Virus record (IMG/VR): IMGVR_UViG_3300013093_003530
Location: 1-39,185 of that record
DNA length: 39,185 nucleotides
Origin: a virus
Direction: 5' to 3' (one strand)
Below the pieces are notes generated by a model. That model had not been told where the DNA came from and did not search any database. It saw only the letters and a list, made by a program, of their open reading frames with translations. A program made the position numbers and the translations under genes. Positions 1 to 39,185 of the stretch are shown piece by piece. Position 1 is the stretch's first letter. Each line of letters opens with the position of its first letter.

Positions 1-97
1 CCCACAACAACACCACTACCATCACCACCACCCCCATTCCACATACCACACTACTTCCTCACTCCACTCATTCTCCTATTATTTACCCTTTAAATTT
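1..97. other. G-free, C/A/T-only stretch at window edge
   Basis: The plus strand has no G from 1 to 97, so the minus strand has no C. Bases 1-60 are C-rich, unlike the AT-rich remainder. On the minus strand a glycine-rich frame opens at an ATG (42-44) and runs off the left edge, but it is too short to call a gene. No promoter or hairpin is visible here. Confidence 0.5.
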
Positions 98-102
98 GTT
101 TT

Positions 103-165
103 TTATACGCCCATATAAAAAAAACACACATAAACAATAACACCTATCAACATAAAATACCACAT
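103..165 (-). CDS. 20-residue hydrophobic microprotein
   Basis: A 20-codon ORF (begins MWYFMLIGVI, ends FFYMGV) that is almost entirely hydrophobic, as expected of a single membrane helix. It starts 27 nt downstream of a class 1 promoter element at 192-219, in the same arrangement as the longer genes of this region, which is the main reason for calling it. No family is recognised. Function is unknown; a short membrane peptide acting on the host envelope is a guess. Confidence 0.4.
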   Translation of the reverse strand: MWYFMLIGVIVYVCFFYMGV

Positions 166-191
166 ATTTTTATTTATTTTATTTATTATTT

Positions 192-219
192 ATTTTAAAT
201 ATAAAAAAATTATTTTGAC
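192..219 (-). promoter_or_regulatory. Class 1 promoter-like element
   Basis: Minus strand reads GTCAAAATAA, an A/T spacer, then TATATTTAAA. It overlaps the TAG stop of the small ORF 219-377 and precedes the microprotein 103-165. Confidence 0.6.
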
Positions 220-377
220 TAATTATAAAATTTATTATTTACTCCTTCCTCGTACTGGATCATATTATTATCTCCATCATACTTTCTCTTTTCCCAATAT
301 CCATTTTCATCTTCAACATATAATAAATTTCCTCTATTATCATAGACACGAATTGATTATTCTATTATTTCTTCCAT
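219..377 (-). pseudogene. Interrupted small ORF, YxxxGN-type repeat peptide
   Basis: From an ATG at 375-377 the frame reads six codons (MEEIIE), then an in-frame TAA at 357-359, then a further 45 open codons in the same frame (begins SIRVYDNRGNLLYVEDENGY) to a TAG at 219-221. The Y-D-x-x-G-N and Y-E-x-E-N-G-Y-W pattern resembles short repeat proteins of Bacteroidetes and their phages. A class 1 promoter lies at 401-428, so the locus has the normal gene layout. The TAA makes it look like a recently broken gene. A sequencing error or stop-codon readthrough are alternatives; no other gene here shows TAA recoding. Confidence 0.45.
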
Positions 378-400
378 ATATTTTAATTTTATTTATTATT

Positions 401-428
401 TATTTAAATATAATAAAATAATTGTGAC
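401..428 (-). promoter_or_regulatory. Class 1 promoter-like element (variant)
   Basis: Minus strand GTCACAATTATTT followed by TATATTTAAATA. It differs from consensus in the GTCA-C position. It lies between the tRNA-Leu gene and the interrupted ORF 219-377. Confidence 0.5.
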
Positions 429-452
429 AAATAATAATCTTAATTTAATTTG

Positions 453-538
453 TACTTGGGACGAGAATCGAACTCGTACTTCATTTAAGTGAAACAGGAT
501 TTTAAGTCCTGCGTGTCTACCAATTCCACCACCCAAGC
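453..538 (-). tRNA. tRNA-Leu (anticodon UAA)
   Basis: A complete class II cloverleaf. The 7-bp acceptor stem is GCTTGGG with CCCAAGT (first pair G-T wobble). The D-arm begins GTGG and contains GGTAGACAC. The anticodon stem CAGGA/TCCTG has loop CTTAAAA with anticodon TAA. There is a long variable arm and a T-arm ACGAG-TTCGATT-CTCGT. The discriminator is A, as usual for leucine. CCA is not encoded. UUA codons are heavily used in this AT-rich sequence, so the tRNA may supplement the host pool. Confidence 0.95.
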
Positions 539-548
539 TTTAATTTAA

Positions 549-581
549 CCCCCTTCCCTATTCAGAATTTAGGGTCGGGGG
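549..581 (-). terminator. GC-rich hairpin between AT-hook gene and tRNA-Leu
   Basis: CCCCC-TT-CCCTA, a 9-nt loop, then TAGGG-TC-GGGGG: ten GC-rich pairs around a 2x2 internal loop, conspicuous in this AT-rich DNA. It follows the stop of the gene at 600-923. The U-tract on the minus transcript is weak (TTAAATT), so it could be a terminator or a processing/stability hairpin ahead of the tRNA. Confidence 0.5.
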
Positions 582-599
582 TCGTTATGAAATACTTTA

Positions 600-923
600 T
601 TATGCTTCTACTACTTCTTGTTTAACCATTTTTGGTCGTCCACGTTTAATTTCAATTCCATTTGCGATTTTACTCAAACGCTCCTGTAATCTTTGTTGAC
701 GTGCACTTTCAATTTTAATTGGTCGACCTTTACCAATATAATTCCCAGACATTAAACGTTCTTGTTTTTCCTGTAATGTTTGTTGTCTAACACTACCTTG
801 TACAATTGGACGTCCTGGTTTACGTTTTTCTGGTGTTTCAATTGTTACTTCGATTGTTGGTGTTTCGATCACCTCTACCTCTGCTACTATAGCATCTGTA
901 GTTACTTTTTTCTTTGTTGCCAT
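600..923 (-). CDS. AT-hook protein (three hooks)
   Basis: A 107-residue protein with three AT-hook-like cores: KRKPGRP near residue 33, GKGRP near 64 and KRGRPK near 94. They are separated by repeated basic/glutamine segments of the form RQQ-LQE. AT hooks bind the minor groove of A/T-rich DNA, so it probably binds the phage's own genome or host AT-rich loci as a nucleoid-like or regulatory factor. The N-terminal 30 residues are Val/Glu/Thr-rich and probably disordered. A class 1 promoter lies at 953-980 and a GC-rich hairpin follows the stop. A second AT-hook protein is encoded at 7873-8517. The specific role is unknown. Confidence 0.75.
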   Translation of the reverse strand: MATKKKVTTDAIVAEVEVIETPTIEVTIETPEKRKPGRPIVQGSVRQQTLQEKQERLMSGNYIGKGRPIKIESARQQRLQERLSKIANGIEIKRGRPKMVKQEVVEA

Positions 924-952
924 AACCTTTTTTATTTTTTATTTTTATTATT

Positions 953-980
953 TATTTAAATATAATTAATTTATTTTGAC
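953..980 (-). promoter_or_regulatory. Class 1 promoter-like element
   Basis: Minus strand GTCAAAATAA then TATATTTAAATA, about 30 nt upstream of the AT-hook gene start at 923. Confidence 0.65.
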
Positions 981-1075
981 TATTTATTTCAATAATATTT
1001 GTTTTTAATATAAAAATATTCCCAATACCCTAACCAAGATATAATTAATAATAAAATTAGGTAAATTTCCATAAT

Positions 1076-1159
1076 TTATTTATTTTTCTTAGTTAACCAA
1101 TAATCTACAATAACATATCCCATCCAAAAACATACACAACAATATAAATAAAAGTTCAT
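1076..1159 (-). CDS. 27-residue membrane microprotein
   Basis: The ORF begins MNFYLYCCVCFWMGYVIV and ends LTKKNK: one hydrophobic, cysteine- and aromatic-rich helix followed by a basic tail. This suggests a single-pass peptide with a cytoplasmic C-terminus by the positive-inside rule. It starts 8 nt after a class 1 promoter core (1167-1194), the layout of the recognised genes nearby. No family assignment. The 924-1269 interval holds this ORF, two promoter elements and a terminator. Confidence 0.45.
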   Translation of the reverse strand: MNFYLYCCVCFWMGYVIVDYWLTKKNK

Positions 1160-1166
1160 ATTTTTT

Positions 1167-1194
1167 ATTTTAAATATAATATTTTTATTTTGAC
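1167..1194 (-). promoter_or_regulatory. Class 1 promoter-like element
   Basis: Minus strand TTAGTCAAAATAA then TATATTTAAAATA, directly upstream of the microprotein 1076-1159. Confidence 0.6.
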
Positions 1195-1212
1195 TAATTA
1201 AATACATTAAAT

Positions 1213-1246
1213 AAAAACCTCCAACTACATAAAAGTAGTCGGAGGT
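1213..1246 (-). terminator. Rho-independent terminator
   Basis: On the minus transcript a 12-bp stem (ACCTCCGACTAC with GTAGTTGGAGGT, one G-U wobble) closes a 6-nt loop and is followed by TTTTT. It sits 24 nt after the stop of the gene at 1270-1638, so it ends that transcript. Confidence 0.85.
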
Positions 1247-1269
1247 AAAAATTAAAAGTATATGAAAAG

Positions 1270-1638
1270 TTAGTCGTTAGTTTCTATTTCTTTTTTATCA
1301 AAAAATTCATCAATCAAATCTTCTACTCCATTTAAACAATTACTTAATACATTACTATCAATATCAATTACATCAATAACAACTTTATTATTATAATCTA
1401 AACTAAATTCAGCTGAATCATAATCAACTATATGAGATAAATCTATATTATTTATATTTTTATCTATAAGACTTTCTAACTTAGAATAAAATTTTACTTT
1501 ATCAATATCTAAACTAGGTTGTTCGTTTTGTAATTGAGTTTCTAAGCTATTTAGAATAGCAATTACATCATCTTTACTGAAGATAGAACTAATTGAGTTC
1601 TTAACTGTGATTTTGGTGTTTTTAAATGTCTGTTTCAT
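1270..1638 (-). CDS. Hypothetical acidic protein, 122 aa
   Basis: No family recognised. The protein opens with a basic segment (MKQTFKNTKITVKNS) and then becomes acidic, with many Asp/Asn residues and a C-terminus ending KKEIETND. Amphipathic segments around residues 25-60 and 95-115 suggest a small helical protein. It is bounded by a class 1 promoter at 1661-1688 and a terminator at 1213-1246, so it is probably a single-gene transcript. No signal peptide or membrane segment is visible. Confidence 0.75.
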   Translation of the reverse strand: MKQTFKNTKITVKNSISSIFSKDDVIAILNSLETQLQNEQPSLDIDKVKFYSKLESLIDKNINNIDLSHIVDYDSAEFSLDYNNKVVIDVIDIDSNVLSNCLNGVEDLIDEFFDKKEIETND

Positions 1639-1660
1639 AACGTTTTTTTAATTATTTATT

Positions 1661-1688
1661 TATTTAAATATAATAAAATTATTTTGAC
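1661..1688 (-). promoter_or_regulatory. Class 1 promoter-like element (consensus)
   Basis: Minus strand TTGTCAAAATAATTTTA followed by TTATATTTAAATA, 23 nt upstream of the ATG at 1638. It is an exact match to the most common form. Confidence 0.7.
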
Positions 1689-1691
1689 AAA

Positions 1692-1838
1692 TTAACTATC
1701 TTTTTTCCAAGATTTATCTTTTTTATTATACTTAGTTTTATCACCATGATCTTTTTGTTTTATTTTACTACGAATAATTTGAGCTACATGTCGATCTGAT
1801 AAACCATTTAAAATATTGGTTTGTGGTTGTTTTTTTAT
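1692..1838 (-). CDS. Small basic protein, apparent ATA start
   Basis: A 48-codon frame with no ATG, GTG or TTG in phase. It reads (I/M)KKQPQTNILNGLSDRHV, then AQIIRSKIKQ, and ends KDKSWKKDS. The usual leader of this genome, AAAAAGTT directly followed by ATG, is present, but the expected ATG is ATA (1836-1838). A class 1 promoter lies at 1847-1874. LSDRHVAQIIRSK looks like a short helix-turn-helix half. Either the gene initiates at AUA, or the start has been lost by a G-to-A change and the gene is inactive. Confidence 0.45.
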   Translation of the reverse strand: MKKQPQTNILNGLSDRHVAQIIRSKIKQKDHGDKTKYNKKDKSWKKDS

Positions 1839-1846
1839 AACTTTTT

Positions 1847-1874
1847 ATTTTAAATATATAAAAATTATTTTGAC
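1847..1874 (-). promoter_or_regulatory. Class 1 promoter-like element fused to ligase stop
   Basis: Minus strand TAGTCAAAATAA then TATATATTTAAAATA. The TAG stop codon of the DNA ligase is the first part of the motif. It precedes the ATA-start ORF. Confidence 0.65.
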
Positions 1875-2953
1875 TACTCGTAATCCTCACGAGCTATATT
1901 AATAACTTTAGGAAAACGTGGTTTACCATCTGGTGTTAATTCAAAATATTTAACTGTGGCTGTTTTTCCTATTAAATTTTCTCTATTATTCCATAATTCT
2001 TCTAAATATTCATGAGTTCCATTTACTGCTGAATCGAATCCATCAAATACTAATTTACCTACTTTACCTGATAATTTACCTAATCCTTCTTCAAATCCAA
2101 TGATAGTAAATTCTTTATCAAAAAATGTTTTATGTTTAAGTAAATATTTAGAACGTTTATTTTCATATGGAGCATCTACTCTTAATATTTGACCTTCATA
2201 ACCTCCTTCCATATAATCATAATAATATGATGATAAATCATTTAAATTATCGATCTGATCTGTTTGTACTTTTACACAACATTCAGGTAAATTTAATTTT
2301 GATAATTCTTTAAATCGTTTTATAAATGACTCATCAGTACTAGGTAAATCATATACATAATATTTAATATATTTTTTACTTAGTACTAAATCTTCTGGTT
2401 CTGGTTTAGTTTTTCTAACACAAGAAATAATTGTATTAAAATCTGCTACATCTTTCTCAGCATATAATTCTCCATCTAAAATTAGATCAGGATTTTCTTC
2501 AAAAAATGAAATTAACGATTCAAAAATATGTGGGGCAGATATAATTTGTTTTCCATTTCTAGACCACATACCATCATTTCTAATAATACACCTAATACCA
2601 TCTAATTTAGGTTGTGAAAAAATAGGAAATTTAATTTTATCTTTATAATCATTATAATCATGAGCTAACATTGGTTTAAAATAGATAGGTGTATCTATAT
2701 CTTCAATATTCTCCCAATAACCTAATGCTTTTTTCTTATCAAACATTGCTTTAGCTTCGGCTTCAGCTTGTTGTGTTGATGTGGTCGCGTTTTTCTTACC
2801 TACGTTTTTGGTTTCACAACAAGTCCATTCTGAAGTAATTTTGAGTCCATCTAAGTAACCCGATATAGTTCTAAAACAATGATGTTGAGTTTCTATAGTC
2901 CAAGTAGATACTTTACCTGTAACAGATCTTTTATATAAAAGTGGATATTTCAT
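1874..2953 (-). CDS. ATP-dependent DNA ligase
   Basis: Seals nicks using ATP, acting in phage DNA replication, repair or recombination. The nucleotidyltransferase motifs are in order: motif I KLDGIR at residues 116-121 (K116 is the expected AMP-accepting lysine), motif III DGE at 160-162, motif IV EGGYEGQILR at 249-258, and motif V around LLKHKTFFDKEF at 271-282, followed by an OB-fold-like C-terminus. Residues 1-95 form an extra N-terminal segment, including a Lys/Ala-rich helix, as in some phage ligases. At 359 residues it is a normal length for a compact phage ligase. The start ATG overlaps the stop of the upstream gene by 4 nt, so the two are translationally coupled. Confidence 0.93.
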   Translation of the reverse strand: MKYPLLYKRSVTGKVSTWTIETQHHCFRTISGYLDGLKITSEWTCCETKNVGKKNATTSTQQAEAEAKAMFDKKKALGYWENIEDIDTPIYFKPMLAHDYNDYKDKIKFPIFSQPKLDGIRCIIRNDGMWSRNGKQIISAPHIFESLISFFEENPDLILDGELYAEKDVADFNTIISCVRKTKPEPEDLVLSKKYIKYYVYDLPSTDESFIKRFKELSKLNLPECCVKVQTDQIDNLNDLSSYYYDYMEGGYEGQILRVDAPYENKRSKYLLKHKTFFDKEFTIIGFEEGLGKLSGKVGKLVFDGFDSAVNGTHEYLEELWNNRENLIGKTATVKYFELTPDGKPRFPKVINIAREDYE

Positions 2954-3201
2954 AAATTAATATTATAATATTTAATGTAAAGAGCTTGTTGACGAATACC
3001 ATATTTTCTTGTTAAAAAATTAGCTGGCCCATCCTCATTAATTACATAAAAAACAGAACTTGCCATTTTTTTACCATCAAATTCTCTTGTTCTACCTCTG
3101 ATTAATCCTGTTTCTGGATTTGTTAATTGTAAAATCGCACGAGATAATTCTAGATCCGTTTCACATTTGTTTACTAATTCAAATTTTTCTAATTCTGACA
3201 T
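2950..3201 (-). CDS. Hypothetical protein, 83 aa, ligase-coupled
   Basis: A small soluble protein with no recognised family, an alpha-helical N-terminus (MSELEKFELVNKCETDLELS) and a basic middle (RGRTREFDGKK). It has its own class 1 promoter at 3212-3239 and overlaps the DNA ligase by 4 nt downstream. The pair probably forms a two-gene transcript. A role near DNA ends or ligation is suggested only by position. Confidence 0.7.
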   Translation of the reverse strand: MSELEKFELVNKCETDLELSRAILQLTNPETGLIRGRTREFDGKKMASSVFYVINEDGPANFLTRKYGIRQQALYIKYYNINL

Positions 3202-3211
3202 AATTTTTATT

Positions 3212-3239
3212 TAATTAAATATAATAATTTTATTTTGAC
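3212..3239 (-). promoter_or_regulatory. Class 1 promoter-like element encoding Leu-Ser-Lys-stop
   Basis: Minus strand TTGTCAAAATAA then TATATTTAATTAA. Read in the upstream frame, the left half is TTG TCA AAA TAA, the last three residues and stop of the DUF1003 protein. Confidence 0.65.
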
Positions 3240-3739
3240 AACTTTTCTAATAATTCAATAATTTTATCTAATTTTTTTATTTCAATAGCGCTAAGATGTT
3301 TTTGTAATTGTTCAATCTCAATTTTAGATTCAACATTAACTTTATAATCTTCATCAGCGTGTTTTCTATCACGTTCACTTTGTCTATTTTGAGACATCAT
3401 AATAATAGGTGCTGCATAAGCAGCCTGAGTAGAAAATACAAGATTTAATAATATAAATGGGTATGGATCCCAATGATAACAAAACGCAACAAAATTTAAT
3501 ATCATCCAAATAGCAACAACAATTGTTTGCCAAATTATAAATCGCCACGAACCCATTCCATTAGCTACTTTATCTGCTAATCGTTGCCCGTATGTTAATG
3601 ATTCTTCTAATTCAGCGTGCCAGTTTTTGGGTTGTTTTTTCATAGTTGAGTTTTGAATATAAATATTTAGTTTATCATTTTCATAACTTAACTCAGATAT
3701 TCGTTTTAGTAATGGAGTTAAATCACCTATTCGTTCCAT
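3230..3739 (-). CDS. DUF1003 family inner-membrane protein
   Basis: At 169 residues it fits the DUF1003 family. Two hydrophobic helices lie at about residues 67-87 and 93-114, with the family-like sequence WDPYPFILLNLVFSTQAAYAAP between and inside them (residues 90-111). A charged segment (SERDRKHADEDYK) follows, then a C-terminal coiled coil with Leu/Ile/Lys heptads. The family's function is not established, though membrane or magnesium-related roles have been suggested. The start overlaps the upstream gene by 13 nt. In a phage it could alter the host membrane, for example against superinfection, but nothing in the sequence proves that. Confidence 0.85.
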   Translation of the reverse strand: MERIGDLTPLLKRISELSYENDKLNIYIQNSTMKKQPKNWHAELEESLTYGQRLADKVANGMGSWRFIIWQTIVVAIWMILNFVAFCYHWDPYPFILLNLVFSTQAAYAAPIIMMSQNRQSERDRKHADEDYKVNVESKIEIEQLQKHLSAIEIKKLDKIIELLEKLSK

Positions 3740-4620
3740 CGTTTTTCTTCCTCATTATATTTTTCATAACGTTCTCTACTTTGCTCACTAAATACTTCAG
3801 CGTTTTTAGTATTCCATATAAAAACACTTCGTATAAAAGTATCAAATGTATCTTTTGATACACTAAGTATACTTGATGGATATTTAGGATTTAATACAGA
3901 TGTTAATGATTTAACTTCAAGTTTAATTTTATTATATTTAGCAGGACCAATTACCTTGAACCATTTAACTTGAATTCTATCATATTTTGATGTACCATAT
4001 TTGATATTAATAGTATGTAAATGTTCTTTTAATCTATATTTACGTTTATTATCTTTATCAAGATCCCAATCACACTCATCAAAGTTTTTAATCATACATT
4101 CAAAACCTGGTTGTTTGTATTCGGTAATATTTTCATCATCAATTTCATTCTTTAGTTTAGTAATTGAATCTTCAATTTTATGTTGTTCATTATAAAATTC
4201 ACTTAAAGGATTCTTAATATTTTTATATTTAATTAATAAAATATGTACTATAAAATTTTGTATTGTTTTAAAATTCTCAGCAACTTTACCTAATAAACTT
4301 AAATATAATAAATGTTCTAAATGCTCTTCTCTTGCTATTGAACTATACCAATTTAATTCACAATAATAAGAGTAATCTTTATAATTTTGACGTATATAAA
4401 TGTCTAGAAGATTACTATCTATTTTAGATAAAATCCTAATTCTATTAGAGTCTACTTTAACATCTTTTAAATCTATGTTTAGATTAGTATTAAACCATTC
4501 TAAAGCGAATTGATTTAATTTAAGTAAAGCAGGTTCAAAGACATTACATTCATAATTAATTAACTCAATATTATGTAATTCTAATTGTTTTTCTAATTGT
4601 TGTAACTGTTGTTCTTTCAT
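3727..4620 (-). CDS. Hypothetical protein with coiled coils, 297 aa
   Basis: No family recognised. The N-terminus is a Gln/Leu/Glu coiled coil (MKEQQLQQLEKQLELHNIEL), with another predicted coiled coil near residues 145-165. The C-terminal 100 residues are rich in Lys, Trp and Tyr. No signal peptide or membrane helix is apparent, although residues 105-130 are moderately hydrophobic. A class 1 promoter lies at 4627-4654, and the 3' end overlaps the DUF1003 gene by 13 nt, suggesting coordinated expression and perhaps a cytoplasmic partner for that membrane protein. Confidence 0.75.
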   Translation of the reverse strand: MKEQQLQQLEKQLELHNIELINYECNVFEPALLKLNQFALEWFNTNLNIDLKDVKVDSNRIRILSKIDSNLLDIYIRQNYKDYSYYCELNWYSSIAREEHLEHLLYLSLLGKVAENFKTIQNFIVHILLIKYKNIKNPLSEFYNEQHKIEDSITKLKNEIDDENITEYKQPGFECMIKNFDECDWDLDKDNKRKYRLKEHLHTINIKYGTSKYDRIQVKWFKVIGPAKYNKIKLEVKSLTSVLNPKYPSSILSVSKDTFDTFIRSVFIWNTKNAEVFSEQSRERYEKYNEEEKRWNE

Positions 4621-4626
4621 ATTTTT

Positions 4627-4654
4627 ATTTTAAATATAATAAAATTATTTTGAC
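4627..4654 (-). promoter_or_regulatory. Class 1 promoter-like element (consensus)
   Basis: Minus strand TTGTCAAAATAATTTTA then TTATATTTAAAATA, 7 nt upstream of the ATG at 4620. Confidence 0.7.
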
Positions 4655-4673
4655 AATTTTTATTTTTTTGTTA

Positions 4674-5246
4674 TTATAACTCAATTTTGTTTATCCAGCT
4701 TTTGAGGGCTTGGAGTTGGTCTGGTAATAATACATTATACAAAACTCCATTTTCGTTTACCATCCCTAATAAATCACCATCATAAGAAAAATACGAACCA
4801 TCTTCAAATTCTAATCTTGTCAGTTCTTTCTTTTGTTTTAAATTAGGTACTTGGCGAACCTTAAAGCCGGTTAAATTTGTAATATTACCAGCATCATCCC
4901 ATTCTTTCGTAATCGGGTTTAAGCATTGCCATTTAACATCCAACTCCTTCACCACTTCCCTCTTTTGCTTTAATGTGGCGACTTGCTCTAAAATGCCATT
5001 CTTTTCGTAGCAAATATATTCGTTAACCTCTATCTCATCCCCCCTAACCTCTGTTCCGTCAGGTAGGTAGTCGGTGAGGAGAATGTCAGGGTGTTGTTCT
5101 TTGAACTTCTTCCATTCATAATTGTTAGCAATTATTACACCATTGTCTGCTTGATACGGGTTATCAGCCACGAGCCATGTCTGCCCGTCCCGGTTATTTG
5201 CTGTGTATGTTTCTGCTAATAACTTTTTACTATCTTCTGTTTTCAT
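4674..5246 (-). CDS. Hypothetical protein, GC-richer island
   Basis: A 190-residue soluble protein without a recognised family. It contains two related segments of the form L-K-Q-K-R/K-E (LKQKREVVKEL at about 92 and LKQKKELTRLEF at about 135), each followed by a short beta-rich stretch, hinting at an internal duplication. Codon use is clearly richer in G and C than its neighbours, for instance around 5035-5110, which points to recent acquisition. No class 1 element lies directly upstream. It overlaps the next upstream gene by 17 nt, and the two appear to be one imported unit. Confidence 0.75.
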   Translation of the reverse strand: MKTEDSKKLLAETYTANNRDGQTWLVADNPYQADNGVIIANNYEWKKFKEQHPDILLTDYLPDGTEVRGDEIEVNEYICYEKNGILEQVATLKQKREVVKELDVKWQCLNPITKEWDDAGNITNLTGFKVRQVPNLKQKKELTRLEFEDGSYFSYDGDLLGMVNENGVLYNVLLPDQLQALKSWINKIEL

Positions 5247-5415
5247 CTTTTAAATAGGTTAATTTGTTCAATGCAAGGCCGGCTTCCAAAAGGCCAAATA
5301 CGTCAAAGTGCCGGGATATAAGGTCAATGAATTTACTATATTCAAGTTTGCCTGATTTTATACCTAAAACCAATAAATCTTGTGGGCTAAGAGTTGAAAT
5401 TATCTCGTTATTCAT
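5230..5415 (-). CDS. Hypothetical protein, 61 aa
   Basis: A small soluble, probably helical protein (begins MNNEIISTLSPQDLLVLGIK). It shares the higher G+C content of the gene it overlaps (4674-5246) and is likely co-acquired with it. No known family is recognised, and no class 1 or class 2 element is found upstream. It may be cotranscribed from the gene at 5457-5663 or use a host-type promoter. Confidence 0.65.
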   Translation of the reverse strand: MNNEIISTLSPQDLLVLGIKSGKLEYSKFIDLISRHFDVFGLLEAGLALNKLTYLKDENRR

Positions 5416-5456
5416 ATATGTAAAAACACTGTGTTAAATGATATATGTTCATATTG

Positions 5457-5663
5457 TTAATATATAAATTTATCTTTCATATTAAGCCAACTAGAATATA
5501 AATCATTATAAATACTATATAACAATTTATCATCATTAATAAGATTAAATTTGTATTTATTTTTAAATAATAATAGATAATTATAAGCATTATCAACTTG
5601 TTGATAATTAATACACGACTCTATTACGCGTTTTGTTTTTAATGTATCTTCTATTAAACTCAT
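5457..5663 (-). CDS. Hypothetical protein, 68 aa
   Basis: A small, mostly helical protein rich in Tyr, Asn and Lys (begins MSLIEDTLKTKRVIESCINY). No domain recognised. It has the standard leader, AAAAAAGTTATG, and a class 1 promoter at 5673-5703, which support it as a real gene despite its size. It returns to the AT-rich codon use typical of this phage. Confidence 0.65.
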   Translation of the reverse strand: MSLIEDTLKTKRVIESCINYQQVDNAYNYLLLFKNKYKFNLINDDKLLYSIYNDLYSSWLNMKDKFIY

Positions 5664-5672
5664 AACTTTTTT

Positions 5673-5703
5673 ATTTAATTAAATATAATAAAATTATTTT
5701 GAC
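5673..5703 (-). promoter_or_regulatory. Class 1 promoter-like element (consensus)
   Basis: Minus strand GTCAAAATAATTTTA then TTATATTTAATTAAATAA, followed by the leader and the ATG at 5663. Confidence 0.7.
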
Positions 5704-5739
5704 ATCCAAAATAAAATTAATATAAAGCGATATAAAACA

Positions 5740-6435
5740 TTATATTCCAAATCGTGGTAGAGTGCCTAATCCCATTATAGGACTGTTTATATAACCGTAT
5801 TTAATTGGATATTCGATTATTTGTTTCATAGCAACCAATTTATAAACATAACTACCTGTTTCTGGATTTAATTTAAGTAAAAAATAACTATGTTGTTGTT
5901 GGGTGCGTAATGCTTTTCTAATTTTACCATCACCATCATTATATGCTGCTGCCACTAACGTCCAATCATTAAATTCATGGTGTAAATCTCTTAAATATTT
6001 ACACGCCGCTACTGTTGATTTATGTAAATTATATCTATCATCATTACCTCGTCTTACTTTAAGTCCAAGTAAACGAGCTGTACCAGGCATTAGTTGCCAA
6101 GGACCAGCAGCACCTACTTTACTTACTCCATCACCAAATCCTGACTCAACTAAAGGCATATATTTAAAATCATCAGGTATTCCATATTGTTTTAATATTG
6201 GTTCTATAATTGGAAACATTTTAACTGCTTTACGTTGTAAAATATAAGAACCTATATTACAGTATTTATAATTTTTTAATGAGTGAGTTAATTTTTTATC
6301 AACATAGTGATTAAGAGTAGGAACTTCATCATTAGCAAATTCATAAAACTGTATTGATTTTATTTGTCGATTATCTTTGTGATCTAATATTGAAGTCCCA
6401 ATAAATAAAAAAACAAGTGTTAATAATGTTTTCAT
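5740..6435 (-). CDS. Secreted lytic transglycosylase (SLT/MltD-like)
   Basis: Cleaves the glycan backbone of peptidoglycan. Residues 1-17 (MKTLLTLVFLFIGTSIL) form a hydrophobic signal peptide or signal anchor, so the protein is probably exported. The SLT domain spans about residues 70-200. It has MPLVESGF with the catalytic glutamate E97, GAAGPWQLMPGTAR at 108-121, DDRYN at 132-136, and AAYNDGDGKIRKAL at 163-176, all canonical transglycosylase motifs. A terminator lies just upstream (6457-6483), so it is insulated from the preceding genes. The M15 endolysin at 9883-10347 is a second peptidoglycan hydrolase. A lysis or virion-release role is most likely; a host-wall remodelling role is possible. 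Confidence 0.92.
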   Translation of the reverse strand: MKTLLTLVFLFIGTSILDHKDNRQIKSIQFYEFANDEVPTLNHYVDKKLTHSLKNYKYCNIGSYILQRKAVKMFPIIEPILKQYGIPDDFKYMPLVESGFGDGVSKVGAAGPWQLMPGTARLLGLKVRRGNDDRYNLHKSTVAACKYLRDLHHEFNDWTLVAAAYNDGDGKIRKALRTQQQHSYFLLKLNPETGSYVYKLVAMKQIIEYPIKYGYINSPIMGLGTLPRFGI

Positions 6436-6456
6436 TATATTAAATTTAAGTTAAAT

Positions 6457-6483
6457 AAAAAAACCATTAGTTGTCTAATGGTT
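6457..6483 (-). terminator. Rho-independent terminator
   Basis: The minus transcript reads AACCATTAG, loop ACAA, CTAATGGTT, then a run of T residues: a perfect 9-bp stem with a U-tract. It separates the transcript carrying 6525-6875 from the transglycosylase gene. Confidence 0.88.
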
Positions 6484-6524
6484 CATGAACTTTATATTCA
6501 TGTATAAATATGTAATAATAATGT

Positions 6525-6599
6525 TTATCTTTGCTTATCATCTAAATAAGACAGAGCAAGGAATAAAACCATTAATATTATTATAGCGATATGAAACAT
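6525..6599 (-). CDS. 24-residue membrane microprotein
   Basis: The ORF begins MFHIAIIILMVLFLALSYL and ends DDKQR: one hydrophobic helix plus a short charged tail, typical of a single-pass peptide. It starts 16 nt after the stop of the gene at 6615-6875 and lies upstream of a terminator, so it would be the last member of that transcript. A second, overlapping 24-codon ORF (6467-6541, begins MISKDKHYYY) ends inside the terminator stem and is weaker. Confidence 0.45.
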   Translation of the reverse strand: MFHIAIIILMVLFLALSYLDDKQR

Positions 6600-6614
6600 A
6601 ATTATTTCTTTATT

Positions 6615-6875
6615 TTATAGTTTTTGTATTTCAAGTAATAACTCAGTAATTTCATTTTCATCACACCATCCAATAATATCATCTGTTATAGGTGTATTAT
6701 AACATAATGAATCATCTTTTAATACAGCTAATTCATATAATCCCTCAGGACCACCATAGCTATAATCATGTCTAATAATACTAGCTCCATAACCATTTGG
6801 AAATTGAACTATTGCTTTTATTCCGTTTAGAAAGGAATCAGTAGCGTGAAATTCTAAATCTTTAAATTTTTTCAT
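6615..6875 (-). CDS. Hypothetical protein, 86 aa
   Basis: A small soluble protein. It opens MKKFKDLEFHATDSFLNGIK and has aromatic and glycine-rich segments (YGASIIRHDYSYGGPEGLYE) that suggest a compact beta fold. The family is not recognised. A class 1 promoter lies upstream at 6888-6914 and the transcript appears to end at the terminator 6457-6483. Confidence 0.7.
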   Translation of the reverse strand: MKKFKDLEFHATDSFLNGIKAIVQFPNGYGASIIRHDYSYGGPEGLYELAVLKDDSLCYNTPITDDIIGWCDENEITELLLEIQKL

Positions 6876-6887
6876 TTTTTTTTTATT

Positions 6888-6914
6888 TATTTAAATATAA
6901 TAAAATTATTATGA
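6888..6914 (-). promoter_or_regulatory. Class 1 promoter-like element (variant)
   Basis: Minus strand TTGTCATAATAATTTTA then TTATATTTAAATA; one base differs from consensus (CATAAT instead of CAAAAT). Confidence 0.6.
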
Positions 6915-6955
6915 CAAATCATTCGATTACTTTGAATTTATCGATGTTGGTTTAA

Positions 6956-6981
6956 TAGTAGTAGTTATTCACTACTACTAC
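6956..6981 (-). terminator. AGT-repeat hairpin, weak terminator candidate
   Basis: The minus strand reads TAGTAGTAGT, a short loop, then ACTACTACTA: a 10-bp hairpin built from trinucleotide repeats. It is 16 nt beyond the stop of the gene at 6997-7320. The following bases are TTAAACC, so there is no strong U-tract. Confidence 0.4.
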
Positions 6982-6996
6982 TCATCACCTAAATGA

Positions 6997-7320
6997 TTAT
7001 TTATTTTCTAATTGATATAAAAATGCTCTCTCGTCGTCAGGTAATGTTGATTTATCAACAGTTGCCATTGTATGTAATATTGTTTGACGAATTGCTTCTT
7101 TTTCTGTTGAGTCTTTAGTCTGTTTATACTCTAACTCATACTTATTTAGTTCAAGTGCTTTACCATCTACATATGATTGTGATTGATGATATACTGCTGT
7201 GTGAGCATTTTCAATTCTTACTCCCCAGAACCTAATACCGAATATTTCAAATTCATTAGCAGCAAATGTTAATACTACTAATCCTACTACTATTGCTAGT
7301 CCTACTAATACTTGTTTCAT
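6997..7320 (-). CDS. Membrane-anchored small protein
   Basis: A 107-residue protein. Residues 1-20 (MKQVLVGLAIVVGLVVLTFA) form a strong signal anchor or uncleaved signal peptide, followed by a soluble domain with a Glu/Lys/Thr-rich helical segment at about 60-85. The gene starts 2 nt after the stop of a lipoprotein gene (7323-7829), so the two envelope proteins are cotranscribed and may work together outside the inner membrane. No family recognised. Confidence 0.75.
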   Translation of the reverse strand: MKQVLVGLAIVVGLVVLTFAANEFEIFGIRFWGVRIENAHTAVYHQSQSYVDGKALELNKYELEYKQTKDSTEKEAIRQTILHTMATVDKSTLPDDERAFLYQLENK

Positions 7321-7322
7321 TA

Positions 7323-7829
7323 TTACAATAATTTAAATGGTGATACAATAACTCGTGGTTCAACGTATACTGGGTGTGGTGTGCCTGATGAGTCTACCAT
7401 CATTAACCAAGTACCTTCACTTGAAGCAGGCATATATAGTCCATTTGGTTCTGCTTGAGGTAGTGTGATATTCCCATGTTCAGGAGTTTCATCATACTTA
7501 GCAACTCTCTCAGGATTACTATATTGTGTTGCGTATGGAAATCCATAACCAATACATTTACCAAAGTAAACTAATTTACCTGACATTTCATTATAAAGAT
7601 AAGCATAAGTAATTAGTTTTTCATTATCCCTAGCTTCATAAATTGCTTTTAGTTCTTTTTTCTCTTGAAAATTTACAATACCTGGCATACCAACCTGGCG
7701 TTGCATGTCTTTAAGAGATTGTTCTTGTTCCTTAGAAACTTTTTGGTCTACAGTTTGATTACTTTCTGGAATATTACAACTTGCAAACATTAATGACACT
7801 AATGTCATTCCTAATAATAGTTTTTTCAT
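7323..7829 (-). CDS. Predicted lipoprotein, 168 aa
   Basis: The N-terminus MKKLLLGMTLVSLMFASC is a lipoprotein signal peptide with lipobox FASC, so Cys18 is expected to be lipidated. The mature region starts with a Gln/Lys/Glu-rich segment and continues into a beta-rich domain with YAYLYNEMSGKLVYFGK near residues 76-92 and GTWLMMVDSSGTPHPVYV near 139-156. Phage lipoproteins are often linked to superinfection exclusion or lysis, but nothing here identifies which. It is driven by a class 1 promoter at 7855-7882 and followed 2 nt later by a membrane-anchored partner gene. Confidence 0.82.
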   Translation of the reverse strand: MKKLLLGMTLVSLMFASCNIPESNQTVDQKVSKEQEQSLKDMQRQVGMPGIVNFQEKKELKAIYEARDNEKLITYAYLYNEMSGKLVYFGKCIGYGFPYATQYSNPERVAKYDETPEHGNITLPQAEPNGLYMPASSEGTWLMMVDSSGTPHPVYVEPRVIVSPFKLL

Positions 7830-7854
7830 TTGTTTTTAAATTTGTTTTTTTATT

Positions 7855-7882
7855 TATTTAAATATAATAAAATTATTTTGAC
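7855..7882 (-). promoter_or_regulatory. Class 1 promoter-like element encoding Leu-Ser-Lys-stop
   Basis: Consensus match. TTG TCA AAA TAA is the end of the upstream AT-hook gene (7873-8517) and at the same time the left half of this element; TATATTTAAATA follows. Confidence 0.7.
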
Positions 7883-8517
7883 AATTTTTTAGTTCTTCCT
7901 CGCTTACGTTTTGGTAGTAATGCTTTTTCAGCCGCTAACGCTAATTTAATTGCTTTTAATTCAGGATCCATAGCTGGGCGTCCTCGTTTACCTCCTGTTG
8001 CTACTCTAACTGGTTTTGGATTTAATAATTTAGGTCTTCCTTTACCACGCCCTGATGATATTTTCTTTTTTGATTCTCTCAATTCGCGTTCTTCATCACT
8101 TAATTTAGGTCTACCTTTTTTACCTCCAGAACGTAATGTTTTTTCATCTTTATTTTTATATTTTAATGCTCGTTCTGCTTTAATTTCATCACTTAATTGA
8201 GTACCCTCATCCATTTTACGAATGGTTTTAGTGTGTTTAATTACAACAGGATGTAATATTATTTCATCTAAATTATAATTATAAACACCTCCATCAGGAC
8301 CATATACTTCAAAACCACCATCAGGAAAATGTTTATTTTCACCGGGTTCGAATCTATTTCTTACAAAAAATTGTAATCGTTTTTCATAAAAAAACTTGGC
8401 AGGAATAACACATTGTTGTTTATTATATGCTATTAATTCAGGTTCAACATCGTCATAATAAGCGATATCACCATACTGTTCACCACGTATGATAAGTGGT
8501 TTGTGTTTTAACTCCAT
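7873..8517 (-). CDS. AT-hook repeat protein, 214 aa
   Basis: Residues 1-115 form a beta-rich domain with FEVYGPDGGVYNYNLDEIIL near 68-87. The C-terminal half carries four AT-hook-like cores: GKKGRPK near 133, GKGRPK near 157, GKRGRPAM near 176 and KRKRGRTKK near 204. This suggests minor-groove binding to AT-rich DNA plus a separate N-terminal interaction domain. The last residues, Leu-Ser-Lys-stop, are read from the next gene's promoter element. The upstream leader AAAAAGTTATG and a class 1 promoter at 8526-8553 support the start. A role in DNA packaging or transcription control is inferred. Confidence 0.78.
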   Translation of the reverse strand: MELKHKPLIIRGEQYGDIAYYDDVEPELIAYNKQQCVIPAKFFYEKRLQFFVRNRFEPGENKHFPDGGFEVYGPDGGVYNYNLDEIILHPVVIKHTKTIRKMDEGTQLSDEIKAERALKYKNKDEKTLRSGGKKGRPKLSDEERELRESKKKISSGRGKGRPKLLNPKPVRVATGGKRGRPAMDPELKAIKLALAAEKALLPKRKRGRTKKLSK

Positions 8518-8525
8518 AACTTTTT

Positions 8526-8553
8526 ATTTTAAATATAAAAAAATTATTTTGAC
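8526..8553 (-). promoter_or_regulatory. Class 1 promoter-like element fused to TAG stop
   Basis: Minus strand TTAGTCAAAATAA then TATATTTAAAATA. The TAG stop of the 64-residue gene upstream overlaps it. Confidence 0.68.
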
Positions 8554-8747
8554 TAATTTAAAATACTAAATTTAGTATCTAAAATTAACTCAGATATTAA
8601 TTCTTGTTCGTATTCTGAATTGAACTTAAATTCTTTATCAATAACTTCTATTATATGTTTGCCGTCAGAGATACCACGTAACACTAATAATGTTACTAAT
8701 TCTTGAATTGATAAGTATTTAATTTGAAATTCTGTATTTGATACCAT
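8553..8747 (-). CDS. Hypothetical protein, 64 aa
   Basis: A small acidic, helical protein (begins MVSNTEFQIKYLSIQELVTL) with Leu/Ile-rich amphipathic helices. No family recognised. It has a class 1 promoter at 8755-8785 and its TAG stop is fused to the next promoter. It resembles in size and layout the other single-gene transcripts of this region. Confidence 0.65.
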   Translation of the reverse strand: MVSNTEFQIKYLSIQELVTLLVLRGISDGKHIIEVIDKEFKFNSEYEQELISELILDTKFSILN

Positions 8748-8754
8748 ATTTTTT

Positions 8755-8785
8755 ATTTAATTAAATATAAAAAAATTATTTTGAC
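8755..8785 (-). promoter_or_regulatory. Class 1 promoter-like element
   Basis: Minus strand TTGTCAAAATAA then TATATTTAATTAAATAA, upstream of the ATG at 8747. Confidence 0.68.
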
Positions 8786-8828
8786 AACCCAAAAATATTA
8801 AACCAACATGGCTTAACATAAATATAAA

Positions 8829-8933
8829 TTAATCAAATAATGTTTTATTATTTTTAATTAAAACATATATAATACAAACAAAAGGAATTGTCACTCCTAT
8901 AATACCTAATAATGTAGTTATATTAATATTCAT
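8829..8933 (-). CDS. 34-residue membrane microprotein
   Basis: The ORF begins MNINITTLLGIIGVTIPFVC and ends KNNKTLFD: one strongly hydrophobic helix with a short basic C-terminal segment. Its ATG lies inside the last codons of the acidic gene 8923-9129 (11-nt overlap), so it is probably translationally coupled to it. No family recognised. Confidence 0.5.
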   Translation of the reverse strand: MNINITTLLGIIGVTIPFVCIIYVLIKNNKTLFD

Positions 8934-9129
8934 CATCATCCTCCCAAATATCATCAAAATCATCTGAATCTGTTATGAAACCATCTATAGACATTAATTC
9001 GTCTATATAGTCTTCTAAGCCATAAGCTAACTCAGCTAAATTAAAATTAGATGTTGTACCCTCATTTTCTTTAGCTATTTCCAATGCTGATTGTAAGTGA
9101 GAAAGTAATTTATCGTAATCTGTTTTCAT
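8923..9129 (-). CDS. Small acidic protein, 68 aa
   Basis: A helical N-terminal half (KLLSHLQSALEIAKENEGT) is followed by an extremely acidic tail, with Asp/Glu dominating the last 18 residues (ending EDDDEY). Small acidic phage proteins often mimic DNA or bind basic host proteins; that is only a possibility here. It follows the microprotein 9134-9262 closely and overlaps a membrane microprotein gene downstream, so three tiny genes form one transcript. Confidence 0.65.
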   Translation of the reverse strand: MKTDYDKLLSHLQSALEIAKENEGTTSNFNLAELAYGLEDYIDELMSIDGFITDSDDFDDIWEDDDEY

Positions 9130-9133
9130 TTGT

Positions 9134-9262
9134 TTATTTATTGTTATTATATAACCATTTTAAATATTGAAATATTTTTATCATTATAAAAATGAATCCA
9201 AACACACCAATAGATAATCCTATTAATAATATTGCTTCTAATATTTTAATTATTAAATTCAT
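9134..9262 (-). CDS. 42-residue membrane microprotein
   Basis: The ORF begins MNLIIKILEAILLIGLSIGV and ends LKWLYNNNK: one long hydrophobic helix flanked by lysines. A class 1 promoter at 9270-9297 directly precedes its ATG (leader ATTAATTATG). It is followed 4 nt later by the acidic gene 8923-9129. No family recognised. Confidence 0.55.
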   Translation of the reverse strand: MNLIIKILEAILLIGLSIGVFGFIFIMIKIFQYLKWLYNNNK

Positions 9263-9269
9263 AATTAAT

Positions 9270-9297
9270 ATTTTAAATATAAAAAAATTATTTTGAC
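9270..9297 (-). promoter_or_regulatory. Class 1 promoter-like element fused to TAG stop
   Basis: Minus strand TAGTCAAAATAA then TATATTTAAAATA; the TAG is the stop codon of the nuclease gene 9297-9926. Confidence 0.66.
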
Positions 9298-9926
9298 TAT
9301 TTTATATCCTCTAAAGATAATCCTGATTTTTTTCTTATATCATCTATTGTAGTGATATATTGTATATAATGTTTATCACTTACCTCTTCTGAATTAGGCA
9401 TTATAAAACCTAATATAATTTCTTCACCGTATTTAATTACTTTCCAGCAATATTCAGGTATAGTTATTAAATCATCTATTTTACCTTTATCACCAAAAGC
9501 ACCACACCATATCTCTACTTTCTTACTCTCTTTAGCTAAATTCCTTGTAATTTCTTCTAATTTTTTCCAAGTTATTCTATTTAAGTTTGGGTGTTGTGGT
9601 GTCATATTAGTATAATAAAATGACTCATCTTCAGCTTGTTCTGAGAATTCATTATCTTTAGCTGGGCAATTATGTCCTCTATCGTATTCATCACTAGTCC
9701 ATACTTGCTGTATATCTTCATTTAAAGTTGGATCAGCTTTAAAACTAGTACCTCTAGTTACTGATGTAGAACCTTCAATTAATTCTTGATTCGCCTCTAC
9801 CCAATTAACTAATATAGGATAATGTAAATCTATGTCGTAAATAAGATTATAATTACTATGTTTAATTTTTATTTGACGTGATTCATATTTGGACGTATGT
9901 GGTATTTGGGATGAATTTTTTCTCAT
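9297..9926 (-). CDS. DNA/RNA non-specific endonuclease (NUC1-like)
   Basis: A beta-beta-alpha-metal nuclease of the DNA/RNA non-specific endonuclease family. The diagnostic DRGH motif is at residues 82-85, followed by FYYTNMTPQHPNLNR at about 103-117, which holds the metal-binding asparagine, and WKKLE at about 120-124. I start at the ATG at 9924-9926. An upstream in-frame ATG at 9974 would add 16 odd residues (MKIVIIIIGNNYYYY) and lengthen the overlap with the endolysin gene from 44 to 92 nt. No clear signal peptide is seen. A role in host DNA breakdown or in scavenging during lysis is plausible. The family identification is strong, the start is not. Confidence 0.88.
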   Translation of the reverse strand: MRKNSSQIPHTSKYESRQIKIKHSNYNLIYDIDLHYPILVNWVEANQELIEGSTSVTRGTSFKADPTLNEDIQQVWTSDEYDRGHNCPAKDNEFSEQAEDESFYYTNMTPQHPNLNRITWKKLEEITRNLAKESKKVEIWCGAFGDKGKIDDLITIPEYCWKVIKYGEEIILGFIMPNSEEVSDKHYIQYITTIDDIRKKSGLSLEDIK

Positions 9927-10347
9927 TGTGTAATAATAATAATTGTTTCCAATTATAATTATAACGATTTTCAAAATGAGGGTTATCTTTTAAATTAGGA
10001 AAATCACCTCCCCACGTCATTCCATGTTTTTTCATTATTTCAACTACTTTCATCCAATTAGGACCTACAGTATTATCATCCTTACCATCAGTAATCATAG
10101 CAAAATCAAATGCAAGTCCATAATTATGGTATGATTCTCCAGCAGGAGCATTTGTTACTATAGGTCCTGGTGCTGTACGTCCTTGAGCATATAATGCATT
10201 TGATTCATCAAATGTTCTTAATCCTTGAATTACTACTATTTTAGTATTAGACGGCATTGCCGCTTGAGCCTCAGTCCAAGCATCGATTGCTGATTGTCTG
10301 AATTTAGGATGTAATGTGTTTAAATTATTTAGTGATCTCTGATCCAT
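9883..10347 (-). CDS. M15 family peptidase (endolysin)
   Basis: An L-alanyl-D-glutamate / D-Ala-D-Ala type peptidase that cuts peptidoglycan cross-bridges or stems. The 154-residue single-domain length fits phage M15 endolysins. The zinc-site motifs are present: SYHNYGLAFD at residues 72-81 (H74 and D81), GGDFPNLKDNPHFE at 113-126 (catalytic D115 and H124), and the conserved Q41-G-L-R-T patch before them. It lacks a signal peptide, so release would need a holin or membrane damage; several one-helix microproteins are encoded nearby. It overlaps the nuclease gene downstream and the small gene 10325-10546 upstream. Confidence 0.92.
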   Translation of the reverse strand: MDQRSLNNLNTLHPKFRQSAIDAWTEAQAAMPSNTKIVVIQGLRTFDESNALYAQGRTAPGPIVTNAPAGESYHNYGLAFDFAMITDGKDDNTVGPNWMKVVEIMKKHGMTWGGDFPNLKDNPHFENRYNYNWKQLLLLHNEKKFIPNTTYVQI

Positions 10348-10546
10348 CTGTATAAAAATTTATAATTTCTTTGTAATATTCCTCTTTTAAATTACGAACT
10401 GCTAGTTTTGCTCTGGCAATACCTATTTTAAAAAGAGTATTATCATTATCATTATTTAGTAATGGAGTTGAATCAATAGTTTTGATTATTTCATCAAAAA
10501 TTTCAAAACCAAAATACTTATCATTTAATTTTTCGTACTTATCCAT
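10325..10546 (-). CDS. Hypothetical protein, 73 aa
   Basis: A helical small protein (begins MDKYEKLNDKYFGFEIFDEI) without a recognised family. I chose the ATG at 10544-10546 because it follows the upstream stop by one base (TAA-T-ATG), a usual spacing here. An upstream ATG at 10564 would add six residues and overlap the previous gene. The 3' end overlaps the endolysin start by 23 nt, so it may be coupled to that gene. A holin role is unlikely since no hydrophobic helix is visible. Confidence 0.62.
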   Translation of the reverse strand: MDKYEKLNDKYFGFEIFDEIIKTIDSTPLLNNDNDNTLFKIGIARAKLAVRNLKEEYYKEIINFYTDGSEITK

Positions 10547-10547
10547 A

Positions 10548-10811
10548 TTAGAATTTTTTAGCAATATTAATTATTGTTTGTTCGTCTTCTTTACTTAATC
10601 TATTCCATTTATGATGGAGTTTATTTAAAGCTTCTTCAAATTCTATTTCAAAAATTCCGGGTAAATAAATTTCATCATAAAATAAAAAATTATCTTTTTT
10701 TAACAATCCAATTAGTTCTTCTTTTTCACTATGATCTAATTCATCATAAAATTCATCTACAGTGATATAAACATCTACGTCTACATATACATCTTGTTTA
10801 AAATATGGCAT
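10548..10811 (-). CDS. Hypothetical protein, 87 aa
   Basis: Opens with alternating Val/Asp residues (KQDVYVDVDVYITVDEFYDE), a pattern predicting a beta strand, and continues as an acidic helical domain ending IINIAKKF. Similar short beta-alpha proteins are common in large T4-like phages, but I cannot name a family. Its start is preceded only by a TATATTTAAA box (about 10820-10830) without the GTCAAAAT part. It is followed one base later by the next start. Confidence 0.62.
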   Translation of the reverse strand: MPYFKQDVYVDVDVYITVDEFYDELDHSEKEELIGLLKKDNFLFYDEIYLPGIFEIEFEEALNKLHHKWNRLSKEDEQTIINIAKKF

Positions 10812-10821
10812 AATTTTTGTT

Positions 10822-11019
10822 TTAAATATAATCTAATAATAATTCTTCGCCTTTACAAAGAAATTCTAACATTTTAAATTGTTCATTATGATCTAATGGT
10901 TTTGCATCATCGTATGATGAAGACCATTTTAATTGACCTCCATTATATAATCCAGCATAATATTCAAGATTAGAATTCATAACTACAAACCAATTTCTTT
11001 TTTGGTATTTTATTTTCAT
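10822..11019 (-). CDS. Hypothetical protein, 65 aa
   Basis: A small protein with aromatic and beta-like segments (begins MKIKYQKRNWFVVMNSNLEY). I chose the start at 11017-11019 because it is preceded by AAAAGTTATG and by the class 1 promoter at 11023-11049. The longer frame from 11061 would place the promoter inside coding sequence. No family recognised. Confidence 0.62.
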   Translation of the reverse strand: MKIKYQKRNWFVVMNSNLEYYAGLYNGGQLKWSSSYDDAKPLDHNEQFKMLEFLCKGEELLLDYI

Positions 11020-11022
11020 AAC

Positions 11023-11049
11023 TTTTAAATATAATAAAATTATTTTGAC
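11023..11049 (-). promoter_or_regulatory. Class 1 promoter-like element fused to TAG stop
   Basis: Minus strand TTAGTCAAAATAATTTTA then TTATATTTAAAAG. The TAG stop of the 179-residue gene upstream is part of it. It decides the start of the gene at 10822-11019. Confidence 0.7.
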
Positions 11050-11588
11050 TAATCCCACCAAGTGTATAACCAGGTTTCTAAATATCTGTATAATAACTTA
11101 TGAGCTCGTTTTTGATTTTCTTCTACTATCATGTAAGCAATGTCATGTTTATTTAGATCAGGATATTTTTTTACTATATTTTTATATATTCGAGGATATT
11201 TTTTAAAATAGTCTTCTAAATTATCTGATAGTTGTTTTATTTCCATCTTGAGATATTTTTCTCCTTCTACTGGAATAAAATCAAATTTAGACTCTTCATA
11301 ATCGTATTTTTCTAAAGCATAATACTCATCAGATACTTTAGTCATTAAGTTATATGCTAGAAGCATTCGTTCAGCATCTCTGCTAGCATTTAAATGATTA
11401 CCTCTTTTTCCTATAAACTCACCTTGAATTTTTATTTTGAATCTTAAGATATCATAAATGTATCTATGATCCCAATTTCTATCTTTCCAAATAATAGGGA
11501 ACCATTTAATAAGGTTTTTTATTCCTTGGTAAATATCTGTGTGGATATATCTTCCTTCAAATTTCCACCATAACAATAATCTTTTCAT
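11049..11588 (-). CDS. Hypothetical protein, 179 aa
   Basis: A basic, Trp- and Tyr-rich soluble protein (begins MKRLLLWWKFEGRYIHTDIY) with a mainly helical composition. It has RDAERMLLAYNLMTKVSDEY near residues 69-88 and a Trp/Tyr-rich C-terminus (LETWLYTWWD). Some large T4-like phages encode similar proteins of unknown function, but I cannot assign a family. It lies 5 nt after the gene at 11594-11872, and its TAG stop is fused to a class 1 promoter. Confidence 0.7.
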   Translation of the reverse strand: MKRLLLWWKFEGRYIHTDIYQGIKNLIKWFPIIWKDRNWDHRYIYDILRFKIKIQGEFIGKRGNHLNASRDAERMLLAYNLMTKVSDEYYALEKYDYEESKFDFIPVEGEKYLKMEIKQLSDNLEDYFKKYPRIYKNIVKKYPDLNKHDIAYMIVEENQKRAHKLLYRYLETWLYTWWD

Positions 11589-11593
11589 AATTT

Positions 11594-11872
11594 TTAAATA
11601 TAAAAAAAAGATTTATACTCTCCTAATAAGTTTCTACTTTTACTTACTTCTTCAATGAATTCTTCAGCTTTTTCATAACTATCAAATTTCATATAACCAC
11701 TACCAGCATAACTTTCAGAAGTAAAATATTTCCATCCTAATGTTATACCTAAAAAAGTAATTCTTTTTTGAACATATATAGAAGAAACAGTACATACTTT
11801 TTTATTTACAGAACTTATAAAGGTATTTACTACTTCAACTACTCTATAATTTGGATATTTATACTTTTTCAT
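11594..11872 (-). CDS. Hypothetical protein, 92 aa
   Basis: A small beta-rich protein (begins MKKYKYPNYRVVEVVNTFIS) with GWKYFTSESYAGSGYMKFDS near residues 46-65 and a C-terminal helix, FEEAxE-like in form. No family recognised. Its start overlaps the end of the gene at 11859-12122 by 14 nt, and the next gene starts within about 5 nt, so three genes (12122 to 11049) form one transcript. No class 1 element directly precedes it. Confidence 0.65.
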   Translation of the reverse strand: MKKYKYPNYRVVEVVNTFISSVNKKVCTVSSIYVQKRITFLGITLGWKYFTSESYAGSGYMKFDSYEKAEEFIEEVSKSRNLLGEYKSFFYI

Positions 11873-12122
11873 TTTTACTTACTTTTGATTTAACTTCTTT
11901 TAGTATGTCTATTAATTCATCTATATCATCAAAGGCCCAACGTTCCGTCTTAATATAAAAATAATAATTCTTTTCATCAGTTTTTTCATCATATAATCCA
12001 AATAATACAGGTTCTACTATGATTGATAATTGTTGTACTGAATCTGATTCGTTATCATTACAATCAGGTTCTTGAACATACTCAAATATTGCTCTATTTA
12101 ATAGTGTTGCTATATCTGCCAT
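11859..12122 (-). CDS. Hypothetical protein, 87 aa
   Basis: An acidic small protein (begins MADIATLLNRAIFEYVQEPD) with an Asp/Asn/Glu-rich loop near residue 20 and an acidic C-terminal helix (DDIDELIDILKEVKSK). No family recognised. It is the first gene of a three-gene overlapping group and lies just after the small membrane ORF 12172-12267. Confidence 0.65.
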   Translation of the reverse strand: MADIATLLNRAIFEYVQEPDCNDNESDSVQQLSIIVEPVLFGLYDEKTDEKNYYFYIKTERWAFDDIDELIDILKEVKSKVSKNEKV

Positions 12123-12171
12123 ATATTTATTTTTATCTAATTTCGTATCCTAATAAAATACCTACTAAATA

Positions 12172-12267
12172 TCCTATTGTATAAATTACTAATCCAGGCC
12201 AATCGGTCCAGAAAAATATTCCTGTCCCAATTATAAAATAAGATAATCCTAATAGATATTTTTTCAT
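12172..12267 (-). CDS. 31-residue membrane microprotein, possibly frameshifted
   Basis: The ORF begins MKKYLLGLSYFIIGTGIFFW and ends DWPGLVIYIQ, with standard leader AAAAAGTTATG and a class 1 promoter. A TAG at 12172-12174 stops it. The -1 frame continues with TIGYLVGILLGYEIR to a TAA at 12131-12133, which would complete a second hydrophobic helix. The junction is a TA repeat (TATATA on either strand near 12179-12184). Either a 2-nt repeat expansion broke a 44-residue membrane protein, or a -1 frameshift restores it. Confidence 0.5.
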
Positions 12268-12275
12268 AACTTTTT

Positions 12276-12306
12276 ATTTAATTAAATATAAAAAATTTAT
12301 TTTGAC
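12276..12306 (-). promoter_or_regulatory. Class 1 promoter-like element
   Basis: Minus strand TTGTCAAAATAAATTTT then TATATTTAATTAAATAAAAAG, 8 nt before the ATG at 12267. Confidence 0.68.
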
Positions 12307-12309
12307 AAA

Positions 12310-13029
12310 TTACAATATTTCTACTTCTTTATTTTTAAAATCTACTTCCAACTCAATTGGTTTATTAGTAGGATTATATGATTCAGTACATGTACTAGCA
12401 TTAACGTAATAAGTATCATTTTTATATTCAGTACCATATCCTTGATGAATATGACCAAAACAATGAATAAGAGGTTTTACTCGCAGTATATGATAATCTA
12501 AATCAGCACATCCCACAAACTCATTAGTATAATGAACATAGTCTAAAGTATATTTAGGAGGTCCATGAGTAATAACAATATCAGTATTAATCGGTATCTC
12601 ATTCCAGTATTTAGCTATATTATCTCCTCTATGCTCGTTAAATGCCCACGCATCGCCATGAAACCAAGGAGTAATAGGTGATCCCCAAATATTAATTCCC
12701 TGTATACTTATACTAGTATTTTGTAAATAATATACTCCGTAATCGTATAACTTGAGTTCATTTAAAATATTACTAAGCCATAACGGTTTTTGATAAGACT
12801 CTCCAAATTTAGGATCAAAAGATCTGTCATGATTACCTGCTACAAATACTACTCCGTGAGTATACTTTGGTCTAACTATGTTTACTAACCAATCAACAAA
12901 ATTTTCTACTTGATTTCTTTCTCCTATATTACTAATATCTCCAGAATGGATAAGTAAATCTCCTACATTTAGAGGGTGAGTCATTTTTTCATGTAATCCG
13001 TGAGTGTCTGATATAAAATCAATTTTCAT
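12310..13029 (-). CDS. Calcineurin-like metallophosphoesterase
   Basis: A 239-residue metallophosphoesterase. All five metal-binding blocks are visible: DTH at residues 8-10, GD at 30-31, GNHD at 65-68, THG at 154-156 and GHIH at 192-195. The family hydrolyses phosphomono- or diesters with two metal ions; substrates range from nucleotides and RNA ends to phosphoproteins, and this sequence does not reveal which. It has a class 1 promoter at 13031-13057 very close to its ATG, and is probably a single-gene transcript made in the same phase as the accessory genes. No signal peptide, so it acts in the cytoplasm. Confidence 0.9.
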   Translation of the reverse strand: MKIDFISDTHGLHEKMTHPLNVGDLLIHSGDISNIGERNQVENFVDWLVNIVRPKYTHGVVFVAGNHDRSFDPKFGESYQKPLWLSNILNELKLYDYGVYYLQNTSISIQGINIWGSPITPWFHGDAWAFNEHRGDNIAKYWNEIPINTDIVITHGPPKYTLDYVHYTNEFVGCADLDYHILRVKPLIHCFGHIHQGYGTEYKNDTYYVNASTCTESYNPTNKPIELEVDFKNKEVEIL

Positions 13030-13030
13030 A

Positions 13031-13057
13031 CTTTAAATATATGAAAAATATTTTGAC
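13031..13057 (-). promoter_or_regulatory. Class 1 promoter-like element fused to TAG stop
   Basis: Minus strand TAGTCAAAATATTTTTCA then TATATTTAAAG. The TAG is the stop of the 76-residue gene upstream. The second half is slightly divergent. Confidence 0.6.
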
Positions 13058-13287
13058 TACCAAAATTTCCACCAAGATTTTTTAATCTTAGGTTTTTCTA
13101 ATATTAAAGCGTGGTTGAATAACTTATTTATTTTATTATATATTATACTGCGTTGTTTTTTATTAAATTTATTAATATTAACTTGTATAATAATAGGTAC
13201 TTCTATAACTTCTTCGTTTTCTTGTATTTGTATGTTAGTGTAGACCATCAAATAATCTTTATCCTTAAATTTAGTTTGATAGATCAT
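13057..13287 (-). CDS. Hypothetical protein, 76 aa
   Basis: A small protein with a beta-rich N-terminal half (MIYQTKFKDKDYLMVYTNIQ, then EVIEVPIIIQVNINKF) and a basic, Trp-rich C-terminus (KPKIKKSWWKFW) that could be membrane- or nucleic-acid-associated. No family recognised. The upstream sequence contains ATATTTATT shortly before the ATG, a partial match to the class 2 element but without AAACAA. Confidence 0.65.
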   Translation of the reverse strand: MIYQTKFKDKDYLMVYTNIQIQENEEVIEVPIIIQVNINKFNKKQRSIIYNKINKLFNHALILEKPKIKKSWWKFW

Positions 13288-13326
13288 AACAATAAATATT
13301 ATTATGATTTTTCTCTTATAAATTTT

Positions 13327-13428
13327 TTAAACTTGTTGGGTGATTTTTCTTGTTCTAGTTTTTTTATCTAATATTTTTTGAATATCAGCACACACTTCAT
13401 ATGCTTCTATTTTAATAAGATCATCCAT
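13327..13428 (-). CDS. 33-residue small protein
   Basis: The ORF begins MDDLIKIEAYEVCADIQKIL and ends RKITQQV: an amphipathic helix with a basic C-terminus. The ATG is 9 nt after the stop of the gene at 13437-13646, consistent with cotranscription. No family is recognised, and support comes mainly from position and a protein-like composition. Confidence 0.42.
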   Translation of the reverse strand: MDDLIKIEAYEVCADIQKILDKKTRTRKITQQV

Positions 13429-13436
13429 ACAATTCT

Positions 13437-13646
13437 TTAGTAATTCTTTGTATTGAGATTTTCAATACTAAATAACATACTACTAGCGTTTTTGAATGTA
13501 ATATCAAATATATCTACTTTATCTTTATTCTTTTTACAAGCATTAACAACACATTTAGCCATTTTAAGAACTAAATCAGGATCATGGCTCTTTAATAAAG
13601 AATAAAATTCATTTTGATTTTTTAATAACAAACAATGACAAGCCAT
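13437..13646 (-). CDS. Hypothetical protein, 69 aa
   Basis: A small helical protein (begins MACHCLLLKNQNEFYSLLKS) with four cysteines in its first half (C3, C5, C32 and C37), which might bind a metal. No family recognised. It lies 11 nt downstream of the large structural gene and may be expressed with it from the class 2 element at 15247-15264. Confidence 0.62.
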   Translation of the reverse strand: MACHCLLLKNQNEFYSLLKSHDPDLVLKMAKCVVNACKKNKDKVDIFDITFKNASSMLFSIENLNTKNY

Positions 13647-13657
13647 AATTATATTAT

Positions 13658-15238
13658 TTACGACATCGCTTCCTGTCCTACAATATGTACACCCACATTT
13701 GAACCAGTAGTACCTGTAGTTATAGCTACAGTTAATATATCAGGTAAATTACCTCTAATAGTATTATATAATGGGAAGAAGTTGGATAAATCAATTTGTT
13801 GAATTCCAGAACCACCAGCAGGTGCTACGAAAGCATATACTACTTCACCACTACCTGTTGCTAAACTAGTTGCACTTACATCTCTATTAGCAAATGAATA
13901 ATTAGAACCTAAAGTAGTTAATGTTTGAAAATTTGAACCTGATAATACCACTGGATTATTAGGTACACTAGATATAAGTTCTACAGTACATAAACTATCA
14001 GATGATAAAATCATAGTTTGAGGTAATATTTGACCTCTATTAATTAATCCAATAGTGAAATTAGCACCATTAGAAGCAGATGCTGCTATAGGTAATCCTG
14101 TTACTACATCTACAAAATTAAGTGTATTAGCAGTACTACCAGTAATACGAGCTACTGAACCTGTTACACCTACACCACTACCACTAATAAAATATACTCC
14201 TCTACCTAACCATTGGTTTGTTGTCCAGTTTGGTGAACTACCAGATACAGTAAAGCTTGTTGCTGTCGAAGCACTTACAACACCAGTATATTCTTGAGTA
14301 CCCATTACACGATTTTGAATAGATAATACTGGATATCGAGTTGAACCTGATGGTACAAATCTACGAGGAACAGATGGGTTCATACCATATGAGTAAGTAA
14401 AACCACGTTGTGCATCACGACCACCTTCTACTATTACTGATACACCAAAATGATAGAATGTAGTACCTGAAGCTACAGAACCACTATTTCTTAATTCATA
14501 TCTAACAGGTAAGTTACCTGTACGTGCCCAAGGGCTATTAGCTATATTAGCTGTATTAAAAGTATGCAACACATACTGCTCACTATTCATAGTCACACCA
14601 AAACGAATAGTACCTGCACCATACCAAGCATATTCAATCCAAATCATTTGAACATTACTCCAATTTATAGCTTGAGCTGTTCCTTGATCACCATTCCATG
14701 CTGGAAGAGGTACTCTAGTTACTAAAGGTAAAGAACCAGAAACACCAGCATCTGAACGTAAACAAACATACATACCAGCTGCATTACTAGCTGATGGAGA
14801 ACCTTGCTCAAAGAAAGCACCATTAGAATCATCAAAGAAACCAACTCGCTGAAATTGATTATTAATAGCACCACCAAAGTTTATATTAGCAGCCATATAC
14901 ATTGTTTTACCTGGTTGGTAACGATGATATGGGCGAGATTGGCGAATACATAAATCATATGAACCTGTACCTACAGTCATAGCAACACCACCTAAACTAG
15001 GTAATTGTTGTATTGTAGCGGTTCCACCGCTACCTGAAGTATATGTTAATGATTCCCAACGAAGAGGTTGTGAACCATATTCAAAGTCGGCTTCATATAC
15101 GTTTTGATGTATAGTTACTTTTTGACGACCAAAGTTATCACTGGTTTTTTCAGATGGTTGAGAATGAAGAATGTAACCACCATCTGAACCGTAGGTGGCA
15201 CTATAAAGTTCATTTGCTATATTAGGACCGAATTGCAT
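13658..15238 (-). CDS. Virion structural protein (fiber/decoration-like)
   Basis: A 526-residue protein very rich in Gly, Ser, Thr, Asn and Val, with almost no Lys and the repeated short beta segments typical of phage tail or fiber proteins. The N-terminal region contains QRVGFFDDSNGAFFEQGS at about residues 128-145, a pattern found in structural proteins of large T4-like marine phages. The region about 310-400 (SGSGVGVTGSVARITGSTAN) looks like a beta-structured repeat section. Tail fiber, capsid decoration or receptor binding are all possible. It alone of the large genes here has a class 2 element close upstream. Codon use is richer in G and C than its neighbours, as expected for a highly expressed virion gene. 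It could be a target of the glycosylation operon. Confidence 0.72.
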   Translation of the reverse strand: MQFGPNIANELYSATYGSDGGYILHSQPSEKTSDNFGRQKVTIHQNVYEADFEYGSQPLRWESLTYTSGSGGTATIQQLPSLGGVAMTVGTGSYDLCIRQSRPYHRYQPGKTMYMAANINFGGAINNQFQRVGFFDDSNGAFFEQGSPSASNAAGMYVCLRSDAGVSGSLPLVTRVPLPAWNGDQGTAQAINWSNVQMIWIEYAWYGAGTIRFGVTMNSEQYVLHTFNTANIANSPWARTGNLPVRYELRNSGSVASGTTFYHFGVSVIVEGGRDAQRGFTYSYGMNPSVPRRFVPSGSTRYPVLSIQNRVMGTQEYTGVVSASTATSFTVSGSSPNWTTNQWLGRGVYFISGSGVGVTGSVARITGSTANTLNFVDVVTGLPIAASASNGANFTIGLINRGQILPQTMILSSDSLCTVELISSVPNNPVVLSGSNFQTLTTLGSNYSFANRDVSATSLATGSGEVVYAFVAPAGGSGIQQIDLSNFFPLYNTIRGNLPDILTVAITTGTTGSNVGVHIVGQEAMS

Positions 15239-15246
15239 ATGTTATG

Positions 15247-15264
15247 TTGTTTAGGTATAAATAT
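15247..15264 (-). promoter_or_regulatory. Class 2 (candidate late) promoter-like element
   Basis: Minus strand ATATTTATA, 3 nt, AAACAA, ending 8 nt before the structural gene ATG. The same order and spacing recur at 17291-17308, and with 3-4 nt spacing at 34052-34070 and 37071-37089. Confidence 0.55.
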
Positions 15265-15280
15265 TGATGGTATTTAAAAG

Positions 15281-15394
15281 CTAACAGGGAAGGATTCGAA
15301 CCTTCAAGCGGTGATTTATTATCTCATTATCCGCGCCCAATAGACAATTGGGTATGTTTGCCAAAGCTGAGTTAGCTAGTTCCACCACCTGTTA
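15281..15394 (-). tRNA. tRNA-like element with aberrant D/anticodon region
   Basis: The ends are convincing: acceptor strands TAACAGG and CCTGTTA (7 perfect pairs), U8, a T-arm GAAGG-TTCGAAT-CCTTC and discriminator G. Between them lie 113 minus about 40 nt that do not fold as a normal cloverleaf. A 5-bp stem CCCAA/TTGGG with loop TTGTCTA could be an anticodon arm reading GUC (Asp), and GCGG/CCGC could be a very long variable arm. The stretch before the anticodon stem is about 34 nt instead of about 20. It may be a degenerate or insertion-bearing tRNA, or a tRNA-like structure used for RNA processing. Confidence 0.6.
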
Positions 15395-15401
15395 TTCTTG
15401 A

Positions 15402-15611
15402 TTAGATGTAGACTACATCATATATAGGAGATTCTGATGCTGCTTTCACTTCAAAATCTTTTTCATGAAGATCAGTTAAATATTTAGTAATTTTAACTTC
15501 AGCTTCAGTCACTGACATTGAATCCACTAAATATAATATATTTTGTTTTTTGGTTTTACCTTTATCGTCTTCTGTTGTAAATTGTACTTTAACTTGAAAA
15601 AATTTTACCAT
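15402..15611 (-). CDS. DUF4494-like protein, short form
   Basis: A 69-residue protein matching the start of DUF4494 proteins of Bacteroidetes. The hallmark is YLVDSMSVTEAEVKITKYL at about residues 27-45, a strand and helix around an invariant S/T-E-A-E. DUF4494 proteins are usually more than twice as long, so this is a short phage form or domain; the ending SPIYDVVYI is a complete strand, not an obvious truncation. Function of the family is unknown. A variant class 1 element lies upstream. The match supports a Bacteroidetes host. Confidence 0.72.
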   Translation of the reverse strand: MVKFFQVKVQFTTEDDKGKTKKQNILYLVDSMSVTEAEVKITKYLTDLHEKDFEVKAASESPIYDVVYI

Positions 15612-15623
15612 GTGTTTTTATTT

Positions 15624-15649
15624 TTATTAATATAATAATTTATTTTGAT
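15624..15649 (-). promoter_or_regulatory. Class 1 promoter-like element (variant) fused to TAA stop
   Basis: Minus strand TTAATCAAAATAAATTATTA then TATTAATAAAAA. GTC is replaced by ATC, and the TAA stop of the gene at 15649 supplies the first bases. Confidence 0.5.
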
Positions 15650-16254
15650 TAATCCAAACTTATACCTAAAGCTTTTAAATTTTCTAAAGATTCATCATCT
15701 AAATCCCATTCAAATGCTTTAGCTTTAACTTGAGTACTATCTTCAATATGTCTAATTTCATCTGGTGTTAGTGGGTCTGCCACAAATAGAAAATAACAAT
15801 TATAACATAATAATTCTAAATTATCTATTAAATAATTAGATTTATTTCCATCTTTAAAATTTAATAATGTTGGAGTTTTATAATCAGTTACTCTACGTTC
15901 GTTACAACCACATTTATAACATTCATCTCTTAAATATCCTTCTGCTATTCCTCTTGTTTTTATTTTAGATGGAGTAAACGATTCATAACCTACACCTTCT
16001 TCAAATATAATTTTAACATTTGGTTCTCTTCGTTTGTTAGGTAAAAACTTAGGAACTCCAGTTCCACTTTGATTTTTATGAACTTCAAATAATGTAGGTG
16101 AATTAGGATCATTATCATCCACTTTAAACATTTTAAAATAAGGTTTAACGTGTTGATAAGAGCATTTGAGATACCGCGCAGCAGCTCTAACCGATTTCGT
16201 ATATTGCATTGCTCGCAATAAATCTGTTTTAGTATATATTTTAGCTGCTGGCAT
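15649..16254 (-). CDS. HTH plus zinc-finger (HNH-like) protein
   Basis: A 201-residue protein. The N-terminal 45 residues form a helix-turn-helix (RAMQYTKSVRAAARYLKCSY, about 14-33). The C-terminal part has a treble-clef style zinc site with C112-x2-C115 and C150-x2-C153, and the HNH-like stretch LLNFKDGNKSNYLIDNLELL between them. The usual first catalytic His of HNH nucleases is not obvious, since the expected place reads TPTLLNF. It may therefore be a DNA-binding regulator derived from an HNH nuclease rather than an active one. The ATG overlaps the upstream stop by one base. Confidence 0.72.
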   Translation of the reverse strand: MPAAKIYTKTDLLRAMQYTKSVRAAARYLKCSYQHVKPYFKMFKVDDNDPNSPTLFEVHKNQSGTGVPKFLPNKRREPNVKIIFEEGVGYESFTPSKIKTRGIAEGYLRDECYKCGCNERRVTDYKTPTLLNFKDGNKSNYLIDNLELLCYNCYFLFVADPLTPDEIRHIEDSTQVKAKAFEWDLDDESLENLKALGISLD

Positions 16255-16664
16255 TATTTAATATGTTTTAACATATGAATTATATTCCATAAATCCATAG
16301 GTGAATTTAAAATTAATGGATTGCCATTTACATCTTCAAGTTCATTAACGGTACCATCTGGATCTATTCTTTCATATAGATAAAAATAAATTAATTCAGA
16401 GGCTTCTTTTCCAAAATGTAATAAAAATAAATTATCTATAGCTTCATAAAACGTTTCGTCATAACTAGTTAAATCAATATTTAAATCAGTTTCTACAAGT
16501 ACAGATCTAATATTTGCTTTATCTAAAGCGTTTATTATTTTTTCAAATAATTCTCTATTTATGTCGTCTTCGTTTTTTCTTTTACGTTTTAGAGTTAAAT
16601 CAGTACCTATTATTGTTTCAAGAGATTTTTTAATCCCTTGAACATGTTTATCTTTATCATCCAT
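16254..16664 (-). CDS. Conserved hypothetical protein, 136 aa
   Basis: A basic N-terminus (LKRKRKNEDD at about residues 24-33) is followed by an acidic helical domain with FLLHFGKEASELIYFYLYER at about 77-96 and DPDGTVNELEDVNGNPLILN near 98-117. The latter pattern (xHFG-E-A-x-x-I-x-x-Y-L-x-x-R-x-x-P-D-G) is familiar to me from uncharacterised proteins of large T4-like phages. Function unknown. It overlaps the HTH/zinc-finger gene by one base and follows the 16669-16968 gene by 4 nt. Confidence 0.72.
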   Translation of the reverse strand: MDDKDKHVQGIKKSLETIIGTDLTLKRKRKNEDDINRELFEKIINALDKANIRSVLVETDLNIDLTSYDETFYEAIDNLFLLHFGKEASELIYFYLYERIDPDGTVNELEDVNGNPLILNSPMDLWNIIHMLKHIK

Positions 16665-16668
16665 AATA

Positions 16669-16968
16669 TTATAAATTATTTATCAAATCTCTACATTCAA
16701 TACAAGCATCATAATCTTCTTTTTTAAGATAATATTGCATTACTGTTTCGAGTGATGATTTGAATTTATCTTCTGTTATGTTAATATAAAAACCAGAATT
16801 TGCTATTTCAAATAAAGATATAGATTTCTTTTTATTTTTTACAGCAGTTTTTATAGCCTTAATTGTTTGTTGCATAACTGTTTCTTTTACTTCAGGTATT
16901 TCTTGAAGTTGGTTATAACTAGCACCATACTGAATATTAACTCTAAGTACTGGTACCTGATATTTCAT
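16669..16968 (-). CDS. Hypothetical protein, 99 aa
   Basis: A small soluble protein (begins MKYQVPVLRVNIQYGASYNQ) with a central basic helix and the ending CIECRDLINNL. I chose the ATG at 16966-16968, 7 nt after the upstream stop. A longer frame from 17028 would overlap the previous gene by more than 50 nt and adds a Lys-rich stretch that looks non-native. No family recognised. It is part of the tight 17281-15649 group. Confidence 0.65.
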   Translation of the reverse strand: MKYQVPVLRVNIQYGASYNQLQEIPEVKETVMQQTIKAIKTAVKNKKKSISLFEIANSGFYINITEDKFKSSLETVMQYYLKKEDYDACIECRDLINNL

Positions 16969-16975
16969 ATTATAT

Positions 16976-17281
16976 TTATTGAGTCTTTTCTGTTTCTTCT
17001 TCGGAACCGCCATTGTTTGATAATGCATTTTTAATTAATAATCGAATATCTGCAATAGGAATTAAAAATCCAATTACGTTTGCGTAAGGAACATCAGTGT
17101 CTTGAGATACTGTTAAATTATATTGTTCTAAACCTTTATTTAGTTTAGATTGTATTTTTTGTGTTGCTGCTGCTTTAGCATCACCTTCTAATGTTTCTGG
17201 TAATACAAATTGTACTTTAATCCCTTTTTTTGAAGGATTTTTATTTACATCTATAACAAGTTTAGATTTTACGTCAGCCAT
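16976..17281 (-). CDS. Hypothetical protein, 101 aa
   Basis: Begins MADVKSKLVIDVNKNPSKKG and contains a beta-rich N-terminal part, an Ala/Lys helix at about 36-55 and a C-terminal acidic tail (GGSEEETEKTQ). It is soluble, with no family recognised. It is the first gene after a class 2 element and leads a group of four short genes (to 15649), so it is probably expressed with the virion-related set. Confidence 0.7.
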   Translation of the reverse strand: MADVKSKLVIDVNKNPSKKGIKVQFVLPETLEGDAKAAATQKIQSKLNKGLEQYNLTVSQDTDVPYANVIGFLIPIADIRLLIKNALSNNGGSEEETEKTQ

Positions 17282-17290
17282 TGTAGTATA

Positions 17291-17308
17291 TTGTTTATAT
17301 ATAAATAT
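17291..17308 (-). promoter_or_regulatory. Class 2 (candidate late) promoter-like element
   Basis: Minus strand ATATTTATA, 3 nt, AAACAA, 10 nt before the ATG at 17281. It lies between the end of the sugar operon and the conserved-protein group. Confidence 0.58.
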
Positions 17309-17317
17309 GTTAAGTAA

Positions 17318-18187
17318 TTAAAAAATCTCAAATTCAATTTCAGTATCTCCAAATCCCCATGATTCATTATTTTCTGTTTTCTTTTGATATACTATAGCAC
17401 GATAAGGATCATTAGTTATTTTATTTATACCATCTAAAAATCCACCTCCACCTTTACCATGATTAATATGAAATAATGCAGGACTATATATTGCTTTTAA
17501 ACCAAAACCATGCATTACTGATTTTTTCTGTATATTAGTATCAGCATATAATGAATATATTAATTCTTCTTCAAATCCACGAATTGTATTCCATATTTCA
17601 TGTGATGCAATTTGATAATCACCACAACAATTAATCATACTATAGTCATCGCCATTTACAGTTGTTTCTTCGAAGTAACGTTCTTCTGAAGTAGTAATTA
17701 AATGTTCTCTTAATGATTTCCATTCTGCAAATGGTACTTCACCATTATGAAATGCTCTAATAGTATCCCAATCAGTATGTCTTCTACTAATAGTATAAAA
17801 AGTTTTAGAATCTAAATTATTAAGTGTATTCTCTAATTCATCACGTTTAGGATGAATAATATCAATATTAGTTGAAACTAACCAATCACCAGTTGCCCTT
17901 CTTAAACCAATGTTACGAGCTAATACTTCACAACATTTTTGAGCATTAGAATCATAATTAGTTAACATAGATGCTATTTCAGGAGTAATAACAATATGTT
18001 TAAAATTACCTTTAAAATTAATATTATTTTTAATATCATAAAGTAAACTATGAGTTTCACTATTCCAATCTACATAAATTACTTCATCGTAAGTATCTAT
18101 TGCTGAATTGAAACAATATGTTGCTCTTTCATTTAAATGTCCACCGTATCCATCATTTCGGGATACTATAACTGCTGATATTTTCAT
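17318..18187 (-). CDS. GT-A fold glycosyltransferase-like protein
   Basis: A 289-residue protein with GT2-like features: a nucleotide-binding start (MKISAVIVSRNDGYGGHLNE), a strand with YVDWNSET near residue 37, and ARNIGLRRATGDWLVSTNID near 90-109. In the latter the NID is in the place of the usual DxD metal motif. The substitution of the first Asp means activity is uncertain. Later Trp/His/Asp-rich segments could form an acceptor site. It is the last gene of the sugar operon and overlaps the preceding stop by one base. The sugar and acceptor cannot be predicted. Confidence 0.75.
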   Translation of the reverse strand: MKISAVIVSRNDGYGGHLNERATYCFNSAIDTYDEVIYVDWNSETHSLLYDIKNNINFKGNFKHIVITPEIASMLTNYDSNAQKCCEVLARNIGLRRATGDWLVSTNIDIIHPKRDELENTLNNLDSKTFYTISRRHTDWDTIRAFHNGEVPFAEWKSLREHLITTSEERYFEETTVNGDDYSMINCCGDYQIASHEIWNTIRGFEEELIYSLYADTNIQKKSVMHGFGLKAIYSPALFHINHGKGGGGFLDGINKITNDPYRAIVYQKKTENNESWGFGDTEIEFEIF

Positions 18188-19125
18188 TATTTAAAACTAT
18201 TAAAGTAAATTTCTAAGAATTTTTGTGTTTGTTCTGGGATATAATCGTTGCTGATATAGGGGTTTATAGTAAAATCTAATGTATTTCTATAACCAATAAT
18301 TTCTTTTTCTAAATTAACAATTAAATCTTGAACGTTTCTATCTTGATAAACAGATGCTCTATTATAAATTAATCGGTCAGATCCAATAATATTTTGAGTG
18401 TAATAACCACCCCAAATGTCATCCATTCTACCTACATAAGGCCATACTGCATAGTGTTTTAAGGCATCTCTATGAATAAATGTATTTTGAGAATTAAATG
18501 GTGAAGGAACGTCTGCTGCAAATGGTCCTGTAATATTAAATTTACAAATTGGTTTTTGAGTTAATCTACACATTGCATCAATATCAGGATCACCATCCCA
18601 TAAATCAGCTTGAATTAATGGTACAATTGTTCTCTTACCCTTATATTCAACTCTATTTCTATAAGGTAAAAAATCAATTGGGTAACCTCTATGCCATAAA
18701 TTAGGATAATTAGTTACGGATAATGGATCAAATACTGAATGTTCTGGTGAATAATAATCAACTTCTACATGTTTACCAATATATAAATTAGTTCCCCAGT
18801 TATCATATGGGATATTATCATCATCAACTGTAGCTACTATTTCAGCACCATTATTATAAGCATAAACGAATCCAATATTACGACGTTGAATTGTTTTCCA
18901 ACCAATAGTCTCACTTAATTCAGGGTATAATTCTGTTTGTCTGTCTGGGTGTAGGTACTCTACATATGGATGGTAGGTTTTTTCTAGTTCTTTATAAGCT
19001 TCATGTGGTGTTTTAGTATCACCAACAATTACAAATACCCACTTATTATATACTGCTATTTCAGCAAATCTATGAGTTGCTACTGTTGGTTGATTGATTG
19101 TTGTTGTAACTATATATCTTTTCAT
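18187..19125 (-). CDS. STELLO-like (DUF288) glycosyltransferase
   Basis: The 312-residue product begins MKRYIVTTTINQPTVATHRF and has VGDTKTPHEAY near residue 35, QRRNIGFVYAYNNGAE near 80-95 and TVDDDNIPYDNW near 98-109. The D-D-D is the probable metal and nucleotide-sugar site. These features match the STELLO/DUF288 family, glycosyltransferase-like proteins known from plants, algae and some bacteria and viruses. I chose the ATG at 19123-19125, which overlaps the upstream TGA (ATGA), over the ATG at 19143. Acceptor and donor are unknown. Confidence 0.8.
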   Translation of the reverse strand: MKRYIVTTTINQPTVATHRFAEIAVYNKWVFVIVGDTKTPHEAYKELEKTYHPYVEYLHPDRQTELYPELSETIGWKTIQRRNIGFVYAYNNGAEIVATVDDDNIPYDNWGTNLYIGKHVEVDYYSPEHSVFDPLSVTNYPNLWHRGYPIDFLPYRNRVEYKGKRTIVPLIQADLWDGDPDIDAMCRLTQKPICKFNITGPFAADVPSPFNSQNTFIHRDALKHYAVWPYVGRMDDIWGGYYTQNIIGSDRLIYNRASVYQDRNVQDLIVNLEKEIIGYRNTLDFTINPYISNDYIPEQTQKFLEIYFNSFK

Positions 19126-20009
19126 TTGTGTGTTTTTATCCATTGTTCAATATAATAAGGAAATTTCGATTCTACAACCTGTCTTTGATTTTCTATTTTA
19201 TTTAATGAAAGTAAATCTTTGTAATAATCTGCAAAGTTACCTTTATCTTCTTTATTTGGATGATATTCAAATATAATTTGATTTCTTAAAACATATTCTT
19301 TAATATCAATACCATTTTTAACAGCTATATCTGAAACTAACATACTGTAATAATCCCAAGGACCATATCCTTTCCAATCATCAGGTATTGGAATTAACTC
19401 CATAAAGTCTTTACTATATAAGTCAAACCACCCAGCATATTTAAAATGAGTTGTTTGTTGTAAATTTGGTTCACCTAATACTCGGGATTGTATTTCAAAT
19501 ATATCTGATTTATTCCAATCACTGTAAGGTACCTGTTGATAATTTTCATTTACTAATTCATCCCATGTCCAATCCCATAATTTATGTATTTCTGGGATGA
19601 TAATGAAATGTTTATCTTTAATTTGTTTAGCTGCCTCTATAATATAAAATAGAGTATGTTCATGAAACCACATATCAGGACAAATTGACATGTAATAATC
19701 AATTTTAGGGTCCATTTGTATTTTTTCTAAATCTAAATGTCCCCACAATTCATCTCCCTCGTATATAGTAACGTTTACATCTTCAGCCCAATCTAGCATC
19801 TTAAGATTAGCATTAAATTTATTAATGAAATATTCTTTAGGTAATTTAGATTCGTTCCAATTAATAATATGAGATGATAAATTTAACCCAATATGAAAGT
19901 AAATTTTATCATCAGACAAATGTTGCGATGCTTTTTTAAGTTGCATAAATTGAAGTAGAGCATAGTCTACTTCCCAAGGCATATAATGTATCTTTATTTT
20001 AACGTTCAT
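19122..20009 (-). CDS. Putative glycosyltransferase, 295 aa
   Basis: A soluble protein rich in Trp, Tyr and Asp. KIDYYMSICPDMWFHEHTLF at about residues 103-122 resembles the donor-site strand of GT-A enzymes, and YAGWFDLYSKDFMELIPIPD with KGYGPWDYY (about 192-222) resembles an acceptor/base region with an essential W-D. No close family is recognised, so the glycosyltransferase label rests on this pattern and on the position between other transferases. ATGA overlaps on both sides show translational coupling. Confidence 0.62.
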   Translation of the reverse strand: MNVKIKIHYMPWEVDYALLQFMQLKKASQHLSDDKIYFHIGLNLSSHIINWNESKLPKEYFINKFNANLKMLDWAEDVNVTIYEGDELWGHLDLEKIQMDPKIDYYMSICPDMWFHEHTLFYIIEAAKQIKDKHFIIIPEIHKLWDWTWDELVNENYQQVPYSDWNKSDIFEIQSRVLGEPNLQQTTHFKYAGWFDLYSKDFMELIPIPDDWKGYGPWDYYSMLVSDIAVKNGIDIKEYVLRNQIIFEYHPNKEDKGNFADYYKDLLSLNKIENQRQVVESKFPYYIEQWIKTHK

Positions 20010-20782
20010 TTTAACTTATTATATACTTGTTTAATTCCTTCTCTAAGCCCAATAAATTTTATTGGTAAAGTACTTCTATACTTAGACATGTATTCGCTAA
20101 TACCTTCTTCCTGTATCACAATAGGAACCTTATAGTCGGATAGGAAATTAATTTCATTTTCTGCTATGTGAGCTAAAGTATCAGTCCAAATATTATAAAC
20201 ACAATCAAATTCTTTAGGAGGGTTTTCCTCGTTAATATAATACTCTACTACTTTAATTAAATCCTGCATATAAAAGAAATCCATTGCTTTATCTTGGTGA
20301 ATTTGTATTGGTTCCTTTGCTATGTACCTTTTAATACTAGCCTTAATAAATCTAGTATCTAATTCATTTTCATCAAATACTCCAAAGATTTTAATATTAT
20401 AAAAGTTATCTTGATTTAAAATAGATTTAGCAATAACCTTTTTACTATATCCATAAGGTTCTTTAGGCATATAAGTTTCAGCTCCAGATCCAAAATGAAT
20501 TAATCTAGTATAGTGTTTACGAAACTGTAACAGATTATAGTACATTATTAAGTTTTTATCCATTACATTCCAACCATCTTCTTTTAATCTACTCCCACCA
20601 GCAACGGCACAATGTATTACTATATCAAAATGATGTTTGCTTTGAAAGAATTTAGACATAGCTACTAGGTCTGTTAGATCAAAGCTAGCTCTAGTAACTG
20701 CTGTTACAAAGTGTGTATCTCTTAAAGCATTGTGTAGGGTCTTACCAATGTATCCATTAGCTCCTGTAATTAATATTCTCAT
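20006..20782 (-). CDS. NAD(P)-dependent epimerase/dehydratase (extended SDR)
   Basis: A 258-residue extended SDR. The Rossmann motif GANGYIG is at residues 7-13, and YGYSKK supplies the catalytic YxxxK at about residues 131-135. Family members epimerise, dehydrate or reduce nucleotide-linked sugars. The short C-terminal region means the sugar-binding lobe is reduced, as in some 4-ketoreductases. Lying directly downstream of the split transketolase, it may reduce or epimerise the sugar made by the RmlB/RfbH/transketolase steps. It overlaps both neighbours by 4 nt. Confidence 0.82.
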   Translation of the reverse strand: MRILITGANGYIGKTLHNALRDTHFVTAVTRASFDLTDLVAMSKFFQSKHHFDIVIHCAVAGGSRLKEDGWNVMDKNLIMYYNLLQFRKHYTRLIHFGSGAETYMPKEPYGYSKKVIAKSILNQDNFYNIKIFGVFDENELDTRFIKASIKRYIAKEPIQIHQDKAMDFFYMQDLIKVVEYYINEENPPKEFDCVYNIWTDTLAHIAENEINFLSDYKVPIVIQEEGISEYMSKYRSTLPIKFIGLREGIKQVYNKLK

Positions 20783-21258
20783 CGCTTTAAGTTTATATAA
20801 GTTGCTTTCTCTTTTGTTAAACTATACTCAAATGCTTTTTCTAACTCACTGTCGTTATCTGGCCAAAAACATACAACGTTATCAAATGCTAACATAATTT
20901 CACCATCATCTTCTGCCCAATGTGAAAATCCTAAGTAACCATAATCTTTATTTCTACCTCCACCAATAATATTAACTGGAATATTTTCATGATCTAAATA
21001 GTTACGAATCATTTCAAATGGTCTATAAATAGCAAATGGAGTAATTGAATACACATAAGGTATTTTACCTTCCATTGCTAATCCAATTCCAATACCCATC
21101 ATAGCCATTTCAGATGAACCCACGTTATAGAATCTATCTGGGTATGTGTTTTTAATATTATCCCATAATCCATATCCTAAATCGCCTGTAATAAGATAAA
21201 TATCTTTATTAGTAGCCATTTTATCAAATAGCAGTTTTGCAAATAATTTTCTAGTCAT
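20779..21258 (-). CDS. Split transketolase, pyrimidine-binding subunit
   Basis: A 159-residue protein equal to the Pyr domain of transketolases. ITGDLGYG is at residues 23-30 and YNVGSSEMAMMGIGIGLAME at 44-63, in which E50 should be the catalytic glutamate that activates the thiamine pyrophosphate aminopyrimidine. The aromatic region VYSITPFAIYRPFEMIRN follows. The C-terminal third domain of full transketolases is missing, as in other split transketolase-like pairs. It pairs with the adjacent gene 21251-21874 (overlap 8 nt) and should form a heterotetramer that moves a two-carbon ketol unit. Confidence 0.85.
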   Translation of the reverse strand: MTRKLFAKLLFDKMATNKDIYLITGDLGYGLWDNIKNTYPDRFYNVGSSEMAMMGIGIGLAMEGKIPYVYSITPFAIYRPFEMIRNYLDHENIPVNIIGGGRNKDYGYLGFSHWAEDDGEIMLAFDNVVCFWPDNDSELEKAFEYSLTKEKATYINLKR

Positions 21259-21874
21259 TGTTTGAATTTAAAACTTCGTTATAATTTTCTTCATTCATTA
21301 CATGATAGTGAGCGTTTAATCCTTTTAAGAAAGAATATTGTTCTACTGAAGTATGATGTATTTGGATGCTAGGTAGGAAAGATTTAAGTCTTTCTTCCAG
21401 ATATAAAGAATCAACTTCCATATAAGCAGCATATCCATTTACATTAACATGTACTTCAATATTATTTATTTTTTGCTCTACTATAGTTTTTAATGATTCC
21501 CAGATACTTCCTTCAGCAGCCTCTCCATCACTAATTAATACTTTAACTTTTCTATTAGGATTAGCTATAGCTCTACCTAATGCAATAGTTAAACCTAAAC
21601 CTAATGATCCCGTAGAACAATAAATTCCGCTTTCTTCATCTCTATGAGGATGACCACCATGTTTAATAAATAAGGCCTCAGCATTTTGACCTTTATATTT
21701 TTCTAAACAAACATATAAAGCTAAAGCAGCGTGTCCTGAAGATAAAATGAATATATCATCTTCATTCATTTTAGAATAGATTTCATCTATAATATCAACA
21801 CTAGAAAAATAACTTCCTAAATGCCCTAATTTATTTTTATAAGCAATTTCTGCTATTCGTTTTTTTAAATTCAT
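21251..21874 (-). CDS. Split transketolase, TPP-binding subunit
   Basis: A 207-residue protein equal to the PP domain of transketolase. Motifs: LGHLGSYFS at about 16-24, SSGHAALALY at 45-54, TGSLGLGLTIALG at 88-100, and SDGEAAEGSIWE at 115-126. The last matches the thiamine-pyrophosphate/Mg motif G-D-G-x-x-x-E-G with the first Gly as Ser; the N that normally ends this motif appears later in the VNVNGY segment. I chose the ATG at 21872-21874, which shares one base with the upstream TAA (TAATG). It forms the two-gene transketolase with 20779-21258. Confidence 0.87.
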   Translation of the reverse strand: MNLKKRIAEIAYKNKLGHLGSYFSSVDIIDEIYSKMNEDDIFILSSGHAALALYVCLEKYKGQNAEALFIKHGGHPHRDEESGIYCSTGSLGLGLTIALGRAIANPNRKVKVLISDGEAAEGSIWESLKTIVEQKINNIEVHVNVNGYAAYMEVDSLYLEERLKSFLPSIQIHHTSVEQYSFLKGLNAHYHVMNEENYNEVLNSNND

Positions 21875-22821
21875 TACCAAATAAATTTATTTTTATAATA
21901 TTCTACTATAGCTGGAAGTTCTTTATCGAATTCAGCTTGAGGTTCCCATCCTAATGCTCTCAACTTAGAATCATCTAAAGCATATCTAACGTCTTGTCCT
22001 GCTCTAGAATATGTTAAATCAAGATAATTTTCTACATTATCTCCATTATGTGCTTTAATAACTTTAGAAACAGTATCATAATTTGATTGTTCAAATCCGC
22101 CTGCTATATTGTATATTTCATTTTGAACTCCTGCTTCAATAATTGTAATAATAGCTTGCGCTGTATCAGAAGCATGCAACCAATTTCTAATAGGTGTTCC
22201 GTTATTATGTAAAGGTATTTTTCTACCTAATTCTAGATATTTACAAGTTTTAGGAATTAATTTTTCAACATATTGACCTATACCATAATTGTTAGTTGGT
22301 CTAACAATAATATAAGGTAATTTATATGTTCTGCCCCAAGCTAACACTAACATATCTGCAGCTGCTTTAGTTGCTGAGTATGGGTTAGATGGTTTTAATA
22401 AATCTGTTTCTATGTGAGCGCCATTATCAATATCACCATACACCTCATCAGTACTAAAGTGTATTAATGTAGGTAATTTAGGAGATTCATGTCTATAATT
22501 TTTAATTAAATTAAGTAAATTATGAACACCATCAATATTAGAATGAACAAATGCATCACTATCAGCAATTGAATTACCAACATGTGTTTCAGCAGCTGTA
22601 TTAATTATATAATCACATTCGTATAAGAATTTTATATCATTAATATCTTCATTTTCAAATTCAAAGTTATCATATTCATTAAATTCTATTAATAAATTAG
22701 TATTAGCAGCATATGTGCATTTATCAATACCTCTTACATGCCATCCTTGTTTCAAACATAATCTAGTAACATGTGAACCTATAAATCCTAAACACCCAGT
22801 TATATATACTATTTTCTTCAT
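21874..22821 (-). CDS. RmlB-like NDP-glucose 4,6-dehydratase
   Basis: Converts an NDP-glucose (usually dTDP-glucose) to the 4-keto-6-deoxy sugar. It shows GCLGFIG at residues 9-15, NTAAETHVGNS at 74-84, STDEVYGD at 123-130 with the catalytic T-D-E triad, YSATK (Y148, K152), and RPTNNYGIGQYVEKLIP at 174-190. These are diagnostic of RmlB and close relatives. At 315 residues it is slightly shorter than typical RmlB. It lies between the RfbH-like dehydrase and the split transketolase, overlapping both by one base, which suggests sequential action. Confidence 0.9.
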   Translation of the reverse strand: MKKIVYITGCLGFIGSHVTRLCLKQGWHVRGIDKCTYAANTNLLIEFNEYDNFEFENEDINDIKFLYECDYIINTAAETHVGNSIADSDAFVHSNIDGVHNLLNLIKNYRHESPKLPTLIHFSTDEVYGDIDNGAHIETDLLKPSNPYSATKAAADMLVLAWGRTYKLPYIIVRPTNNYGIGQYVEKLIPKTCKYLELGRKIPLHNNGTPIRNWLHASDTAQAIITIIEAGVQNEIYNIAGGFEQSNYDTVSKVIKAHNGDNVENYLDLTYSRAGQDVRYALDDSKLRALGWEPQAEFDKELPAIVEYYKNKFIW

Positions 22822-24134
22822 TATAATTGATTAATAAATTTATCTAATATTGTTTCTATATAATCCGTTTTTTCTTTTGTTATTACAGGTGATGTACCTA
22901 AGAAAAATGTATCTGTAGTTACTTTTCTAGCCACAGGATATTTTTCAATTACTTCTTTAGAATTAACTAAATGTGAATATCCAGGTTGTAACATAATATT
23001 ACCTGCAAAGTAAGGACGTGTTTGTATTTTATGTGCTTCGAAGAACTGACATATATCAGAACGTTTAAATGGAGCTCCATCTTTAACTGTTACTGGAAAT
23101 GCAAACCAATCAACATCAGCCCCTGGTTGTGCTTCATGTAAATGGAAATATTGTTTATACTTATTAAAAGCAGTAAATAAATTCTTATAATTTTCTCTAC
23201 GTTTAATTCCTATTTCTTCTAATTTTTCCATTTGAACTAAACCCATTGATGCTTGTAATTCAATTGGTTTTACATTATATCCAATTTCCTCATAAACATA
23301 TTTGTGATCAAATACATCATCTGGTAATGAAGGTAACCAATTATTAAAACGACAATCACATGCTCCGTTTTCTAATAAGTTTTGTTTACCAACACAATAA
23401 CATCCTCTACCCCACTCTCTAAAACTACGAACAATGCGTTCATTATTTTGTGTATTCATTGCTACGAATCCACCTTCACCCATTGTCATATGGTGAGCTG
23501 GGTAGAATGAACAGCTAGCCATTTCACCAAATGATCCTAATGGTTTACCTTCAAATGTAGAACCTAAAGCATCACAACAATCCTCTAATAATATCAAATT
23601 GTATTTTTCAACAATTTCCATTAATCGATTCATGTTAGGTGGATTACCTAATACGTGAGCGAATGTTATAATTTTAGCATCAGGATTATCAATACAGGCT
23701 TGTTCAACTTGATCTAAATCGAGGTTTAATGTTTCAAGCTCGATATCAACGAATATAGGGACGAATCCAACTTGGATAATTGGTGCCATAGTAGTTGGGA
23801 AACCAGCTATTGGAGTAATTACTTTCGTTCCTTTAAGCAGATTATGACCGCGTTTAGAGGTCATAGCGGCCATCATTAATAGATTAGCGCTTGAACCACT
23901 ATTAGTTAATAAACCATATTCCTTACCAAATAATTTAGGAAACTTACGCTCAAATTTAATTGCATCAGCACCTAATACTAACCACTCACCTAATAATGAT
24001 CTAACAGCAGCAACATATTCTTGTGAATCAAAATATGGACCTGCATATTGAACCCAGTCTTTGCCTGCGGTCCACGACTTTTCAGAATGTTTCTTCTGAA
24101 TATACTCATCTACTAATTTTAATATTTCTTGCAT
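22821..24134 (-). CDS. RfbH/DdhC-type PLP and Fe-S sugar 3-dehydrase
   Basis: A 437-residue DegT/DnrJ/EryC1-fold enzyme that removes the C3 hydroxyl from a 4-keto-6-deoxy NDP-hexose, giving the 3,6-dideoxy series. The PLP site reads NSGSSANLL at 78-86 and EDCCDALGS at 184-192 (D188 expected to bind the pyridine N). At the position of the usual PLP lysine it has FYPAHHMTMGEGG (210-222) with His, the hallmark of the 3-dehydrase subclass. WGRGCYCVGK (C245, C247) and GACDC (C259, C261) supply cysteines for the [2Fe-2S] cluster of the E1/RfbH class. No separate reductase is seen in the window. Confidence 0.9.
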   Translation of the reverse strand: MQEILKLVDEYIQKKHSEKSWTAGKDWVQYAGPYFDSQEYVAAVRSLLGEWLVLGADAIKFERKFPKLFGKEYGLLTNSGSSANLLMMAAMTSKRGHNLLKGTKVITPIAGFPTTMAPIIQVGFVPIFVDIELETLNLDLDQVEQACIDNPDAKIITFAHVLGNPPNMNRLMEIVEKYNLILLEDCCDALGSTFEGKPLGSFGEMASCSFYPAHHMTMGEGGFVAMNTQNNERIVRSFREWGRGCYCVGKQNLLENGACDCRFNNWLPSLPDDVFDHKYVYEEIGYNVKPIELQASMGLVQMEKLEEIGIKRRENYKNLFTAFNKYKQYFHLHEAQPGADVDWFAFPVTVKDGAPFKRSDICQFFEAHKIQTRPYFAGNIMLQPGYSHLVNSKEVIEKYPVARKVTTDTFFLGTSPVITKEKTDYIETILDKFINQL

Positions 24135-24143
24135 ATACTAAAT

Positions 24144-25040
24144 TTAACTAAAGAATTCTGAACAACCACATTGTTCTTTAAAGAATTTAATTGTATCATC
24201 ATTAAACCAGTTAGTTTTAAAGTCATTAATTAATTCTCTAAATGACTCAATTGGTCGACCCCCTAACCCCTCTACAAAGTGAAAACATTTAATTTGTTTA
24301 TGATCATGAGTATATAATTTATTATCATTAACATACCAATATCTAATTGGAGATGGTTGCCCATCATATTGAGGACCACATTTAGCTAATAATCCTTTTT
24401 TAATCATATCAGTACCAAATACACCTTTAGAACGAGCATTATATACTACTTTACTAGTTGGATATGGTGCATCTACAATTTTAACTTCATACGATTTATC
24501 AGTAAATGCTAATTCATTTAATCCACCTTGAATTGAGAAATGACAATAATGTTCAATACTCAAATCAATTACTTTTTTCAAAGCATCAGCACTGTTAAAG
24601 CAAGTTACATCAGCATTAACATTCATATGATCCATAATAATATTTCCATCAGGTAATGTTACTTGAGCTATAGGAGTAATCCAATGTTCTGTTCCATCTT
24701 GATTTGGATAATTTAATGATGCAAGTACTGGGGTGGTATTATCATCTAGAAATTCATCTAATCTATTACAAACAATAGTATCAGTTCCTAATACAATTAT
24801 TTTTTCATAGTTATATTTTTTCATTATTTCATAAGCATAAATGAATTGCATTAGAAATGTTTCGGGAGCAAATTCATAATACTCTAACATTTTATTATAC
24901 TCTTCTTGATTAGTATAATCGATTTGATGGTAATCACATTCATTACCATTATGTGCTAAGAAACTATTTTTAACGTTTTTAGCTAATTCATCGTATCTGT
25001 CGTCAGTATAATATACTACACAACCTACTTTTTTACTCAT
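24144..25040 (-). CDS. GT8-like glycosyltransferase
   Basis: A 298-residue GT-A enzyme with VYYTDDRYDELAKN near 9-22, IVLGTDTIVCNRLDEFLD near 82-99 (DTD as the DxD metal site), NADVTCFNS near 142-150 and HFSIQGGLNELAF near 168-180. These resemble the donor-binding and acceptor motifs of GT8-family transferases. The C-terminal Cys-containing tail (QCGCSEFFS) is unusual. It starts 4 nt after the RmlD-like gene start region (overlap with 25037) and is followed by the RfbH-like gene after a 9-nt gap. Donor and acceptor unknown. Confidence 0.8.
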   Translation of the reverse strand: MSKKVGCVVYYTDDRYDELAKNVKNSFLAHNGNECDYHQIDYTNQEEYNKMLEYYEFAPETFLMQFIYAYEIMKKYNYEKIIVLGTDTIVCNRLDEFLDDNTTPVLASLNYPNQDGTEHWITPIAQVTLPDGNIIMDHMNVNADVTCFNSADALKKVIDLSIEHYCHFSIQGGLNELAFTDKSYEVKIVDAPYPTSKVVYNARSKGVFGTDMIKKGLLAKCGPQYDGQPSPIRYWYVNDNKLYTHDHKQIKCFHFVEGLGGRPIESFRELINDFKTNWFNDDTIKFFKEQCGCSEFFS

Positions 25041-25726
25041 ATACTATTATTTATTAAACTTGTGTCTTTAGGTAATGTTTTCTTTTGTTCTTCGGACATT
25101 GTTATAGGCTCAGCTACAAGTCCGTTTTTAATATACAAATCATATAATGACATCCTTTCAGAAGATATATGAACTATTTTTTCTTCGTTTTTAAAGATAT
25201 TATTAATTATCTTTCCTACAACTTCGTTTAGAAAGTATCTAGAACAATATTGATCAGTAAATACTTTAGGATATATTTGTCTGATAAATGGTGCTCTTAT
25301 AATCTGGTAGTTTGGAGCTGTTGAAACAATATATTCAGATGCTGCTTTTGTTTTGCCATAAACATTAATAGGATCTAACTTATCGTTAATAGTATAGTTA
25401 CCTTTATCTCCACTAAACACATATTCAGAAGAAATATAAACTAATTTACAATTTAAATTTAAACAAGCTTTAACTATATTAGCAGTACCTATAACATTAA
25501 CATCAATTGCTTTTTTAATATCATTTTCACATCCAAACGTATCTACAAATGCTGCTAAATGAATAATATAATCTGGTTTAAAGATAGATATTACTTTATT
25601 TAGTTTTTGTTCATCTAGAATATTACAAAATGTGTTGCTTGGTGCAAACACATCGGCTCCAAGAGATATATATTTTACTAACTCTTTACCTAAGTATCCA
25701 CTACCTCCTGTTACAAATATTTTCAT
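25037..25726 (-). CDS. RmlD-like NAD(P)-dependent sugar reductase
   Basis: A 229-residue short SDR resembling dTDP-4-dehydrorhamnose reductase. GGSGYLG is at 7-13, IHLAAFVDTFGCENDIKKA near 55-73, YISSEYVFSGD near 97-107 and NVYGKTKAASE near 121-131 with YxxxK. It probably reduces a 4-keto-6-deoxy NDP-sugar made by an RmlB-type dehydratase in the same operon. No RmlC epimerase is found, so the product need not be rhamnose. It overlaps both neighbours by 1-4 nt. Confidence 0.82.
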   Translation of the reverse strand: MKIFVTGGSGYLGKELVKYISLGADVFAPSNTFCNILDEQKLNKVISIFKPDYIIHLAAFVDTFGCENDIKKAIDVNVIGTANIVKACLNLNCKLVYISSEYVFSGDKGNYTINDKLDPINVYGKTKAASEYIVSTAPNYQIIRAPFIRQIYPKVFTDQYCSRYFLNEVVGKIINNIFKNEEKIVHISSERMSLYDLYIKNGLVAEPITMSEEQKKTLPKDTSLINNSI

Positions 25727-27093
25727 TATTTAATATAAGCTGTTAAATTATGATTTCTATGTATTTTACCTGTTCCTGGATTTAGTGAATCTTCATATAC
25801 TAATGTATAATTAGGATTAATTTCTAGTAATTTTTCTTTTACTTTTTCACCATTACCAAAATAATTAGGCATATCATCTACTATAATAGTATGTGTTTTA
25901 ATTGGATGATTTTTTAATATCTCTAATTCTTTCCATAATGGATCTCCATTATTAAAATGTCCGTCTAAAAATATTAAAGATGGTTCCTTAATTAATTCGA
26001 GCATTTCTTCCATTCGTTCATTTGAATCACCTAAAAATAAATGTACTTTATTTTTTTCAATTTCATCCTTAAAACGTTCAACACATCCTTCATAAAATTC
26101 CGGTAATATTTCAATTGATATTACTTCCTCAAACCCCATATTTAAAGCATTTTGAACACCATCTCCTTTATGAGTACCTGTTTCAAAAAATAATTTATGA
26201 TTGCCTTTATATTTTTTAAATAGTTGATCATAAGATAATACTTTATCTTCTATATTGTTAAATTCAACTAATGTTTTAATCATTGTTTTAAAACGACCAA
26301 ATAAATCACCATAATATTTAGCTAATTCGCTATTGTAATCTATTGCTTCTTTTCTTTCAGCATAGAATTCAGGTGTTAATTTATTTACAGCCTCAATAAT
26401 TTGATCTTCATTTTCACAATAAATAAATCCATCTGGGTTGTAACCTAATTCTTCTAGATTGGGACAACCCCAATAGATAGGAAATGTTTTAGAAATAAAA
26501 GCATCAATAATTTTTTCAGTATGATAATTTCTATTTGATGAGTTTTCAATTGCAATAGTAAACATACTTTCCCATAATACCTTCTTACCATACATGTCTG
26601 TTACAGTATGATGACCATTATTATAATCATAATCAGGTAAAGTATAATGCCATTGTTTAGGAATAGTAATTTCATTTTCACGTTTATATAATCTGTGTCT
26701 TAAATGATGACCCTCAATTCTTTGTTTACCACCACATAAAAATGATACTTCAAATCGTTTTTGAATATTATCTACATTATCAACATATTCCTTATCTAAC
26801 CAAGTAATACCCATTGGAAAGAATAAAGCATTAGAACAATTATCTAATATCTCTTGTCCACCTGTTAATATACAACTAAATGAATGGTGATTTTGAAGTG
26901 CCCAATCATGAATACCAAATAATTGATTTGGTTCTAATACCATTAAAATATTAAATGGATTAAATTCAAGCTGTTCTGAGGTTACACTAGGGTAATCATT
27001 AAACACAGAAATAGGTTTATTGATTAATTCAGGTATATTAACGGCTGCTTCAAGTTCATTCTGTGGAATAAAATTAGAATATATTTTAAGCAT
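25726..27093 (-). CDS. Fusion of GT10 fucosyltransferase and SAM methyltransferase
   Basis: A 455-residue two-domain protein. Residues about 1-275 are a GT10 (alpha-1,3/4-fucosyltransferase) fold: the donor motif is FTIAIENSSNRNYHTEKIID at 178-197, followed by AFISKTFPIYWGCPNLEE. Residues about 290-455 form a class I methyltransferase: FFETGTHKGDGVQNAL at 302-317 (motif I), a strand ISIEILPEF ending in the acidic residue, and SLIFLDGHF at 372-380. It could add a GDP-linked deoxy or L-sugar and O-methylate the product. GT10 donors are GDP-sugars, which fits the GDP-mannose epimerase in this operon. Confidence 0.86.
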   Translation of the reverse strand: MLKIYSNFIPQNELEAAVNIPELINKPISVFNDYPSVTSEQLEFNPFNILMVLEPNQLFGIHDWALQNHHSFSCILTGGQEILDNCSNALFFPMGITWLDKEYVDNVDNIQKRFEVSFLCGGKQRIEGHHLRHRLYKRENEITIPKQWHYTLPDYDYNNGHHTVTDMYGKKVLWESMFTIAIENSSNRNYHTEKIIDAFISKTFPIYWGCPNLEELGYNPDGFIYCENEDQIIEAVNKLTPEFYAERKEAIDYNSELAKYYGDLFGRFKTMIKTLVEFNNIEDKVLSYDQLFKKYKGNHKLFFETGTHKGDGVQNALNMGFEEVISIEILPEFYEGCVERFKDEIEKNKVHLFLGDSNERMEEMLELIKEPSLIFLDGHFNNGDPLWKELEILKNHPIKTHTIIVDDMPNYFGNGEKVKEKLLEINPNYTLVYEDSLNPGTGKIHRNHNLTAYIK

Positions 27094-28168
27094 CTATTTT
27101 ATAGTTAAAGTTTTCTAAGTATTTGTTGAATATTTTATTTATTACTTCTTCATCAATTTCAAAGTAAGGAGAAGTTGAAACCATATCAAATATCGATTTT
27201 ATACGATATGCAATCATTTCTTCATCATCTATCTTTACATTTGAATCTATGACTGATATTTTATCTTTCCAAACTAATGGTAGATCATTTAGTGTAAATT
27301 TATAATCAGTTCCTGATGTATTATAAGCGTAGTAATTATTATTTTTTAGGTTAATGTTAGTCCATCCTTCTATATAATCATCATATCCATATCTAATTTT
27401 AATATCATTTTCAAAGAACCCAATTGGTATATCAATTGCAGGACATTGATTATTATCTATAATTGGTTGTACATGTTGGTAACCATCAAAATGTCTACAT
27501 AGTTCCTTAAGTGGTACTATTACTTTATGCATAGGCATAGGCTTAATTTCAGCTAATCCAATTCCAAAGAAATCAGGTCTACCTAATTTAATATGATTAA
27601 ATTCACCTTCAAACCACCATCTACGGTATAATTCTTTAGTTATAATCTGAATACTATCAAAATTAATAGATTCAAATGAAATATGGTTATTGTGAATAGT
27701 GTATTTAGGGTTACTCTTAGCTGTCCTTATATTTTCAGGAAAATGAGAGAATTGTAATGAACATAATTCTTCATCTTTTATTTTATTAACTAATTCAGCT
27801 AAATAATCTTTGGATGAATCAAAGAATATATGGTCATGATTACAATAATACCAGATTAAGTTATCATCCAATAATTCATAATCTTGTTTCCAATCATTTT
27901 GATATTCACTTCTCTGCCAAGTTAAAACTAAATTAAATTGGCTAAAGTTATCTCTAATAAATTGTTCTAATTCATCTTGTCTATGTTTATAACAATCGTC
28001 TAATGATATTTTTAATATCACTTTACTCCAATTATAAGCAATAGCTAAACTAGATAATGAATATTTAAATATATCTAAATTGTTAAAGGATTTTAAATTA
28101 TCTCTAACTACATTTCCTTTTCCAAATGGTTTTGCTTCAGTAATGAATGTGTTACAGAATAATATCAT
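27086..28168 (-). CDS. Putative glycosyltransferase, 360 aa
   Basis: A large soluble protein with a Rossmann-like beginning (MILFCNTFITEAKPFGKGNV) and the segment DDNLIWYYCNHDHIFFDS near 107-124, whose HDH sits where GT-A enzymes have DxD. RRWWFEGEFNHIKLGRPDFF near 196-215 is Trp/Asp-rich, like an acceptor site. I do not recognise a close family, so glycosyltransferase is inferred from the pattern and context. It overlaps the HAD gene upstream by 17 nt and the GT10 fusion downstream by 8 nt. Confidence 0.6.
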   Translation of the reverse strand: MILFCNTFITEAKPFGKGNVVRDNLKSFNNLDIFKYSLSSLAIAYNWSKVILKISLDDCYKHRQDELEQFIRDNFSQFNLVLTWQRSEYQNDWKQDYELLDDNLIWYYCNHDHIFFDSSKDYLAELVNKIKDEELCSLQFSHFPENIRTAKSNPKYTIHNNHISFESINFDSIQIITKELYRRWWFEGEFNHIKLGRPDFFGIGLAEIKPMPMHKVIVPLKELCRHFDGYQHVQPIIDNNQCPAIDIPIGFFENDIKIRYGYDDYIEGWTNINLKNNNYYAYNTSGTDYKFTLNDLPLVWKDKISVIDSNVKIDDEEMIAYRIKSIFDMVSTSPYFEIDEEVINKIFNKYLENFNYKIDA

Positions 28169-28511
28169 TGATACCTTTATTACGTTCTATATTAATAGCG
28201 AATGCTGTTTCTTGTCCACTAGGCTTATTATCATTAATTACAATTCTAGGTCCACCACCTATACCCATAATTAAATGATCATAAAATATACCTAATTCAG
28301 CTAATTGTCTTTCAGTAGCAACTCGCATTGATTCTCTTCTACCTGTAATTAGAATTATATTATAACCTTTAGTATCCCATTCAGATAATTTTTCAATGGT
28401 GCCTGGTAGTAATTCTAGTAGGTTGTTTGGTGATGTGTTTTTAGTTGGAATATTATGTTTAACTAATGTTCCATCTATATCACATATAATTGTTTTTGGG
28501 CGGGTATCCAT
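28152..28511 (-). CDS. HAD-family phosphatase
   Basis: A 119-residue minimal HAD domain. IICDIDGTLVKHN at 8-20 has the nucleophile D11 and D13, LITGRRESMRVATERQL at about 54-70 the T/S motif, and INDNKPSG at about 97-104 the acidic loop with K. No cap domain is present. Similar small HAD proteins occur in phage and capsule clusters and remove phosphate from sugar phosphates, as in heptose and deoxy-sugar assembly. It overlaps the KbaZ-like gene by 32 nt, so the two are coupled. A sugar-phosphate substrate is inferred from context. Confidence 0.85.
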   Translation of the reverse strand: MDTRPKTIICDIDGTLVKHNIPTKNTSPNNLLELLPGTIEKLSEWDTKGYNIILITGRRESMRVATERQLAELGIFYDHLIMGIGGGPRIVINDNKPSGQETAFAINIERNKGINDIIL

Positions 28512-29469
28512 ATAACTGATTTAATTTTCTCGTAACGTTTAATTTTATTTTTTCATCTATACCTGGAAATTGTGATTTTATTTCTAAGATAAATTCAGGG
28601 TAAGATAAAACATAATGACCACAAATTTTGATTAGTTGTTCTTTATTATAGTAAGGATCAAATCCAGGATTAACCCATTTTACCCATTTTTTAGAATCAT
28701 AGCATATTTGCCAAAATTTATCAAATGTTTTATCATCTTTAATTTCACTAAGATAAGTTAAAGTTTCTATTAATCCAAATTCAGGAGCAATGTTTATACA
28801 ATCTAATCCTAAATCAAATTTTTCTTTAATTACTTCTACAGGAATATAGTCACCATTATGTTCTTTAGAAATTAAATTATAACGTTTAGCTACTTTAATC
28901 ATTTCTTTTAAACGCTCAGCATCATAATTACCTGTTTGATTAGTACCTTTAAGTGATGTACCTGATTGGATAACTAAATATCTTATATGTTCATATATTT
29001 CTTTAGGTAAAGCAGACCACAAATCTATTACTAGTTGATCTAATTCTTCTGCCTCAAATGGTCTAATTGCTTCTTCAGTACCAACCTCAAATATTAATTT
29101 AGGGTTAATGGAATAAGCAAACTTAATCATTTCAATTGTTTGTTCTAATCCATCGGCATATCTAGGATATTTCTTCCAAGGATCAATATGAATTAAATCA
29201 AAATATTTAGCATCATAAGCTAATGATTCAAATCCATCATCATCATTATTACCTTGTCCAGGACCACCATGATCACGTTGTAGTGGTAATGTAGTAACAT
29301 AGTTACTAAATTCTTCTGTAGTCCAATTATTTACATATCCTCCATTCCATTCTACTTGACGACGTGAAGGAATTAATCCTATAGTATTACCGGTATTAGA
29401 ACAGAATTCAACTATAGCATCTACAATGTTTTTAGACATTGGTCCAATAAAATACTTTATATCATCCAT
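28480..29469 (-). CDS. KbaZ/GatZ-like TIM-barrel protein
   Basis: A 329-residue protein. LIPSRRQVEWNGGYVNNWTT at about 32-51, then PLQRDHGGPGQG near 62-73 and YFDLIHIDPWKKYPRYAD near 92-109, parallel the family signature of D-tagatose-1,6-bisphosphate aldolase GatZ/KbaZ subunits: E-x-x-Q-V-N-x-x-G-G-Y, then G-D-H-x-G-P, then K-I-H-x-D. Here the Glu-Thr-Asn part is R-R-Q-V-E-W. Family members are non-catalytic aldolase subunits or uncharacterised aldolases. Placed among sugar-activation genes, it could make or split a ketose phosphate. The homology is my reading of motifs and needs a profile search. Confidence 0.6.
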   Translation of the reverse strand: MDDIKYFIGPMSKNIVDAIVEFCSNTGNTIGLIPSRRQVEWNGGYVNNWTTEEFSNYVTTLPLQRDHGGPGQGNNDDDGFESLAYDAKYFDLIHIDPWKKYPRYADGLEQTIEMIKFAYSINPKLIFEVGTEEAIRPFEAEELDQLVIDLWSALPKEIYEHIRYLVIQSGTSLKGTNQTGNYDAERLKEMIKVAKRYNLISKEHNGDYIPVEVIKEKFDLGLDCINIAPEFGLIETLTYLSEIKDDKTFDKFWQICYDSKKWVKWVNPGFDPYYNKEQLIKICGHYVLSYPEFILEIKSQFPGIDEKIKLNVTRKLNQLYGYPPKNNYM

Positions 29470-30083
29470 TTTGTATAAATTTTATATTGTTCTTCAGCTT
29501 GTAAATCAGCTATTGCTCTACCTTGTCCTTCAACAAATGGTCTACCATCAATTAATGTTCCTTTTACTTGTACATCTACAGGTGTAGCGTTAAATACAGT
29601 ACCTTCTAAATAGGATACTTTATCCCATTCCGCTCTAAGAATAAATCTGCAAGGTATATTTAACTGGATACAAGCATATTCTACTGCTTTACCAAACCCT
29701 CCATTACCTAAAATAAATAATTGTTCTGGTTTAGTTGATGATGAAAAGTAATTATATACCCCCATCCAATCAGTATTATATGCTTTTAAAAATCCATTAC
29801 TGTTTACTACAGTATTGGCGGCACCAATTACTCTAGCAGGAAAATCTACATCATTAACATAATCTAATACCTCTACTTTAAATGGCATACTAACTGCAAA
29901 ACCTGCAAAATCTAATGTTTTAGCTGCTATAACCGAGTTTCTGATATTATCTGAATAGAATGATTTGTAAATAGCATTTATGCCATTTTCTTGGAATTTA
30001 TTATTAAAGAATATACAGCCATTATTCCCCGGATTAGAGGAAAATGAGCCGTATATCTTTGTATCTTTATTTATAGTGTTCAC
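29457..30083 (-). CDS. Shikimate dehydrogenase (AroE)-like protein
   Basis: A 208-residue AroE-fold protein. FAVSMPFK at 62-69 holds the K69 that corresponds to the catalytic lysine. AANTVV at 88-93 and YNTDWMG at 102-108 (D105) complete the shikimate-binding site, and LGNGGFGKAVEYA at 125-137 is the nucleotide-binding loop. The N-terminal S-x-S-P signature is replaced by FSSNPGNNG. The C-terminal part is about 60 residues shorter than normal AroE, so the usual Q residue region is partly lost. The start is a GTG at 30081-30083. It is probably not housekeeping shikimate synthesis; reduction of a keto-sugar or keto-cyclitol is more likely. Confidence 0.78.
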   Translation of the reverse strand: MNTINKDTKIYGSFSSNPGNNGCIFFNNKFQENGINAIYKSFYSDNIRNSVIAAKTLDFAGFAVSMPFKVEVLDYVNDVDFPARVIGAANTVVNSNGFLKAYNTDWMGVYNYFSSSTKPEQLFILGNGGFGKAVEYACIQLNIPCRFILRAEWDKVSYLEGTVFNATPVDVQVKGTLIDGRPFVEGQGRAIADLQAEEQYKIYTKWMI

Positions 30084-31983
30084 TTAATAATTCGATTGCT
30101 TTAAACCATAACATTTTTCCAAATTTCTCATCATGTAATGGAGACATGTTTAAAAATATTATAGCGGTTATTAATTTTACTTTATTTAAATCAAATCCAT
30201 TTTCAACTAACCAATCTTTATAGTGATCTCTAAATTCATGTAGATCTTCACTAACATAGTAATCATAATTAACTATTGTAGAACCTTCATAAAATTCAAT
30301 AGCATCTTCTTTCTTCATCATATTATAAGGAATAATACTACCACCATATAATTTAGCTAAATCATAGTAAATATCACCACCTTTTGTTGACCCTCCAAAT
30401 GATTCTCTCCAATCAATATAAGTAAATTTGTGTGTACGATTATCCCAGATTATATTATCAAATTGTAAATCACCATGAAATAATGTATACATTGGATTAT
30501 CATAAAATATATTTGTATCATGTTGTTCTAATATAGAATTCATTGATTTATATTTCTTACCATTGATAGTATATTCTTGATCAAAATATTCAAATCCAAA
30601 TCTATCTAAAAAAGCCATTAAACGCTCTTTAGTTTTAATGCCATAAAATTTATCAAATAATTCTTTATCACCATAGTATTTATCACTTCTAATAATATTA
30701 GATTTCAACTTATCTAAAAATTTATTATAAACATAACTTGAATCATGATAATATAATGTATTGCCATATTCCCAATTATAACCAATAAAATTATCTGTTG
30801 ATGTAAATCCTGAAGGTATTAATTCTTTTAATATTTTAGCACGTTCTGCTTTATTTTTATTAATGTCTTTATTAGGGGTAAATTTAATAAATTTATCTGC
30901 TTTATAAGTAATTTCATCTGTTACTTTATACAATGATAAAGGATTATCGTTAAAATATTCTTTAGTTCTGTTTAAATCATCTAAATTACCTGTATCTAAC
31001 CATTTTAAATGCTTAGCTTTAAAACCAGGATATTTAGATATATTTTCAAATGCAGATACTATTTCTCCATTTTTCATATTAGCCTCTAATTCACTCCAAA
31101 ACACATCAAAATCCCAAATACTAGCTAATCCGATAAAAGCATTATCATAACCTTCAGTACTTTTATTTACAAATGATAATACATTATCATCTTTATCTAA
31201 TTGTGCTGTAGAATATTTTTCAGGATAAGCTGTAGGATAAACACCTATCCAGTTACCATCTAAGTGAGGCATTTTAGAATCAATAATACAATCCGCTACT
31301 ACAAAGTAAAATGGGCGTTGTAAGTATTGTTTACATTGTAGTGATGAATAACCAGGACCTGATCCTTCACCTTCATACTTGTTAACATCAACAAAATAAA
31401 AATTATGTTCTGGATAAGCTAATTGGCAATATTGTTGTAATTCTTCACCTTTATAGCCTAAACAAACTACAAAGTCGTATTCCTTAGGAAATTTATCTAT
31501 AATATAAGATATAATAGCTTTGTTATCAATTGGTAACATTGCTTTATTTATATTTTTAGTTAAATTACCTAAACGAGAACCTAATCCAGCAGCTAATATT
31601 AGTACAGCTGGTGTTTTATGTTCAGCTTCTACTTTACCATCTGCTCTATGAAATTCATCATCTATTCTAACAACATCATCTACGTGTGGTGTAGATACCT
31701 CTTGTAAAATAATATCTGTAATAGCTATTACTCTATGTTTTTTAGGAGGTGTTACATTAAAGAACTCTCCACCTTTCATTATTTTCTTTTCAACTACACC
31801 TTCATCATTTTCTAACCATACTTCAGCTTCACCTGAAATGATATAGTTAGTTTCTTTTTTAAAGTTATGATATTGAAATGATGTTTTATAGCCAGCGTTG
31901 ATATAAATTCTCTTATAGCAATAAGCATCATTTAACTCAAGCCATTCTTCCTTACCCCAAGGTTTATGAACTACTTTATACAT
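30067..31983 (-). CDS. Tri-domain cupin / nucleotidyltransferase / kinase
   Basis: A 638-residue fusion. Residues 1-115 are a cupin like the mannose-6-phosphate isomerase type II domain (KPWGKEEW, then SFQYHNFKKETNYIISGEAE). Residues 125-355 are a sugar-phosphate nucleotidyltransferase (LILAAGLGSRLG at 128-139, FVVADCIIDSK near 227-237). Residues 380-638 are an APH/choline-kinase-like domain with LFHGDLQFDNIIWD at 501-514 and YIDWRE at 522-527, the catalytic and metal-binding residues. It could phosphorylate a sugar, isomerise or sense it, and activate it to an NDP-sugar in one polypeptide. The substrate is unknown. Confidence 0.87.
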   Translation of the reverse strand: MYKVVHKPWGKEEWLELNDAYCYKRIYINAGYKTSFQYHNFKKETNYIISGEAEVWLENDEGVVEKKIMKGGEFFNVTPPKKHRVIAITDIILQEVSTPHVDDVVRIDDEFHRADGKVEAEHKTPAVLILAAGLGSRLGNLTKNINKAMLPIDNKAIISYIIDKFPKEYDFVVCLGYKGEELQQYCQLAYPEHNFYFVDVNKYEGEGSGPGYSSLQCKQYLQRPFYFVVADCIIDSKMPHLDGNWIGVYPTAYPEKYSTAQLDKDDNVLSFVNKSTEGYDNAFIGLASIWDFDVFWSELEANMKNGEIVSAFENISKYPGFKAKHLKWLDTGNLDDLNRTKEYFNDNPLSLYKVTDEITYKADKFIKFTPNKDINKNKAERAKILKELIPSGFTSTDNFIGYNWEYGNTLYYHDSSYVYNKFLDKLKSNIIRSDKYYGDKELFDKFYGIKTKERLMAFLDRFGFEYFDQEYTINGKKYKSMNSILEQHDTNIFYDNPMYTLFHGDLQFDNIIWDNRTHKFTYIDWRESFGGSTKGGDIYYDLAKLYGGSIIPYNMMKKEDAIEFYEGSTIVNYDYYVSEDLHEFRDHYKDWLVENGFDLNKVKLITAIIFLNMSPLHDEKFGKMLWFKAIELLSEHYK

Positions 31984-32978
31984 TATTGTTTATTTACTTG
32001 TTTATTAATCCATTCATAAGTGTGAACAAGACCTTCATATAATGGGTAATTTGGAACCCAATCTAATTTTTCTTCAATTAGTTTATTATCTGAATTTCTA
32101 CCTCTAACCCCTGTAAATCCAGGTATGTTTTTGATAGTGATGTTTTTACCACTAATATCAATTGCATATTGAGCTAATTGATTAATAGTAACCATTTCTT
32201 CACTACCAAGATTAACTGGACCTTCAAAATCAGAACGCATTAATTTTAAAATACCATTCACACACTCGTCAATATATAAAAATGATCTTGTTTGTAAACC
32301 ATCACCCCATACTTCAATTTCTCCACCATCTGGTGTTTCAGCTACTTTACGGCACATTGCTGCTGGTGCTTTTTCTTTTCCACCTGTCCAAGTACCTTCT
32401 GGTCCAAATATATTATGAAAACGAGCTACACGAACATCCAAATTATAATTACGTTTAAAAGCTAAATATAAACGTTCACTAAATAATTTTTCCCAACCAT
32501 ATTCAGAATCTGGGTTTGCAGGATATGCACTTGATTCTTCACAATTAGGATTATTAGGATCTAACTGATTATGTTCTGGATACATACATGCTGAGGAACT
32601 ATAAAATACTCGCTTAACTGATTGTTTAGTTGCTTCATGAGCAACATTTAAATTAATTAATGCAGAATTATGCATTACGTTAGCATCATTGTTGCCTGTA
32701 AAAATATATCCAGCTCCTCCCATATCTGCTGCTAATTGATATACTTCATCAAATGAATTTATTTTATCATCTAATGAAGTTTGATTTGGAGCAAACATAA
32801 CTTTAGATACTATTAATGGATCTCTAAGATCACCAATAATAAAATCATCTGCTGCTGTTTCCCAATATTCAGGATATTTTAAATCTACTCCTCTAACCCA
32901 AAATCCTTCTGATTTTAATCTTTTAACTAAATGGCTTCCTATAAAACCACCTGCTCCTAATACTAATGCTGTTTTCAT
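31983..32978 (-). CDS. GDP-mannose 3,5-epimerase-like protein
   Basis: A 331-residue extended SDR. The Rossmann motif is GAGGFIG at 8-14. AADMGGAGYI at 83-92, SSACMYPE at 128-135 (C131), YGWEK (Y160, K164), FHNIFGPEGTWTGGKEKAPA at 187-206 (K203), WGDGLQTRSFLYIDECV at 224-240 and GVRGRNSDN follow the plant and bacterial GDP-mannose 3,5-epimerase signature, including the acid/base Cys and Lys pair. The product would be GDP-L-galactose or GDP-L-gulose. A one-base overlap with the next gene and a 4-nt overlap upstream couple it to neighbours. The family match is strong; activity is inferred. Confidence 0.9.
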   Translation of the reverse strand: MKTALVLGAGGFIGSHLVKRLKSEGFWVRGVDLKYPEYWETAADDFIIGDLRDPLIVSKVMFAPNQTSLDDKINSFDEVYQLAADMGGAGYIFTGNNDANVMHNSALINLNVAHEATKQSVKRVFYSSSACMYPEHNQLDPNNPNCEESSAYPANPDSEYGWEKLFSERLYLAFKRNYNLDVRVARFHNIFGPEGTWTGGKEKAPAAMCRKVAETPDGGEIEVWGDGLQTRSFLYIDECVNGILKLMRSDFEGPVNLGSEEMVTINQLAQYAIDISGKNITIKNIPGFTGVRGRNSDNKLIEEKLDWVPNYPLYEGLVHTYEWINKQVNKQ

Positions 32979-33589
32979 ATTGTATTATAATAATTGTTTT
33001 GTTTTTCTTGTCTTTCTATTGTTTTAGGATGATAAATACACATCTCATCTAATGGTGGAAAATTAGTGTATAAATTATAACCATCTAATCTTTCATGAAC
33101 TTTATTTATCCATTTAATTTTTGAATTATTACGATATACTCTAGTTTGATGGTCAGGAAAATTAACTCTACCATGATCAACTTTCCATCCCCACTTTTTA
33201 ATATGTTCTTCTGTTAAACCCTCTACTGTATTAATTCGAGGAACTAAAAACATGTCGACTTCAGGATTTGTTTCTAAAATTGAATGAATATTTTCTAATA
33301 ACCAAGAATCTAAAATTTCATCAGCATCTAACTGAAAAATAAAATCGCAAATACAGTGTTTATTTAAATTATTTTTAAAAGATGCAAAGTCATTATTTAA
33401 TCCAAATTCAATCGTTTTAACGCGTTTATTATAGTTTTTAACTACATTTTTAACGGCATCTGTTGCTGTAATATCTAATTGAACTACTATTTCGTCTGTT
33501 GGTAGAATAGATTGAGTTAATTGGTATAATAATCTATCTAATTCAATATGTTCGTTATGAGCACAAACGGCGTATGAAATTGAAATCAT
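32975..33589 (-). CDS. GT2 family glycosyltransferase
   Basis: A 204-residue GT2 enzyme. The start (MISISYAVCAHNEHIELDRL) is a nucleotide-binding strand and loop. FIFQLDADEILDSWLLENI near 84-102 contains the D-A-D metal site. FPDHQTRVYRN near 143-153 and INKVHERLDGY near 159-169 resemble WaaE/KdtX-like transferases that add sugars to lipid-linked or core glycans. It is the first gene of the long operon and lies right behind a class 1 promoter at 33601-33629. Confidence 0.88.
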   Translation of the reverse strand: MISISYAVCAHNEHIELDRLLYQLTQSILPTDEIVVQLDITATDAVKNVVKNYNKRVKTIEFGLNNDFASFKNNLNKHCICDFIFQLDADEILDSWLLENIHSILETNPEVDMFLVPRINTVEGLTEEHIKKWGWKVDHGRVNFPDHQTRVYRNNSKIKWINKVHERLDGYNLYTNFPPLDEMCIYHPKTIERQEKQNNYYNTI

Positions 33590-33600
33590 GAACTTTTTAT

Positions 33601-33629
33601 TTTTTTTAAATATAATAAATTATTTTGAC
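33601..33629 (-). promoter_or_regulatory. Class 1 promoter-like element at head of sugar operon
   Basis: Minus strand TGTCAAAATAATTTA then TTATATTTAAAAAAAA. TCA AAA TAA is also the Ser-Lys-stop of the zinc-ribbon gene upstream. No further copy is found until 15649, implying one transcript from 33589 to about 17318. Confidence 0.68.
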
Positions 33630-34024
33630 ATTTCAAAATAACCTATATATTCTAAGGCGTCCATAAACTCGAGTTCTCCAAATTCTTGTTTTGTAGACAT
33701 ATCTGCTTTATTGTCTTTAGATTTAACAGCTGACCATTTCCAATCGTCTGCTGTTGTACCTTCTGCAAATACCATTGAATTATCTGGAAGTACGACACTA
33801 TTTGGATACCAATATTTTCCTGAAATGTCTTTGAAGCGTAATGCTTTATATAATTCGGGAAGTGTTTCTTCCATGGTTTCAACATTTTCTTCTACGATTG
33901 TGGTGTTTGCGGTTTTGCCACAGGTCATACAAATCCAAATAGTAACTATTTCGTTTGAAATTTCACTACAAGCATTTGACCCACAACATGGACAAATAAC
34001 TAGTTGTTCACTTAATGATGACAT
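33620..34024 (-). CDS. Zinc-ribbon protein, 134 aa
   Basis: An N-terminal zinc ribbon (CPCC at 11-14 with C32 and C35 in CMTCG) is followed by an acidic linker and a C-terminal domain with FAEGTTADDWKWSAVKSKDN near 85-104 and a final Met-Ser-Lys-stop read from the next promoter. Zinc ribbons of this size may bind nucleic acid or RNA polymerase. Small zinc-ribbon proteins with a similar C-terminal block occur in large tailed phages, function unknown. A class 2 element lies upstream. Confidence 0.75.
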   Translation of the reverse strand: MSSLSEQLVICPCCGSNACSEISNEIVTIWICMTCGKTANTTIVEENVETMEETLPELYKALRFKDISGKYWYPNSVVLPDNSMVFAEGTTADDWKWSAVKSKDNKADMSTKQEFGELEFMDALEYIGYFEMSK

Positions 34025-34051
34025 AATTTATATTTTTTATATTGTAAGTAT

Positions 34052-34070
34052 TTGTTTGATATGTAAATAT
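34052..34070 (-). promoter_or_regulatory. Class 2 promoter-like element
   Basis: Minus strand ATATTTACA, 4 nt, AAACAA, 28 nt before the ATG at 34024. One base differs from the best copies. Confidence 0.5.
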
Positions 34071-34090
34071 TATATTTCCTATATTATCCA

Positions 34091-35386
34091 TTATTCTATA
34101 CGTTTAATTTTGGGTAATTCGATACGCTTTAAAGAGGGTAGCTTTAATTGAACAGGCTTCGGTACTTTACTATCTAATATAGTAAGTAATTTTTCACTCA
34201 TTTTTTCTAAACTAAATTCAGTTTTTGAATGATGCGCTTGACGTTTAGCTTTATCAGTGTATTTTTTATAATTTTTAAATACATCCTCTAATGCTTTAGA
34301 TGCTTCTTTATCGTTAACTGTAAACCAAGCTGATTCAGGTAATATCATATTTTGAATAACAGCAGATGGGTGAATTGGAGTTAACATACCTGGAAGTAAT
34401 GTTGAGAATTCTGATAAGAAATCAACATGTCCACTCCAATTTGGTGCTATTACTGGTTTCTGTGATGTTGTGAATTCTAGTAATGGTCTTCCATATCCTT
34501 CACCCTTAGTAAACGATACAAATGCTTTAATTTTAGGATGATTATATAACTCATTTATATCCTCATCACTAAATTCACCATGAATTAAATATACTGGTGG
34601 TAAATCACCTCCTATATATTGTTGAATAGCTCTAATTTTATCTAACATTTCATCTCTATCCATTATAGATGGTGTTGCTGATTGTGTTTTTAATATTAGA
34701 GCAGGTGGTTTAATTTTATCTCGGAATGTTTCTAAGAATATTCTAAGTAATCCAGATACATTTTTTCTATCTTCGTTTAAATCACCTTGTAACCAATGTC
34801 CTAAATATAGAAATGCATAATCTTCAGGTATTTCGTTTATAAATTCATATAAATCAATATTATTGAATTTATCAATTTTATTGTATATGTCTGTATTTAC
34901 ACCTTCAAATAATACTTCTACTGGTGTTTTTAATTCTACTATACTTTCTATTTGTTGTGTTTGACTATTACGTTTTTCAAATTTAGAATTTTGAAATACT
35001 GTTTTAGTATGTTCAGATGATACTAATACTAAATCAGCATTATTACATCCTTCAATCCAACTAGGATCACATATTGTAGTTTCAATACCTGCTGTAATTA
35101 ATATATTAAATTTACCAATACGTTGCATTTCATTTGGAACAGTAATTTGAATCCAAACATCAGGTTGTTTAGGTAGTTGAGGAACAGCTAAAATACAATC
35201 TTTTATTAATTTATGGTCTGGATTTGAATCTTTAAGAAATCCATATGGTGTAGAACCCCATCGTTGTGATAGGATTTTTACATCATATTTTTCTGATTTG
35301 ATAATAGATAATGCTATGTCGCGTGAGCGGGCTCCGTAGCCGCTGAAAGTTTCACAAGGAGCACTTATAACTAATAATGGTTTCAT
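34091..35386 (-). CDS. GT-B (GT4-like) glycosyltransferase
   Basis: A 431-residue GT-B enzyme. It has an N-terminal acceptor half (KPLLVISAPCETFSGYGARS) and a C-terminal donor half with SFTKGEGYGRPLLEFTTSQK, then VIAPNWSGHVDFL, matching the E-x7-E style GT4 signature where the glutamates hold the donor nucleotide. I start at the ATG 35384-35386, one base beyond the upstream TAA (TAATATG), rather than at the overlapping upstream ATG. It follows a related gene (35388-36851), so the two may act in succession on one glycan. Confidence 0.85.
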   Translation of the reverse strand: MKPLLVISAPCETFSGYGARSRDIALSIIKSEKYDVKILSQRWGSTPYGFLKDSNPDHKLIKDCILAVPQLPKQPDVWIQITVPNEMQRIGKFNILITAGIETTICDPSWIEGCNNADLVLVSSEHTKTVFQNSKFEKRNSQTQQIESIVELKTPVEVLFEGVNTDIYNKIDKFNNIDLYEFINEIPEDYAFLYLGHWLQGDLNEDRKNVSGLLRIFLETFRDKIKPPALILKTQSATPSIMDRDEMLDKIRAIQQYIGGDLPPVYLIHGEFSDEDINELYNHPKIKAFVSFTKGEGYGRPLLEFTTSQKPVIAPNWSGHVDFLSEFSTLLPGMLTPIHPSAVIQNMILPESAWFTVNDKEASKALEDVFKNYKKYTDKAKRQAHHSKTEFSLEKMSEKLLTILDSKVPKPVQLKLPSLKRIELPKIKRIE

Positions 35387-35387
35387 A

Positions 35388-36851
35388 TTATTTTGAGATA
35401 ACGTGTTGGACAAAATGTTTTGGTTGTTTTAATGGTTCTACAGGTATAAATTCAAAATCATGTCTTGGCTGCCATTTATCAAATGTTTCTTCAACACCAT
35501 CAATAATGTTTTTACACATATTTTTAGCAGTCATCATTGATTCATCTGAAGTTACCCATTCACGAGCAGCTTTACATGCCTTTTGATAATCTTCAGTATT
35601 AAACATTTTATCGTTATAAACTTCATTTATTACTTTAGCAACATCAAGTGGTTCAACTCTATCATCAAAAATATAAGGTGTTGGAATAGAACCTACTAAT
35701 GAGAAATTAGATGGAAATACTGGGTAAGCCCAAATACCACACTTTTTATATTTGCCTCTATGATTAGAACCAAATTCTTCAGTAAATTTAATCCAATCAC
35801 CATTTTCGTCTTCAAAACGCATCTGATCCTGCATACCACCTGTTACTGTAGCAATGATTGGTTTACCACACATCATTCCTTCAGTTAATGATAATCCCCA
35901 ACCTTCGTTTGAACTTATTAACGTTACAGCATCTACTGCGTTGTAAAGTAAATTCATTACGTTTGCTGGTTGTCTACTTTGGTCGAATAAAATTTGATAT
36001 TTTTCATTATAACCAAATAACATTTCACTTACTGCTTTTAAATCAGTACCGTTTTCATCTACTATTTGTGTGTGAAGTACCAAAGCACATCTTTTAGCTT
36101 TTTCTTCAGGTAAAGCATCAACAAATACTTTCCAGGCCAACAATAAGTCAGATACTGATTTACGCCTAATATTGCGAGCATTATACAATAAAGTAAAATC
36201 ATATTCTTTATTATTAAATAATTGTCTTTTGAATTCTTTTAATGTTAAGTATTCTAAATGTTCTGATGTTATAGGAAAAAATACTTCTTCATTAATACCA
36301 TGAGGAACATATTTAATTACTTTTTCATCTGCAACCTCAGAACCCAATACTGCTCTATTTAAATTTTCTGTTTGTTTACTAATAGCTAATAAACCATCAC
36401 ATGATTCATAATATGATTTATTATACATTGGATAAGGTAAATCATCCCAAATATTTAAATAAATAATAGGCATTTGTTTTCTTATTTCATGTTCCATTTG
36501 AAATAACCAAATCCAATATCTTGGATCAGTAAACATCATTAATGCGTCTGGTTTTTCTAATTGAATTATTTGTCTTACAAGTTCAGGAGAACCGTATCCA
36601 TCTATTGGGTATAAAAATACACTAGCATCTTCAATACCTGCTATTTTATTAGTATCAGCATTTAAATCGAGTCGTTGACCTTTATCAGGATGTGTAATAG
36701 CACCTCCTAAATTAACCCAATTAAAATGATGTGCTGTTCCTAATACCATCTCTCTAGCCATAGTACTAATACCAGAGGTCATACGAATATCATCGCATAA
36801 AAGGAGTATTTTTTTTCTTTGATCTTTTGGTATGTAACCTTCTTTTAACAT
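35388..36851 (-). CDS. GT-B (GT4-like) glycosyltransferase
   Basis: A 487-residue GT-B enzyme. The first half starts KKILLLCDDIRMTSGISTMA, a glycine-rich acceptor-domain loop, and includes DGLLAISKQTENLNRAVLG near residues 146-164. The C-terminal half has LISSNEGWGLSLTEGMMCGK near 315-334 and PIIATVTGGMQDQM, the GT4 E-x-x-x-x-x-x-x-E donor site. It is longer than many GT4 enzymes, with an insert after residue 350. It is cotranscribed with the ribbon-helix-helix gene (17-nt gap) and the paralogous transferase downstream. Confidence 0.86.
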   Translation of the reverse strand: MLKEGYIPKDQRKKILLLCDDIRMTSGISTMAREMVLGTAHHFNWVNLGGAITHPDKGQRLDLNADTNKIAGIEDASVFLYPIDGYGSPELVRQIIQLEKPDALMMFTDPRYWIWLFQMEHEIRKQMPIIYLNIWDDLPYPMYNKSYYESCDGLLAISKQTENLNRAVLGSEVADEKVIKYVPHGINEEVFFPITSEHLEYLTLKEFKRQLFNNKEYDFTLLYNARNIRRKSVSDLLLAWKVFVDALPEEKAKRCALVLHTQIVDENGTDLKAVSEMLFGYNEKYQILFDQSRQPANVMNLLYNAVDAVTLISSNEGWGLSLTEGMMCGKPIIATVTGGMQDQMRFEDENGDWIKFTEEFGSNHRGKYKKCGIWAYPVFPSNFSLVGSIPTPYIFDDRVEPLDVAKVINEVYNDKMFNTEDYQKACKAAREWVTSDESMMTAKNMCKNIIDGVEETFDKWQPRHDFEFIPVEPLKQPKHFVQHVISK

Positions 36852-36868
36852 AACGTTATTTTGTTGTT

Positions 36869-37063
36869 TTATAATTTACCTGTTATTTCTGTATCTAATT
36901 GGTTGTGTATTTGTTTTTTAAATTCTTCGTTGGTTAAATATAGATACATTGCTCGTTCAGTTAATTTTTGAGTACTGAACTTGTTCCGGACGCAAGATAA
37001 TTTGAATTCTTCAAATAAATCTTCGGGAATTTTTACACTTGTTAATTGCATTTTTGCTTTCAT
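36869..37063 (-). CDS. Ribbon-helix-helix DNA-binding protein
   Basis: A 64-residue protein starting MKAKMQLTSVKIPEDLFEEF. The strand TSVKIP followed by two helices (DLFEEFKLSCVRNKF and TQKLTERAMYLYLTN) matches CopG/Arc/MetJ-type repressors, which bind DNA as dimers. I chose the ATG at 37061-37063, which is preceded by the class 2 element; a longer frame from 37096 would place that element inside coding sequence. As the first gene of the glycosyltransferase group it may autoregulate it. Confidence 0.78.
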   Translation of the reverse strand: MKAKMQLTSVKIPEDLFEEFKLSCVRNKFSTQKLTERAMYLYLTNEEFKKQIHNQLDTEITGKL

Positions 37064-37070
37064 AATTATA

Positions 37071-37089
37071 TTGTTTTGTATATAAATAT
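37071..37089 (-). promoter_or_regulatory. Class 2 promoter-like element
   Basis: Minus strand ATATTTATA, 4 nt, AAACAA, 7 nt before the ATG at 37063. It fits the same order as the copies at 15247 and 17291. Confidence 0.55.
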
Positions 37090-37096
37090 ATAACAA

Positions 37097-38041
37097 TTAT
37101 GAAAGAACATTCTTTTTATCACATAATGTAATATCATCTCTGTAAGGACACCATTTGCAACTACTTTCTCCAACATTCTTAATATATGATTTTATTTGAG
37201 GTTTTCCAAACTCGTCGAACGAATTTTTTATAAAATCATTAAAAACAGTTAAGCATTTATTCATTTTATTAGTTCCGCTAGGTGGTACTACATTTTGTAC
37301 TCTAGGTTGAGGATATTCACTTTTTTCCCAAATTTTTCTTTTCAAAATTACAAATTTTACTTCTATATTTTCTATAGGAAAATCATATTGTTTTGAAAAA
37401 TAATGTTTGTATAAAAGTAATTGATATTGTTTTATTTCATCTTTTTTCTGTTCATCACTCCAAGATGATTTTGATGTTTTAAAATCCCATATTTGAACTT
37501 TATTTGTATCAACATCATAAAACACTACATCAATAAATCCTTTTAAAAATATATTATTAGATACTTTTATTAGTAAAGGTAATTCAATATCTAATAATTT
37601 TACACCTTTAGTAGTAAATATCTTTTTTCTATTCTTTTTAACATAATTTAAAAGATTAACAGCATCTTCATAAAACTCACCCATTTCTGTTGGAGTAGAA
37701 AAATGAGAACCTACTTTTTTATATTCCTCAGTATACAATTCAGAAAATTTATTTTGAAATATTTCATGTAAGTCCATTCTATCAGCTGCAGCTCCACTTA
37801 AAACATACATGTTATCAACATATTCTTGAATAGTTTCATGTATTGCTGTTCCGAAAACTGTATGTATAGTTGCTTGATATGGTTGTTTATTTTCTACATA
37901 AGTTAAATACCACTGGTGTGGACATTTTGTATAAATACTAAACTGACTATATGATACTGTTTTATGAAAAGCATGATTTAATTCTGGAGGTGTATGGTTT
38001 TTGAGTTTTAATTCAATTTCTGTCAGCTTTTGTTTGGCCAT
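37097..38041 (-). CDS. PD-(D/E)XK nuclease with probable Fe-S cluster (RecB/Cas4-type)
   Basis: A 314-residue nuclease. The N-terminus holds SIYTKCPHQWYL with C40. FGTAIHE at 63-69 gives the H68 of motif I. GFID at 168-171, IWDFKTSK at 184-191 (D186 and K188), and QYQLLLY at 205-211 complete the PD-(D/E)XK core. C295, C298 and C307 in CKWCPYRDDITLC with C40 would form a 4Fe-4S cluster, as in AddB, Cas4 and related phage exonucleases. It could process phage recombination or replication ends. Its last bases lie just upstream of a class 2 element, and the start overlaps the gene upstream by 29 nt. Confidence 0.87.
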   Translation of the reverse strand: MAKQKLTEIELKLKNHTPPELNHAFHKTVSYSQFSIYTKCPHQWYLTYVENKQPYQATIHTVFGTAIHETIQEYVDNMYVLSGAAADRMDLHEIFQNKFSELYTEEYKKVGSHFSTPTEMGEFYEDAVNLLNYVKKNRKKIFTTKGVKLLDIELPLLIKVSNNIFLKGFIDVVFYDVDTNKVQIWDFKTSKSSWSDEQKKDEIKQYQLLLYKHYFSKQYDFPIENIEVKFVILKRKIWEKSEYPQPRVQNVVPPSGTNKMNKCLTVFNDFIKNSFDEFGKPQIKSYIKNVGESSCKWCPYRDDITLCDKKNVLS

Positions 38042-38297
38042 ATATTTCTCTTATTTTAGCTCCTAATTCAGCATCGTTGGGATATGTTTTGACTAAATCT
38101 TGTACTGCTTGTTTTTGTGTAATAATTTTTTTACAGTACTGAGCTGCATCTAATAGTTCTTCATAAAGATGTTGAGTAAATTCGTCGTGATTATTTTGTT
38201 CAAGTGTTGTTGAATATTTATTATATCCGAGTTCTGCTCTGTCAGATAAGTCTACTATAACTGATTTGGTAATATCGTCTTTTATTGTATTACTCAT
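38013..38297 (-). CDS. MazG-like/phage NTP pyrophosphohydrolase-like protein
   Basis: A 94-residue helical protein. RAELGYNKYSTTLEQNN at about 20-36, then HLYEELLDAAQYCKKII near 42-58, follows the pattern R-x-x-x-G-x-x-K-Y, then H-L-x-E-E-x-x-D-A-x-x-Y. That pattern is seen in small all-alpha dNTP pyrophosphohydrolase-like phage proteins, whose E-E-x-x-D motif binds Mg. It is short and lacks a clear second E-x-x-D pair, so it may be a partial homologue. It overlaps both neighbours (4 nt upstream, 29 nt downstream), next to replication proteins. Confidence 0.6.
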   Translation of the reverse strand: MSNTIKDDITKSVIVDLSDRAELGYNKYSTTLEQNNHDEFTQHLYEELLDAAQYCKKIITQKQAVQDLVKTYPNDAELGAKIREIYGQTKADRN

Positions 38298-38686
38298 GTT
38301 CCTTTAATTTGTGTTGTAATGTTTTTAACTTCATCTTCAGAAAGCATGTCTATATATTCTTTAGCTTCTTTTTTACCAACTTCAAAATATATTTGAATAG
38401 CTTCTATTTGATCTAAATCGTATTCTTTTTTATTAGTAGGTTTAAGATACTTAAGATACTTATATTGTTTAGGTAGTAAGTCTTTATATAAATTATAAAG
38501 ATGTTCACCTTTCATCTGCCAAGTATTCTTTTGTATTACATTTACTACTTCACAATAATCATGATCCATTGATAATATTTTGTTACACATCCAATTATTG
38601 AAAGTTTGTTGTTCTTCTTCAGAAATATCTTTCCATTTATCTTTAGTAAGAGTTATTCTTTTTATAAGATTAAATATATTAGCCAT
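38294..38686 (-). CDS. 62: Clamp-loader small subunit (T4 gp62-like)
   Basis: A 130-residue, helical, Lys- and Tyr-rich protein with WMCNKILSMDHDYCEVVNVI at about 32-51, a Lys-rich middle (LPKQYKYLKYLKPTNKKEYD) and YFEVGKKEAKEYIDMLSEDE near 99-118. This is the order and character of T4-like gp62 proteins: an N-terminal N-K-x-L-S-x-x-x-D block and a C-terminal Y-x-x-x-x-x-x-A-x-x-x-x-x-x-L-S block. gp62 works with gp44 to load the sliding clamp. The large subunit would be expected upstream, beyond the right edge. I am fairly but not fully sure of the family. Confidence 0.6.
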   Translation of the reverse strand: MANIFNLIKRITLTKDKWKDISEEEQQTFNNWMCNKILSMDHDYCEVVNVIQKNTWQMKGEHLYNLYKDLLPKQYKYLKYLKPTNKKEYDLDQIEAIQIYFEVGKKEAKEYIDMLSEDEVKNITTQIKGT

Positions 38687-38694
38687 TATTAAAT

Positions 38695-39185
38695 TTAATT
38701 ATTTTTATATTCCCATATAAACCCATAAGCTGTTTTTTGTTTTTTAAGACAACAAGCAGATATATTTGAAGTAGGATATTTTAATTCTTTTTGTATTTGT
38801 GTAAAACTATTCCATTCTTTTATTATAACTCCATTTTTAGATTTTTGAATTACTTTTACTGCATTTCCATGATCTTTATTATTATATCCTGGAAATATCT
38901 TATTATAATTCCAAACAAATCCATGAGATTTGTTAGTTTTTTTACTTAAGTTGTCTTTAATACCTTTTCCAAAATTAAATTCAGCTTCTGTAATAGAATT
39001 CCATTCTTTAACAAATTCTCCATTTAATGTAAATTGATATATTTTAATAGAAGTATTTTTACTTATAAGTTGTTTTATAGCATCTGTTCTTTCATATTTT
39101 CCACTTTTTCCTTTAACAGCTTTAGATATTTTCTTTTTAGTTTTTTCACTTATTTTTCCTTTAGCATTTCCTAATTTTAAATTTA
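38695..39185 (-). CDS. Homing endonuclease C-terminal part (NUMOD3/NUMOD1 repeats), partial
   Basis: The gene is cut by the right edge. The 163 visible codons carry a NUMOD3-like repeat (AKGKISEKTKKKISKAVKGK) and then two NUMOD1/IENR1-like blocks. The first is IYQFTLNGEFVKEWNSITEA with GFVWNY, the second VIQKSKNGVIIKEWNSFTQ with GFIWEY. These DNA-recognition modules sit behind GIY-YIG or HNH nuclease domains of phage homing endonucleases; the catalytic domain would lie beyond 39185. No in-phase start exists in the window, as expected for a truncated 5' end. It ends 8 nt before the gp62-like gene, a typical homing-endonuclease site between clamp-loader genes. Confidence 0.82.
   Translation of the reverse strand, partial: NLKLGNAKGKISEKTKKKISKAVKGKSGKYERTDAIKQLISKNTSIKIYQFTLNGEFVKEWNSITEAEFNFGKGIKDNLSKKTNKSHGFVWNYNKIFPGYNNKDHGNAVKVIQKSKNGVIIKEWNSFTQIQKELKYPTSNISACCLKKQKTAYGFIWEYKNN

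Follow-up and report, generated by a model that had tools for sequence, protein, structure and literature searches.

The window analysed here is a virus fragment of 39,185 bases (IMG/VR record IMGVR_UViG_3300013093_003530), which carries on its minus strand, in transcription order, the genes of an RfbH-type 3-dehydrase, an RmlB-type 4,6-dehydratase, the two halves of a split transketolase (TK-N and TK-C) and an SDR; neighboring genes overlap by 1-8 nt (Table 1). All ORFs of this five-gene run were recovered with the positions, order and overlaps given in the initial annotation. For TK-N, an ATG at 21874, sharing 1 nt with the RmlB stop, is a likelier start than the TTG. The three genes that follow the cassette are presumed to encode glycosyltransferases or accessory proteins; one of them (17318-18187) matches Pfam GT2 at 1.6e-5, and profile searches returned no family match for the other two.

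Table 1. Features of the cassette and of the surrounding glycan island in the window.
Feature	Position	Strand	Evidence and remarks
Three genes downstream of the cassette	17318..20009	-	Tight spacing to the cassette; one GT2-like, two without family match
Short extended-SDR reductase	20006..20782	-	258 aa; Pfam Epimerase 8.6e-20, RmlD 4.9e-11
TK-C, short transketolase Pyr-domain subunit, without C-terminal domain	20779..21258	-	159 aa; Pfam Transket_pyr 4.6e-14
TK-N, short transketolase PP-domain subunit	21251..21880	-	209 aa from TTG; Pfam Transketolase_N 8.7e-7
RmlB-type NDP-glucose 4,6-dehydratase	21874..22821	-	315 aa; TIGR01181 295 bits
RfbH/E1-type PMP + [2Fe-2S] NDP-4-keto-6-deoxyhexose 3-dehydrase, first in the run	22821..24134	-	437 aa; NCBIfam RfbH 457.9 bits
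Remaining glycan island	24144..36851	-	Sugar-gene and glycosyltransferase matches
RmlD-like SDR, glycan island	25037-25726	-	
GT10-like protein, glycan island	25726-27093	-	
HAD-type phosphatase	28152-28511		
Cupin-nucleotidyltransferase-kinase-like fusion, glycan island	30067-31983	-	HddC similarity weak, 33 bits
SDR, glycan island	31983-32978	-	
GT2, glycan island	32975-33589	-	
Two GT1-type transferases, glycan island	34091-36851	-	

Pfam, PDB matches and structural models all place the transketolase-superfamily fold (PP and Pyr domains) in the two halves of the split enzyme. The closest structures are 6yak, the N chain of a split transketolase, for TK-N (model pLDDT 91.6; Foldseek TM 0.83) and 6yaj, the C chain, for TK-C (pLDDT 87.4; TM 0.85). 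This top match for both halves, the enzyme of Carboxydothermus hydrogenoformans, likewise distributes PP and Pyr domains over two chains, but these comprise about 309 and 341 residues and include a C-terminal domain, whereas the phage pair counts 209 and 159 residues. In fact, no C-terminal domain follows the Pyr domain of TK-C, and short TK-C subunits measure about 155-184 aa, against 302-333 aa in the long split enzymes. In the tree, the short transketolases form a clade of their own (100 SH-aLRT), separate from full-length split transketolases. Across 62 phage and 30 bacterial short transketolases, H20, H50, H77, D118, N148 and H191 of TK-N and the catalytic glutamate E50 and H113 of TK-C are invariant, and based on alignments and family knowledge we take them to be the known transketolase catalytic residues. 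The clade also possesses invariant residues of its own on a substrate-side loop (R102-D/N-x-D/E-Y, N156). The subunit sizes, and low-scoring hits against sulfopyruvate and benzoylformate decarboxylases, would suit a two-subunit 2-keto-acid decarboxylase, or a YerE-like transferase of acyl rather than ketol groups, using pyruvate or another keto acid; nevertheless, transketolases match better and the transketolase histidine set is invariant, and we regard such an enzyme as very unlikely. A sharper argument, built on the phosphate-binding Ser and His that the short enzymes have lost, was abandoned because the outgroup long split transketolases are also without both residues in the alignment.

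The accompanying enzymes retain the residues expected of their families. The RmlB-like protein remains under the equivalog cut-off of 365 bits for the dTDP-glucose 4,6-dehydratase profile and reaches only 69.6 bits against that for CDP-glucose 4,6-dehydratase; its active site, Thr-Asp-Glu together with Tyr-x3-Lys (YxxxK), is invariant in 73 sequences. RfbH scores above the NCBIfam cut-off of 423 bits and finds its best PDB match in E1 of Yersinia (1e-100), sharing with it the dehydratase His in the aminotransferase-Lys position and all four Fe-S cysteines. The characterised RfbH/E1 enzyme acts on a CDP sugar, and the dTDP-type appearance of RmlB is in this respect a point against a branched sugar. 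The SDR, which adjoins TK-C in the branch of the window, displays Ser, Glu and YxxxK motifs that are invariant in 45 relatives, and no close characterised relative of it was found, another point against a branched sugar. As the initial annotation had stated, no E3-like reductase is encoded within the window, itself a fragment, and no Fer2 domain of such a reductase was detected in 30 related phage records, also fragments; the phages differ in this from E1/RfbH systems, and host partners are possible.

The search for the same gene set elsewhere, which had been suggested as a check, was productive. Among 60 distinct TK-N homologues from IMG/VR, a set whose counts cover related phages and not independent events, TK-C adjoins TK-N in all 60, an SDR is present nearby in 59, and RmlB lies at positions -3 to +4 in genes from TK-N in 52, with 59-88% identity to the protein of the window. 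The clustering is thus not due to chance. At least three gene orders occur, with RmlB before the transketolase, RmlB after it, or transketolase, SDR, RfbH and RmlB in succession (MAG contigs L084-L086), and therefore the pairing of transketolase and RmlB survives rearrangement. What varies is RfbH: one branch carries RfbH or an Fe-S-free 3-dehydratase, and in the other methyltransferases take its place. Both types of 3-dehydratase paired with the transketolase carry the dehydratase His; the Fe-S-free variant (L024-L043) has kept it and not the Fe-S cysteines, and so resembles ColD as the RfbH of the window resembles E1. Since RmlB stays beside the transketolase where RfbH is missing, these two constitute the tightest pair. 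The same observation bears on the possibility that RmlB and RfbH supply an ordinary 3,6-dideoxyhexose while the transketolase and the SDR work on a different substrate. That a whole branch retains the transketolase without RfbH agrees with such a division into two products, as do six loci in which a 3-dehydratase, the transketolase and the SDR occur and RmlB was found neither nearby nor elsewhere in the records (up to 269 kb), a result that counts against the formation of a branched sugar; given the persistence of RmlB where RfbH is absent, however, we consider two products unlikely.

A role in central metabolism must also be weighed, in which the phage transketolase would be an auxiliary enzyme raising the pentose flux of the host for nucleotides and its place in a sugar island would be accidental. 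Besides the catalytic residues, the short enzymes conserve R3 of TK-C, presumably the Arg that binds the sugar phosphate in canonical transketolases, so that a plain phosphosugar reaction also fits, which counts against a branched sugar. Virome tkt genes have previously been read in this way (PMC4053976). Against this stand the nearly constant location of the transketolase among the RmlB and SDR genes of an NDP-sugar cassette, its extra-short architecture and separate clade, and the coexistence of short and full-length split transketolases in at least one bacterium; on balance an auxiliary pentose-phosphate enzyme appears distinctly improbable. The coexistence is seen in a Levybacteria genome, and an Omnitrophota genome with the short enzyme has additional TK-N matches. 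The bacterial short transketolases are flanked by genes for a methyltransferase, a GT2 and an SDR of the NDP-sugar type. Two further candidates were set aside: a split transketolase of Salmonella houtenae (tblastn), with a full C-terminal half and glycerol-kinase and transporter genes nearby, is a metabolic enzyme outside any sugar-nucleotide locus, and that of a Streptomyces aurantiacus plasmid, with full-length halves in a phosphonate/NRPS-PKS cluster, is not comparable. Isolated phages (INPHARED) provided no high-identity relative, the best match being below 40% over part of the protein, and a literature search without most subscription papers found no relevant paper on split transketolases in phages. 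Alternatively, the transketolase could supply sedoheptulose-7-phosphate to an NDP-heptose route, for which the window offers an HAD-type phosphatase and the nucleotidyltransferase-kinase-like fusion with its weak similarity to HddC. Yet both genes are missing from most of the transketolase loci and no SIS_2/GmhA-type isomerase was found in 30 phage records carrying the short transketolase, making a heptose route extremely unlikely.

Taken together, we hypothesize with moderate confidence that the product of the cassette is a deoxy sugar, nucleotide-activated and branched at C4, for which RmlB, the short transketolase and the SDR form an NDP-6-deoxyhexose bearing a two-carbon branch and RfbH adds a 3-deoxygenation that leads to a yersiniose-like sugar. 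From family knowledge and the active site observed here, the RmlB-type enzyme would convert NDP-glucose to NDP-4-keto-6-deoxyglucose, from which RfbH, with PMP, [2Fe-2S] and the conserved His and cysteines, would take off the C3 hydroxyl, leaving the C4 ketone and probably drawing electrons from ferredoxin or flavodoxin of the host, as SpnQ does. TK-N and TK-C may then act as a two-chain thiamine enzyme, taking a two-carbon ketol (glycolaldehyde unit) from a host donor, for example xylulose-5-P, fructose-6-P or hydroxypyruvate, and transferring it to C4, which would become a tertiary alcohol carrying a 4-C-hydroxyacetyl group as branch; since C1 is locked in the NDP ester and C4 is the sole carbonyl, this step would have to come after that of RfbH. 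Reduction of the ketone in the branch, expected of the SDR, would give a 1,2-dihydroxyethyl group, and phage-encoded glycosyltransferases could take up the finished sugar. In relatives without a 3-dehydratase, methyltransferases may modify the sugar instead.

The initial annotation had the split transketolase acting on an RmlB-derived keto sugar, and this is favored by the conservation of the pair in at least three orders, the separate clade, the canonical transketolase that bacteria with the short one can also carry and the absence of GmhA from 30 phage records, the ketol addition itself staying a prediction. To our knowledge, no transketolase, of the short family or of Streptomyces, has been demonstrated on a ketone acceptor, which counts against a branched sugar. 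The 3,6-dideoxy product needs to be narrowed: it suits the window, where RfbH is present, but given the replacement of RfbH by an Fe-S-free 3-dehydratase or methyltransferases in relatives, this enzyme lies outside the core, and the general product would be a branched 6-deoxy sugar, with a 3,6-dideoxy sugar among its variants.

The proposed route resembles those of YerE/YerF and ErwE to yersiniose and erwiniose in Gram-negative LPS, which combine a 4,6-dehydratase, a 3-dehydrase, a thiamine enzyme by which the C4 ketone gains carbon and, after it, a ketoreductase; YerE/ErwE branching takes place at C4 of CDP-4-keto-3,6-dideoxyglucose (PMC12247030). In contrast to these CDP-type pathways the phage dehydratase is dTDP-type, and in place of the YerE-like single-chain enzymes of the decarboxylase superfamily, which use 2-keto acids, the phage has a two-chain short transketolase. 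The addition of a two-carbon unit to a keto sugar by a split transketolase already has a precedent in Streptomyces, where split-gene transketolases of the miharamycin and amipurimycin clusters were proposed to transfer hydroxyacetyl to keto sugars (PMC12247030); those enzymes belong to other organisms and another pathway, and were compared by description. The pairs AviB1/AviB2 and Pau11/Pau12 are likewise two-component thiamine enzymes proposed for a two-carbon branch at C4, but they belong to a different thiamine-enzyme superfamily and would transfer acetyl from pyruvate rather than hydroxyacetyl. For the 3-dehydration, E1, SpnQ and ColD provide the chemical precedent (PMC8987622), and the association of a 3-dehydratase of the E1/RfbH/ColD type with a transketolase is new.

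More broadly, T4-like aquatic phages have these short split transketolases of two domains, and relatives of the enzymes occur in Patescibacteria and Omnitrophota; we see an even chance that they form a family dedicated to ketol transfer onto nucleotide sugars, using a ketone acceptor to build C4-branched octoses and providing phages with a branched-sugar chemistry of their own. If this is true, these enzymes would be compact candidates for establishing whether any transketolase accepts a ketone, a question that the Streptomyces enzymes also raise (PMC12247030), part of the virome tkt genes would serve glycan synthesis and not pentose-phosphate metabolism, and phages would build their own branched sugars.

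The source sequence, an IMG/VR virus record of 39,185 bases, probably represents a T4-like aquatic myovirus, since the product of the one structural gene looked at is about 37% identical to virion proteins of T4-like cyanophages. All five cassette genes of the initial annotation were borne out at the positions tabulated below. The RfbH and RmlB-like genes overlap by 1 nt, the RmlB-like gene and TK-N by 7 nt (or by 1 nt with the ATG at 21874 as the TK-N start codon), the two transketolase (TK) halves by 8 nt, and TK-C and the SDR gene by 4 nt.

Features of the window, with the properties of their products
Feature	Position	Strand	Properties
Structural gene	13658-15238
Glycan island	~17.3-36.9 kb	minus
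SDR	20006-20782	minus	short reductase-like member; YxxxK motif intact
TK-C	20779-21258	minus	159 aa; transketolase Pyr domain
TK-N	21251-21880	minus	209 aa; transketolase PP domain
RmlB-like	21874-22821	minus
RfbH	22821-24134	minus
GT10-like (fucosyltransferase-type) stretch	25726-27093		score just below cut-off; further C-terminal region beyond
Shikimate dehydrogenase-like	29457-30083		208 aa; matches these enzymes in their N-terminal part only; kept in a few related glycan islands
Fused protein	30067-31983		mannose-6-P-isomerase-type cupin, sugar nucleotidyltransferase and weak APH-kinase-like C-terminal part

RfbH passes its curated cut-off (457.9 bits against 423), aligns with E1 structures along its full length, and retains both the [2Fe-2S] cysteines and the histidine that takes the place of the aminotransferase lysine. 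The RmlB-like protein scores 295 bits as a dTDP-glucose and 69.6 bits as a CDP-glucose 4,6-dehydratase, the former value lying below the equivalog cut-off of 365, and its catalytic residues are invariant among 73 relatives. The E3-like reductase partner of RfbH had been noted as missing, implying a host substitute, and this was upheld: as no Fer2 domain was found in 30 related records (it was detected in 12 of 14 control genomes), the electrons would likely come from a host partner. SpnQ takes them from ferredoxin or flavodoxin systems (PMC8987622).

The structures nearest to TK-N and TK-C come from the split TK of Carboxydothermus, whose two chains the confident AlphaFold models (pLDDT 91.6 and 87.4) match with TM scores of 0.83 and 0.85, respectively. 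In a quick IQ-TREE analysis of TK-N plus TK-C, with full-length split TKs as comparison, phage and bacterial short TKs together formed one clade (SH-aLRT 100), within which the phage sequences fall into two groups nested among Patescibacteria, Omnitrophota and a few marine MAG sequences; some of these MAG contigs may themselves be phage. Compared with long TKs, R102 and Y106 are invariant in the short clade, D/N103 and D/E105 are near-invariant, and N156 is also characteristic; residues 101-120 of TK-C, the lowest-confidence stretch of its model, form the loop with most clade-specific residues. A TK-C of about 170 aa occurs in 2 of 192 genomes of the phylum sampled, where short TKs are hence rare, and 14 others carry the long form only. 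Short and long forms coexist in a Levybacteria genome, and an Omnitrophota genome has three additional TK-N matches besides its short TK, so that the short TK need not serve central metabolism. The Patescibacteria and Omnitrophota cassettes (SDR, in some a methyltransferase, TK-N, TK-C, GT2) likewise point to a sugar-nucleotide and glycosyl-transfer setting. Although tkt in viromes has been read as a pentose-phosphate gene (PMC4053976), the NDP-sugar setting of the TK and its separate clade count against such a role here.

The same gene set, sought elsewhere, proved to be a conserved phage cassette with more than one gene order. Scanning IMG/VR with TK-N gave at least 80 loci; among the matches listed, TK-C adjoins all 60 distinct TK-N sequences, RmlB lies within -3 to +4 genes in 52, and an SDR is present in 59 (in 34 of the window-like 258-aa type and in 25 of a type with 275 aa). 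As some of these phages are related to one another, the counts do not stand for independent events. RmlB precedes and SDR follows the TK in the window's branch, whereas SDR precedes and RmlB follows it in the other branch, which has methyltransferases in place of RfbH; three MAG contigs read TK-N, TK-C, a 300-aa gene, SDR, RfbH, RmlB. To judge from these arrangements, the pairing has outlived rearrangement. One phage record carries two short TK pairs, one adjoining RfbH and one the other branch's SDR.

Within -3 to +4 genes of the TK, the matches listed include 9 Fe-S 3-dehydratases, 9 short ones and, in 30 loci, a methyltransferase (FkbM or Methyltransf_24). The short RfbH-like enzymes (380-383 aa), which belong to loci between L024 and L043 and are exemplified by L026:6862-8004, have the catalytic histidine and none of the four Fe-S cysteines, their nearest structures being E1 and then ColD. 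In six loci with this enzyme, TK and SDR, RmlB was found neither nearby nor in the rest of the record, and these may rely on a host enzyme. RfbH is not near the TK in two loci (L004, L006), yet occurs elsewhere in the same record. In the other branch, 13 of the 14 records searched gave no RfbH match, and a 141-kb record (L047) gave one weak match, 32% over part of the protein. RfbH is thus the variable component: 3-deoxygenation is optional on top of the RmlB, TK and SDR core, and the methyltransferases are another option. As RfbH and TK can occur apart, it is possible that they serve two independent products. A heptose route finds no GmhA in 30 records.

Gene order, conservation and intact active sites are directly established. 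4,6-Dehydratases yield NDP-4-keto-6-deoxyhexoses; with C1 of the NDP-sugar locked, the C4 ketone is the sole carbonyl of this intermediate. E1, SpnQ and ColD remove the C3 hydroxyl and leave that ketone (PMC8987622). The TK would then move a two-carbon ketol onto it, probably after RfbH because RfbH itself requires the ketone, and the SDR would reduce the branch ketone. For C4 of CDP-4-keto-3,6-dideoxyglucose, YerE and ErwE perform the equivalent step from 2-keto acids (PMC12247030), in contrast to the ketol transfer postulated here; retention of the TK histidines makes a decarboxylase-type reaction of TK-N/TK-C less likely. A published analogue, likewise a proposal, is hydroxyacetyl transfer to a keto sugar by the split-gene TKs of the miharamycin and amipurimycin clusters, mentioned together with 13 more putative sequences, all from Streptomyces (PMC12247030). 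The initial idea of ketol addition to the C4 ketone is supported in part: we lean towards sugar branching by the TK as the best reading of the cassette, but RfbH is dispensable to it and a similar proposal is already in print.
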